Source: Quercus robur
Lineage: Eukaryota > Streptophyta > Magnoliopsida > Fagales > Fagaceae
DNA: 64,000 bases
Reading direction: 5' to 3'
NCBI RefSeq assembly: GCF_932294415.1
Contig: NC_065545.1
Location: 42,384,327 to 42,448,326 of the forward strand
The stretch's first letter is position 1. Each line of letters opens with the position of its first letter. The notes under the pieces were generated by a model. It made no database searches and was not told where the DNA came from. It worked only from the letters and a program-made list of their open reading frames with translations. Shown here piece after piece: positions 1 through 64,000 of this stretch. Both the position numbers and the translations under genes were made by a program.

Positions 1-520
1 TGTCATTCTTTGTCGAAGCCCATATCATTTTATCTCGTGCTCCATGGGCTTAATTGATTTAAGCCATGAGCCAAGCACCATTTAAAAATTCATTTTTGAA
101 AAAATGTTTTTTTTTGTTTTGGAAAATGAGTTTTTTTATTCTTTTAGGAAAAAACTTTTAAAATCTCATGAGTTTTTGGATAAAAATGGCATAAAAGGGT
201 TTTTGGTGAAAATCTCATGAGTTATAGATGGAAAATATCCTCAAAGGATTTTTACATTTTAGTAAATATTTCATGAGTTTTTTTTTTTTTTTAATGAAAA
301 ATACCCTAAGAGGGTTTTAGTGAAAATCTCATAGGTTCTTTTTTTTTTTTTTTTTTTGGAGGGAAAACCTTTTGAAAAATTTCAAAGTCACCTTTTGGAT
401 CAAAAGCTTTATATCAAACATTTGATGTGAACACTTTTTGAATATGTTTTTGAAAATCATTTTGGTATCAATTTTGGAAAGCATTTCTTTGAAAATTTAT
501 TTAAAAAATGGTGCATTCTT
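1..520. repeat. Degenerate AT-rich repeats, no gene
   Basis: No coding region is visible. Between about 150 and 345 a loose unit recurs about four times, built on 'aaaatctcatgag' followed by a T-rich stretch. Long T runs occur at 279-292 and 337-357. This may be the internal edge of the LTR-like sequence that follows, but that is a guess. Confidence 0.4.
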
Positions 521-522
521 AT

Positions 523-1227
523 TGTAGGATCATAAGCTCACAATGCTATCTGTGGGGATAAGAGAATCGGATAAGGGTATTGGGCCATGGGTCACACCCA
601 AGGATGCCAAAGATCCCGAGGACAACCAAATATTAATAAGGACAATTAGGATATTGGACCAAGGACGAGGGCTGGTAGCCACAAATAGGTGATGTTGTCC
701 GAGGAGCCAAACTTCCTCAGACAATAGAACGGAAATCTAAAGCTCGACCACCCAACAAATACTGGGCAAGAGGCAACCATGCTTAGAAGGATAAGTTTCA
801 GAGAGGTGAGTGAACAGAGAACTGAGAAATATCTAGGAAGAAGACTGTTACCGCCACATTGAATGCTTTGTACCTAACCAATTGGCCGCATTTATGTGAA
901 AATGATGCATGGACAGTAATTTTTAGCCTTACAGCTACACACAAAGACTTCAAGAAGGTTTTGATGGGACAAGCATCTAGAAGATTAGTTGTTTAATCAA
1001 TAAGTGGAAGGCTAAGATGGGAGAAGGGGAAGGAGTATAAAAGGGAAAGGATTCCTTTACATGGGAGGGCATCTGAAAGAAGAGTGAGGAGAAAAAGAAC
1101 TGAATATAACCAAAAACTCTGAATATTTGTACAAGTCTAAAATATATATATACAAGAACAAACCTTCCTTGGGTTTGACTGTGAAGTATTTTTCTTTTCA
1201 AATTGTACTTCTCAATCATTACAACAC
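523..1227 (+). mobile_element. LTR-like fossil (probable solo LTR)
   Basis: Non-coding stretch with LTR-style layout: a candidate TG start near 523 or 551, a TATA box (TATAAAA, 1036-1042) preceded by a purine-rich run, a leader-like region after it and a possible CA end near 1227. I found no clear target duplication and no internal retrotransposon domains next to it, so the ends are approximate. Family is not assignable with certainty; a gypsy-type LTR is my guess. It is an old, non-coding remnant. Confidence 0.4.
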
Positions 1228-1881
1228 TAAGCCAACTCACCGTTATAAATTGTACTTCTCAATCTAAATATTTACTATTATTTATAGTTATAAATGAACG
1301 ACGTGGTTTGGGGGGTCGCACGCGTGAGATGTGAGGGGTAACAGTAACATTAGCTTAGCCGGCGATTTCACATGTGTGAGTACCTTGTGAGAGAGACTGA
1401 CTCTGACGCTGACTAACATTTAATTTTACTATTAAATAAAATAAATAAATAAATAATTTATGGTCTCTCTCTCTCCTACCCTATGCCTAGGTAATGTAAT
1501 GGCAAATTGCAATGGCTCCCATAGCACACGGTGTTGGACTTTCTAGGACGGAACCAGATGCAAGAGTGTTTTTTATTTATTTATATTTTCTTAAATAAAT
1601 ACTAAATCTAAATAGACACAAAAAAGCAGAGGTGAAGTAATGGTGGAGTCGTTACTTAAGAATTAAGATGGGATCCGTTTTAAGTTTTAAGATTGGTGGG
1701 GTGGATTCAGGATCGGAAGGATTCGTTCCATTAATAGGGGATTGAATTCAATTCATCCACTTTGACTCTTGTTCAATTTCAGTGCCTGATGAGTTTTTAG
1801 TTACTACTACTATTTAAGTATTTGTACTCATCAGTGCCTAACGAGTTTTAATGAGTTTTAATGAGTTTCAATGCCTAACAC
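1228..1881. other. Intergenic, nothing recognised
   Basis: No supported gene. The sequence '(t)tttaatgag' repeats around 1848-1868 and an A/T-only stretch lies at about 1430-1460. Confidence 0.5.
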
Positions 1882-1977
1882 GGCAAGGATTTGTTGCAAA
1901 CTAGGTTGCAACAAATTATTGATATGTGTGCATTTTGTAAGAATTGCTGCAACTTAGTTTGCAACAAATCTTTGCCC
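1882..1977. mobile_element. Short foldback MITE, family A
   Basis: The left end 'ggcaaggatttgttgcaaac' is mirrored on the right by 'gtttgcaacaaatctttgcc', so the 96-bp segment folds on itself. The same ends recur at 2137-2337, which marks a repeat family. It has no coding capacity. Confidence 0.6.
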
Positions 1978-2136
1978 TTTTGCATAACCATATGTGAATG
2001 CTCTTAGTGGTTCCGCTTCCATCACAGAATGTAACTATGTATTTAAATTTTATAAATATAGTGCATGTAATGAACAATAATTTTTTTGGTCAACTTTGGT
2101 TTAGTTGCACATAAAAAACTAGAGAGATATTTTTAT

Positions 2137-2337
2137 GGGCAAGGATTTGCTGCAAATTAAGTTGCAGCAGTTCCTGTAAAATGCACACGTGTCAATACCT
2201 TAAATAGATCCCATTCGGTGAAAAATTCAATCTTGATACGAAAAAATATAAGCCTGAACATGTGTTTATCTGAAGCATTAACACATGTGCATTTTTGCAG
2301 AAGTCGCTGCAATTTAGTTTGCAGCAAATCTTTGCCC
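2137..2337. mobile_element. Foldback MITE, family A, second copy
   Basis: Ends GGGCAAGGATTTGCTGCAAA and its near reverse complement at 2318-2337 form inverted repeats of roughly 50 bp. The element is flanked by TAT on both sides (2134-2136 and 2338-2340), compatible with a 3-bp target duplication as made by PIF/Harbinger elements. It is longer than the copy 160 bp upstream. Confidence 0.65.
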
Positions 2338-3617
2338 TATGCAAAATGCTTTCTAGATCCTACCATATCAAAAAAATCATCCAAAACATACTTACATCCG
2401 AAGCTCTATCACTATTTAAATTTAAAACCTAATTGTTGGGGCTCTAAACATATCTAGGTGTATTTTACTCACGTCTTTGTCTCTACCACCCAATTACACG
2501 TCTCTCTCTTTCTCTCTCACCAACACATAAAAGATAGGCCCTGCACCTTGCGAAACTAGGGCTTTCAGAAGTGCGACTAAGAATTTAAGACTAGGATTGT
2601 GGAGGCAATGTTGTGTTGGTGGTGGGTGTGGGTTTGCAAATTTATTTGCCAATGGTGGTGTTGGGTTGATGGTCATTATTTTGGTGGTGGTTATTGGGTC
2701 GAAAATTATTTTAATCCTTGATTTTGGGGTAAGGCTAGGTTTTCGTGGTGGTGCTGCTGGGTTTTCATGGTACTAATGGGTATGATTTTGGGTTTGGATT
2801 TGATTTGGGTTCTCCATTGATGGGCCAGCTAGGTTTATGGTAGTTTGACAGACCTTTTTGTTATACATATTTTAGTCCATAAATTGTTCATAATTTTGTA
2901 ACATTACTTCTTTTATTTTTTGGCTAACATGGGTATCCAAAGCTAATTGAAATCCTGAAATTTTGAACTTAGAACCTCATGGATCTCATGAGGCCTTCTG
3001 AGATTTTTTACACTACTATATAGTATATATAACATAACATATGGTGTGTAAATAATTGAATTGTCACATTTTAATCTGGTCCTCCAAAAGAAAATTTTAT
3101 GGCTCCGCCACTTGTTACATTGAAATTAATAATCCATAAAAAATAATATTGTAACATCTACAAAAAAAAAAAATAATAATAATAATAAAAAATAACGGCT
3201 ATTTATATTTTATTTTCCATGCATAGTTTTGGCAATTAAAAATATATAACTAAAAGAATTATTAATTATTATACTATAAGCTTTATATAATAAAATTTTT
3301 AATAGTCACAATAATAATCTAAAATATAAATGGTTGGTTGTTGTTTTCTTTCTTCTTCTTCATTTTTTTTTCTTTTTTTTTTTTTTTTTGAGAAAATGAA
3401 ACTTGATTTTATTAATATGGGCTGCCTAGTTCACCTTGCGTCCTACAATACCATATGGACCAATAGATTACTAAAAATAATTCTCATCACTTGGACTGAT
3501 CATTCTGAAAGACTTGTTCGACTATATTGTTGATCAAAACACAGAGTAAAGAGCTTTTATTAAAAAAATGAACTCTTTAAATTGCAACACTTTTCATTTA
3601 TTGATGCTTTGACTCAC
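2338..3617. other. Intergenic, AT-rich
   Basis: No gene supported. Contains CT-rich (about 2500-2520), G/T-rich (2620-2820) and A/T-only low-complexity stretches and a T run at 3362-3389. Short open frames here have no recognisable domain. Confidence 0.5.
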
Positions 3618-3620
3618 TAA

Positions 3621-4011
3621 GAGAACTAGCATTTGGGGATGCCAAAAAAAAAAAAAAAAACCTATTTTAGATCCTCAAACACTACTTTATCTATTTTATA
3701 ACTCACCCTACATCCTAGTTTTTATTTTTACATATAACCCAATAAAATAATAAAAACTACCTAATAAAATAATAAAAAGTATTTTTCTCTCTCTTCTTTC
3801 CCACTATCTGTTTCTCTTCACACACAACCACTAGATTAAAATTTTTTTTTACGACCTACAAATAGTAAGGTTGTATATATGCAACCTTACTATTTATAAT
3901 TTTATATTATGCAATTTTTTTTTAAGTATACAAACTTGGATGGAGTAGGTTTTTGCTGTCTTAGTTGTAAAATAGTAACTAGGGGTGTTTACAGCCCCAA
4001 TGCTAGTGCTC
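3621..4011. mobile_element. Harbinger/Tourist-type MITE
   Basis: Inverted ends GAGAACTAGCATTTGGGG (3621 on) and CCCCAATGCTAGTGCTC (to 4011), flanked by TAA (3618-3620) and TTA (4012-4014). The TWA flanks and TIR fit PIF/Harbinger MITEs. Its 391 bp are non-coding. A second, truncated MITE end ('gagcattaccatcagc') follows at about 4072. Confidence 0.6.
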
Positions 4012-4014
4012 TTA

Positions 4015-4629
4015 CCAGTGCACACACAGCACCTTTCTTTCACTGCACACACAACACTTAGAGCATTACCATCAGCTCTTCTATAAAAAAAAAAAAAAAA
4101 AAAATGCTATTTTGACATATTAAAAACCTATTTTATTATTTTACCACATCATTTTACAATACGCTATACATTGAATCTTCCATTTTAACATTACACTACA
4201 TTAAAATAATAAAAAATAAAACCCAGCTATATTAAAAAAATAAATAAAAACAAAAACCAAATCAACCACTACCGTCCATCACCCACACATCCCACCACCA
4301 CCACTGCCACTGTCACCGCCCATAGCCCACAGCCCACCACCACCCAGATCATTTGAACCACCACCTGCCGCCTACAGTTTAAAAAACAAACACAAAACCC
4401 ATACCACCCCCACAGCCCACCATCACCCACAGCTCACCCATCATATCAGAACCCACCATCACCACCATTACAACCCACCATCACTCTCTTCCCTCTCCTC
4501 TCTGTCCGCCTTTCACTTTGCCTCTCTCTAGTTATGGGTTTTTTTTTTTTTTTTTTTCCCTACAATTTGGGTTGATCTGATATCGGTGAGTAATTGTGGT
4601 GGTTGTGGGTTGATTGTGGTGGTTGGTTG
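4015..4629. other. Low-complexity spacer before CYP82 copy 1
   Basis: Holds an A run (4084-4104), a CCACCA-rich stretch (4265-4460), CT-rich sequence and a T run (4538-4557). It replaces what should be the first third of the P450 exon that starts abruptly at 4630. Confidence 0.5.
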
Positions 4630-5269
4630 TGAATTGCATAAAATAACCACTTTAGAGCTACTGTCTAATCGTCGGCTTGAGCAACTTCCCTACATTAGAG
4701 TCTCTGAAGTTGAGAACGATATAAAAGCTTCATATAAACTTTGGATCAAGAAAAAGAACAGTTCAGGCTTGATTTTGGTGGAGTTGAAGCAATGGTTTTG
4801 GGATTTGAATCTCAACGTGATACTTAGGATGATTGCTGGAAAGAGGTGCTTTGGTACTAGTGATGGGGTTAATGAAGAAGAGGCTCGGCGTTGCCAAAAG
4901 GCCTTGGAGGAGTTCTTTCATCTTATGGGGTTGTTTGTGGTGTTCGATGCTATTCCTTTTCTTGGGTGGTCAGATTTGGGTGGACATGAAAAGGCCATGA
5001 AGAAAACTGCAAAGGAATTGGGTAGTATTCTTGGGTAATGGTTGGAAGAGCATAAGCGAAGGACAGCTTCATTTGAGGCTAAAGGGGAGCAAGATTTCAT
5101 GGACATAATGCTTTCTATCCTTGATGGCAAAGAGCTTGAAGGTTACGATGCTGATACAATCAACAAAGCCACATGTTTGGTACGTTCTCCCTTTTCACTT
5201 CTTCATGGAGCTTTGCTCAAGGGGCCTTGCTTGAACATGAGTTCCAAACAAGGCTGCCCTCAAAAGCAA

Positions 5270-6152
5270 GGACCTATTTGGTATTGCATTTTAAACAACA
5301 ACAATTTTTAGTGTTTAACGTTGAAAATTGTTGTTAAACAAAAAAGTTTGATAGACAAGTTTTTTTAAGGGTATTTGAGTTGTGTTATTCAAAATATGAA
5401 GTTTAAATACTGATTTTAAAAAGCTCTTCATACCAGTTTTCAAGATGCAAACAATGTTGTTCAGTGACATTTTGTAAATAAGTTAAAAACTATAACACCC
5501 ACTGATTTAACAAATATTAATTGAATCTCTCTCTTTCATGTTTTCTCTTCATCTCTCTCTCTCCAATTCATCGTCCTCTGACTCTCATAGAGGAACAAAG
5601 ACTCAAAAATTGTCAAGATCATTGTAGCAAAAGAAAAAGAAAAAAGAAAAAATTGCCAACCCAGAAAATAAAATAATTTAAATAAAAAAAACACCAAACC
5701 CATGGGGCTCTCTCTCATTCTCATGTGGGTACTAGTTTTGGTTGAATGATTTGGGTGTAATTTTATGACTTGCAAAATAGGCCTTTGGGAATGGGCGGAA
5801 AGAAAAGGAAGAAGAAGATGGGAAGAAAATGAAGAAGGAGATGAGAAGAAGACGTGGGAAAAAGAGGAGGAAGAGGAAGTCCCAGAAAGTGTGTGACCAT
5901 GGGAATGGGTGGGCCGTGAGCAAAAAATTAAAAAACTTAAAAGTACCGTTATTGTCAGAAAAAGTAAAAACTTTACCATTTAAAAATATATATATATATA
6001 TATATATGTATGTATATATATATATACACATATATCAAACACATTTTTTGCATTGTGAGTATTATAAACACATATTCTCACAACATTTTTAAAATCAAAG
6101 TTTTCACATCATTTTGAACAACAATACTTGAACATCACTACCAAACAGTTCC
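5270..6152. mobile_element. TIR element in intron of CYP82 copy 1
   Basis: Left end GGACCTATTTGGTA and right end TACCAAACAGTTCC are imperfect inverted repeats, continued inward by 'aacaacaa' motifs. The copy 2 intron continues straight from 'gctctcaaatgcaggg' into 'ataccaaaaataatca', whereas here about 880 bp intervene at that point, so this is an insertion. Target duplication is unclear. It contains a (TA)n microsatellite at about 5988-6026. The family may be hAT-like but is not fixed. Confidence 0.55.
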
Positions 6153-6347
6153 AATTCATGCCAAAAATAATCAGGAAAAAGTTGATTTTTAAGAATTATT
6201 ATTATTTTTCATAATTACATTTAAAATACTTTTTTGCAATTAGATTTTTAAGACTTAAAACAAACCCTATTAGGACCAAATTAAGGTGGGTAGTCCAATG
6301 CTACCCATCCTTATATATGAATGAATGTTGCTTCACACTTGTTCAGG

Positions 6348-6378
<31 letters not shown>

Positions 6379-7751
6379 GGTTAATTGTTCAGGTATATTT
6401 CTTACACACTATATCCAATAATTTCACATTTGACGTCCACCTTTTTAAGTATATCATATTCTACTCATGATTTTGATGATGTGTACATAGTGTATATATA
6501 TTAGAGTGTGAGATATGTAGTGTCTTTTCTTTAAGGAGTTGAGGAAGAAGAAAAAATTACATTATTCGTCTCTAAAGTTTACCTTGTGAGTATAATTAGT
6601 CTCTTAAATTTCAAGTGAGTTTTATTAGTCCCTGAAGTTTAAAAAATGAACATTATTGGTCATTCTGTTAACTTCTATTAGCTTTTTTACTTATGTGTTT
6701 AATGTAACAATATCATGTCAACTTTTAAGTGATGGATCATATTTTTTATTATAAAAAAATTACACATGACCACCAACTTACAATCTAAGTTGTCAAAAAA
6801 GTTTTGACAAATTAGACTTATTATAATTCCCAAACAACTCAAATACCTTTCGCCAGAACCTCAATCACGGCCTCCATTGCAATAACAACAACCAAGCCAT
6901 AATTGTCGTAGACCTCATCTTGAAATCAAAATCTCACCCTAATCTCCAGAAGGGCAACAAATATTGACAAATCTCAAACGTGTCAAGAAGAAAATTCCAT
7001 TTAGGTGTTGACTCTAAGTCTTGAATGTGTCTAGAAGAAAATTGCTTGCTTATTTTTTAATTTATTTTTACCAGCTATTTGTAAAGATCCAATTAGACTC
7101 TTTCGATTATGCATGCCTATGGAATCTAGAAACATTTTAAGCTTTTGTTTTTTCTCTTCATTTGAATGATTAGTGCTTAGTTTATATAAAACACATTGGT
7201 TATTACCTATGTGTAAGTTATGGATGTTAATATTTGTTACAGTTCTCATAAAATAAAATAAAAATTTGTTACCACTAAAAATCTTAACTCTTTTTTTTTT
7301 TTAATTTATTTTTTATACAAAATAGAAATTCTACTCTAACCTAACCTAAGTGTATATGTGTGATGTGTGAATTTTTCTTTTTGAGACTTGAAACCCGACC
7401 CTTACTCCCTTACCTCACAAGAACTTTATACTTGTGAAGTAACCATTACGCTAAATGTGTGCGGTAGTACAATCGTAACTTTTAAGTGTTTGTGATTATT
7501 TGTGAGATCTTGTAGTTATAATCAACCTTACAGTTTCTATTTTTAAAAATATTCTTTTTGATTCTAGTTATATTTTTGGTGATTTTGATAGTTGTTATTA
7601 GTTTGTATAGCTTAAAATAAATATAAATTATGATTAATAAAATTGATTTAAATATATAGTAATTAAATTTCAAATATTGATCTTATCTATAATATTCATA
7701 TAAAGTTGATGACATTAAACTTTTAGTTAATCTCATAATATTGTGTCATGT
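6153..7751. other. Intron-derived AT-rich sequence of copy 1
   Basis: No coding signal. Contains (TA)n at 6349-6370 and a MITE-like 'gtctctaaagttta' stretch near 6570-6650. Much of it has no counterpart in the shorter introns of copies 2 and 3, so it is probably old transposon debris. Confidence 0.4.
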
Positions 7752-7979
7752 AAGTTTTGAGGGAGATTCTAGCCTTTTGCCCTTAATTTTTAAAAAATTT
7801 AGCAATATGCCCTTATTTCGAAACTATATAGGGATATGTCCCTGTTTCGATACTCGATTACCTTAAAATCGAGTTTCAATGAAATACTCGATTCGTAGAA
7901 AATCGAGTTATGCCGAATAAAACTATAAAAAAAAAAAAAAAAAAAAGCATGGAACTCGATTTTAGGGAAGTCGAGTTCC

Positions 7980-9065
7980 AAAACGCCGCTATAGGGATTT
8001 AAAACGCCATTATAGGGCTTCAAAACGCCACTATAGGTCCCCTTGAACCTGGTATGGGGAATTATAAAAAATTTTGCAGGAAAATGCCGCTATAGGGCTC
8101 TAAAACGTCACTATAGAGCTTAAAAACGCTACTATGGGGCTCCCAAAACATGGCGATGACAGTTATAAAAAAAAATTGCAGGAAAACGCCGCTATAGGGT
8201 TTTAAAACGTCACAATAGGGCTCAAAAACGCCACTATAGGGCTAAAAAACGCCACTATAGGGCACCCTGAATTAGGGATGACAATTTTTCCCCTCCCCGC
8301 TTAACCCGCCCCTCCCCGCTTCGCCCCGCGCAGGTTTTCCCCGCCTCGCAAAGGTGGTGGGGCAGGGATGGGGTAAGATTTTAGCCCCGCACCACGGGGC
8401 GGGGCAGGGATGGGTTTAGGCTTTTTAGACCCACCTCGCCCCGCCCCTCCCCATCCCCGCCCCGCCCCGGGTTACTAAAAGTTATAATTGTAAAATTTTC
8501 ATACTCTAAAACTCTACTATTTAAACAAACATATTAATATTAGCATATTTTATTCTACCCAATGTGATTCTCTACCTTTATTTTGTTGTGTTATACTATG
8601 AGATTTTTATTTATTTATTTATTTTAATGATTGTCTTGATAAACACTTGGATATATTATTCAATTTTTTCTAAAAATTGATTTGATTTGATGGGATAAAT
8701 TTAGTTGTAATTTCAAGTATATTTTTATTAATGAAATAGGTTTCATTAAAAAAATTGTACTAGTTGTAGGGTAAATTAACAAAAAGTAGAGTGTTACGGG
8801 GTGGGGCGGGGCTTCGTGGGGACCCAAGGGGCGGGGATGGGGTGAGAAAGTATTCCCCGTTATGCGGGGTGGGGTGGGAATGAGGCAAGATAAAACCATA
8901 CGGGGCGGGGACGAAGACCCCATCCTTCGGCCCCACTCCGCCCCATTGCCATCCCTACCCTGAATATGGGCCAATCACACTTATAAAAAAATTTGCAAGA
9001 AAACGCCACTATAGGACTTTAAAACGTCACTATAAGGCTTAAAAACGCCACTATAAGGCTCCTTG
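7980..9065. repeat. Tandem 'cgccactatagg' repeats inside the foldback
   Basis: Copies of a roughly 20-25-bp unit (consensus 'aaacgccactatagggctt') recur at about 7980-8265 and resume after the nested hAT at about 8998-9065. Longer-period spacing comes from interposed 'gaatatggggcaat...ttataaaaaatttgca' segments. The array is in the same phase on both sides of the nested insertion. Confidence 0.75.
8273..8957. mobile_element. hAT-type MITE nested in the Mutator-like foldback
   Basis: TIRs TAGGGATGACAAT and ATTGCCATCCCTA, with a perfect 8-bp target duplication CCCTGAAT at 8265-8272 and 8958-8965, are diagnostic of hAT elements. The ends are GC-rich (runs of 'ccccgcc'/'ggggcgggg') around an AT-rich core, and there is no transposase. 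A partial relative lies at 23554-23803. Confidence 0.88.
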
Positions 9066-9604
9066 AATATGGGGCAATCACACTTAGAAATTTTTTTTTG
9101 CATGGAACTCGATTTCCTGAAACTCGAGTTCCATGCAATTTTTTTTTTTTTTTTTTTTTTTAAGTTTGATCAGGCATAACTCGATTTTCTACAAATCGAG
9201 TATTTAATTGAACTCGATTTTAGGATAATCAAGTATTGAAACAGGGGCACGCTCCTATATAGTTTGCAAACAGGGGCATATTGCCAATTTTTTAAAAAAT
9301 TAAGGGTAAAATACCAGAATCTCCAAGTTTTGAGATCTCATAAATTTACACATCATTATTCTCATAAATAGTATATTATATATATGTTCTTTAAATAGTA
9401 AAATATATATTTGCATATGCCATAATTTTAATAAATGAATATTAATAATTATTATATTTATCAAATTTCATAATATATTTTAAAATTTGTATTATATTAA
9501 TTTTTCTTGTGCATTTCACGAGTTACTAACAAGTGATAGCATAATTTCTCAAAAAAAATTTTGTTGTATAGTTATTAGTACATACTATTGTGTATCCATT
9601 TCCT

Positions 9605-9745
9605 AATTGCATGGGTCCTTGCTTCATAGCTATCATGATCTCACAAGTTAAGCTAAAAAAACACAAGATTGTTTCGTGTCATGTGTCCGTGTATGCGTCC
9701 TTGCTTCATAGCTTCATGATCTCACAAGTTAAGCTATAAAATACA
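9605..9745 (+). repeat. Short direct duplication before exon 2 of copy 1
   Basis: 'tccttgcttcatagct...catgatctcacaagttaagcta' occurs at about 9616-9655 and again at about 9698-9737. It is a local duplication in the end of the intron of the pseudogene. Confidence 0.6.
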
Positions 9746-10340
9746 AGATGCCAAGAATGTTTGCTTCAAAGCCTCATTCTAACCCAAAAAATAAACCAAA
9801 ATGTACCTTGCAGATTATGATTGCAGGAGGCAGTGACACTACCACAATTACCCTAACTTGGGCAATAGCGCTACTACTAAACAACCGCCATGTGTTCAAG
9901 ATTGCACAAGATGAGCTTGATGTCCAAGTGGTAAAGGAAAGAATTGTAAACGAATTAGACCTTAGTAAGCTAGTCTATCTCCAAGCCATAGTTAAAGAGA
10001 CATTACGTTTGTATCCCACAGGTCGATTATCAGCACCACGTGTATTTTCTGAGAATTGCATTATAGGTGGATACCATTTTCCAAAAGGAACTCGATTAAT
10101 CACATACCTTTGGAAAATCCAAACAGAACCACGCATATGGCTAGACCCATTAGAGTTCAAGCTCAAAAGATTTCTCACCACCCACAAGAATGTTGATGTT
10201 AGGAGTCAAAATTTCGAATTGCTCCCATTTGGAAGTGGCAAAAGAGCATGCCTTGGAATATCTTTTGCCCTTCAAATGGTTCCCTTAGCACTGGCTAGTT
10301 TTCTACACGTATATGATATCTCAATGCCCTTGGATGCTAA

Positions 10341-10715
10341 GAGCATCTCCAGCAATTTCTTCAAATTTTTGTACTGTTTGGTGAGTGAACAGTAACTTTT
10401 ACCTTTTATCTACCCACTTTATAAAATACATTTTCCAACAGATTCTCTATCATTTTCTCTATCTCATTTAAATATTATTTTTTATTCATTTTTTAACACA
10501 CATATCCCCATACCCTCATTCCCACTCCTTTCTTTACTAATTTTTTATTTAGTTTTATTCTTTTGCTAATGTACAGTAGCCCATCAGATTTGATGAGTTA
10601 CGGTTCATGAGCCAAAAAAAAATCATGTTTAGAGAATCCATTGGAGACCATTTTTTTGGTCTCATTCTCTATGATAGAGATTATTTTGCTTTTACCTAAG
10701 CTATTGGAGATGCTT
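10341..10715. mobile_element. Harbinger-type MITE inside exon 2 of CYP82 copy 1
   Basis: Ends GAGCATCTCCAGCAAT and ATTGGAGATGCTT are inverted repeats. TAA flanks both sides (10338-10340, 10716-10718). Leaving the element and one TAA out, the host reads GAT GCT AAG GTT GAT ATG, matching the 'AKVDM' of copy 2 in frame. This gives exact borders and a 3-bp target duplication typical of PIF/Harbinger. The element is 375 bp and non-coding. Confidence 0.88.
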
Positions 10716-10863
10716 TAAGGTTGATATGACCGAGACAATTGGACTCACAAACCACAAAGCCACCCCATTTGAAGTTCTCATCAAACCTTGCCTCCACCTT
10801 CCAAGCTTTATGTATTAAAGACTATCTAGTAGAATTCATGTGCAGCCGTACGTGCATGTCTAA

Positions 10864-11031
10864 GTGTTTGTTTGACAAATATTATTTTTTCCAACTTATT
10901 TTACTATTCGACTTATTTTTGCTACAATTCATAGGTCTCACTACACTTTCTAGTACTATTCTTGAGTTCACTGTACTATTTCAACAAAAAGTTTTTAATT
11001 TCAGTAAAATAAGCGGATTCTAAACGGACCG
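10864..11031. mobile_element. MITE (family B) in 3' flank of copy 1
   Basis: 168 bp flanked by TAA (10861-10863, 11032-11034). CYP82 copy 2 has the matching empty site ('gtctaagaattg', 19291 on). Inner sequence with 'cactacactttctagtactattc' and end 'aataagcggattctaaacgg' matches the element at 29430-29630, so this is a repeated family. Confidence 0.75.
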
Positions 11032-11034
11032 TAA

Positions 11035-11668
11035 GAAATGTGGTTTGATCAAAATTTGACATGATTTGTTTGTACTTTGCTAGTAGGTGTGCCAAATTGC
11101 AGGACACTATGAGTTTACTGTTGTAAATGGAAATAAAAATGCCTAATTGGAGAATATGGTTATTTCTCCACCTTCATTATGTTGGGTTAGCTTTTCTTGC
11201 TAAAACTGTGTGTTATGGCATTACCGATAAGTTTAATGTTGTTAAGTGAAAATAACCTAAACCTAGATAAGAGAAATTTGCAATCATTGATCATTTTCTT
11301 TAAATATGATGGGCTAAGATTTTAATGGAGAGTGTAATTATGAAATAGACTTTACATTCAATTTAAAAATATATCTGAGAAAAATGATGAGTAAAATTGT
11401 GAAGTTTCAAAAACTTATATGACATAATATTACGAGAATAAATAAAAATAAAAATAATTGATTTATATATTACATATTTGATTCATGACTTCCATGGTGA
11501 ACATCACCATTTTGATGAAGATGTCGACCTAGAAGCACTTGCACCTACTACTACTATGTATATATATTTTTGCACAATCTATTCCAAGTTTCCAACTATA
11601 TAGATGGGGTGATTGGGATTTACCAATCAAGCATATGGTGAATCAGTGAAGAAAGAAAAATAAATAAA
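11035..11668. other. Shared 3' flank of the P450 duplicates, then AT-rich spacer
   Basis: Bases 11047-11188 match 19312-19455 downstream of copy 2, showing that the gene duplication extends about 190 bp past the stop codon. The rest, to 11668, holds no recognised feature. Confidence 0.6.
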
Positions 11669-12387
11669 GGAGGAAACCACATTTTCGTCCTTATATTTTC
11701 ACGCGATTCCCACTTTGGTCCCTAACTTTTATTTCCACCATTTTTAGTCCCTATCCTAAAAAACGCGTCTCGTTTTTGTCCCTGCCATTACATCAGAGAC
11801 GGAAAATGCATACGTGGCAAACGGAGTGCACTATTGGCACACTAAAAGCTAACGTGGCCATTAAAATAATAATAATAAATGCCACGTCAGCATCTAAATT
11901 AAAAAAATTAATTTATTAATTTTAACTAAATGAAAAAATTAAAAAAAGATATAAAAACCAAAAATTACATTAATTGAGATCTAAGTATGTTTTGTACAAG
12001 AACAACAAGAACACAAACCCAGATTTAAGAACACCAAATTAAAATCCAAAAATCACAAACCCAAAAACACAAACACAAACCCAGAAACACAAACACAAAC
12101 CCAGCTCAAGCAAGTTGAACCCAGCAAACCCACCTCAAGCATGTTCGAAACCCACAACAACAACGAACCTAATCAACCAACCAACCCTGCAATCTGATAA
12201 CAATTTTAAAATCATTGTACTACACTCAAAACATTACATTTATATATACCTCTTCATCATCACCATAAACTTGAGATAAATACCCCAGCTCTCGAGTACC
12301 TTTATTTCAGAGGTTATATTATTGAAGACCTTTTGTTGGGAAATCTTTCTAACTTAGTTGAACCCAGCAAACCCACCTCAAGCAAAC

Positions 12388-12603
12388 CCAGATCTGATGG
12401 CCATGCTCCTCGCTGACGAGCTCTTCTCTGAAGGAAAGCTCGTTCCACTACAGCTCTCGTCAATCAAACCCCAAGTCAACGATGCCACCATTTCTAAGAT
12501 CAGGTCGCCGAAGTCTCCAAAAACTCGCTGGAGACCCGAGATCTCCAGCACCAACCCGTACCTCTTCTCTCCCAAAGCTCCGAGATGTTCTAGCCATTGG
12601 TAA
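12388..12603 (+). pseudogene. Captured gene fragment in the Mutator-like element
   Basis: The frame encodes a stretch containing 'LLADELFSEGKLVPLQL' and ending near 'PYLFSPKAPRCSSHW'. The 'ADELF..GK..PL' and 'SPKAPRCSSRW' patterns recall, from memory, small uncharacterised plant serine-rich/DUF1645-like proteins; this match is unverified. It is much more GC-rich than its surroundings, lacks a complete gene structure and is preceded by ACCCAGCAAACCCACC-type repeats. An acquired exon fragment is the simplest reading. A downstream (GT-containing) 'ggtaagtcc' at 12599 could be a fossil splice donor. Confidence 0.5.
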
Positions 12604-12670
12604 GTCCTCCACGTCACTGAGCACCGCATTGACTTCTTCGTCTCCTCCACCACTCGCCATTTCATAAATA

Positions 12671-12704
<34 letters not shown>

Positions 12705-13039
12705 CTCTTGCCGATCGATCACGCAAACCTCCATTTATCAAGCCCTAGAATTCAGAGAGAAGAAAATGAAATATGGGTTTATGGGTTTCTCATTGAATGG
12801 GGCTTACTGGGTTTTTGAGATTTGATTGTGATGAGGGTTTGATCACTTTGATGGATTTTTGGGGTTTGATTTTGGTCTATGGGTTCCTTTTTTCTTTTTT
12901 CTTTTTTTTTTTTGGTTTGTAATGAATTTATGGGTTTCTCATTGAATGGGGTTTAATGGATTTCTGGAATTTGATTTTGATGAGGGTTGAATTCGTGTGA
13001 AGAATTTGGGTGGGTTGGAGAAATTGTGCAATCTGTGGA

Positions 13040-14160
13040 GTTTGGCAGAAGTTTTGGTGGATGTTTGGTAGAGATTTTGTGGCAATGGCAATGGTTTTTG
13101 TGCAATCTGTGGTTTTTGGTTTTCAATTTTGAGATCTTAGGACTAGGTTGGTGTTCTTGTTCAAGATACTTTTAGATCTTAATTCATGTGAATTTTTATT
13201 TTTATTTTTGTTTTGATTTTTTTTTATTTAGTTAAAATTAATAAATTAATTTTTTAAATTTAGATGCTGACGTGGCATTTTTTAATGCCAAATAACAATT
13301 TTTATTTTATTTTAATGGCCACGTCAGCTTTTAGTGTGTCAACAGTGCACTCCATTTGTCATGTGTGCATTTTCCGTCTTTGATGTAAAGGTAGGGACAA
13401 AAACGAGAAGCTTTTTTCAGGATAGGGACTGTTAGGACATATGTGATTCACTTGTTAGGAACATATGTCACTATTTTATGTAATTGGCTAATCCTTTGAC
13501 AAAATGCACTTTACTTGTATTTGGGTAGATCTAGGATGTGTTTAATACTTCAAGAAATTGTATTTCAAGATCAAGTATTAAAACCATGCAAGTCTGTCCA
13601 AGTTTGGCAGAAGTTTTGGTGGATGTTTGGTAGAGATTTTGTGGCAATGGCAATGGTTTTTGTGCAATCTGTGGTTTTTGGTTTTCAATTTTGAGATCTT
13701 AGGACTGGGTTGGTGTTCTTGTTCAAGATACTTTTAGATCTTAATTCATGTGAATTTTTATTTTTATTTTTGTTTTGATTTTTTTTATTTAGTTAAAATT
13801 AATAAATTAATTTTTTAAATTTAGATGCTGACGTGGCATTTTTTAATGCCAAATAACATTTTTTTTTATTTTAATGGCCGCGTCAGCTTTTAGTGTGTCA
13901 ACAGTGCACTCCATTTGTCATGTGTGCATTTTCCGTCTTTGATGTAAAGGTAGGGACAAAAACGAGAAGCTTTTTTCAGGATAGGGACTGTTAGGACATA
14001 TGTGATTTACTTGTTAGGAATATATGTCACTATTTTATGTAATTGGCTAATCCTTTGACAAAATGCATTTTACTTGTATTTGGGTAGATCTAGGATGTGT
14101 TTAATACTTCAAGAAATTGTATTTCAAGATCAAGTATTAAAACCATGCAAGTCTGTCCAA
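13040..14160 (+). repeat. Tandem duplication, about 560 bp x 2
   Basis: The segment from 'tttggcagaagttttgg' to 'catgcaagtctgtccaa' occurs at about 13040-13601 and again at about 13602-14160 with only a few differences. Each copy contains part of the right arm of the Mutator-like element followed by the first 170 bp of the LTR, so the duplication happened after LTR insertion. Confidence 0.9.
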
Positions 14161-15016
14161 GATTCAAGCTGAAGAAATGTTGTTCATTAAAACTCGACAG
14201 CTAGCTCGACAGTTAGCTATCTATCGAGACCTGTAGAGCTGTTCAGCCTCGTGGCTTGACAGCAACTCGACAAATAGGATATCTATCGAGGTTTATGAAA
14301 AACAGAATTCCAGTTCTATTTTGACTCTAATCCATGCTTATGTGTTTGAGTTTTCTTTTCTCACAACTCTAGACATATAAAAGGATTATTTTAAGAGCCG
14401 TCAAAGTGTTCACAAGTTGCATAAGTGTTGAGCAAAGTTTGTTCATGCAAATTGTGACCGGAGATAGAATTTGTCCTAGTTCATCTTTTTTGTGAAGAAG
14501 TTGTTGTGTTTGTGCACCATAGGATTTTGTGACCAAGCATCTTCTTGATCTTCATCGTTGGGATGAACTGAAGAATTTTACAGCCAACAACCTTCTCTAG
14601 TTAGTGATTGAAGTCACGTACTGGGATCTGCGCAATTAGTTAGTCACGTACTTGAGAGCTGTGCATCAAAAGGAGAAATTGTCACTACAGAACAAGTCCA
14701 ATTAGGTATTGGGGTAAGAGTTCAACTGTAGGTTGGTTTAAGGTACTGGGATTCCTTTACTTGTAACCGCTTGTTCGGATAATAATGGAATTTTGGGAGT
14801 GGTGACCTGAAAATCACCTGGTGGGGTTTTTGTCTTGTTGGTTTTCCCCATTCGTAAGCAAATCACCGTGTCAAGTTTATTTTTCACTGCATACTTAGTT
14901 TATTGGTGATTTGTTTGTGCTACCACGCGTTTGCATGTTAATTAACTTAATTAATTCACTAGGCTAAATTAATTGGTTAATTTATCACAATGGGTCAATA
15001 CGTTTTTGGCCTATCA
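13989..15016 (+). mobile_element. Solo LTR (retrotransposon fossil)
   Basis: A 1,028-bp unit beginning TGTTAGGACATATG and ending GGCCTATCA, i.e. TG...CA, with a 5-bp target duplication GGGAC (13984-13988 and 15017-15021). It has no internal retrotransposon region, so it is a solo LTR left by recombination. An extra copy of its first 170 bp at 13430-13601 comes from the local tandem duplication. Family is probably Ty1-copia or gypsy, undetermined. It is younger than the Mutator-like element it sits in. Confidence 0.8.
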
Positions 15017-15108
15017 GGGACTAAAAGCGGTGGAAATAAAAGTTAGGGACCAAAGTGAAATCGCTTGAAAATATAGGGACGAAAATGTGGTTTTCGCCAT
15101 AAATAAAT

Positions 15109-15885
15109 AAAGGGGAAAGAGATTGAAGAGAACTGGTGAAAAAGGAAAAAGAGAGTGGAAAGAGAGATAGAGATCGAGAATTGTTGGGATAGAGAGATAG
15201 TGAAGAAAAAAGAAAGTGATAAAATTGAAGGGGGTGATGGTCGGTTGAATGTGTGGTGGGGATAATGTGAGGAAAAATAGATAGGGAAGTGGGTTGTATT
15301 GAATGGAGGGAAATAAAGTGGGGGGGGGGGGGGGGGGGAATAATTAAAAACAAAAAAGAGATAGAAGGAAAAGTATGTCAATTATAATGTATGTAATGGA
15401 TATTAATAAATACAATTTTTTATTTTTGGAACTTTTTATGTAATGAATGTCAATTATAATGAATTTTTATTTTTATTTTTATTTGTAAAATATATTTATA
15501 AGAAACAATTAATTCTTTTTTTTACTATAGTCGTACTAATAATATAGTCATACTAATAAAGTTGGTTGAATGTGAGAAAATGCATTCTACATAATCTACA
15601 CTTCTTCAAACTTATTCAACATAATCATTTTTCAATAAAAGTTTCAGCATAATACCTTACCCAATTTTTTAGAATAACACTTGACTAGGATATATCATTC
15701 AAAATGCATTATGTTGAAGCATCTTTAAGGAATAGATTTCAATCACCTTATAACTAAATATTTGAATTGTCTATTATTTATAACTGGTGACACAACAATT
15801 TATAAGTTTAATGTAAAAAAAACTCGTATTACATTTATCACTATTCATAGAAGTTACCTAAAATAAAAACAGACCACACAAACCA
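15109..15885. other. Purine-rich then AT-rich spacer
   Basis: No gene. GA-rich sequence (15110-15360) includes a 19-base G run (15320-15338). The opposite-strand frames here are low-complexity only. Confidence 0.5.
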
Positions 15886-15889
15886 AATG

Positions 15890-16870
15890 TCCATAATGTT
15901 AAAGAAAAATCCTAAATCCCCTCCATGTAAATGCTACAGATACATCATTTAGGAGAGTTTGTTCAATAAAATAAGGATTTCCCTCTATTCCAATAGAAAA
16001 ATCCGCAATGCCTAAGACGTGCTTTGCTAAGAGATGGGCTGGCCTATTGCCAAGCCTACGGACATGAGAAAACTCCACGCTCCGAAAGTCATGAAGGGAA
16101 GAAAGGACACCATACACTATAGCAGCAACAGATGCAGGGGGAGGGGCCAATTCCTTTAAAGCATTGATCAAGTTCAGTGAGTCGCTCTCAAGGAGAATGT
16201 CATGGATAAGTAAGTCTTTTGCAAACTGTACACCTGCCTCCAAAGCTTTGGCTTCCACCTCCATAGCTCCAAGAGGAGCTTTAATTATTTTACTAAAAGC
16301 TCCAACCACACAGCCCTCTGCATCACGGACTGGTATCCCAATCCCAGCAGTTTTTTGTGCTCCAAAACCGCTCCGTCAACATTTATTTTGTAATGCCGAG
16401 GGGGTGGAGGGGTCCAGTTCTCGATCAAAACTGGTCTTTGCTCTTCCACCTTCATGCAACAGGTTTGATACTCTTGCAAATAATCCATTGCTCCATGAAC
16501 CACAGCACTGCAATTCTTTACCTTGCCCCCAACTCTGTGTTCATTTCTGTTCTGCCATATGGCCCAGGCCACCATGATCACCTTTTCAACCCGATTCTGA
16601 TCCCACTATTCTACCATAACAATGAACCACAGTAAGTCCACAAAGGATAAGAGGGGCCAAGCATGGTTTCTGGGGAAGAGCTTCGAAGTAGCCCAAATTT
16701 CTTGGGTACGGCAGCAGCTCCAGAAAAGGTGACCCGTGGACTCCTCGTGAGCCTGGTAGCTCCAGAGTGGCCTTTGTTTTGCTTCAGCCAAAAACCAGCG
16801 TGTTCCACACGCCTAAAGTCATCTCTTTCTACAAGCTGGCAAGATAAGCTCATTTAGAGCTTTGATAAGG
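15890..16870 (-). mobile_element. 3' fragment of an L1-type LINE (zf-RVT and RNase H)
   Basis: Read on the minus strand, in order: a reverse-transcriptase zinc-binding-type segment ('ESTGHLFWSCCRTQEIW', about 16690-16740), a 'WAIWQNRNEH' linker (about 16530-16570) and an RNase H-like domain (RVT_3 type) with 'KINVDGAVLE', 'LLESDSLNLINAL' and 'HVRRLGNRPAHLLAKH' (15930-16420). At least two frame changes separate these parts. The upstream endonuclease and reverse transcriptase are missing, so it is a 5'-truncated dead insertion. Its 5' edge lies about 100 bp before CYP82 copy 2. Confidence 0.85.
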
Positions 16871-16975
16871 TGTGGGCTGGACCCACGGGGCTATGATGCA
16901 CCCAACAATGAATAGATAAACATAAAGGATTCTCACAAAAGGTATCCAGAGGAGTCCCTGCAACCTGATCCTAAA

Positions 16976-18410
16976 ATCGATTTTCTTCCACTGTCCCTAA
17001 ATTCTGCTACCATAGCTGGACTTTTAGCCATAATTCTTTTCTCCTACTATCTTCTAAAGAGGTCCAGAGTTGGCCTAGCCAAAACAGCACCAATTCCTGC
17101 TGGTGCATGGCCTGTAATTGGTCACCTTCCTCTGTTGGGAGCAACTCAGACTCCCCACATCACTTTGGGAGCCATGGCCGACAAGTATGGACCACTTTTT
17201 ACAATCAAGCTTGGATTGCACCCTGCTTTGGTGTTGAGCAGTTGGGAGATGGCTAAGGAGTGCTTCACCACCAATGACTTGGCCGTGTCCTCGCGGCCCA
17301 AACTAGTTGCCGTAGAACACTTGTGCTATAACTACGCTGTGTTTGGCTTTGCACCCCATGGTCCCTATTGGCGTGAATTGCGTAAAATAACCACTTTAGA
17401 GCTACTATCTAATCGCCGGCTTGAGATGCTTTCCCACATTAGAGTCTCCGAAGTTGAGAACGATATAAAAGATTTATACAAACTTTGGTTCAAGAAAAAG
17501 AACGGGTCAGGCTTGATTTTGGTGGAGTTGAAGCAATGGTTTGGGGATATGAACCTCAACGTGATTCTTAGGATGACTGCTGGAAAGAGGTACTTTGGTA
17601 CTAGTGATGGGGTTAATGAAGAAGAGGCTCGGCGTTGCCAAAAGGCCTTGGGGGACTTCATTCATCTTTTGGGGTTGTTTGTGGTGTCCGATGCTATTCC
17701 TTTCCTTGGGTGGTTAGATTTCGGTGGACTTGAAAAGGCCATGAAGAAAACTGCAAAGGAATTGGATGGAATTCTTGGGGAATGGTTGGAAGAGCATAAG
17801 CGAAAGAGAGCTTCATCTGAGAATAAAGGGGAGGAAGATTTCATGGACATAATGCTCTCTGTCCTTGATGGTGCTGAGATTGAAGGTTACGATGCTGATA
17901 CAATCAACAAAGCCACATGTTTGGTACGTTTTCTCTTCACTTCTTCGCGAAGTTTTGTAGCTTTTGCGCAAGGGGCCTTGCTTGAACATGTTCCAAGCAA
18001 GGCGGCTCTCAAATGCAGGGCATACCAAAAATAATCACCTCAAAATTGACTTTTTACTTGCAACTGAAACATTTTTGTTAAAATACTTAGATAAAACTAA
18101 AATAGAAGGAACAATGAATAGTATTAAAAAGTGTAGTGAGAATTGTAGCAAAAATTAATAAATTAAATAGTAAAAAAAACTAGTTTTAATCCAATGCTAA
18201 ACGCACATTAAATCTCATAAATCATATTCAAACCAAATTAAGGGCGCTAGGCAGCCCATTCCTTTACCCATTCTTACAAATGATTAGTCATTTACGCGTT
18301 TCGCTGAACCTTCCCTTCTAGTTAATATACGACATTTCCTTAAATAGTAGATGAATAGTTTTTTTTTAGGCCTTGCACTTTAAAAAACAAAGAAGTGTAT
18401 TGCAAATATA

Positions 18411-18441
<31 letters not shown>

Positions 18442-19263
18442 GTATGTATGTATTAATTATAAAATCCAACCATGTAATGTCTTACTTCAATGTAACAATT
18501 TGCCGTGTTACAGTATTTTGTATTGCCTCATGTATATAACTATGCTTCTTTGCTTTTCCTTACAAGCTGGAGCTCCAAAACATAGGAAATTTTTTGCTTT
18601 ACATTTGCATTCTAACAAAAGGTATGCACTTTGCAGAGTATTGTTGCTGGAGGCAGTGACACTAGCACAGTTACTCTAACTTGGACAATAGCGTTATTGC
18701 TAAACAACCGCCATGTGTTGAAGAAGGCCCAAGATGAGCTTGATGTCCAAGTGGGCAGGGAAAGAATTGTAAACAAATCAGACATCAGTAAGCTAGTCTA
18801 TCTCCAAGCCATAGTTAAAGAGACATTACGTTTGTATCCCGCAGCTCGACTATCAGGACCACGTGAATTCACTGAGAATTGCATTATAGGTGGTTACCAT
18901 GTTCCAAAAGGCACTCGATTAATCACAAACATATGGAAAATCCAAACAGATCCACTCATTTGGTCAGACCCATTAGAGTTCAAGCCCGAAAGATTTCTCA
19001 CCACCCACAAGAATGTTGATGTTAGGGGTCAAAATTTCGAATTGCTCCCATTTGGAAGTGGTAGAAGAGTATGTCCTGGAATATCTTTTGCCCTTCAAAT
19101 GGTTCACTTAGCATTGGCTAGTTTTCTACACATGTATGATATCTCAATTCCCTCAAATGCAAAGGTTGATATGACTGAGACAATTGGTCTCACAAACAGC
19201 AAAGCCACCCCACTTGAAGTTCTCATCAGACCTCGCCTACACCTTCCAAGCTTTATGGATTAA
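16976..19263 (+). CDS. CYP82-family cytochrome P450 (copy 2, start codon ATC)
   Basis: Haem-thiolate monooxygenase of the CYP82 family, normally ER-anchored and acting in specialised metabolism; the substrate cannot be told. Two exons: 16976-17923 and 18637-19263 (524 codons), phase-0 intron of 713 bp. Exon 1 carries the membrane anchor, a hinge '[17 protein letters not shown]' and the helix C region '[11 protein letters not shown]'. Exon 2 carries the I-helix 'AGGSDTS', K-helix 'KETLR', 'KPERF' and the haem loop '[10 protein letters not shown]' (Cys about residue 462). There are no internal stops. Oddity: the codon aligned with the ATG of copy 3 is ATC (16976-16978), and the next in-frame ATG is at 17174 (codon 67), past the anchor. 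The LINE scrap upstream may have displaced its promoter. It could be expressed from a non-AUG start, be a fresh pseudogene, or be a base-call error. Confidence 0.8.
18018..18212 (-). mobile_element. MITE-like segment in intron of CYP82 copy 2
   Basis: Read on the minus strand it shows the family B pattern: 'gcgtttagcattgg' at the start, then 'tttttgctacaattctcac' and 'tactattcattg', as in 10864-11031 and 29430-29630. Ends are approximate. It explains part of the extra intron length relative to copy 3. Confidence 0.4.
18413..18441. repeat. (TA)n/(T)n microsatellite in intron
   Basis: Alternating TA followed by a T run within the intron of CYP82 copy 2. Confidence 0.8.
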
Positions 19264-19455
19264 AGACTACCTAATATAATTCATGTGCAGGTCTAAGAAT
19301 TGTGATTTGATCAAAATTTGCCATGATTTGTCTATACTTTGTTACTGGGTGTGCCATTTTGCAGGACACTATGAGTTTGCTATTGTGAAATGGAAATAAC
19401 AATGCCTAATAATTGGGAGAAAACGGTTATTTCTCCACCTTCATTATGTTGGGTT

Positions 19456-20104
19456 ATTCAGACATAAATAGATTTGAGTTTTTTCAATCTCATCCTCCAA
19501 AGAGAGATTTTTTCATAAGAAATCGAAATTTCTATACACCATAGAATGTTGAATCTTGGGCTTCACATTTTATGCATGAACAAATAATTAACTACAATCG
19601 TGTTGTTTTTAAATTAAATTAAGTTAGCACTACCATTCAATATGTTGTATCATAATCTAACACAAACTAAGAAGATTTTTCTCAAAAATAAAAAAAAAAT
19701 AAAAAGATAAAGTTTTTTTTTTTTTTTGAAATCAAGGTGATTAGAGCAGCGCAGGTGGTCGCAGGAATAATTGCCTCCTAAACTTAGTCACCCTAAAAGA
19801 AGTTCATTCCCTTTTAAACTACACGCTTGTGTTGCAAGTTTTACCCCTAATCGACAGGAGAAAGTATGTTAAATTACCGATTATCCTAAAAGTTTAAACT
19901 ATTGAGATATTATAAATTTAATCATTTAAACACATGTTTCTAACAAAGTATCTTATAAGTCTGACCTCTGAAATATCTCTCCCCGTCTCTACTTTGTTTT
20001 AAATTCCATTTTGATGGCCGTTTTGGATTCATTAGTTAATTGTAGGGCAGTCAAATTCCTTAATAATTATCTTCTTTAAGTTGCATCTTGAACATTTCAA
20101 TTTG
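19456..20104. other. Intergenic, nothing recognised
   Basis: AT-rich with A and T runs near 19685-19730. No supported gene, repeat family or RNA. Confidence 0.5.
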
Positions 20105-20805
20105 AACTTATCATGTTACAAACTTGATTCAAATTATAGTGTCATGGAATTTGCCAATCACAAAACATCAACATATAATATAACAATTTTTTTTTTGTTT
20201 TACATGCAAGATATATATTCATTGCATTCACATGAATCACATGTTCTTTTGATTTAGGGCATAGCCCTCCCACTTTTGTCAAAAGAATAAATTTAAAGAC
20301 AATTTTTTCCACAACTTGCTAAAGTGATAGGTTGTGAGTGGTGAAATTAAAAATGATATTAATGATGGGTTCATATATACGTGATATCTACCGCTCAGAA
20401 CTTGCGGCTCAAAACTCTACATGAAAAGGTTGTGTTCTCCTACTCTTTGGAGGGCCAACTTATCACATTACAAACTTGATTCAAATTATAATGTCATGGA
20501 ATTTGCCAATCACAAAACATCAACATATAATATAACTTTTTTTTTTTTTACATGCGAGATATATATTCATTGCATTCTCATGAATCACATGTTCTTTTGA
20601 TTTAGGGCATAGCCCTCCCACTTTTGTCAAAAGAATAAATTTAGAAACACAATTTTTTCTACAACTTGCTAAAGTGTAGGTTGTGAGTGGTGGAATTCAA
20701 AATGATATTAATGATGGGTTCATATATACGTGATATCTACCACTCAGAACTTGCGGCTCAGAACTCTACATGAAAAGGTTGTGCTCTCCTACTCTTTGGA
20801 GGGCC
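20105..20805 (+). repeat. Tandem duplication, about 350 bp x 2
   Basis: Copy one (20105-20456) and copy two (20457-20805) both run from 'aacttatca(t/c)(g/a)ttacaaacttg' to 'ctactctttggagggcc' with scattered substitutions and a T-run length change. No coding capacity. Confidence 0.9.
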
Positions 20806-20923
20806 CTCCTTTGCTGTTTTACGACAATTTATTGTTGCTTATGTTTTTTTTCTTCCCCTAGTGGGTTAATAATTTTGTTTCCTTTCATTAAAAAGGGAAA
20901 GTAAAAAAATTTGACATATATCT

Positions 20924-21249
20924 TGTGGGTCTCGGCCCTCAATTAGATATTGTTCGCTTTGGGATGGGTAAGGATCGACTTACGTCCCACCCGCACGAAT
21001 TTGCTCAATCCCACATGGGGGAGAGACGCCTCCCACCTGGGGGAGAGACGCCTCCCACCCTTGCCTTATAAGCCTTTGCTCTCCTACGGTACACCCTTCC
21101 TTAGGCCAAAGGCTTATAAGGCAAAGATGGGAGGCGTCTCTCCCCGATGTGGGATTGAGCAAATTCATGTGGGTGGGACGTAGGTCGATCCTTACCCATT
21201 CCAAAGCGAACAATACCTGATTGAGGGCCAAGACGAAAGTCCTCCCACA
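20924..21249. mobile_element. Long hairpin (foldback) element
   Basis: Arms of about 150 bp: 'ggccctcaat(t/c)ag(a/g)tattgttcg', 'gggtaaggatcgac', 'ttgctcaatcccacat' and 'gagacgcctccca' on the left are mirrored on the right. The loop is about 30 bp around 21095. The left arm has an extra short copy of 'ggggagagacgcctccca'. GC content is higher than in the flanks. Probably a non-autonomous DNA transposon; no clean target duplication found. Confidence 0.7.
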
Positions 21250-21344
21250 TATCTTTTTTTAGAAACAAACACACACTACACACTTAAGAGGGAGAGAAAA
21301 AATTGATAGGTATCTAACTAGAGGCAAAACACTCTGTCATTTAA

Positions 21345-22150
21345 ATATATGCCACACAAGTCAATTAGAAAGAAAATGATATATCATGGAATGATATTTA
21401 TACAAAACAAGTAGATGACTGAGAAAAGTACTTGAGATTGTTTCAAACAAAAGAAAGAAAAAACCAAAATGGATGCCCACATAGAGTCTGGACTTCACAG
21501 CGCTAGCGTTCAGTGCAGACCCTACAATTTCAATCATCATTTGTTTCAGAATATATATTTAAATATAAACCACACAAGTCTATTAGAAAGAAAATGATAT
21601 ATCATGGAATAATATTTATACAAAACAAGTAGATGACTCAGAAAAGTATTAGAGATTGTTTCAAACAAAAGAAAGAAAAAACCAAAATGGATGCCCACAT
21701 AGTGTCTGGACTTCACAGTGCTAGCGTTCAGTGCAAACCCCACAATTTCAATCATCATTTGTTTCAGAATATATATTTAAATATAAGCCACAAAAGTCTA
21801 TTAGAAAGAAAATGATATATCATGGAATAATATTTATACAAAACAAGTAGATGACTCAGGAAAGTACTAGAGATTGTTTCAAACAAAAAAAAGAAAAAAA
21901 CCAAAATGGATGCCCACATAGAGTCTGGACTTCGCAGTGCCAGCGTTCAGTGCAAACCCCATAATTTCTATCATCATTTGTTTCAGAATATATATTTAAA
22001 TATAAGCCACACAAGTCTATTAGAAAGAAAGTGAGATATCATGGAATAATATTTATACAGAACAAGTAGATGACTCAGAAAAGTACTAGAGATTGTTTCA
22101 AACAAAAGAAAGAAAAAACCAAAATGAAAAGTACTAGAGATTGTTTCAAA
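21345..22150 (+). repeat. Tandem array, 218-bp unit, about 3.7 copies
   Basis: The anchor 'gtagatgact' recurs at 21411, 21629, 21847 and 22066 (periods 218, 218, 219). Units share 'accaaaatggatgcccacat' and 'ggacttc(a/g)cagtgctagcg'. The last unit is cut short and its first bases are repeated again at 22129-22150. Copies differ by only a few substitutions. Confidence 0.9.
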
Positions 22151-22159
22151 CAATTGTTA

Positions 22160-23004
22160 ATAAATTATATTATAAAAATTTTGGTACAATTTTTATGGAA
22201 AATATTAAAAGTTGTCAACAAAATTAACAATTTTTTTTTTTTTCTTATAAAATGTTTCTAAAAAAAGTTTCTAAACCAATGCACTTAGAACATACTTTAA
22301 CATATCCGTAAGTAATTTATCTACTCTTATATGTCTCCTGTAGCAATTGTAGAAAATCACAAACAGGAAAAAAAAAATATATATATATATATATTCAGAT
22401 CTTCTAAATTTCCTAGGGTACTCTACCAATAGATTTCCTCAAATCCTAATCACCATTTTATGATTTAAGGGTCTAAATTCTATCATGTGTGCATTCGACT
22501 AACAATAATCTTAATTGTTTTATTTGCAATATTATTTTATTATTTTAAGAATATTGTTAATGGAATGCTAACATGGCAAAATTTAAACTATTAAATTATT
22601 AAAGAATTGTTAAAATTTAAGGAAATCTAAAAGATATGAATCCAAAAAAAAAAAAAAAAATCATACGTAAAGCAAGATTTATGATTGTGATTGACGTTAT
22701 CATGCTTGGGACTTAATGCAATCACATTGGGGTCTCTTGCTAGCTGTTTCTTAAAGTAGAAAAATGATACCGAAATTCTTTTTATTTATTTTTAAAAATT
22801 TTTATGTTTTGATAACTGAAATAAAGGAAAGCAGTACTTTGAAAAGTAAGAAAAAATTAATAGATCAAATAAATAAATAAAATATTTTACTAAAGTGAAA
22901 AAAATAAAGTATAGAATAATGAATAAAAAGTGATTGACTAAAATACAAAAAATAAGATTCTCAAAAAAAAAATACAAAAAATAAATAAATTTTTATCTTG
23001 AAAC

Positions 23005-23036
<32 letters not shown>

Positions 23037-23322
23037 ATTAGAGAGACTAATTTAATTGCTCTTTATCTTAGAATCCTTTCTATTGTGTTGTCCATAGAAA
23101 ATTTTGACGATAAGATTGTGATTGCTACTTGGTAGTATATCGTTAAACAATCAATTGTGCTTTTCATGTCTAATAACGGGGAAGAAAATAAAGAAAAAAG
23201 ACAAAGGAAGGAAAAACTAAGGAGATATTTTCTTACCTAACCTATCAGTATCAATCAAATAGATGTTGTATATCTTATCTAGTTTTTCCTCTAATATTCT
23301 CGTAACTTACAAAAGAGAGTAA
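22160..23322. other. AT-rich intergenic spacer
   Basis: Only microsatellites are visible: (AT)n at 22377-22393, (CA)n(TA)n at 23007-23035, and A runs. No gene. Confidence 0.5.
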
Positions 23323-23463
23323 ATAGTGCACAATTTTGTGTCGTAACTTGTCACGTCTTGGTGAGTTGTGAGTAGTGAAAGTGTGTCTCCATGTGGCCCA
23401 CTATCACACCTCGACTACTCACAACTCGTCATGTGACGAGTTGTAGCACAAATTGTGCACTAT
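23323..23463. mobile_element. Foldback MITE, 141 bp
   Basis: Ends 'atagtgcacaattttgtg' and 'cacaaattgtgcactat' are inverted repeats. The arms continue inward with 'gtcacgt...gagttgtgagtag' and 'ctactcacaactcgtcatgtgac'. Non-coding. Confidence 0.75.
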
Positions 23464-23553
23464 TATATGTCCCTAGCATTACTCTAAAAAAGACCCAAAA
23501 TACACCAACGAAAGCTTAAAACTCCTTAACCTCAACATTATATGCTCTAATAT

Positions 23554-23803
23554 TAGGGATGGCAATGGGGCAAGGCAGGGCCAAAGGATGGGGTCTTCGT
23601 CCCCATCCCACATGGTTTTGTCTCACCCTATCCCTGCCTCGTCCCGTCTGATGGGAAAAACTTTCTCACCCCATTCCCGCCTCTTGGGGTCTCGCGAAGC
23701 CCCGGCCCACCCTTTAAAACTCTACTTTTTGTTAACTTGTCCTACAACTAGTACAATTTTTTTAATGAAACTTATTTCATTAATAAAAATATAAAATTAT
23801 AAC
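23554..23803. mobile_element. hAT-type MITE fragment
   Basis: Begins TAGGGATGGCAATGGGG and follows the reverse complement of the nested element at 8273-8957 for about 250 bp ('aaggatggggtcttcgtccc', 'tttttaatgaaac'), then stops, so the other end is missing. It ends about 245 bp upstream of the ATG of CYP82 copy 3. Confidence 0.75.
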
Positions 23804-23982
23804 TAAAGAGGTCAAGTACACTTAACCGATAAAAGTGTACAAAATTCCAAACTAGGTAGCCAAATACGATAAGGTTAGGTTAATATTGATTTGGCTATTG
23901 CAACCTTAAGTCACCCTGATAGCTTAATGGAACCAAAATAAAAGCTAATCCACAAAATGCCCTGAACAGCTAAATATTTTTC

Positions 23983-23988
23983 TATAAA
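23983..23988 (+). promoter_or_regulatory. TATA box of CYP82 copy 3
   Basis: TATAAA at 23983-23988 (in 'tctataaaagc'), 61 bp before the ATG, implying a start of transcription near 24015. Copy 2 has no equally good match at the same distance, although about 45 bp just before the start codons are conserved between the two copies. Confidence 0.6.
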
Positions 23989-24048
23989 AGCTTACAGATT
24001 TCATTAGAAAGATATCCATATATAGGACTCCAGCAACCTTAGCCTAAA

Positions 24049-25892
24049 ATGGATTTTCTTTCACCTTCCCTATATTCCGCCATAGCTGGACTTATTGCTA
24101 TAATTATTTTCTCCCACTATCTTCTAAAGAGGTCAAGGGTTGGTGTAGCCAAAACAGTACCTATTGCTCCTGGTGCATGGCCTGTAATTGGTCACCTCCC
24201 TCTGTTAGGGGGAACCCAACCTCCTCACCTAACTTTGGGAGCCATGGCTGACAAGTATGGACCACTTTTTACTATCAAGCTTGGATTGCATCCAGCTTTG
24301 GTGGTGAGCAGCTGGGACATGGCCAAAGAGTGCTTCACCACCAACGACATGGCCGTGTCATCGCGACCCAATTTAGTAGCCGCAAAACACATGGGCTATA
24401 ACTATGCCTTGTTTGCATTTGCACCCCATGGTCCCTATTGGCGTGAGTTGCGTAAAATAATCACGTTAGAGCTACTATCAACCCGTCGGCTTGGCCAGCT
24501 TGCCTATATTCGAGTCTCTGAAGTTGAGATGTTCTTGAAAGGTCTATACAAACTTTGGACCAAGGAAAAGAACGAGCCAGGCCAAATTTTAGTGGAGTTG
24601 AAGCAATGGTTTGGGGACATGAGTCTCAACGTGATTCTTAGAATGATTGCTGGAAAGCGGTACTTTGGTGTTAATCATGATGTTGTTCAGGAAAAAGAGG
24701 CACGGTGCTGCCAAAAGGCGGTGCGGGATTTCTTGAATTTACTGGGTTTGTTTGTGGTGTCGGATGCAATTCCATATCTTAGGTGGTTGGATTTGGGTGG
24801 ACATGAAAAGGCCATGAAGAGAACTGCAAGAGAGATTGACAACATTCTTGGGGAATGGTTGGAAGAGCATAAGCGAAAGAGAGTCTCCGGTAAAACTAAA
24901 GAGCAAGATTTCATGGACGTAATGCTTTCGGTCACTGATGGAGCAGACCTTGGAGGTTATGATCCTGACACAGTCAACAAAGCCACATGTTTGGTATGCG
25001 TGCTTCCTCTCTTAAAAAAGAAAAAAAATAATAATATGTCTAAATACACAACAAATTTCACATGATTGATGTATGATAAAAGAGATATCATAGCAGTCAA
25101 GAAAGTATTTTTGCACTAATCACTTTCTATCACATTAAAAATGTGAAAACATTTATTAAATTTGTCATGCCTATAGTATTTTTGTGTTTTTAAACCACTA
25201 AATCGATATGGATTGCTTTGTTTCACTGTATCATTTGGACAAGAATAACAATTTTCATTATGCAGAATATGATCGCCGGTGGAAATGACACCATTGTAGT
25301 AACCTTAACTTGGGCAATATCACTATTGCTGAATAACTGCCATGTATTGAAAAAGGCCCAAGATGAGCTTGACGACCAAGTGGGCAAGGAAAGAATTGTA
25401 AACGAGTCGGACATAAATAAGTTGTTGTACCTCCAAGCCATAGTTAAAGAGACTTTACGTTTGTATCCCGGGGCCCCACTATCAGGACCACGTGAATTCA
25501 CCGAGGACTGCACCATAGGTGGTTACCATGTCCCAAAAGGCACTCGGCTAATCCCAAACCTTTGGAAAATCCAAACAGACCATCACAAATGGTCCGACCC
25601 ATTAAAGTTCAAGCCAGAAAGATTTCTCACCACCCACAAGGATGTTGATTTTAAGGGGCAAAACTTTGAGTTTATCCCATTTGGAAGTGGTAGAAGAATA
25701 TGCCCCGGAGCATCTTTTGGAGTTCAAATGGTGCACTTAGCACTTGCTAGTTTTTTACACATGTATGACATTTCTACTCCCTCGAATGTAAAGGTTGATA
25801 TGACTGAGAGCTTTGGAATCACAAACTTGAAAGCCACCCCACTTGAAGTTCTCATCACACCACGCCTGCACCTCACGAGCTTTATGGATTAG
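24049..25892 (+). CDS. CYP82-family cytochrome P450 (copy 3, intact)
   Basis: ER-bound haem monooxygenase of the CYP82 family, which oxidises specialised metabolites such as phenolics, furanocoumarins, terpenoids or alkaloids in different plants; this substrate is unknown. Exons 24049-24993 and 25266-25892, phase-0 intron of 272 bp, 523 residues, the usual family length. N-terminal anchor about residues 9-26, hinge '[14 protein letters not shown]' (about 38-51), helix C '[11 protein letters not shown]', I-helix 'AGGNDTI' (319-325, keeps the catalytic Thr although the next residue is Ile), ExxR in 'KETLR' (377-380), PERF (432-435), haem loop '[10 protein letters not shown]' with Cys461. The start is supported by the anchor and by a TATA box 61 bp upstream. 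The last 51 bp of coding sequence plus 42 bp of 3' flank are duplicated in tandem after the stop. Confidence 0.95.
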
Positions 25893-26027
25893 TCCATCTA
25901 AATAGAAGTATAGAACTCAAGTGTACTTCTAAGTCTTGAAGTTCTCATCACACCACGCCTGCACCTCACGAGCTTTATGGATTAGTCCATCTAAATAGAA
26001 GTATAGAACTCAAGTGTACTTCTAAGT
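25842..26027 (+). repeat. Perfect 93-bp tandem duplication over the stop codon
   Basis: 25842-25934 and 25935-26027 appear identical. Each contains the last 17 codons of CYP82 copy 3 including its stop, plus 42 bp of 3' sequence. The second copy therefore lies in the 3' UTR and does not change the protein. Confidence 0.95.
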
Positions 26028-26629
26028 GTTGTTGAATTTTTCTTATGGAGTTTGATGATGTAAAATGGAAATTTCAGTGCCTATATAACACTCTTTTGTC
26101 AAATATCATGCTTCCGGTGCTCCAACTGGTGTATTGATCTACAGGAATGGAACCAAAATTCAAACCTAAGCCAAACCTTAAAACAATCTTTTATTTTTTA
26201 TGAAAATAAAAACTAGCATTTATTTCATATTCAACAAAATACTATATACAAAATAAGTGTTTCTTAAACATTTGATATTATAAAGATATCAAAACAATCA
26301 CAAAATAAAGACTTTGTCCTCAAAAAACAATCACTTACCAAAGATTTTGGTCTCACAAATTCACAATCACAGTATTCACGTCCCAGTGGTCCCACTATAT
26401 GTCTTTATAGATAAAACCAAAAAAAATAAAAAATAAAAAATAAATAAAAAATAAAAAATAACAAACACAAGTCCACACAAAAAGTCACAATTACACAGTA
26501 CAAATCCACAAACTACAGTCCACACAACACACCACAGTCACAATCCATAAAAAGTCACAAACACAACACACCACAGTTCATAAGAAATGCAAAAGTTAGA
26601 GGGCCAGAGGCAGAGCATTATAGCAAAGA

Positions 26630-26674
<45 letters not shown>

Positions 26675-28260
26675 ACAAATATGACTTGAGAGAGGAGAGA
26701 AATTTCTTAGATTTACCATACCTTAGCCGATTCAACTCGTGTGTGAGTATGAACAGCAATAGATGTAGATCAAGGATCTGAGGAGCAGCAGCAGCAACAA
26801 CAACAACGCTAGATCTAATCTGAGGAAAAGAACAGCAGCAAGCTAGCAGTGATGGAGGCATTGAGGTTGAGTGGAGAAAGAGTAAGGTTAGGGTAAAAAT
26901 TTGGGAATTGTAATTTAGGTTTTCAGTCCATATTTATTTTTTATTTTGTAGTTAATTTTAGTTTGTCCAAAGGTTATTGATGTTATACTTTAGACAATTT
27001 AATTCATTTAAACTAATAAATTTTCTTATTATTCTTGAGTTAAAGGGGCATGGATTTTATTTTATTTATTCTTTTTTTTTTCTTGTGGGTCAATATATAA
27101 ATATATCAGAGGAGGAGAGCCAAAATATATATATTTAAGGGCAAATCTTAATTTTTGTGGGTCAATACCAGTTTTTTTTTTTCTTTTTCTGTAGGTCCGT
27201 CCCTGTTGATCCTAATGTTTTGGTACATGCTAATAGTCAATATAAGAAAACCTTTAAACTAATCAACAAGACTAAATGAATAATAATAATATTCGTGATT
27301 TATATATATACGTATTATGATGATGAATACTATTATGGATTCCATATAAGAGAAACTTAAGCTATTCATACATGACGTCCGTATCACTCTTTTGACAATT
27401 ACATTTACTATGTAATTGTCATACATGTCATTCTCCCTAATCTCGATTGGGGAGAATGACATGCTCGTTTGAAAATTAAATTAAATTATGTTTGTAATAC
27501 AATCTGCATTCTACATGCATATTGTGGTAGTGGCACTCATGGCCCCACTAATTTCTACCATTTTTTTCTTAACTTGCATAGATGAAAAGAATTTTTAATA
27601 TTTGGAACTCACATGTCTAGCTAATTTTTCTCTTAATTTGAACATTCTTTTATAATGTTCTCTCTCCATGCACAATCTTGTTCCAAATTCTAACTTTTTG
27701 CTCAATTGAAATATTAAATTAAATTAAATAAGAGTAAAGTGACTTGGTTCTATTTTGACTCAATTCAAAAAAAAAAAAAAAAAAATCCACTAGTTTTTAC
27801 ATTGTTCTTAGGAGATTAAGTTCAGAGGAGTTTGGCTTACCTCCAGTACTTTTTTAACTAGATATGTCATTTTGTTTTAAATATATAATGGTAAGTGGTA
27901 GTGGGTTTTAATCTCCACATTTTATTTAGTTAGTGGGTGATGTGGCAATCTCTCATTAAAACAAAATAAGATTCATTTTTGAAAAGTACCAGTAAGCCAA
28001 ACTCAGTTCAGAGATTTTTTTTTTTTTTTTTTCCTTTTATACTTCCCTTTTGAAAAATGTGGCTAGCGGTGGAGGCCCATCAAACATCGTTCACGCAACT
28101 ATACAATTCTTCCATATTAGATCATAGAAAGGACACAAAAAATTTCTCTTTAATTGTTCTTTGTTTTCTCCCAAAATTTGTTAATCTCCTAATCATTAAA
28201 TTTTTAATTGATTTCCCTTTGTTTTAGATATATATTTCCCTTCGTTTTAGATATATAAAA
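26028..28260. other. Intergenic, low-complexity rich
   Basis: No supported gene. Holds 'acacaac'/'cacagtc' repeats (26460-26580), a 43-base A run (26631-26673), CAG/CAA repeats (26785-26810), (TA)n and two small hairpins at 27394-27466. On the minus strand 26700-26870 resembles a transcript 5' end (ATG, short frame, GT donor), but no protein family is recognisable. Confidence 0.5.
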
Positions 28261-28541
28261 GGGTAAATTGCAAATTACATTCCTAAAGTTTGGGGGCGTT
28301 TAGATTTTATATCTTAAAGTTTCAGAATTTAAATTTTATCCCCTGAAGTTTGGGAGTGTTTGGATTTTACACCATGACATTTTAGAATTTGGATTTTGAC
28401 CCCTAAATTTTAGGGGTGTTTGAAACGTCAGGATGAAAAATCCAAATATTCCAAACTTTAGGGTAAAATCCAAATTCTGAAACTTCAGGGGGTAAAATCC
28501 AAACACCCTCAAACTTTATGGGTGTAATTTTGCAATTTACC
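28261..28541. mobile_element. Foldback element, 281 bp
   Basis: Starts GGGTAAATTGCAAATTACA and ends with the near complement 'tgtaattttgcaatttacc'. Within each arm the phrase 'aaagttt(g/c)(g/a)g...ggattttac' recurs two or three times. Common plant foldback/Mutator-like MITE style. Flanks are A/T-only, so the target duplication cannot be read. Confidence 0.7.
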
Positions 28542-29429
28542 ATATGTATAAACACACACACGCGCATCACGTGTGTGCTGTGGCTTTTTTTTTGGTCTAG
28601 TGTCAAAAATTTTCCAAAAATATAAAAGAGAAAAAAGCAACTAAAAATCATATAGAACAATCAAAATCATATGAGTAATGAAAAGATTAAAAAAAAGGCA
28701 TTAAAAGAATTACATTGTAGGAAGGGAAGAGGCTGAGATCGATGGCGGCCTCGGGGTGAGATCGGCCATAACTGGAGAAGGTGAGACCATGAGTGAGATC
28801 GGCAAGATCAACATTACTGAGTGAGATCGATGGCAACTGACAATATTGACGACGGTTGGGCGAGTCAAACTATGGGCGAGATCGGCGGTGGCAGTTTTAG
28901 AGGGTGAGAGAGATTGAGAGGAATCGGTGAGAGAAGTAGAGGTAAGAGAGATTGGGAACCGATGAGAGAGAATAGAGGTGAGAAAGAAGAAAAATGAATA
29001 AAGTTAAGAGAGAGGAGAGAGAAAAGAGAAAAGAGAATAAAAAAATATTAAAACTTATACCATTTCTGTCCGTACGCTCTCATATTTGACATTGTATTGT
29101 TCATTCATGTCAAATATTTTGGCATTTACAACATCTGATAAGAATGATTTTTTGGTGTTTGGTGTGTCAAATGCCAAATATTTGGCATTTGACACACTAT
29201 TGCTCTAATTACTCACCAAATAAATTTGCACACACTTGACACCTTATTCCTAGACACCTAGATACTAACACTATGACACAACCACTCTTGACTTTCTTTT
29301 TGTCACTTCATACTAGTCTTGGTGCTTACCCATTCTTCACCTCACTTCACACGTCTCATATCAAAGTGGGAACCAAAGGTTCCTATTTAATTTATACAAG
29401 CATGAGGTCGGTTAAGTAACTGACATTAA
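28542..29429. other. Intergenic with GA-rich stretch and a palindrome
   Basis: 'gagatcg(a/g)(t/c)gg' is loosely repeated at 28735-28890, then GAGA-rich sequence to 29040. A perfect 36-bp palindrome lies at 29162-29197. No gene. Confidence 0.5.
29162..29197. repeat. Perfect 36-bp palindrome
   Basis: GTGTGTCAAATGCCAAAT followed directly by its exact reverse complement, with no loop. 'gtcaaat(a/g)...ggcattt' pieces also occur 60 bp upstream, so it may be the joined end of a MITE. Confidence 0.85.
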
Positions 29430-29630
29430 GCCTCCGTTTAGATACCAAAGAAAAATGAAAATTATTTCACTATTCAGCTTATTTTTGGTACTATTCATTA
29501 GCCCCACTGCACTTTTTGGTACTATTCATAGGACTTACTGTACTATTTCAGTTAACTTTTACCTTTATCTATAGTACTTTCAACGATAAGTTTTTAGTTT
29601 CAACAAAATAAGCGGTATCCAAACAGATTT
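29430..29630. mobile_element. MITE, family B, second clear copy
   Basis: TIRs GCCTCCGTTTAGATACC and GGTATCCAAACAGATTT, flanked by TAA (29427-29429, 29631-29633). Shares 'ggtactattcat' and 'caacaaaataagcgg' blocks with 10864-11031. Confidence 0.7.
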
Positions 29631-29869
29631 TAAAACTTCTAGCTTCATCTAATTTCTGCCACTAGAGTTCTAGTAGCTCTAGGTCTTAGTTTATTATTAT
29701 TATTATTTTAATTTCTAGCCCTTTCTAGACTATTACAAAAATTTATGGCTGAGTTTCACTTCTACATAGTAGTTCTCTAGATTAAAGAGAGACATCTCAT
29801 AGAGAAATCTGGAATGCAAGAGAAATTTCTAGAGAATGAGAGAAAGGCGGTGCTTGATTTTTAACATAC

Positions 29870-30230
29870 ATCAGCAAAAGATTCTTAGGTTAAGTTGCAC
29901 AGTGTTAGCCAAAATCTAGTTCCTTCCCCTGCCACCATTATAGATGGGCATCTCCATAGAAGTAGAAGTAGAACATGAGTCGTTTCCTCATCGCTATGCC
30001 CACATTTCTCACATACTCTACTCACCATAATGTAGTGGCATCAGACAATTACTTTTGTAGGCAACGAGTTTGTTAATGCTCTACAAAGGAAATGCTTGAT
30101 TTTTTTTGGGATGTTATGCTATTAAAGTCTCCTCCATAAAGCTCCATGCCTTTTACCATAACAACTCCTAGGGTTGTTAATCTCCTCCCAAATCAATAGC
30201 ATATGATAGGCTCTTTGAATTGTAAAATTG
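29870..30230 (-). mobile_element. LINE scrap with zf-RVT-like segment
   Basis: On the minus strand a broken frame reads 'KIKHFLCRALTNSLPTK' and then 'VSRVCEKCGHSDEETTHVL', the typical shape of the zinc-binding segment after plant L1 reverse transcriptase. Frames are interrupted and neither the polymerase nor the RNase H part is readable. An old isolated fragment. Confidence 0.65.
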
Positions 30231-31880
30231 TCATTCTTTGTCTAGGAAAATTTGTAGGTACTCAAGAGTATGGATAAATTGTATTCCATTCTCTAACATT
30301 TATGGTAGATCTTACCATAAATTTGATGAGTGGACTCTACCATGAATATAAGAGGAGGGAGCACCATTCTTCGTGCTTCAAGAGTAACTAAGAATTACTC
30401 ATTTGTCTAAGCCCATATCAATTCCACCTATTACAACAAATTCAAACCCAACTCCATCACCACCACCAACGGCAAACTTAGTATCAACTCATAAACCACC
30501 ACCAACAGCCACACAACCAAAAGAAAGAACCTCCAACAGCCAAAAGAAACAATCCAACCATCAACACCACCACACAACTAAAAGAAAAGGCCCCTAACCA
30601 TTAACGGCACAAACCCACCTCTAACATAGCTCAAGCCTCAAACCACAGTAACACTAATTCACACCTCACATCCACAACCACAACCATCCCAAGATTGGCG
30701 ACCCACATCCATCAACACAACAAACCCAAACCCAACAACATAGTAAACCGAAAACAAAAATCTCTAGATCGGCGACCCAAACTCATGAAAATAAGAAGAG
30801 AGAAAGGGATGGGCGAAGAGAGAAAGGAGAGAGAGAGAGAGAGAGAGAGAGAAATGTGGAGTTTGCGCAGTGTAAAATAAACAACCATTGGTGGTGGCCA
30901 TATTTGATTTGAGTTTTCTTACAAAAAATTTCGATGAACTTATTTTTGTATGAATTCGAAAACACTAAAAAGTTGTTTTCATTTTCTGTTCTCAAAGCCA
31001 TATATTTGAATCTTGTTTTTAAAAACTGAGAACAAAAAATAAGGCTAAACATATTTTTAGGTGATGGAACCCACAAAAGAACAGAAAATGAAATGAAACC
31101 CATATTTTTGGATCTTGTTTTTAACAACTGAGAACCAAAAATGGAACCAAACATATTTTTAGGTGGTGGGACTCATGAAAAATAGAAAATGGAACCAAAC
31201 AAGCCCCTAGCTTTTCTGTTCCAATTTTGTTTTTCATTAAGAATTAAAGCGCAAAGTGGATGCCCAAATAGACTTTTTTTTTTTTTTTTTGTGAGTTTAG
31301 TGTTTACATGTTTTATCATATATTTTTGTAACCTTGCTCTTTTTTTCTTTCTTTTTTAACCTTTGTTTGGCTTTTACCATTGGAAAGATCACAACATCTT
31401 CTTTCTAAAGCCATTCAATTTTTGAATCTAATTTTTTCATATCTTTGAGCTAGATGCTTTAGAAGGTATTGTCAAAATTAATTTTGTTCCAAAAGTTTAG
31501 AACTTGGTTTTCTTGGATTTTTTTTTAGTAAAGTTTCCACAATCCATGGATACCAAGTTGAAATTCATAATGAGACTTTTCCAACTACTCCTTATTTTGG
31601 CCAATCGATGGTTGTTTAATTACTCCTATAATTTAATCAAGATTAAATTAAAATCAAGCTTATGGACACTTATTCCCAAATATTGGCTATGTTTTTAGCG
31701 TGTTTCCAATATTTTTGCGATTTCTTGCTCATTTTTAAGCCATATTAGGGCTCATGAACACACGGACCATTGTTTTGAGGAGAATTTAGTAGCTCACAAA
31801 ATTTTCTTGAATTTATCACAATTGTACAGTTGGATTTTGATAAAATTTGGATTGAGCCTAGGTTGACCGAAGTTAAACTT
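30231..31880. other. Intergenic spacer
   Basis: CA-rich stretch (30420-30720), GAGA microsatellite (30827-30853) and a direct repeat of 'atatttttaggtg(a/g)tgg' with its neighbours (about 31005-31065 and 31105-31175). No supported gene. Confidence 0.5.
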
Positions 31881-31881
31881 C

Positions 31882-34800
31882 TTTTTTTTTATTTTTTGAG
31901 AACCCAAACCATGAGGCCCAGGGAGGAAAACTTTTATTAAGGAACATCAGATAACAGAAGAGGAGCTATGTCCTCTGGTACGTCCTCAAGCCAAACAGCT
32001 AGGCCCGATAAAATTTTAGCCTTCTTGGCGAGAGCATCAGCAACTACATTACAGTTGCGTTTAACATGAATGAAATGACAAAAATCAAAATCTGCAGCTA
32101 GAGTCCTGATATCGTCTATGATGTTTCCGTACTCCGCTGACGCTGAATCGCCTTGGATGAGAGCCTGAATGACCATTGCAGAATCACCTTCGAAGAGAAC
32201 TTGTCTAAGTCCAATTTCTTTGGCGAAGAGGACCGCCCTTCGACATGCCAACACTTCCATTGCTGCAACTGAAGTAGAGAGGGGTGTTGGAACTGAGAGA
32301 GCACCAATTGCATCGCCCTTTTTGTCTCTGATGATCACGCCAATCCCAGCTGAGGAGCTTGTTTTGAAAACTGCCGCATCGAAGTTGGCTTCGTAATACG
32401 GGAACTCTGGAGGGTGCCACTGAGTTGAGACCGCAAGAGATGGTGGTTCATCTGGGACTTCTTGAGCTATCACGAACTCCTGAAGAAGAGAACCTGCTCT
32501 TGGGATGATATTGGTTACCGGTATTGCTGGACGCCCAAATTTCAGAGAATTCCGGCGGTTCCATATTATCGATGCTGTCATGATGAAAATCTCCTTTCTG
32601 TAATCGTCCTACACCTGCAAAAAACAATCCAATTAAGCGTTAAAGGATGACAGGCGGGCCTAGGCAGCAAGAAGAGTCCAAGACAGAGTGCGCCAGACTA
32701 CTTCCAGCTTGCTGCACGCCCACAATGCATGAAGGGTGTCCTCGGGTTCATTTGTGCACTGCTCACAGAGGTCGATGGTGCTGATATGTCTGTGCTGAAG
32801 GGGGGAGGGCATTATTACAAGCACGCCAGGTGAAATGTTTCACTTTGTTTGGCACTCTCAAAGACCATAAACCCTTCCAAAATTTCAACTGGGGATCAGG
32901 GGAAGAACTACCTGCCTCACCATTATTATCCAAGGCAACCAACATCTTGTAGGCACTTTTAGTTGAAAAAATACCATTAGGGGTCAGACCCTATGTAATG
33001 TCATCAGGAGGCATTCTAAGACTCAAAGGGATCCCCAAAATCAAAGAAGCTTCATGGGGGAGGAAAAGCCTTTGCACCACATCAGTATTCCATATTCCCA
33101 ATTCATGATTGATCAAAGAGCACACCCTTGTTTCGGCCTGGACTGAAGTAAGGGGTGATTTAGCAACTCTATTGGACTTAATCGGAAGCCATCTGTCCTC
33201 TTTTATTCTAACTTCTTGACCATTCCCTATTCTCCACACCATACCCCTACGGATCACATCTCTAGCTCCTAGAATACTCTTCCATGCGTATGAACCAATG
33301 GTAGAGTCTTTGGCATCTAGAATTGAGCAATCCAGGAAAAATCTTGCTTTGAACACCTTATGGCAAAGGGAGTTTGGGTTATTTATCATGCGCCACACTT
33401 GCTTAACCAATAATGAGTCATTAAACTTCTCAATCTCTTTGAAGCCCACACCCCCAACTTCTTTGGCCTCACATAAGCGCTTCCAATTCACCCAATGAAC
33501 CTTCCGACTATCTCCATTATATCCCTACCAAAATTTTCTAATCAAGACCTCCAACTCCTTCACCAACCCCTTAGGGAGTTTGAAACAACTCATAGTGTAC
33601 GTGGGGATGGCCTGAATCACCGATTTTATCAACACTTCTCTGCTTGCATGAGAAAGAATTTTTTCTTTCCACCCTTGGAGCTTCCTCCAAACCCTCTCTT
33701 TTAGGTAGACGAAACTTTGTTTCTTAGCTCTCCCCACTAAGGCCAGCAAACCTAAATATTTTTCATATTGCCAAATGGCTGGTACTCCAAGGAGCTGCTG
33801 GATATTGCTCTAAACCTGTGGAAGAGTATTAGAACTAAAGAAAATATTGGTTTTCTCTCTATTAATTTTTTGCCCCCACCCTCTTTCATAGATTGCTAAC
33901 AAATCCAAGATAGTTTGGCATTCTTCCTCCTTGGCTCGACAAAATAGGACACTATCATCAGCAAAGAAAAGATGGGATACTTTAGGACCATTATGACAAA
34001 TCGACACCCCATTTATACCACCCTGCACTTTAGCTTTTTTTTAACAAGCCCTAGAGACCAAGAGAACAAAGTAGAAAAAGGTATGGGAAGAGGGGGTCAC
34101 CTTGTCTTAACCCTCTAGTGGGTTTGATGTTACCCATGGGTTGGCCATTCAAAAGGATAGCATAAAAAATAGTTGACATACAGGACATAATAATTTTGAT
34201 CAAACTGTCAGCAAACCCCAAATGCCTCATAACTTTCTCCAAGAAAATCCATTCCACCCTATCATATGCCTTACTCATATCCAGTTTTAAAGCCATATAA
34301 CCTAGTTTCCCTTGAGTCTTTCTTTTTAGGTAATGGAGAGTTTCAAACGCCATAAGTACATTATCTATAATCAACCTCCTCGATAAGAAAGCACTTTGAG
34401 AATCAGAAACAATATTGGGCAACACTTGTTTAAGCCGATTAACCAACACTTTTGAGATAAGTTTGTAAATCACATTACACAGGCTTATCGGTCTGAAATC
34501 GGAAACTCGTTTATGATTTTTGATTTTTGGAATAAGGGAAATAAAGGTGGCACTAAGGGAGTCATGGATAACACCCATATTAAGAGCATTAAGGACAATT
34601 TTGGTCACATCATCACCCACAATTTTCCAAAAAGACTTATAGAAGATAGGGGACATACCATCAGGGCTAGGAGAGTGGTGGGTGCCATTTGTTTAAGTGC
34701 TTGGTGGACTTCCTCAGAAGTGAACTCACGAGTGAGTGTTGCATTCATGTCATCTGTGATTGAGGGTTGGATTCCACATAAAATTTCATCAAAGCCTGAA

Positions 34801-37540
34801 GGATCTGATGTGGTGAACAAGGTGCCAAAATAGTCCTCAATGATCTTTCCCATTCGGCCTTCCTCCATTTACCAGGTACCTGAATCATCCTCCAAACTTG
34901 CAATATAATTCCTTTTGTTTCTTTGGTTCGCTTTACAATGAAAAAACCTGGTATTTTGATCACCCTCTTTTAACCAATCTAGTCTTGACCTCTGCCTCCA
35001 CATACACTCCTCCCTCTTCTTAAGTTTCTCAATCCTAGACCAGAGCTCAAAAATATGCCTAGGATTGTTTCGGTATCCATCAGATTCCTTGGCTTGCTTT
35101 AGATCTTTAAGACTTCGCTGTAGGGTAATCCGGACATGCCCAAAAGTATTTCGGTTCCACTCCTTAAGACCCTCCTGACAAGACACAATATTTTGATTAA
35201 ACTTATCCACCAAACCAGACCACCTAGCACTCTTCCAAGACGTTTGGATGACTTTCTCACAGGAGTTGTCCTTAAGCCACATGGCTCCAAAATGGAAAAG
35301 GCGACCGTTTCTATAGAACCTGTTCACTTCAAAATCCAAGCCAAGGAAAACCGGTTTATGATCTGAATGGAAGCAATCTAAATGGTGGACTCTGATAGTG
35401 GGGAAGCGAAGGATCCAATCAACTGTAGCAACTCCCCGATCAAGCCGAACCCAAGTATTGTGGTTACCCAGTCTCCTATTGCACCAAGTGAAGGGAAAAC
35501 CATTAAAACCCAAATCTTTATAAAAATCCAATGCCTCCCTGAAATTTAGCATATTCCATTTAGGCCTATCCAATCCTCCTTGTTTCTCTTCAGCTAACAG
35601 AATTTCATTGAAATCACCAAAAACCACCTACAGATAATTGCTTTGTTGACTCAAAGCTTTAAGCAGAGACCAGGAGTCTTCCCGGCTAGCAGTGTCAGGG
35701 TCTCCATAGAAACCCGTGAACCACCAGGCATCATCTACTCCATGGTTAATGAAAGCATCAATGTGATTATCAGAGTAGGTTTGGATATCCAAACTAATCT
35801 CCTCCCTCCACAACAAAGCAAGACCACCTCCTCTATTAATACGTGGAACCACAAAAATATTACGAAATTGCATACAACGACCTATTCTCTCCATTGAAGT
35901 TTTCTCAAGTTTTGTTTCCATTAAGAAAACAATTTTGGGATCTTTGTTGCTAACTAAAGCAACTAGTTCATCTTTTGTCTAGGGGTTCCCAAGCCCCCGA
36001 CAGTTCCAACTTAAGCAACTCATTGCTGGCAGTGGTGCTGGAAACCAGCCACCACCTGAAAATTTTCCTTATTCTCAATATCACAAATGTCCATACATTG
36101 CCTTTTACCACCCTGTTCATCACCAAATTCTAATCCTGGTCTACGGTCAAAGTCCATCAGAATTGGTGCAGCTTCATTCTCTTCATTACTGTCACAAAGC
36201 AACTTGGTCCATTTCCTAGTTCGCTGTGCAGGGATCAGTGGAGATGCCACATTAGTGCAATCACCCAAAGGCATGGGTGGAAGGTTGTTTGCATGGGACC
36301 CGACGTTCTCCATGCATGGGAATGAGTTTGCACAAGACTCCTTATTTTTTTTGCTCACATTAGGACCCTCCTCATTATTAATCTTCAACCCCCTCAATAT
36401 CCCTTACCATGGTCACGAGACTACCAACCACAACAATATTCTCATTCCCTAAATCTCTAACCGATGCAACCTCAGACTGACCAGTGGAGGAGTGAACTTT
36501 GCTTCCTGGTTTCCTCCGCCATGGGGCTTGTGATCGTGAAGCCCCCAATATTACAGTGACAGATTTCTTAGCCAAGCGAACCGAATCAGCCCGAAGCCAT
36601 TCGCCAAACTATTGGTCCTCCTTCCTTAGATTACCCTTGCCATAGAGCCATCCCTTGCAATCTCTCTCACCATGAGTCACTCGGCCACACCAGTAACAGA
36701 AATTTGGGAGTAGTTCGAACTTGAACCCCACCTAACCAATCTGTTTACCTTCTGCCTATAGCTTCCTACACCTCGGAAGAGGTTTTGAAATATCAATGGA
36801 CACCCTCACCCGAAGGAATTCATTGCCTACACCATCATCCTTTGGGTCAGCAATTTCCAACACCTTCCCTATTGTTTTACCCACTAATTTGCCGGTGGAT
36901 TGGGTTAGAGATCTCTCAGGTACATTGTGAATTTGAACCTAGAAAGTAACTCTACCAAACTCCAGCAATGGCACATTCTCAATCTCTGAAACCCGTTCAA
37001 AAGCAACCATATGCTTATCATACAACCAAGGCTCTAACTCTAAAACCCTCTCCATGTCAAGCCCTTCTTCAAAATCAAAAACAAGAATGTTATCACCCAG
37101 ATCACCGATTTTTACCTCTCCTTTCAGTTTCCACAACGGTTTGAAGGTGCGCCCCACTACTTCCACGTTCAGCACCCTTTTAGTGAAAAAACGACCAGCC
37201 AACTTGTTGATCTCCTTAACATCGTCCTTTGAAACTTCTACACCACACTCTTCTTCCTAGTTTAGTGAAAACTGGGACCACATGTCCGCCAGACCATCCA
37301 TTCTGCAGTTTTAACCACTACGAACATAGAGAAACACAACCACTAATAGACTAAACAAACACCACCACGGGTTCACTCCGACCTAACAAGAGCAGCGATG
37401 CTTGGAGGGGACAGGAACCTAAACTGCATAAGGGACGAAAATTCTACAGGAAGCCAGAGAGGAAAACCCTAACCCTAGCAGCTAGAGAAACTCCATTATT
37501 TAGATTTAAACGTCTAAATTAAAGTAGATGAATATCAAAA
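31882..37540 (-). mobile_element. L1-type LINE with RNase H, near full length, broken
   Basis: Minus-strand non-LTR element of about 5.6 kb. ORF1 begins at 37301 ('MDGLADMWSQF', with an early TAG) and contains a DUF4283-type domain (36939-37202) and a zinc knuckle 'CYWCGRVTHGERDC' (about 36656-36698). ORF2 starts in an ATGA overlap at about 36022: endonuclease ('SWNCRGLGNP', 'VVFGDFNE'), reverse transcriptase ('GLRQGDPL', 'LFFADDSVLFC'), zf-RVT (about 32763-32945) and RNase H ('EANFDAAVF', 'LFEGDSAMVIQAL', 31937-32430). At least three in-frame stops and several frame changes in ORF2 make it dead. The 3' end is an A-rich tail (plus-strand T run, 31881-31896). TTAAACTT occurs just outside both ends (31873-31880, 37541-37548), a possible short target duplication. 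Confidence 0.9.
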
Positions 37541-37647
37541 TTAAACTTGAGATAAATGTTTGAAGGGTAATTCTACGGTACCCCCCCAAAAAAAAGGGGG
37601 TACGGTACCCACTAGTAAGTAACCTGCTATACCAGGTTACTTTTTTC

Positions 37648-39305
37648 TCACATTTGACGATTCCATCTTCACATTGTGCAATTCCAACATCACATGTAAC
37701 AGTTTTTTTCTCACATTTGGTGGTTCCCTTACTTTTTTCTCACATTTGATGGTTTCATTCTCACATTGTGTTGTTCCAACATCACATGTGACAATTCTTT
37801 TCTCACATTGTGTTGTTCCAACATCACATGTGACAATTCTTTTCTCACATTGTGTGGTTCTCTTACTTTTTTTCTCACATTTGATGGTTTCATCCTCACA
37901 TTGTGCTGTTCTAACATCACATGTGACAGTTCTTTTGTCACATTGGGTGGTTCCCTTACTTTTTTTCCCACATTTGACGGTTCCATCCTCACATTGTGCA
38001 GTTTTAACATCACATGTGACAGTTCTTTTCTCACATTTGGTGGTTCCCTTACTTTTTTCTCACATTTGATGATTCCATCCTCATATGTGCAGTTCTAACA
38101 TCACATGTGATAGTTCTTTTATCACATTGTGCAGTTTCCTTACTTTTTTTTTCTCACGTTTGACGGTTCTATCCACACATTGTGCGGTTCCAACATCATA
38201 TGTGATAGTTCTTTTGTCACATTGGATGGTTCCCTTACTTTTTTCTCACATTTGACGGTTTCATCCTCATATTGTGCAATTCCAACGTCATATGTGACAG
38301 TTCTTTTCTCACATTTGGTGGTTCCCTTACTTTTTTATCACATTTGATGGTTTCATCCTCACATTGTGCAATTCCAACATTACATGTAACAGTTCTTTTC
38401 TCGCATTTGGTGATCCCCTTACTTTTTTTCTCACATTTGACGATTCCATCCTCACATTGTGCAGTTCCAACATCACATGTGACAGTTCTTTTCTCGCATT
38501 TGGTGATTCCCTTACTTTTTTCTCACATTTGACAGTTTCATCCTCACATTGTGCAGTTCCAACATCACATGTGACAGTTTTTTCTCACATTTGGTGGTTC
38601 TCTTACTCTTTTTTTTTTTTTTCACATTTAACAATTTCATCCTCACATGTGATAGTTCTTTTGTCACATTGAGTGTTCCCTTACTTTTTTCTCATACTTG
38701 ATGATTCTATCATCACATTATGTAATTTCAACATCACATGTGATAGCTCTTTTATTACATTTTGTGGTTCCCTAATTTTTTTCTCACATTTGACTGTTCC
38801 ATTCTCACATTGTGTAGTTTTAACATAACATTTCACAGTACTCTCGCCACATTTGGTGGTTTTTTTTTTCTCACTTTTGATAGTTTCATCCTTACATTGT
38901 GTAGTATTAACATCACATATGACTGTACTTTTGTCACATTCATTGGTTCCTTTATTTTTTTTCTCACATTTGTCGGTTCCATTCTCACATTGTGTAGTTC
39001 TAACATCACATGTGACTGTTCTTTTGTCACATTTGGTGGTTTCTTTTTTTTCTTTTTCTTTTTTCTCACATTTGATGGTTTCATTATCATATTAAGCAGT
39101 ATCAACATCACATCTAACTGTACTTTTGTTACATTTGGTGGTACCCTATTTTTTTCTCACACTTTACAATTCCATTGTTATATTGGGCAGTACCAACATC
39201 TCATGTGACCGTACTTTTATCACATTCAATGGTTCCCTTATTTTTTTTTTCTCACATTTGATTGTTTCATTGTCACATTGGATAGTATTAACATCACATG
39301 TGACA
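37648..39305 (+). repeat. Higher-order satellite, about 92-bp unit, about 18 copies
   Basis: Each unit is four related blocks that all begin TCACA: 'tcacatttgacggttccatcc' without its last base, 'tcacattgtgcagttccaac', 'tcacatgtgacagttctttt' and a longer 29-bp block 'tcacatttggtggttccc' plus 'ttactttttt'. Spacing of the 'catcacatgtgac' block is 90-95 bp. Divergence rises toward the right end. Long open frames on both strands result from the repeat, not from a gene. Confidence 0.9.
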
Positions 39306-40095
39306 AAAATACCCCCCTGAAACTCTCAAAAATTATTGTGATACCCTTAATACCTAAAAAATGATTGATATACCCTTTGAACCTAGAAAATGTCTGAAAT
39401 GACCATAAAACTTAAAAAATGACCGAAATACCCTCTAATACCTTTAGAACCTAAAAAATGACCTAAATGACCCTGAAATCTATAAAAAGTCTGAAATGAC
39501 CTTGTAACCTAAAAAGTAACTAAAATATCATTAGAACCTAAAAAACAACCGTAATGCACTTGAAACCTAAAAAATGACCGAAATACCCATAGAACCTTAA
39601 AAATAACCGAAATGACCCTAAAACCTAAAAATAACCGAAATACCCTTAGAACCTAAAAAATGACCCTGAAACCTAAAAAATAACTAAAATGACATTGTAA
39701 CCTAAAAAGTGATTGAAATACCTTTAGGGCCTAAAAAATAACCGTAATACACTTGAAACCTAAAAAATGACCGAAATACATTCGAAACCTATAAAATGAC
39801 CAAAATACCCCCCCTGAAACCCTCTAAAATTACTGAAATACCCTTAGAACCTACAAAATGACAGAAATGACCGTGAAACCTAAAAATGACCGAAATGACC
39901 CTGAAGGTTGAAACCTAGAAAATGACTGAAAAACTCTTAGAACCTAAAAATGACTGTAATACCCTTGAAACCTAAAAAATTACCACAATACGCCTAAAAC
40001 CTAAAAAATGACCAAATTACCTTTAGAAACCTATAAAATGACTGAAAGACTTTTGAAATCTAACAAATGACCAAAATACCTCCTAAAACCTTTAT
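39306..40095 (+). repeat. Minisatellite, about 29-bp unit, about 27 copies
   Basis: Consensus 'acctaaaaaatgaccgaaat' followed by 'acccttaga', with 'gaccctgaa' variants alternating. It abuts the 92-bp satellite directly at about 39305 and shares no obvious sequence with it. Copies are 75-90% alike by eye. No coding meaning. Confidence 0.85.
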
Positions 40096-40231
40096 TTGCA
40101 AGACCAAAATGACAATTTTTTTTTTTTTTTATATAATCACTCTACTTGCTTCCCCCCCCCCCCTTAAAATTCTCGGTGGAACTTATAAATTTTCTTTTGT
40201 CATTAAGTTGTTATATACTTATTTAAATTTA

Positions 40232-41063
40232 GGCTGTGTTTGGTTTAATGTAAAATATTTTCCGGAAAATTTTATTTTCCAGAAATGTTATTTTTGGAAA
40301 AGGAAAATATTTTCAAGTGTTTGATTGCATTGTAAAAATTATATTAGAAAATAATTTTCAGTGTTTAGTAATATTCTGAAAATGCTATTTTCCTACAAAT
40401 TTTTCACACTTTCTTAGCCATTTTCTCAGCTTCCAAACAAATTTTATATCAGAAAATCCACCGCCACCCACAGAAAATCCATCACTATCCACACAAAACC
40501 CACCACCACACAACACAGAAACCACCAAAACGCCACCACCCACACCACCACAACAACAACAACAAAATCAGAGATCAAAGAGATCAAGTAGATTGGTGAG
40601 AGAGCAGATCAGCGAGATAGTGATCGGCGAGAAAGCAAATTGGCCAGAGAGTGATCGGCGATCAAGCATATCGATGACGATCAGACCCAGTTCAAAAGAG
40701 AGAGAGAGATCGAGAAAGAGAGAGATTGGCAACGCGAACTCGACGGCGCGATCTCACTGCTGCGTCTGGGGTTGGGCCGCTGCTCACTCTCCCTAATCTC
40801 TCTTCTTTCTCTCTCTCTCTCTCTACCGTTCCGCTGCGTTTGTGAGTCCTTCTTTCTCTCTCTCTTTCTCCCTTTGCGTGTCTGAGTTCTGGAAGTGATT
40901 TGAAGGTAAAATAAAAACAGAAATGCTTTTACAGGGTTAGAGGGCATATTTTACGGTCAACGGAAGTTATTTTCTGTTTGACCCAATTTTCCGGACCAAC
41001 CAAATAACCTATTTTACGGAAAAATATTTTTGAAATTAGTTTGAAGCCAAAATAAACACAGCC
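40232..41063. mobile_element. Harbinger-type MITE nested in the large element
   Basis: TIRs GGCTGTGTTTGGTTT and AAATAAACACAGCC, flanked by TTA (40229-40231, 41064-41066). The arms continue with 'aaaatattttccggaaaa' and 'ttttccggaccaacc'-type motifs. The middle has CCACCA and GAGA/CTCT microsatellites. 832 bp, non-coding. Confidence 0.8.
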
Positions 41064-42004
41064 TTAAAATATGATAAGTTATCTAAAAAAACCTATTTTG
41101 CACGCACGCACACAAGCATTTACAGGAGATTGTTTTAACTAATATATTTAGTAGTTAGTACCACAACTTAGTGCCCTAGTTTTGACCTAAACCTTATGAT
41201 TTTAAATTTTTTTAAGTTTTATTTTGAAATTCCTACAAAAAAACTTAGGGTTGTGTTTAGATGACAACATTTGGATTTGGATTTTAAATCAATGGATTTA
41301 AATGCCTTGATTTGAAATCCATTGATTTTAAAATTCCTTGTTTGAGTATTTTTATACAATGAAGGATTTGAAATTCATTATTTGAAATTCTATTGTTGGA
41401 ATACCTAAATTTGGATTTGGATTTGGAATTAAGATCATAAAATATTTTTTCCAATTATTTTTTTTCTTAAACCTTCTACATTTTAATTTTAATAATATTT
41501 TTAATAAATACATGAGGTAATGAAAAAGCCATTGACAACCCAATTCACAAAATGATAACTAAAAATCTGTCATCATAACCAACTAATAATTTGCTATTAG
41601 TAACAACTTGGGCTCGCAAAATATGAATTTATCATATAACTAATTGAATTGAGAAATCCCTATTTGAAATTCTATTAGAAATTTCCTCAACTACTTGCCA
41701 TGCCCTCTTTTTAAATCCCAGACAGAGTTATCCTTGCAAAGATCATGCCAACTCATTAAAACAACCAAGGCAATCATTAAACCCTAGAAGCTTATTTCTT
41801 AAAGTTCAAACTACTAATCACTATTGTTGGAATTTGGATGATTTAGCTACCTCTTTAGAAGGAGAAGGAAAGGCTTGCTACAAACAGAAAATTGGAAGAA
41901 CTCAACAAATTTTGATGTTCAGCAACAACGTATTCTTTGTTTTTGTCTAGAAGTTGATTTGACTGATACTGAACTTGAAAGAAGGTGCATGAAGTAAGAG
42001 CAAC
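41064..42004. other. AT-rich interior of the large element
   Basis: Repeated 'gatttg(g/a)a(a/t)tt' motifs at 41268-41440 suggest a decayed MITE. 41830-42000 has some codon-like sequence with stops and no recognisable domain. Confidence 0.4.
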
Positions 42005-43251
42005 TGTCACGACCCAAACCTAATACTTGGATTTGTGACCATGATTAGCATGTTAATATCAAGCTTGAACCTGATATTAACAAGAATCAACTAAAATTTT
42101 AAACAAAAGCTTTCCTCTTTCTTTTCATTGTTGTTTCTTTACTTTAATATATAATTTTTCACTTGATATTCAGAGCATTTACATTGTACTTCAAGGGATA
42201 ACTTAATCCACCAGTTATTCAATTTCAGAATTTCACATAATACATTTCTTAATGTATTAAAAGTACACAACTTTCATTAGATCCTAAAATACACAATACT
42301 ACAAAGCTAAGCATCAAACTTCCAAAATAGGGGCTATACTTTTAAAGCTAAAACCAATTCCTCCCAAAACTCAAATAAGGATCCCTCTGCTCCAGAATAA
42401 AACCTGTTGACTGAAAAAGTGGAAGGGGTGAGCTAAATAGCTCAATAAGGGTAAGTTACATGAGAATTTAATAAGAATGCATGTAAACCAAAGCATTTCA
42501 TTTTATAGATATTCAGATAGGAGAACATCTTTTAATTTCATGCAGAGGAATCAAGAGCCTAAGGTCGAAGGAGCTCAGACTTGGGCGCTGGTAATACCTA
42601 TACCAAATATCAAAGCTTATTATTATTAATTCTACCTTAGCATAAACTTATACATACATCTTGAAAACCTAGCTCTCAAAATCAAGGAAATCCTAATCCT
42701 ACCTCAAAGAGATTCCCCAAACACAAGATACATATATCAAAAAACATGATTCACATAACCAAAGAAAAATCATTATATTCACATTCATATTCAATCATAT
42801 AATGAAGGAAACACATTCAATTCAATTGCAAGGGTTTAATAATTCATTAGGTTTTTACAGCTTGTCTACCAAATTCAAAGTAAATGATTTTTTCCAAAAT
42901 GACATTTTCTAAATAACCAAATGGCAGAGTATTAACAAGCCATTCTTTGGTTTTCTTACTTGCATTAACATTCTTAATTAAGTAACCAAAATACCCCTGG
43001 GCAGCCATAAGGCAACATAGAACTCAGTCATTGCAATTACAATTTCGTGTAGTCATTTAGCTAGGGTTAAACTTAAACTTAAAACAAGGACATAGCTTCA
43101 ATCAGCACATGAAAATTAATATTCACACTCTTCAAAGCTGAATCTTATAAGTTCAAGGAATTATGTATAAAAATAAATAAATCAGATTTCCAAAGATTGA
43201 ATAAGTACATAATCCTCATTAATTAACAATATAGTTTGTCGGGATATTACA
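42005..43251. mobile_element. LTR-like fossil within the large element
   Basis: Starts TGTCACGACCCAAA and ends GGGATATTACA (TG...CA). The 5-bp flanks are GCAAC and GCAGC, an imperfect duplication. No internal retrotransposon domains adjoin it, so it would be an old solo LTR. Family not determined. Confidence 0.4.
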
Positions 43252-44950
43252 GCAGCCCACACACAAACAATAAACAACATAGCAGAATAAAAAATCAAAC
43301 TTACCTCTCCTGCCATAAAGGACAAATATAACTAGCCCCCTTTTCTTTTTTCTTCATTTAAAAACAAAAAAAAAAAAAACAATAGTATAACTAGTTTATT
43401 TGCAAGAACAAAAACACAAAGTAAAACTTAACTTTGGTCTTCCAATTAGCAGCTTTCATAGTGACATAGGATATACCAAATTAGGCACTAAAGGTGGCCT
43501 ATAGCAAATTTATTTTAAAACCTACTATCATCAAAATGAACCCAAAAATTGGTTGAACAATATGAAACTTTAGTGCATGTTAACTCTCTACCTCTATAAA
43601 TACTAGTGTTGTCTAATGAAAATTGTATACAACAAAAAGAGAAAAAAAAAAAAAAAAATAGAATGAGAGGATGATGAAAAACACATCAACTAAACTAGGA
43701 CAATTAATCAAGAAACACATGTAATTAATCGTTAAGAGATCAAAAAAGTTGGACTTACCAGCCAAATATGTGTGTAACCCAATCGACCTTGTTTCCATAA
43801 GAAATTCAATACTTTCAAAACATAATCAGTCTCAACCTCTTATTTTACTCTTAACAAAAAGAAACCTTAAAGAATGAAATGTTGCTCCAAATGACATGAG
43901 AAGATGCATAGCAAAGACATGAAGTAAAGAATATTTTACTCTAATGGCTATAACTATGGTTACCTCTCTGCCTTGAGAAAAAATCTTTTAACTTACAACT
44001 GAGACCTATTGATTTCTATGCAAGTATTCTTCATGCATAATCATCAATTGTTCTGCCACCTGCCTAATTATCAAGAATCCAATAGCATATATGGACAACA
44101 AGTCCAAGCCAAAAAAAACCTATTTGTATCAAATAAGATCCAAAAGATTAAACTAGGTTCTTAATAAACAATCATTACCCAAAGAAATTCATTTCATTGA
44201 CCAACATAAAGCACGTCGCACCAAATATAGCTTGAAGCATAATATTACATTGAAGCATGACTTCTCCAACTGAACCATATATATTCCCTTGAAGGGAGCA
44301 GCCCTGGCCTTGCAATATATATATATATATATATATATATTCTCATTTAGAAGTCAAACCCAATTTAAGATGAAATTTACTCTACTAAAAAATAAGGACT
44401 AAAATTATAGTTGTACTTGGCAAAAACAAACTGAAGCTCTAACATACTGTATACAGCCAAATCAGCTACAATAATGGTGACTAGATTTAAGGCGATGTGA
44501 AGAGAGGGGGAGGGGGGGGGGGGGGGGGGGGGGGGAAGCATTATACTGAAAAGATAACAATACTAACAAGTATGTACTCCTAATAGACCATTAGAAAACC
44601 ATCCTATTAGCCATAATTATATTTCCTCTGTAATGGAGAGGTAATTAATGTTATTGCCAAGCACAAAAATGAGCTTGCAAAGTTTAATTGCTACATGATC
44701 AACATATTTGACTCCAGTCCTAAAAAATCCAAATATAATAAACATGACTAGCCATCTGAAAAAACAAACAAGAAGAGAACAAATCGGTTCAAACCTATAA
44801 AGTTTAGATAATACATGAACTCTCAATGTCTACCATCTTCGATTTCTATGTTGCTTCCGAAAAAACAAAGAAAGAATTTGGGGAAACAAAACAAACATGG
44901 CAATTAAGAGATTTCGCATATTTTATGGAATTAGGGATTTGATCCTAACC
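43252..44950. other. AT-rich interior of the large element
   Basis: No recognised coding sequence. Contains a (TA)n at 44316-44340 and a 24-base G run (44512-44535). 'cttacctctcctgccat' at 43301 would read as a splice donor on the minus strand. Confidence 0.4.
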
Positions 44951-45145
44951 TTCTAGTTCCACTATATCAAAGTGATTTTGATCTTTTTGAGAAACCTTCA
45001 CTGGTGAGTAAAGCCATGAGACAGAGACGGAGATCACCCAAGTGAGAAGAGAAGCGGTTTAAGAGAGGAGAACGTGAGAGAGTCGAGGGCACAGATGAAA
45101 AAGTATGTGACTGTTTTTTTTTTTTTTTTTGGCTTTTATACTAAA
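44950..45145 (-). promoter_or_regulatory. Minus-strand promoter and leader-like segment
   Basis: On the minus strand: a TATAAAAG motif near 45138-45131, a CT-rich leader, an ATG near 45017 opening a short frame ('MALLTSEGFSKRSKSL'), then a possible donor 'agaag/gttagg' near 44955. This looks like the 5' end of a transcription unit pointing into the element from its right TIR. It may be a captured host promoter; no gene is identified. Confidence 0.4.
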
Positions 45146-45286
45146 CCTGCTTGAACGGTAGTAGGTTTTTCATTAAAATAAAATAACGGTTAGGATTAGA
45201 GCAAGTAAAATCTATGGTTCTGATTTTAGCAGGTACCGTACCCATCAAAAAAATATATGGGTACAGTAGAATGACCCATGTTTGAA

Positions 45287-45485
45287 ATTGTGAATTTTGA
45301 TATTAAGTGACAAGGTTTAATGTAAACTTGACTTCATTTGACTGTTAGTCAACTCAATCAAAGGTTAACTTAAAAAGAGCATTTTGGTCATTTCAACTTA
45401 AGACTATAAAATTGGGCATTTTGTCATTCAATTTGGGCAAATTAGATCACTTTTGTTGTTCCTACAACTCCAACATGAAAATATA
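45287..45485. other. Short intergenic spacer
   Basis: No feature recognised between the large Mutator-like element and the 85-bp duplication. Confidence 0.5.
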
Positions 45486-45747
<262 letters not shown>

Positions 45748-46464
45748 AAAGAAAGTTCATCATACTTTACCCACATGTGATTTAAGCCATTTTAACTTTA
45801 TTAACCTGTAGTTTAAAAATTATTATTTTAACCAACTAAAATTAACTACGTTACACCATCGTCACCCATCTTATTACTCTCATCATTAAAAACTTAATTA
45901 ACATAAAAACAAGAAAGAGATCAAGATGTGAATACCTACCTTTGAAAATCACAATAAACAAAAACACACGAAACACAACCTAGAATTTAATTTGGCGAAT
46001 TAATTAAAAACAAAACAAAAAAAAGGGGCCACCACCACCATTACCAGCACCAGTTGAAGAGAAGTACAATTCTCCAAAATAGAAACAGAATGATTGTGTC
46101 CTATCCCAATCCCCCACGTATCCCTTTTGAAAAGTGGTCCACATCGACGTGCCCGCACCGAATAATCAACAACAACAACAAAGCTTCTTTCCTTTCCTTT
46201 TTCCACAACCCCGCCACGCCACAACTGAAAGCTCAAACCCTCCTCACCTCACAACACAACTAATCATTTAGCTGTACCTGTTTCTCTCTCTCTCTCTAAA
46301 AATTCATATACTTTTCTCCACCATCGAATTCCTTTCTCTCTCCTCAATCTCCGCCCTTAGACCAGGATTTTCCAGATCCCTGTAACCAAACACTCCCCCT
46401 CCTCCCCCCATCTTTTCTCTCTTTTGATTTTCTCGAGAAAATAAATATATTTATAAAAAAAAAA

Positions 46465-46486
46465 ATTAGGGTTAGGGTTAGGGTTT
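46465..46486 (+). promoter_or_regulatory. Telo-box-like repeat in the SYP22 leader
   Basis: Three TTAGGG units ending in GTTT, i.e. AAACCCTAACCC on the minus strand, 35-55 bp before the ATG. Telo-boxes (AAACCCTA) are known elements of promoters and leaders of growth-related plant genes; a role here is inference. A TATA-like 'tatatttataaa' precedes it at 46446-46457, and CT-rich leader sequence lies at 46281-46350. Confidence 0.5.
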
Positions 46487-46518
46487 CGAGAAGAAACTCT
46501 CAGAGACAGAGAGATATA

Positions 46519-49500
46519 ATGAGCTTTCAGGATCTCGAGGCTGGGCGGCCCTTGTCTTCGAGGCGAGACCGAGTCAATGGCAAGCAAGACTCAACCCAAG
46601 CCGTTGCCTCCGGGATCTTTCAGATCAACACCGCCGTGTCCACGTTTCAGAGACTCGTCAACACGCTCGGTACCCCGAAGGACACGCCTGAGCTCCGCGA
46701 GAAGCTGTAAGTTCCATTCTCCCTCTCTCTCTCTGTGTCGCTTTAATGCTAGGACTTTTGCTTGGAAGAAGAATTCAATTCTTGCGTATAGGTTGTATTT
46801 ATTTTGGTTGAATTGAATTGAATCATTGGGATCAAAATGTAGGATTGATTTCAAAGCCTGCTTGCTATTTGTAACCTGTTGAATTAGGTGCAATTTTTGA
46901 GCAAAATTCTTAGTAGATGTTTGCTTTTGAAAGCAATGCTGGTTTAGTGTTGTAGTGTTGAATATGATGAATTTATTTTATTTTATTTTATTTTTTTATT
47001 TTTATCTTGTATTGGTAAATTACACATGCACTTAATGGGTTTTGAACTCACTGACCCACCTAGAAGGTGCATTTTGAGCTAAATTTATATGCTTTGTTTT
47101 ATATTACTTATCAAAAAAGAACTTTTTTTGTATCATGAAATCACAGTTAGATGCCCTTCTAATATTTGTGGTATTTGGAGATTGGGTTATAACAGAATAG
47201 AATAGTCCATTTCTGTATGCAGTCTTAGGATTAAAATAAAGGGCATATGATATGATGCTTATTTTTTAGATGAAGATGGGATTTTTAGATGAAGATTGGG
47301 TTATAACCTCAATTTTTTAATGAATAAATTTCAAATAAAATGGCTGCTAGATGTGGTGTGTATTAGTGAAATTTAAGTTGTGTGCTCTGGAAATTCTATA
47401 CATGATATCCTATCAAAAAAAAAAGAAATTCTATACATGATATCTTTAAGGGCTACAGTTTCAATGTGACCGACTTGTTTCTTTATTTCTTTGATTTGGT
47501 CACTGCCTCTGTTTTGATCTTTGTCAAGAAATTAATTTCATGACAACTTCCCACCTTTGCTGGTCCTCATTGATTTTCTTTGAACTTTCAGGCACAAGAC
47601 AAGGCAACATATTGGGCAATTAGTGAAGGATACATCGGCTAAACTTAAACAAGCTAGTGAAATAGATCATCGCGCTGAAGTTAATGTAAGTAGTTTATAA
47701 TTTTAATCTCTCATCTCTGTCTGTCTACCTGCTTACTTCTCATAAATGGTGTAGAAGCTCTCTTTGACCTTCATCTTAAAAATTAAGATGAATATGCAAC
47801 TATAGCTTTCCCTTAAGTTTTTTACAATTGTATACTGAAGAATTATCGTGCCAATAGTTTTAATTACTGAATATTTCATGGGCTGTTTGGAATTTCATAG
47901 ACCTGGTTAGTTGAGAATAAGCTTAAAGCTCACTGTTTGTTAGTCTTAAGGTGATGGATAAGAATCCTAGTATGGGGATTGATCCACTATCTAGAAGCAC
48001 CACTTGGATGGTGCTAAAAGTGAAACCAAATGTTTTTAGAATTCAACATTTTTCCTCTTTGCTTTAATTTTGTTTTATACTTCTGTTTTTTAAAGGATGT
48101 GTCTTCCATCTAATTTCAGGCCAGCAAAAAAATTGCCGATGCTAAACTTGCAAAAGATTTTCAAGCAGTGCTGAGAGAATTTCAGAAGGCTCAGCGGCTG
48201 GCAGCTGAGCGGGAAACAGCATACACTCCTTTTGTTCCCCAATCAGTTCTTCCTTCTAGGTAATTTGGATGGTCTTTAACAATTAAGCATGCAGCTTTAT
48301 TAGTTTTTTCCTTCTTTGTCTGTGACTTTGTTCACACATGCTTGCAAGAAACGGAACTTTTTGAAAACTGAAAAGTGAGCTGATCTACCAAATAATGAGA
48401 ATACTCTAGTTTTTGGTATGCAATAAAGGAGAATACTCTAGTTTCTTGTTGTTTAGAACTTTCTGTGCATTCATTAAAAAAAAAAAGGACTTGCCTGTGC
48501 AGCTCACCTAGTGGTTGGTAATACATTATACCATTATGCAGTTTAATTTTGAAGTTTCCTTTCCATGTATAATATCTATCTTACATTTGTTTCATGCTTT
48601 ATTCAGCTACACAGCAAGTGAGATAGATGTAAGTTCAGATAAGAGTCCAGAACAGCGTGCTCTTCTTGTGGAATCCAGAAGGTGAGTTTTGTTCGCATTA
48701 ATGATGTCTTTACTTCGTCCATTTGGGCCCTATTCAATTGTTCTAAAACAATTATTGCGAAATTAATATTATGGTAACCTTAAAACTACGTTGTCCAATT
48801 TTCGGAGTCTTTTTTTATTAATTATTTTCTTAGTCTTGAGCGCTTTCATTTTATACTTATTCCTTTTTCTTTTCTTTTTTTGGGTTGGGTTTCAGAATTT
48901 ATGGTTATATTTTAAATTTCAAACCAAAATTTGCTGATTGTGGTTTCTCTTCAAGTTTAGGTAAAATGGACATGTATCTTTGCTACAAGCATACAACAAC
49001 AATAGCAACCATGCCTCCAAACAATGAAAAACTCCCATTTTTTAATCCTTTCCATTTTCCACCCAACCAAATGGACCATAAGTGAGATTGATATATGATT
49101 TCCCTTGATCTCTATTATATTGTATTGTGGTCAAGATCATATTATCAGGTTGCTGTCTGTTTGGTCTCCTCATTTTAATGAAGAATGTCTCTGAACTTAT
49201 ATTTTTTAGGGGTAAAATACTTCTGTCTCCCTTAGAGTTAATGAAAACTAAAGACATGTCCTCCCTCATAAATTTTGAAATTCCTCAGGCCTTCCATGTG
49301 GTGCATATGTGGCAGACACTCTGGATCCATTCCATCACACTGCCACAGATGAAAACTATTAATAGCATTGTTGAAATAGTACGAAATGCATGCAATACCC
49401 TTAGTCTTGTTTGCTCAAAATGAAGATAATCCTAATTTTTGTAGAAAATGCTAGGACCAGAATGTCAGTTTGCATTTAATGACAAACTTGGATTAAAGTG

Positions 49501-50261
49501 TAGTTATAGAAAACACAAGGGATGTCTGTGTCTTTGCCTAAACCAAAGGGAGTTTGGCATATTGGATCCAATATTTTATAGGAAAGGGTCTTGAAGTAAC
49601 ATATTGAAAGAAATCTCTTCTTTTTTCTTCTCCTAAACATGATTGCAATATATTTAGGGGCAAAGTTTATATCCAAACTAGTTTGGATATAGTCGCTCCA
49701 AACCTTTAAAAAGATGATATGTGTCCTTCATCATATACAAGGCACATGACTAACTTGACAAAACCACACTAACCCCACTTAACTCCAATTTCTCTCTCCC
49801 TCCTTTGTACAAGACCCACCCACCCAACTGGATCCCCCTCTCCTCTCTCCACCAATCAAGCCTCCCAATCCCTCCACTGTTTCCACCGCTGGCCAATTTC
49901 CACCTTGTATCCACCACCTCACCCACTTTTCCACTCCACCGGTCTCTCTCCACTTGATTTTCTAAAAAAAATTATGGCATGCTCGATCAACTAGATCTAA
50001 TAATTGATGTGAAAAATTCAAAATTCTTATCTTCCCATAGATTGATTAATGGGTATATTATTGTAAAGTTTTGAGCTTTAGATAGATATTTAAACCAAAC
50101 ACTAAATTTGGGTGGGTGGATATGAAGGAGAAAGAGAAAATAGGAGGGTTGGCCGGTGGTGGATACAGGGTGGATGGGTGGGCTGATGGTCGAGGCAAGG
50201 AAGGGGTTGGGCGGCTTGATCAGTGGAGAGAGAGAGGATCCAGTTGGGTCAGTGGGTCTTG

Positions 50262-50296
<35 letters not shown>

Positions 50297-51244
50297 ATTG
50301 ATTGATTGATTGATTGAAGTCAACCGGGGTTGAGTGTGGTTAAATTTTGTCAACTTAGTCATGTGCCTTGCACATGGTGAAGGAAACATCATCTTTTTAA
50401 GGTGGTTTGGAGGGACTGTATCCAAACTAGTTGGATATAAACTGTCCTATATTTAGTGCCAGAAGAACATTGAAACCTCAACCATGGAGGCCAGTGCGCA
50501 TGTGAAGAGTTATATATATTGTGTGCATTTCTTTTTTTATATACTTTGATTATAGAGTTTGCATTTAGGCTTTGTTTAAACGAGTTTCTTTAATTGCATC
50601 CACTTTTAACTTTTGAGTGATTTGTGCTGCAGACAGGAGGTCTTGCTTCTGGACAATGAAATTGCCTTCAACGAGGCTGTAATTGAGGAAAGAGACCAAG
50701 GTATACAAGAAATCCAGCAACAAATTGGTGAAGTGAGTGAGATCTTTAAAGATCTTGCTGTACTGGTCCATGAGCAAGGAACCATGATTGGTAAGTCATC
50801 TGACTTATTCTCTAGAAGTCACCAATTTTTGTTTGTGTCTGGCTCATGTTGTCACATGTCAAGCTTATTTTTTTTGCAGATGATATTGGCTCCAATATTG
50901 AGGGCTCTCACGCAGCAACTGCCCAAGCAAAGTCTCAACTTGCAAAAGCTGCAAAGACCCAAAGATCTAATTCGTCTCTGGTAATTTATGATGCCTACCC
51001 CCCCCCCCCCTTTTTTTCCTGGGACAAAATGACAAAGGGCGTTGACCTCCTTGTTTACACTTGTATATCAGAATGAGGGTCAGAGTGTGGTTGCCCTCCT
51101 CTTGAGCCACTGATTTCATCTGTTAACCTTCAAAATTTTTTTTTTTTTGGTTAATCAGGTTTTTATTTTTCTGTGCAGACATGCTTGCTCTTGGTGATAT
51201 TTGGGATTGTGCTTCTCATTGTAGTCATAGTACTTGCGGCTTAA
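46519..51244 (+). CDS. SYP22: SYP22/VAM3-type syntaxin (Qa-SNARE)
   Basis: Qa-SNARE of the SYP2 group, mediating membrane fusion at the prevacuolar compartment and vacuole. Seven exons: 46519-46706, 47592-47685, 48120-48259, 48607-48681, 50633-50790, 50880-50980, 51179-51244; all introns are GT/AG. Product 273 residues, the family length. The N-terminal part has the conserved '[14 protein letters not shown]' and '[19 protein letters not shown]' (Habc domain, about 25-130). The SNARE helix runs about 172-235 with the zero-layer glutamine Q214 ('[13 protein letters not shown]'). A C-terminal anchor spans 253-273 ('[16 protein letters not shown]...'). Match to Arabidopsis SYP22 is strong from memory, especially the anchor and 'FVPQS.LPSSYTA'. 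The ATG opens the conserved 'MSFQDLE'. Intron 4 (1,951 bp) carries a 790-bp transposon. Looks intact. Confidence 0.95.
49658..50447. mobile_element. Mutator-type foldback in SYP22 intron 4
   Basis: Perfect 9-bp duplication TATATTTAG (49649-49657, 50448-50456) around inverted ends GGGCAAAGTTTATATCC and GGATATAAACTGTCC. The arms are about 300 bp long ('aggcacatgacta', 'caactggatcc', 'gatcaagcc' are mirrored) with a loop of about 200 bp, so nearly the whole 790 bp can fold. GAGA microsatellite at 50261-50293 and (GATT)n at 50293-50316. No coding capacity. Confidence 0.88.
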
Positions 51245-51475
51245 TCAGAAGCTCTCTGATTCGATAATAGAGTGAATTCAGAATGTGGTCACTGCTGCAG
51301 CAACAAGATAGAATCGCTTTGTTAATTTTTCAAAAGTGTTGTTTTATGAGGCATCAAGGCTGACGGAAGTGTCATTTCTAGTCCAAGGTAGTATATAAAT
51401 CGGTTTTCTGCTTATGATATTGGGTTGTTTTTATTTGGGTGGTGGGGTGTTTGTTCTTGTCTGTAAGTCGGTGTT

Positions 51476-51612
51476 TGGGGTTTTGAGGATGTGTTACATG
51501 CTTACAGCTTCTTGTGGTGTTTGGGGTTTTGGAGGATGTGTTCTACAGTCTTACAGCTTCCTGTGGTGTTTGGGGTTTTGGAGGATGTGTTACAGGCTTA
51601 CAGCTTCTTGTG
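51476..51612 (+). repeat. Tandem repeat in SYP22 3' UTR
   Basis: About 2.5 copies of a roughly 55-bp unit ('ggggttttggaggatgtgtt', then 'acagcttcttgtggtgttt') lie about 230 bp after the stop codon. Confidence 0.8.
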
Positions 51613-51636
51613 TAATGGTCACTTTATTCTATTTAT

Positions 51637-51643
51637 AATAAAA
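51637..51643 (+). terminator. Polyadenylation signal of SYP22
   Basis: AATAAA in 'tataataaaattcatt', about 395 bp after the stop codon and preceded by TG-rich sequence; a plausible near-upstream element. Confidence 0.5.
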
Positions 51644-51649
51644 TTCATT

Positions 51650-52646
51650 ATTCTTTGGGTTTATTTATTTATTTTTTCATCCTTATGCTGTCAAATTGGC
51701 AATAGTTTTTCCCATGTTTCCTTTCCATCTACACAACCATTGGCAGGGACATTTGACTGTGTGCCTTGGTCGGCATATACTTTTACAATGTTGGAGTCGA
51801 AAAAAATTCTTACCTTTATTACCATTTTAGTCTCCATTTTTCATGGACTTTTTTTTTTTATTATAGATAATTTGAGTGATGTCAAGATACTATAAGTTTG
51901 TTTCTAATAAAATTTTTTTTTTTTTAATTTTTGGTAGAAAATTGTTAGTAATTTTAGCATTATGCTTTAAATTTTGCCGAAGTACATTTTCCGGAGGGCT
52001 GATGCTTGCACCAACGAGTATTATTGCCAAGCTAGAGTCGCTCGTTTAGGATCCAAAGACCATCAAGAAAAGAGGTTGGCCCCTTGGCGAGGCATATTTT
52101 CGAAATGATTGCTTTATCCCTCTCTTAATGCCCTACCCCTACCCCGATCCCCACCCAAAATCTTCCCTCTCCCTTCATCATTAAAAAGAAGAGCCACCAA
52201 AAAGTTGGGCGTTGGGGAAATTGTTGAATTTTCCATGTGTGTTAGGAATAGCTTTGGATCTTGTGTAAGAATGTAGGGAATCTAGGGATTGTTGTCTTTG
52301 GAAGTGATATTGCTAATGCTGTTTGTGCTTAGTTAACACAGGTTGACAACTAATTCGATCTTCAAACCCAAAGTCAAATCTTGCTACTAGAAAATTGAGG
52401 TTAAGAGTAACCTCCAAGCATATTCTAAAATTGATTCTCAAAAAAAGAAAACAAAACAAAACAAGAGAAGGATATTCTAAAAATGATCATTACAGTTTTG
52501 TATTTAAATTATATGGTTACTTCAAGCTAGGGAAATGGTTGAATTTGTCAGCTTTTCACACCAACTAGACATTACTGCCTTGAAGAAGATAGAAGTGAGT
52601 ACACTAATAAGAAAGGAACCACAAGCAGAAATTAGTAGTCACTCTA
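51650..52646. other. Intergenic, with one arm of a distant direct repeat
   Basis: 52281-52415 ('tagggattgttgtctttggaa...') is repeated in diverged form at about 54010-54147. No gene is supported. Confidence 0.5.
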
Positions 52647-53590
52647 TAGGCTGGGATGTATAGATGGTTTGGATTTCTGGTTCTGAGTGGAAGCTATGGT
52701 TGCCAATTCCTATTCAACTACTTTGATTTGTAACAACAACTGTTTCCTTTCTTTTTCTTTTTGCCCAATAAGAGGAAAAGAAATAGTGGATCCTCTGTAT
52801 TAGTCACGCTAGAACACTGGATTTGATAATCAAGTAGAACATTAAGGAGTTTGTTCTCAAAAAAGTCTCATAAATGTCTTCAAACGTAGCACTCTTATCC
52901 TCAACAGTCACATATCTACTCCTTTGTCAGAAGCATATCTGAGTGACCTTACCCATGCAGATAGGTCCCCTACGTGGTTTGACACTTGTCTATCAACCCT
53001 AGCCAGGACCTCTACTCCTAATGCATGTGAACCTTATCCTGACATCCACAATTATTACTATTGCAGAGCTCTATCCGGAAGAAGATACATCTCCAGCCAG
53101 GCCCCTACTTTTTTTTGCCACTTGTAAATCCATGGCTTAGGCCCCTACTTTCTTTTGAAATGTATAATATACATTATCTCTAAGCTTTGTGGTCTATAAA
53201 TAGAATCCTTGTAACTCTGAAGAGGCAAGAGTGAAGAGAGAACACTTAGAAGTCCTTACTCCTTATAAGATTACTATTCCTTGTAAGATGTTCATCAGTG
53301 TCTTTTATGTCTAATGTAAAAAAGCTATTGAATCTAATAATATCTCTTAGTTTGATGTATCTTGTGCTATGTTCTATCCCATATTTTCATATTATCTTTT
53401 ATATCTTCTTAGTAATATATGTTATTAACCAGTTTCCAAAATCTTCTTACACCCTCTTTCTCTTAATAGTTAATCCTTTCTCCTCAAGCTTTGGTAGTTA
53501 TGGCCTATTTCACTTCAGATTAAGATTTAGACCCAAACAATGAAGATAACTCAGAACTAGAAATTCAAACCATCTATACATCCCAGCCTA
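52647..53590. mobile_element. TIR element, 944 bp
   Basis: Inverted ends of about 42 bp start TAGGCTGGGATGTATAGATG and are mirrored at 53550-53590; TA lies on both outer sides. The interior has an LTR-like stretch with a TATA motif ('tctataaataga', about 53190) and 'gaagaggcaagagtgaagag', so one element may lie inside another. No coding sequence. Family unclear. Confidence 0.5.
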
Positions 53591-53681
53591 TAAGACTTGT
53601 CTATACCATCGACCTCCCCATTTTCACCAATTTCTCCCTATCAAAACCTTCAACCATTAGCCATAACACGTCCTGACCATA

Positions 53682-53743
53682 ACCCTTTTAAATCAAGTGG
53701 AATTTTTCCTATAACCCTTTTAAACTAAGTGGAATTTTTCCTA
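53682..53743 (+). repeat. Two copies of a 31-bp repeat
   Basis: 'acccttttaaa(t/c)(c/t)aagtgga' plus 'atttttccta' occurs twice head to tail. Confidence 0.8.
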
Positions 53744-53745
53744 AG

Positions 53746-53872
53746 ACAAGGGATACAACTCAGTGATAGAGTGTCACATTTGATAGGCGAGAGGTGTAAG
53801 TACCGCAAGTTGTGAAGCGATCTTGTATTAAAGAAACTACTTTTGTTTTCCATAACAAAAAAGAAAGAAAGT
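53746..53872 (+). mobile_element. Possible tRNA-derived SINE
   Basis: 'gggatacaactcagtgatagagtg' resembles the A box and D arm of tRNA, and the following 'aggcgagaggtgtaagtacc' resembles the anticodon stem and variable loop of plant tRNA-Ala; the B box is poor. A tRNA-unrelated stretch and an A-rich tail ('aacaaaaaagaaagaaa') follow. A decayed SINE head is likely; a functional tRNA is not. Confidence 0.4.
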
Positions 53873-54712
53873 CAACTTATTCAACCTTACTCTAATAAGG
53901 TGTGGCGTTATATTCCAAACTTTATTGAGCACTCCTTCAAATGAAGCAGCTAAAGCGTGAGTCTCTATTGCTCCAAAAACTAAGGATTTAGAGAGTCAGA
54001 CAAAAAATGTAGGGATTGTTATCTTTGGTAGTAATATTGCTAATGCTGACATTCACAAGCACAAGCTAATCATTAATTCAAACTTCAAATCAAAAGCCAA
54101 ATTCTATTTCTAGAAAATCGAAGGATCAACAGCTAAGAGTAATGGCTAAGAAAGCAAGGCAAATATAATTTCTTCTATTCAATAAGAAAGGAAATCAATG
54201 GGAAGTAAATTGAAGCGAGAAATGTTCTCTCCCTCAGGTTCACATATCTTTATTCGTTCAAAACCTAGTTAGTAAATACACGTACGTACGTATGTAATAT
54301 TGAATAAAACTTTCGTCCAACGTTATGTTTCCAATGGTACAGAAGTTCCGCGTTTTTTATAAACTAAGACTACAATAGGCGTTTGTTACGGAAGCAATAA
54401 AAATCAGCTTGTTAAATAGGTCTGGTTTCAGCTTTAAAAATCATGTCTAGTTAAAAGATAGAGTAGGATAAAACTTTAATGAAACCTACTGGCGTTAAAC
54501 ATTGAACCATGGTTATAGTGTAAAAAAAAATGTTTAAGAAACCTATTCGGTCAAACACGATGATTCCTATCTAATATATTTATTTTATTATATCCTGATT
54601 CTTGAACTTAAATCCAACCATATTTTCTCAAAAATTAAATAGTCCAGAACTTAAAATAAAAGAAAAATCTGCAAATAATGAGAATTAACTCATGTTCCCA
54701 ACTATCAACACA

Positions 54713-54743
<31 letters not shown>

Positions 54744-56349
54744 ATTTTTTTTTAAATCAATAATAATTAAAAAAATTAAATCATAATTTTACTAATAAAA
54801 AAAGAGGAGAATTTATCACTAAATTACAAAACTCTTAACAATCATTTTTAGTTTTGTAAACATGATTATATTGGGTTGTTTCAATAATTATTGAAATGAG
54901 TGTTTTTTATATAATAATTCAATAGTTTGAGGAAAAGGGAATTTAAACTATGGATATCTCCATTGAAAGTATCATAAGGTGTCAACTAGTTGAGCTACAA
55001 GACTTTTTGCCACGTTTGACAAGAGTTAAAAGCTTATGATGCAAAAATTATTGTATTTATCTCAAAAATATATGTGGTAAATGTCTCCATATTTTTGTTA
55101 CGAATTTTTCAAAAATAAACATATTATACCTGTACAATATGTTCCTTTTTTTCACTGTTTTTGTATTTTTTTTGCCAAATCTTTGAAATGTACTTTTTTT
55201 AAAAGATGTCAATTTATACTCATCCATATACTTATTGTATTAAACATGTACCATGTTTTACTGACTATGGTTTAAAATAGAGAGATAATCTTAAGAGGAA
55301 AATATAAAGAAGAAAAATTATAAGTTTGACCATCATCTTCCCAAGTTCAAACCAAGTTAGATCTTTGTAAGATATTGAAGTTAGTGATAAAGATCTCACG
55401 AAAACTTAGGGGAATTCTTGTACTGTAAAACTTTGAAGGTCGCCTTCATTTGTTTATAACACAATAATGGTTAGTTTAAATTTTCCAATGAAAAACTATC
55501 ATATTTATGAACATATTATGGATTTTTTTTTAATAGATTAAAAAAGGAATGATTTATTCAAGAAAAAGTAAGAGTAGAAGAAGTATTAGGGATCATTAAA
55601 AATTCGAAGTTGTCATGTTGGAGTTGCCATGAGATCCCAAACAAGAGATTGATACAAAATGAAAATGGGGGGATAACCTGATGAATATGTTGGCTCATGT
55701 TCGATCTTCTTCCTACAGTTTTCTCAAAATGTGAACAGTACACATGTTGGCTTCACGATACCATATGTTGGAAAATGTTGACTCAGCACATTTTTTGCAA
55801 TCACGCAACGAAGGAGAGAGCTTACTCTAATTCTAATATGATATGAGGAGACCATATAACAAACAAACCATTAGTCCAAAAATAAAATGAGACACCTCCA
55901 ACTCCTTCATGCTTTTAATTTCCTGAGCTAGCTGTGTATTGAATTTAACAAATGGAGGAGTTGATGGAAGTTACCATGTGAGTCTGTGACCAATGTTTCT
56001 ACAGAATAGGTACAAGAATTCGCTCTCCGTATTAAAGCCATTATTAGACTGATTTATCTTCAAACAAGCCGCAAACTCTAAAACTAGCTGTTAGGGACGT
56101 GCGCACCTGTTCCTTTGAAATTTTTTTTACTTATTATTAATTTATTATATGATAAAAAAAATTAAAGATATTTGTTATAAAAGCACACTACGAACTCCAG
56201 CCATGATAACTTTTAAAGGAGAGTGAAACAAATTTTTTATGTATTAATATAATTTTAAATTTTAGTATACTTGTTATTCTTGAATATTCAAATATTCCAA
56301 TTCATGTTCTCCCCCCTCTCCCCTCTCAATAAAGTCCTAGTTAATAATG
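53873..56349. other. Gene-poor AT-rich spacer
   Basis: Contains the second arm of the 52.3-kb direct repeat (about 54010-54147), (ACGT)n-like sequence at 54280-54292 and (AT)n at 54713-54742. No coding region or RNA recognised. Confidence 0.5.
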
Positions 56350-56512
56350 AGTAATTCTATAGATACAACAAAAAGCCACAACAATTTCACAACATTCTCA
56401 AATTAACGTGCCAATTGGAGATTGTGGTGGCCCATGTGTGTAAGTTGGGTTACTAATTTAAGAATATTGTGAAATTGTTGTGCTTTTTTGTTGTATCCAT
56501 AGCATTTCTCTT
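56350..56512. mobile_element. Foldback MITE, about 160 bp
   Basis: 'gtaattctatagatacaaca' on the left is mirrored by 'tgttgtatccatagcatttc' on the right; the arms also share 'cacaacaatttcacaa(c/t)att'. Loop of about 50 bp. Ends approximate. Confidence 0.7.
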
Positions 56513-56574
56513 TTTTAAAATGTTGCTAATTTATGATATTCATCCACAATGCTTTAAATGAAATCTTAGTTCTC

Positions 56575-59500
56575 TTTTTCTTTGATAGGTAAGAAACATG
56601 TATATTCAATAAATTGCTAAATGCAAAGAAGCACTAGCATATCAAACGTACAAGAAAAGAAAGAAAAGTACAAACATAAGAGAAGAAGAACACTAAGAAC
56701 AAAGAAGAAGAGAGCTAAGGAAGAACGGAAGAGAATCACTAGATGTGAGTCCCCAAACCCTAACCCAATCAAAAAGGGAACTAGAAAAAAGAGTAAGCCT
56801 TTGGTCATCGGATTTATCCAAATTCTCAAATGTCCACTGATTACGTTCCTTCCAAATACACCACATCAGACACAATGGAACTAAATTCCAAATGTGAGAT
56901 GAACGCTTCCCCAACCAATTTCACCAGCTAAAAAGAATATCAGACTCCGTACTAAAGGGGACCCATGAAATCCCAAAGATTCTATATACAAAGCACCACA
57001 GTCGATAAGCCTTTCCACAACGTAACAACAAGTGATCCACTGTCTCCCCACAACACCAACACATAATACACCAATCAACAAAGTCGTAACCTTTAGACCT
57101 CATATTATCTCTTGTGAGAATCCTATCTCATGCTGCTGTCCAAACAAAGAAAGAGGCACGCCATGGTGCCTTAACCTTCCAAATACCTTTCCATGGAAAG
57201 ACAATGGAAGAAGAATCATGTAACTTGTGATAAAATGAGCGGATAGTAAAATCCCCTTTCTTTGTCAACTTCCATCTCATACAATCACCCTTAGTTACAA
57301 GGGGAAGACAAGTTGCCAAGAATCGAAAGAAATCATCCACCACATTTGCCTCCCAATCATAAGGACCCCGAATGAAGCGAACATCCCAAGTTCTCCTATT
57401 CTCTGCTCCTTGGAACAATAAAGATGATTCTATGGAAGCTTCTTTGTTTGCAACAAAAGTGTATAAGGTCGAAAAAGCCAACTGGAGAGGAAGATCTCCA
57501 CAAGTCTGTCCAGAAATTCACTCTATCCCCCATCTCAACCTTAAAGTGGACATTTTTGCAAACAATTTCCCATCCCATCTGAATACTTCTCCACATACCA
57601 CACCCATGAGCACCCCTTTCCAACTTAAAGGTCCATCCCCCCTAATCTTCCCCAAATTTCAAAGCTACCACCCTCCTCCACAGCCTATTCTCCTCGATCC
57701 CAAAACGCCAAAGCCACTTTCCAAGTAAGGCTTTATTGAACGTGGTTAACTTCCTAATACCCAAACTACCATCAGCCATAGACATGCACACCTTATCCCA
57801 ACCCAACAAATGTGTCTTAGTGTCACCCCACAAGAAGTCCCTTTGCAGCTTCTCAATTTTGTTCGCCACGTGTAGGAATGGTGAAAAAAGAAATAAAAAA
57901 TAAGTAGGGAGGCTAGAAAGCATGCTTTTAAGCAATGTCAGTCTGCCACCTTTTGACAACTACAACTTCTTCCAACCTACTAACTTTCTTTCAATTTTTT
58001 TCTAATATAGGGTTCCAAATAGAGGGGGCTTTATGGGACACTCCCAGTGGCATACCAAGATAAGTCATTGGCAAGGTCCTAACCCTACAACCCAATATCT
58101 CTGCCAAAGCATGCACATTATTTACCTTTCCTATAAGAACCATTTCGCTCTTAGCTACGTTAACCTTCAAACTTGTCACAGCTTGAAAACAAAGTAGCAA
58201 CAATCAAATTCGTAGGATCTGCTCTACCGCTGCCTCACAAAACAAAATGGTATCATCCGCAAACAGCAAATGTGAAACACATTCCCTTCTGCCCTTCCTG
58301 CCATTTGCCCTAAAGCCACTAAGAAATCCTGCCCCCTCCATTCTCTTCTCCATCCTACTAAACACTTCCATCATAATTAAAAATAACATGGGAGACAGCG
58401 AATCCCCTTGTCTCAAACCTCTAGAGCTTCCAAAGAAATTAGTTAGAGACCGTTGACTAACACAAAAAACTGCACTGTCGAGATACAAGTTCAAATCCAG
58501 CTGCACCATTTTTCTCCAAAGCCCATTTCCTTCATCAACTTCAGAAGTGCCTCCCAATTCACATTGTCATATGCTTTCTCAATATCTAACTTACAGATTA
58601 CCCTAGGAATCTTACTCTTCGTCCAGCTGTCCACACACTCATTGGCAATGAGAACTGAATCAAGGATTTGTCTACCTCCCATAAAACTATTCTGAGATTC
58701 AGATATCAGTTGATCTAACACCACTTTCAATCGATTTGCCAAAACCTTGGCCAAGATCTTATACAAGCTCCCCACTAAACTAATAGGTCTGAAATCTCAA
58801 ATGTTAGAGGCATCATTCTTCTTAGGGATTAAAACTAAAAAGGTAGCATCTAGAGATTTCTCAAATTTACAGTGCTGATAGAACTCTTCAAAAATTGCTA
58901 AAACATCACTTTCTACCACTCTCTAGCAATGATGGAAAAAGGCCATAAAAAAGTCATTTGGACCTAGAGCTTTATCCCCTTCCATATCTCTAACCACTTG
59001 TATTATCTCGTCCTTCTCAAACCTCCTCTCCATCCAGCCCCTCTCCGCCTCCTCAATTTGATCAAACTCTAGACCTTCCATAAAAGGTCTCCACTCTTCG
59101 GACTCTTAATACAGAGTTTTATAAAATTGAACCACCTGAGCAGCCACTTCTGCTCCTTCCTCATAAATCACTCCATCCACTTCTAAGAAACTCAAATGAT
59201 TATGCCTTCTATGGGAATTAGTCATCTTGTGGAAGAACTTAGTTTTATGATCACCCTCCTTAATGCACAACATTCTCGATTTCTGTCTCCATGAGATCTC
59301 CTCTAAAGAAAGAAGATGCTCTATTTGCGATCTCACTTCGTTTCTCTCAAACATCTCTGTTTCAGTGAGTCCAAGAACCCCATCCTTAGCGTCTAGCGAC
59401 TCTAAAGCCCCCAATAATTCTTTCTTCTTGCGGCCAACATTGCCGAATTCTTGGCAACTCCATTGAACAATGTCTTCTTTCAAAACTTTCAATTTTTTGG

Positions 59501-62500
59501 CAAACACATAACTAGGTGTACCTGAGAAAGAATGGTGATTCCACCATGAATCAACTCTATCAACAAACCCATCCATTTTCAACCAAATATTCTCAAACCG
59601 GAAGGGACTTTTCCCCCTCGCCATACCCCCTGCCTCTAAAAGAATTGGGAAATGGTCTGAGATAGGTCATGGTAGAATCCGCTGGATCACATCAAGAAGA
59701 CATGGTGGCTGGTTAATACCACTAGACCATGTATAACTCTCTCCCTCCAAAGGCAAGTCTATCAAGTTTGGGTCCTCGATAAATTCAGAAAATTTTTCCA
59801 TAGCCAAAGTAAGTCGAGATCCACCCCTTCATTCACTAGGGAAGCGAACAACATTAAAATCCCCAAAACATCACCAGGGAACATTCTAGTACTGCTGAAT
59901 ACCAACCAACTCATCCCACAAATAACCCCTTATATTGTTGTCATTTGGGCCATACACCCCTGTACATGCCCAAATAAAACCATCCTCCACTCCTTTCCAT
60001 TGAACCGACACTGAGAATGAACCCACCAGAACCTACTTTTCTAAAACCCTTCTATCCCACATAATCAAGACTCCCCCAGCCGTTTGATCAGCATCTAGAA
60101 CTGCCCAATCCACATATGAACAACTCCACAAACCCCAAACCATCTGTCTATCAATGCCGACAAGCTTTGTTTCTTGAAGGCAAATAACATCACACTTCCA
60201 CTCCCATAACAAATTTCTGACTACCAAACATTTATGGGTGTCGTTCAATCCTCTAACATTCCAAGACATCATTTTCAACTTCATTAATACTATCAATTCC
60301 CCATTACTTCTTTTACTACACTACCAACACCCTATCGCCCATCATAATTAACCAAGAAGATTAAATTCCTCAACTCTCTTTTCCCTTTACCCGTTGAGAA
60401 GGCTGCTTTTTGGTTAACCGTTGCTTTCTTCCGTCGTTCGATAACTACCTCTATCCCCCTTTCTAGACTTTGAAGATAGTCGATGCATAACCTCTCATGA
60501 CGGTTCATAGAAAGCTCAACCACTTTACTAAAACCTTGGATCCTATGCTTCATCCAACTTGAGACATCTAGCCTACTACCCGGACCCAACACCTCATTAT
60601 CCTTGTACATTTCCATCAACAAGTCCAGCCCCGGAAGAGCGATAGAGGATAGCGACTTACAGTTTGTAAAACTCTCCTCCTCACCCAAACAAGCTACTTC
60701 TGAGCTAGCCCCTCCCTCCTCCATCGAAACCCCCAGATTGGGCGGATCATTCTCAAAAACAACAATCTACCTAATGCACTTGTCATCCACCCCCTGAGAC
60801 AAATGCACTCCATTCCCACTTCTAGCCTTATCCACACCATAAACACCATTATCCACCAACCCAGCACCCATCATTCTAAGAAGGGCTGCCGTCAAGAAGA
60901 AACCCATAGAAATTGGCATAGCTACCTAATCGGCCTTACCCTGAAGCATAACAGAGTCACCAGAGCTGACCTCAGCTCTATCCAACACCATCGGAGTCAC
61001 TATGTGTCCATCGGAGCTAAACCCATCATAGGAACTACAACCAATCTCCATCGGAGCCACCCCAAGGCAAAAAGAACCATTCCCAACCACCATCTGAGGC
61101 ATCGGAGGCACCACTAGGCCGTCGAAGATGAACCCATCCAAATAACTACAAACAGCCTCTGTCCGACCCACCGTGAGGCTATCAGAGCTGGTTGGAGACT
61201 CTGCTTGACGATCTGCCACCTCTTCAGGAGGCGTCAGGGACTTGGGTTTATCTGAGGAGGCTTTTGCCGTTGTCACAGATGACTCGCCCATTACACAAGT
61301 GTTTGGGCTTGAGAAAATTGCCTCGAGTAGTTGGGTATATCCCAAACGAGGTTGGGCCAGCTTGGTTTTCACACTTAAACCCACAGTTTTCATTTTATTA
61401 CTTTCCCGTGAATCCCATTCACAATCAGAGCCCACCACAGGAAGTAAGTGAAACTGTGATCTTCTAAAGGGACCCACCACGTGTTCCCTTTGACTAACCC
61501 ACTTGGAATGCCTCAATCCACCTTTATTCACCTCAAGATTTGTGTGAACCCGTGACCCTCTTGGAGTACCCACCACCTGCTCTCTCTGATTTCTTTTCAC
61601 CAAATAGGACTCCTCAAACCACCTTTATAAGAATTCCATACCACCCTCCTTTTTCCTTCCCCATTTACCTCTATAGTCAATCATACTGCTGTCCAGTAAA
61701 GATTCCTCAAATCACGTTTATTTCCATAACCATGTACACTCCAATTTGACTTGAATTTCAATAGAGATCTCTTATTAATTCCTATTGGATTTTGCTCACC
61801 TAACTCTGTCTCAACATTAATGCCCTGCTCCCTCCTATCCCCTTCTCCCACCACCATCTTATCAGGCTTGCCCACTGGAAGATCCCCCATCTTGGCACCT
61901 AAACATCTCTGATTCATCACCAACTGTGTCATCTTCCCCTTGTCTGTGGTACCTAACTGCTGCTACTTTCTGTCCTCTACTTTTCCCTGATAGCCTTGCA
62001 CAGCTTCAGCAAAAGTTCTAAAGTTTTGAACCTTCAAATTATGCCTATGCACCTGAGGGATAAATTTTGGATGACCAGTTCCACCCACCACAAATTGGGA
62101 AGGATACAACATCTTTCTAAGTTCAAGCCCAAAAACCATCCAACCATTTTTCTCTTTGCCTTCAGGGATAATAATCGACCTCCTAGACCCGCCAACTTTA
62201 AGTTCAATCAATAGTAAGAATTGACCAGAAAAATTAGTGCTCTGTTGGAGAGTAAGCAATGTCATCGTTTCTGAATGTAAAAAACTGTTTGGAATTTGCC
62301 CCAACAACAATGTGTTCAATATTATCCATCAGCCATTGTGCTGCAATCTTGCCCATGAAGACTAATGTCACTGATCTCATAAAGTATTTGCCCCTCTCAA
62401 AAATATGTAGTGAGAAATAATGTCCCCCTTCCTCTACAACTAATTGAAAAAACTTGGATTCAATGAAAAATTTGCGAACTCCCCCCATGACTAATTGGAG

Positions 62501-62861
62501 AAAATGATGAGAGAAGAATGTCTGGCTAATCAGAGGCAGCCGGGCCTCACTCCTAAACTATGGTATCCCCTTTTTCTTTCCACAAGCAGGTATTAAAGTC
62601 TAGGATTGTTCATTTGATTTTTTTTCAAAGACCCTTCCATAATCCATACAATACAACTTCTGTGCCTGATTTTCCCATCAGGTTCTACACTTCTCTCAGA
62701 CACAGAAAGTCTCTGGATTACTATATTATGGTAACTGGTGAACTCCCACGCTTTCTATGGTTTAAAGTGGACTGACTTTTGTTGATCTGCAATTCTCTTC
62801 TTGGAATAGGATTTGGAAGTGAACAAAAACAAAAAAGGCAAAAGAAAAGTGCTAGAATATG
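56575..62861 (-). mobile_element. Full-length L1-type LINE, broken, with target duplication
   Basis: Perfect 17-bp duplication ATGAAATCTTAGTTCTC at 56558-56574 and 62862-62878 defines the ends; the 3' end is 'cttacctatcaaagaaaaa' on the minus strand. ORF1 begins at 62488 ('MGGVRKFFIESKFF'). ORF2 starts near 60284 ('MMSWNVRGLND', endonuclease), followed by reverse transcriptase ('GLRQGDSL', about 58500; '[11 protein letters not shown]', about 58250) and a C-terminal zf-RVT region (56881-57223). Unlike the 32-kb LINE it has no RNase H domain. Frames are interrupted many times in both ORFs, so it is inactive. The perfect duplication still suggests moderate age. Confidence 0.93.
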
Positions 62862-62878
62862 ATGAAATCTTAGTTCTC

Positions 62879-63335
62879 AGATAGTCAGATGTATTCTTAT
62901 GCACCAGAAACAACTCGGTCCTTCGGTCCAACATATTCAGCATTGCATCATCATCAATTAGCATGAAGATTAACAAGGAGATGGCAAGAAAAAAAATAAA
63001 ACATTGAAGGAAAAAAAAAATCTATATAAGTTGATTATCATTCCATCCGAGTTACACTTTCATTAACCAATCTAATACAGATATAAGTGTGAGTATTACC
63101 CTCTAAAACAGTTACGGGTACGATCAGTTTCACACTTAAACACACCATTCAGGTACTTAAAATGTTATATAGGCCAAATTGGAAAAGGGGGAGGATGTGA
63201 AATAAACAGATCCTAACGCTATAAAGGTCAGCTTTGATAAAATTTCAACTACACGCTATGCAAAATAGGAACTTCCTGTTGCTAATTGGTTAGGTTATGC
63301 TCCTGGAAAGCAGCATGAAGCAAGGTAGCTACATC
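62879..63335 (-). other. 3' flank/3' UTR of the bZIP gene
   Basis: Non-coding sequence between the bZIP stop codon and the LINE insertion. No classical polyadenylation hexamer could be fixed. The LINE lies about 460 bp past the stop codon, so it may be near or inside the transcript end. Confidence 0.5.
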
Positions 63336-63868
63336 CTAGTGACCACCCTGCACAAGCTCTGTTTGCCTAGTCTGTTGAGTGTCACTACTCAAATGTTGGT
63401 CATTCCTGCCAGACCTTAGATCTTCATGCCCAGGAACTTCCCCAAGTCTCTCCTGCAGATACAGTATTTTAATAACTAGATGAGTAAGAAAGTTTAAGCA
63501 AACAGAAAACTTAAAAACTTATAGTGGAACTGATCCAACCATCACCTTGAGTGAAGCATTTTCTGCAAGTAGCTGGTCATACTCGCTCCTGATCCGGTTC
63601 ACTTCTGATCTAAGATTGGAATTTTCTTCTTTCAAGGCATCGGCACGCTGAGCTAGCTCATCGCATTCCGCCTGACTCAAAAGAATGCATGCATAAATCA
63701 ATGAATTCATATGGAAGCAAGTGATGCAAGGTAGCTAGAACGGACTTCAGGAAAGAAAAAAAACAAAGGATCTAAGGGACACTTCCTTACCTGCTTACGC
63801 AACCTGGATCGACGAGCAGATTCTCTATTCGACTGCTTCCTTCTTTGTCTCTTAAGTTCTCTTTCATC
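63336..63868 (-). CDS. Group-G bZIP (G-box-binding factor type), 3' part
   Basis: Last three coding exons of a nuclear transcription factor that binds G-box (CACGTG) DNA as a dimer. Minus-strand exons: 63868-63791, 63671-63546, 63452-63336 (stop TAG), introns GT/AG, all phase 0. The first holds the basic region '[20 protein letters not shown]' followed by 'SRLRKQ'. The second holds the leucine zipper ('[20 protein letters not shown]'), with further heptads '[20 protein letters not shown]'. The third encodes a hydrophilic tail ending 'ELVQGGH'. The basic region fits GBF1/CPRF1/bZIP16/bZIP68; which member is unclear. The proline-rich N-terminal exons expected for this group lie beyond the window edge. 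Confidence 0.92.
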
Positions 63869-64000
63869 CTAAATCCACAAAACAGTGTATATATACGTAA
63901 AATACAATTTACATATGACAGTGAAGCTTCAGAATAGAAAATGCTTGGCTTTTAATTGTAGCTACTATTAGCTGGAAGCTCTCGAATCAGGTGGAAAGCA

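Follow-up and report, generated by a model that had tools for sequence, protein, structure and literature searches.

A non-autonomous Mutator-like element with a one-sided satellite, and its family, in the oak genome

Positions 37565–45277 of the window, the whole 64,000-nucleotide stretch of DNA analysed here, are one transposition unit, a non-autonomous Mutator-like element (MULE) of 7.7 kb bordered by a perfect 9-bp duplication. Judged by sequence comparison with copies elsewhere in the host assembly, its satellite and minisatellite are parts of an element family rather than cargo of this copy, and the reading of the segment as a whole as an element of that family is very probably correct.

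Paired ends and copies across the host genome

The end GGGTAATTCTACGGTACCC (37565–37583) and its counterpart at 45259–45277 are identical at 17 of 19 positions, and the two copies of ATGTTTGAA immediately adjoin them (Table 1). With both variable positions left open and up to three mismatches allowed, the end pattern has just two matches in the window; shuffled windows gave a mean of 0.07 matches, and two matches occurred in none of 100 shuffles. The 9-mer ATGTTTGAA by itself is not rare (two occurrences in the window versus 2.0 expected), so that its adjacency to the paired ends is what counts. When 19-bp inverted matches next to a 9-bp repeat are compared at a spacing of up to 20 kb, the window reaches 17 identities, and the best values in the controls, 40 order-1 Markov sequences of the window, are 12–15. 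Relaxing the test to 15 bp with 13 or more identical positions returns two further unrelated pairs within the window. The left terminal inverted repeat contains TACGGTACCC twice as a direct repeat with the inverted pair GTACCC...GGGTAC between, a layout visible at nearly all of the 26 ends of 13 elements.

The end pattern has 374 matches in the host assembly versus 3 for the reversed control pattern, the first 100 of the 374 places being listed. At least eight other complete copies, 5.1–19.6 kb in length, carry perfect 9–10-bp duplications. Such duplications border the window copy, L009, L011, L012, L013, L015, L018, L027 and a 19,572-bp element, and are missing from five of the 13 two-ended copies. 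The first 19 bp of the ends are identical at 15–17 positions in all 13 elements compared, and approximately 48 bp can be aligned. The interior of the window copy is common to three siblings. Two of them, L009 and L013, lie on different contigs and have different duplications, yet are 99.5% identical along 6556 bp and 98.9% identical in the satellite, so that the array moves with the element. Neither the satellite nor the end pattern has a match in viral and prokaryote contigs, and the open-licence PMC literature on oak and Fagaceae, or on MULEs with subterminal repeats, contains no description of the family.

These results leave virtually no probability to a coincidental pairing of ends in what would be ordinary repeat-rich DNA. 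The commonness of ATGTTTGAA, expected twice per window, and the other weak inverted pairs beside 9-bp repeats would favour it, but the excess of end matches in the assembly, the perfect duplications at eight other copies, the whole interior held in common by siblings and the Markov controls led us to reject it. The first-pass annotation, which had taken the paired ends and the duplication to mark a single unit, Mutator-like and non-autonomous, is thus borne out by ends that recur face to face with 9–10-bp duplications, and the genome search with the ends that it had proposed found them together elsewhere at similar spacing.

Table 1. Features of the window copy and its borders
Feature	Position	Strand	Basis
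Left target-site duplication ATGTTTGAA	37556..37564	.	sequence and copy comparison
Left terminal inverted repeat, ~48 bp	37565..37612	+	sequence
Left-arm satellite, 92-bp unit, ~18 units	37637..39305 (approx.)	+	
Degenerate 29-bp minisatellite, ~27 units, second tandem module of the family	39320..40110 (approx.)	+	
TTA, left duplication of nested MITE	40229..40231	.	
Nested MITE, 832 bp, ends GGCTGTGTTT...AAACACAGCC	40232..41063	.	
TTA, right duplication of nested MITE	41064..41066	.	
Body segment common to L011 (partly), L012 and L021	41256..41643	+	
LTR-like segment TGTCACGACCC...GATATTACA, flanks GCAAC / GCAGC	42005..43251	.	
Right arm, noncoding	43252..45229	-	
Right terminal inverted repeat, ~48 bp	45230..45277	-	
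Right target-site duplication ATGTTTGAA	45278..45286	.	

The satellite arm and the rest of the interior

The position of the satellite is fixed within the family. In 17 of the 19 fetched copies it begins 56–101 bp inward of the left end, and it is found in 30 of 34 further left-type ends and in none of six right-type ends, as scored by TCACAT counts per 600 bp (background mean 0.29, maximum 2). L020 retains a satellite remnant only, and no satellite lies within 600 bp of the left-type ends L047, L052, L070 and L076. Among the matches listed, 18 of the 23 arrays found on C1–C4 with an exact 38-bp probe have a correctly oriented left end within 3.5 kb, and the probe lies upstream on the same strand at five of six close transposase loci. 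The first-pass annotation had presented the satellite and the minisatellite as unusual cargo; this description did not hold, as each is met again in other family members, including a relative with a transposase, and a satellite private to the window copy is ruled out by the two surveys of left ends. One sampled copy, L026, carries five tandem copies of a unit containing the left end, and its satellite array sits behind these tandem ends.

The 92-bp unit consists of four subunits of 21, 21, 21 and ~29 bp, each beginning with TCACAT, and the palindrome TCACATGTGA occurs in 11 copies in the left-arm satellite of the window. Array length varies from ~0.07 to 2.9 kb among the fetched copies, segments of 43 to 170 bp distinguish the arrays of siblings, and unit identity is 0.84 within arrays versus 0.81 between arrays. 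Across 287 units, none of the other six-base phases, 21 in all, is as well conserved as TCACAT (0.943 versus 0.865 elsewhere; p 0.004 with CpG and T-run columns excluded), although with A/T columns alone the advantage of the core is not significant (p 0.27).

In the remaining interior, the nested MITE, which we take from its ends and the TTA duplication to be PIF/Harbinger-like, had already been recognized in the first pass. Three siblings lack it and show the empty site, indicating that it arrived after the window copy was formed. The LTR-like segment, presumably a solo-LTR, is present in the three siblings and is therefore older than the window insertion. The body segment adjoins a transposase fragment in L012 and L021. 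To judge by its position, the right arm possibly served as promoter and 5' leader for a leftward gene that has since been lost. Consistent with the earlier remark that the copy lacks a recognizable transposase, genome searches with the family transposase fragment (best 130 of 130 candidates scored) and with the full transposase (best 58 of 1003 candidates scored) found no match in the window. Six-frame reading of the window element covered 40100–45277, and one window ORF matched no Pfam family and contained no captured host gene fragment. Among the other copies, the gene-like frames of L018 and L028 gave no curated match in Pfam, and L023 has a sub-threshold C2 match. The transposase fragment P0001 gave no MULE match in Pfam, just unrelated sub-threshold ones. 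A motif in L022 that we took to resemble Ulp1 received no support from Pfam and was dropped.

A transposase-bearing relative and known systems

The 19,572-bp relative, complete and bordered by a perfect duplication, still encodes a transposase. Its order is end, satellite, transposase, 29-bp minisatellite, opposite-strand gene and other end. The transposase is predicted from an open frame of 777 aa with an N-terminal FAR1 domain (PF03101, 1.8e-22) and a MULE domain (PF10551, 1.7e-28); its C-terminus reads by eye as CSC...CGH with a CCHC-like end, and Pfam at 0.001 lists neither SWIM nor CCHC. The opposite-strand gene weakly resembles PMD and DUF1985. PMD scores 26.4–33.7 bits in all four exons scanned, below the curated cut-off of 34.9, and DUF1985 scores 0.003–0.09 in three of the four, having not been listed in the first scan of the exon from the 19,572-bp relative. 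The gene also contains tandem peptide repeats of 81 aa and 19 aa, and its dN/dS is only 0.52–0.79. Alignment of the window right arm with this relative is limited to the terminal repeat and low-complexity runs; the right arms being otherwise unrelated, the relative belongs to the family but is not the direct parent, and a direct origin of the window copy from it by deletion was rejected. Furthermore, in L021 and L012 the satellite is followed by minisatellite, body and transposase fragment, an order not obtainable by simple deletion from that of the relative.

A close likeness in plan is to the VANDAL/VANC system as portrayed in passages of PMC5735166 and PMC10398659. Common to both are a MULE with a 9-bp duplication, noncoding tandem arrays that gain and lose units and lie, among other places, upstream of the transposase gene, and a second gene containing tandem peptide repeats, with signals, weak in the oak family, that recall DUF1985 and PMD. 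The oak-family transposase differs in its FAR1 domain, which the table in PMC6446971 does not list for VANDAL, and its arrays, characterized here from sequence alone, have 92-bp units and reach 2.9 kb. The VANC21 motif YAGTATTAY has no site in the window element and was discarded; other VANDALs have motifs other than that of VANC21, according to part of PMC5735166. In the same table of PMC6446971, the Jittery subgroup has a FAR1 N-terminus, matched here, and a SWIM or CCHC C-terminus, but no PMD is listed for it, whereas MUDR and others have an antisense PMD gene, to which the weakly PMD-like opposite-strand gene of the oak family is comparable.

Muta1 and related Aedes MULEs, in the portions of PMC5225508 that concern them, likewise have a palindromic motif in the ends, tandem repeats just inside, and non-autonomous derivatives, numbering in the hundreds, in which the end region is preserved while the interior and the repeat number differ. 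Their repeats are, however, 9–15 bp long and lie within long inverted repeats, whereas here one-sided kilobase arrays of 92-bp units occur in a plant-type genome. The foldback element Tetris of Drosophila virilis (sections of PMC4079207) shares 8–10-bp duplications, an apparently non-autonomous nature and tandem repeats in its interior, which build longer satellite arrays at other sites as well; it carries the repeats in both inverted repeats, unlike the one-sided oak family, for which a transposase-bearing relative was found. A foldback layout as in Tetris or Muta1 was rejected on the contrast between left-type and right-type ends. MULEs with tandem end repeats (part of PMC3310237) resemble only the side form seen in L026, as the main form of the oak family has single ends.

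Origin of the window copy and possible roles of the array

The parent plan of the family comprises a 48-bp end, the 92-bp satellite arm, a FAR1-type MULE transposase, the 29-bp minisatellite, the opposite-strand gene and a second 48-bp end. The window copy is very probably a shortened derivative that lost the genes and retained both ends and both tandem-repeat modules; it would have been moved in trans by that transposase or a relative, duplicating 9 bp, and the MITE landed in it afterwards.

The satellite may have been kept because it offers closely packed binding sites to a protein that the element encodes, and we give some cis-acting role of the array an even chance. By analogy with VANC, which combines DUF1985 with tandem peptide motifs and has target arrays upstream of the transposase gene (passages of PMC5735166), the most likely partner would be the PMD/DUF1985-like protein in an anti-silencing function, a tentative suggestion; the transposase or a host activator are putative alternatives. 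In its full form, this proposal describes an anti-silencing system of the family's own, outside the known Arabidopsis VANDALs, in which the protein would bind satellite-sized TCACAT arrays and keep autonomous and gene-less copies open, while outgrown arrays would become free satellites such as the block on C35. We regard the full form as unlikely.

Alternatively, the array may bind the transposase or pair the ends, more sites giving better recognition of the left end with no second protein needed, which we consider rather doubtful. Such a role has been proposed for tandem repeats in foldback-like elements. The satellite sits directly inside the end, TCACAT motifs 21 bp apart would lie on the same face of the helix, subterminal tandem repeats that are short and vary in number occur in Muta1-type MULEs (part of PMC5225508), and sections of PMC4079207 cite added binding sites in Galileo repeats. 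Yet the six right-type ends without satellite make the array one-sided, and L020 and four left-type ends, which may or may not have moved in that state, have little or none of it. A passive satellite is quite conceivable, if somewhat short of an even chance: an ancient tandem repeat close to the left end would then undergo slippage and be copied with the element while serving no function. The variable array lengths, the differences between siblings and the unit identity within arrays, little above that between them, all fit passivity; the presence of the satellite at 30 of 34 left-type ends taken without selection and irrespective of their interior, and the better conserved TCACAT core speak against it, the latter with the reservation of the A/T-only result.

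The first-pass annotation had further suggested that such elements could seed satellites around a genome. This is borne out in part: many loci have received the array, and a block of ~23–30 kb of the satellite exists on C35, with higher-order repeats of 1,532 and 4,295 bp, but either may have given rise to the other. A MULE could instead have captured a pre-existing host satellite with the C35 block as its source, which its size, its higher-order repeats and the lack of a family end in the 2.2 kb searched would favour. Such a capture is nevertheless improbable, since most exact-probe arrays on C1–C4 among the matches listed (18 of 23) lie behind a family left end and C35 is the sole cluster of such size among the matches listed (100 probe places).

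Transposons often contain tandem repeats, which tend to be dismissed as debris. In the present MULE family, which has hundreds of end matches, the one-sided satellite is a recurrent arm: copies that have no genes retain it, and it also lies upstream of a transposase gene, in company with a candidate partner gene. Because the arm and the candidate partner gene occur in one family, two questions become testable in one system: whether VANC-like anti-silencing extends beyond the VANDALs of Brassicaceae, and whether free satellites can arise from transposon arms. If the anti-silencing proposal in its full form is true, the family would link the counter-defence of transposable elements with the birth of satellites.

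The window copy and its relatives in the oak genome

The window copy, a 7.7-kb non-autonomous Mutator-like element (MULE), is bounded by two ends identical at 17 of 19 bases, and ATGTTTGAA directly adjoins both of them. With its variable positions left open, the end pattern (the family's 19-bp terminal motif) has only two matches in the window, which are these two ends (shuffle mean 0.07). Taken singly, the 9-mer ATGTTTGAA is uninformative, with two occurrences found and two expected in the window; the duplication counts because it stands beside a 17/19 inverted match, whereas in 40 Markov sequences the best inverted match beside a 9-bp repeat did not exceed 15. The paired ends and perfect 9-bp duplication therefore mark one transposition unit, as the first-pass annotation had proposed. 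Its 18-copy satellite, 27-copy minisatellite and nested MITE were all located, and the MITE site is empty, with a single TTA, in three siblings sharing the interior of the window copy. Also in agreement with that annotation, no transposase was found in the window copy, which retains its two ends, the two tandem modules and a right arm.

Features of the window copy, its surroundings and its relatives (C, contigs of the host assembly; L, stretches fetched from it)
Feature	Location	Description
Window copy	37565-45277	ends at 37565-37583 and 45259-45277
Satellite, window copy		92-bp unit, about 18 units
Minisatellite, window copy		29-bp unit, about 27 units
Nested MITE	40232-41063	TTA copy on each side
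LINE-like regions	window 31937-37256 (immediately left of the window copy), 57128-62328	minus strand; one reverse-transcriptase frame each matches PF00078
Cytochrome P450 frame cluster	window 9733-10392, 16916-19263, 24043-25892	two scanned, both match PF00067
Tandem duplications outside the element	window 21339-22126; 20105-20805	218 bp x 3.6; 349 bp x 2.0
C1 relative	C1:27961398-27980969	19,572 bp; perfect duplication ATTCATAAT
C1 relative, left end		GAGTAATTCTACGGTACCC
C1 relative, satellite		after left end; 92-bp, 20 units
C1 relative, 777-aa frame		next; FAR1 (1.8e-22) and MULE (1.7e-28) domains
C1 relative, 120-aa frame	L037:8999-9359	between transposase and minisatellite; presumably resembles an aspartyl protease end
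C1 relative, minisatellite		after the 777-aa frame; 29-bp
C1 relative, 296-aa, 228-aa and HMG-like 83-aa frames		then, on the other strand; right end last
Tandem units, L026	G000:C6:25291397-25301396, 300-2980	each with family left end; 84-87% alike
1932-aa open frame, L010	G000:C2:49678000-49687812	between facing end matches 11.9 kb apart; we take it to resemble a plant pararetrovirus polyprotein
Gene-like frames	L018:6599-7087; L028:5659-6066	coiled-coil-like and LRR-like by eye
C35 satellite block	G000:C35:16491000-16514299 (L084, L086-L089)	higher-order repeats 1532 and 4295 bp

Across the 785.7-Mb host assembly, in which the window lies at C41:42384327-42448326, the end pattern gives 178 + 196 matches with up to two mismatches (reversed control 2 + 1) and 276 + 281 with three (control 39 + 46). 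The cytochrome P450 and reverse-transcriptase frames near the element are as expected of plant DNA. From the end matches listed (first 100 places), 20 stretches (L009-L028) were fetched, five picked for facing ends and the other 15 because their left end is perfect; both ends are present in 12, seven lack a right end within 10 kb, and the boundaries of L010 exclude its left end. This search with the ends, suggested in the first-pass annotation, recovered seven other copies with perfect 9- or 10-bp duplications like the window copy (L009, L011, L012, L013, L015, L018 and L027), spanning 5.1-9.4 kb, and five with imperfect ones (L019, L022, L023, L025 and L028). The gene-like frames in L018 and L028, which have no curated Pfam match, are possibly captured host fragments.

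The interior of the window copy is common to its siblings L009, L013 and L025 at 93.7-95.6% identity, and its satellite array is longer than theirs by stretches of 43-170 bp. Between L009 (C2) and L013 (C5), identity is 99.5% across 6556 bp and 98.9% within the satellite; their near-identity on different contigs, with different duplications, indicates that the element moved recently with the satellite array on board.

Position of the satellite within and outside elements

The satellite, previously regarded as unusual cargo, begins 56-101 bp inside the left end in 17 of 19 loci (L010 excluded), with arrays of 290-2897 bp. L020 retains only about 70 bp of satellite, and in L026 five copies of a 0.6-0.9-kb unit containing the end stand in tandem ahead of the array. 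In an unselected survey of 40 further listed end matches (unfetched one-mismatch matches on C1-C3 plus one on C4), six or more TCACAT within 600 bp were counted at 30 of the 34 left-type ends (A at position 5) versus none of the six right-type ends (C at position 5); the background in the window is a mean of 0.29 and a maximum of 2 per 600 bp. Interiors are unrelated in many of these copies. The satellite is thus an arm of the element family rather than cargo. The minisatellite, likewise described as cargo of the window copy, comes next after the satellite in 11 of 20 copies, with a weak signal in one.

Genome-wide, a 38-bp satellite probe gives 653 + 601 matches with up to three mismatches (control 0). 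At least 18 of 23 exact-probe arrays on C1-C4 have a correctly oriented left end within 3.5 kb among the end matches listed; the five without one among these matches are C1:13659045, C2:49698269, C2:54454539, C3:22646866, which lies upstream of a transposase, and C4:11958478. On C35, 11 exact probe matches extend across 18.8 kb with spacings recurring at 1532 and 2763 bp, and 2.2 kb read from the block interior is unbroken satellite that shows higher-order repetition at 1532 bp and contains no family end. Since samples at 16491000, 16495300, 16509200 and 16514000 are satellite and those at 16488000 and 16518000 are not, the block measures about 23-30 kb, assuming that satellite fills the gaps between the samples. 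An element could have seeded it; it could also be the source, or itself an element whose arm is giant.

A gene-bearing relative and the origin of the window copy

A fragment of L021 used as a query gave 52 genome matches, one within the 777-aa open frame of the C1 relative. Peptide repeats, 81 and 19 residues long, occur in tandem in the 296-aa frame of this element, and the PMD match of the 228-aa frame falls short of the curated cut-off. Relatives of this second gene on C39, C38 and C5 have open frames at 65-96% identity and also match PMD below cut-off, with DUF1985 at 0.003-0.09; their dN/dS, 0.52-0.79, points weakly to constraint. The convergent gene pair is found also on C39, C40 and C3. 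Among six close transposase loci, C1 alone is fully open, and the satellite probe has an exact same-strand match about 4-8 kb upstream of the transposase at no fewer than five (C1, C3, C38, C39 and C40).

On sequence grounds, the simplest account is that the window copy would be the product of gene deletion from a plan like that of the C1 relative. The relative itself was rejected as direct parent, the right arms having only the end in common. Because of this, and because the module order of L012 and L021 differs from that of the C1 relative, deriving the window copy requires either a rearrangement or a second lineage of parents.

Possible function of the array and comparison with known elements

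TCACAT opens each of the four 21-29-bp subunits of the 92-bp unit; with a conservation of 0.943 across 287 units, it ranks first among 21 phases. Its lead over the other phases (0.943 versus 0.865) has p 0.004 when CpG and T-run columns are removed, but it is not significant when only A/T columns are compared (p 0.27). According to the portions consulted of two reports (PMC5735166, PMC10398659), VANC proteins bind to short motifs repeated as tandem arrays within VANDAL noncoding DNA, including DNA upstream of the transposase gene, and remove silencing; these proteins carry tandem peptide motifs as well as DUF1985. The oak family, here known from sequence, is alike in layout, and because of this resemblance we propose that the array would serve as a VANC-like platform. 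Two other readings are serious rivals to such a platform: the array may consist of transposase-binding sites, or it may be passive.

As far as the cited portions go, Muta1 (PMC5225508) exemplifies MULEs that have subterminal tandem repeats and numerous derivatives without genes, MULEs with tandem ends have been described (PMC3310237), and Tetris is a foldback element that seeds satellites (PMC4079207); a table in PMC6446971 places FAR1 in a Jittery subgroup and antisense PMD in other groups. No description of this family was found in the open-licence PMC literature searched. In this comparison, and within those portions, what is new relative to the kinds compared is the combination of a one-sided, kilobase-scale arm of 92-bp units, a transposase of FAR1 type and a PMD-like gene in antisense.
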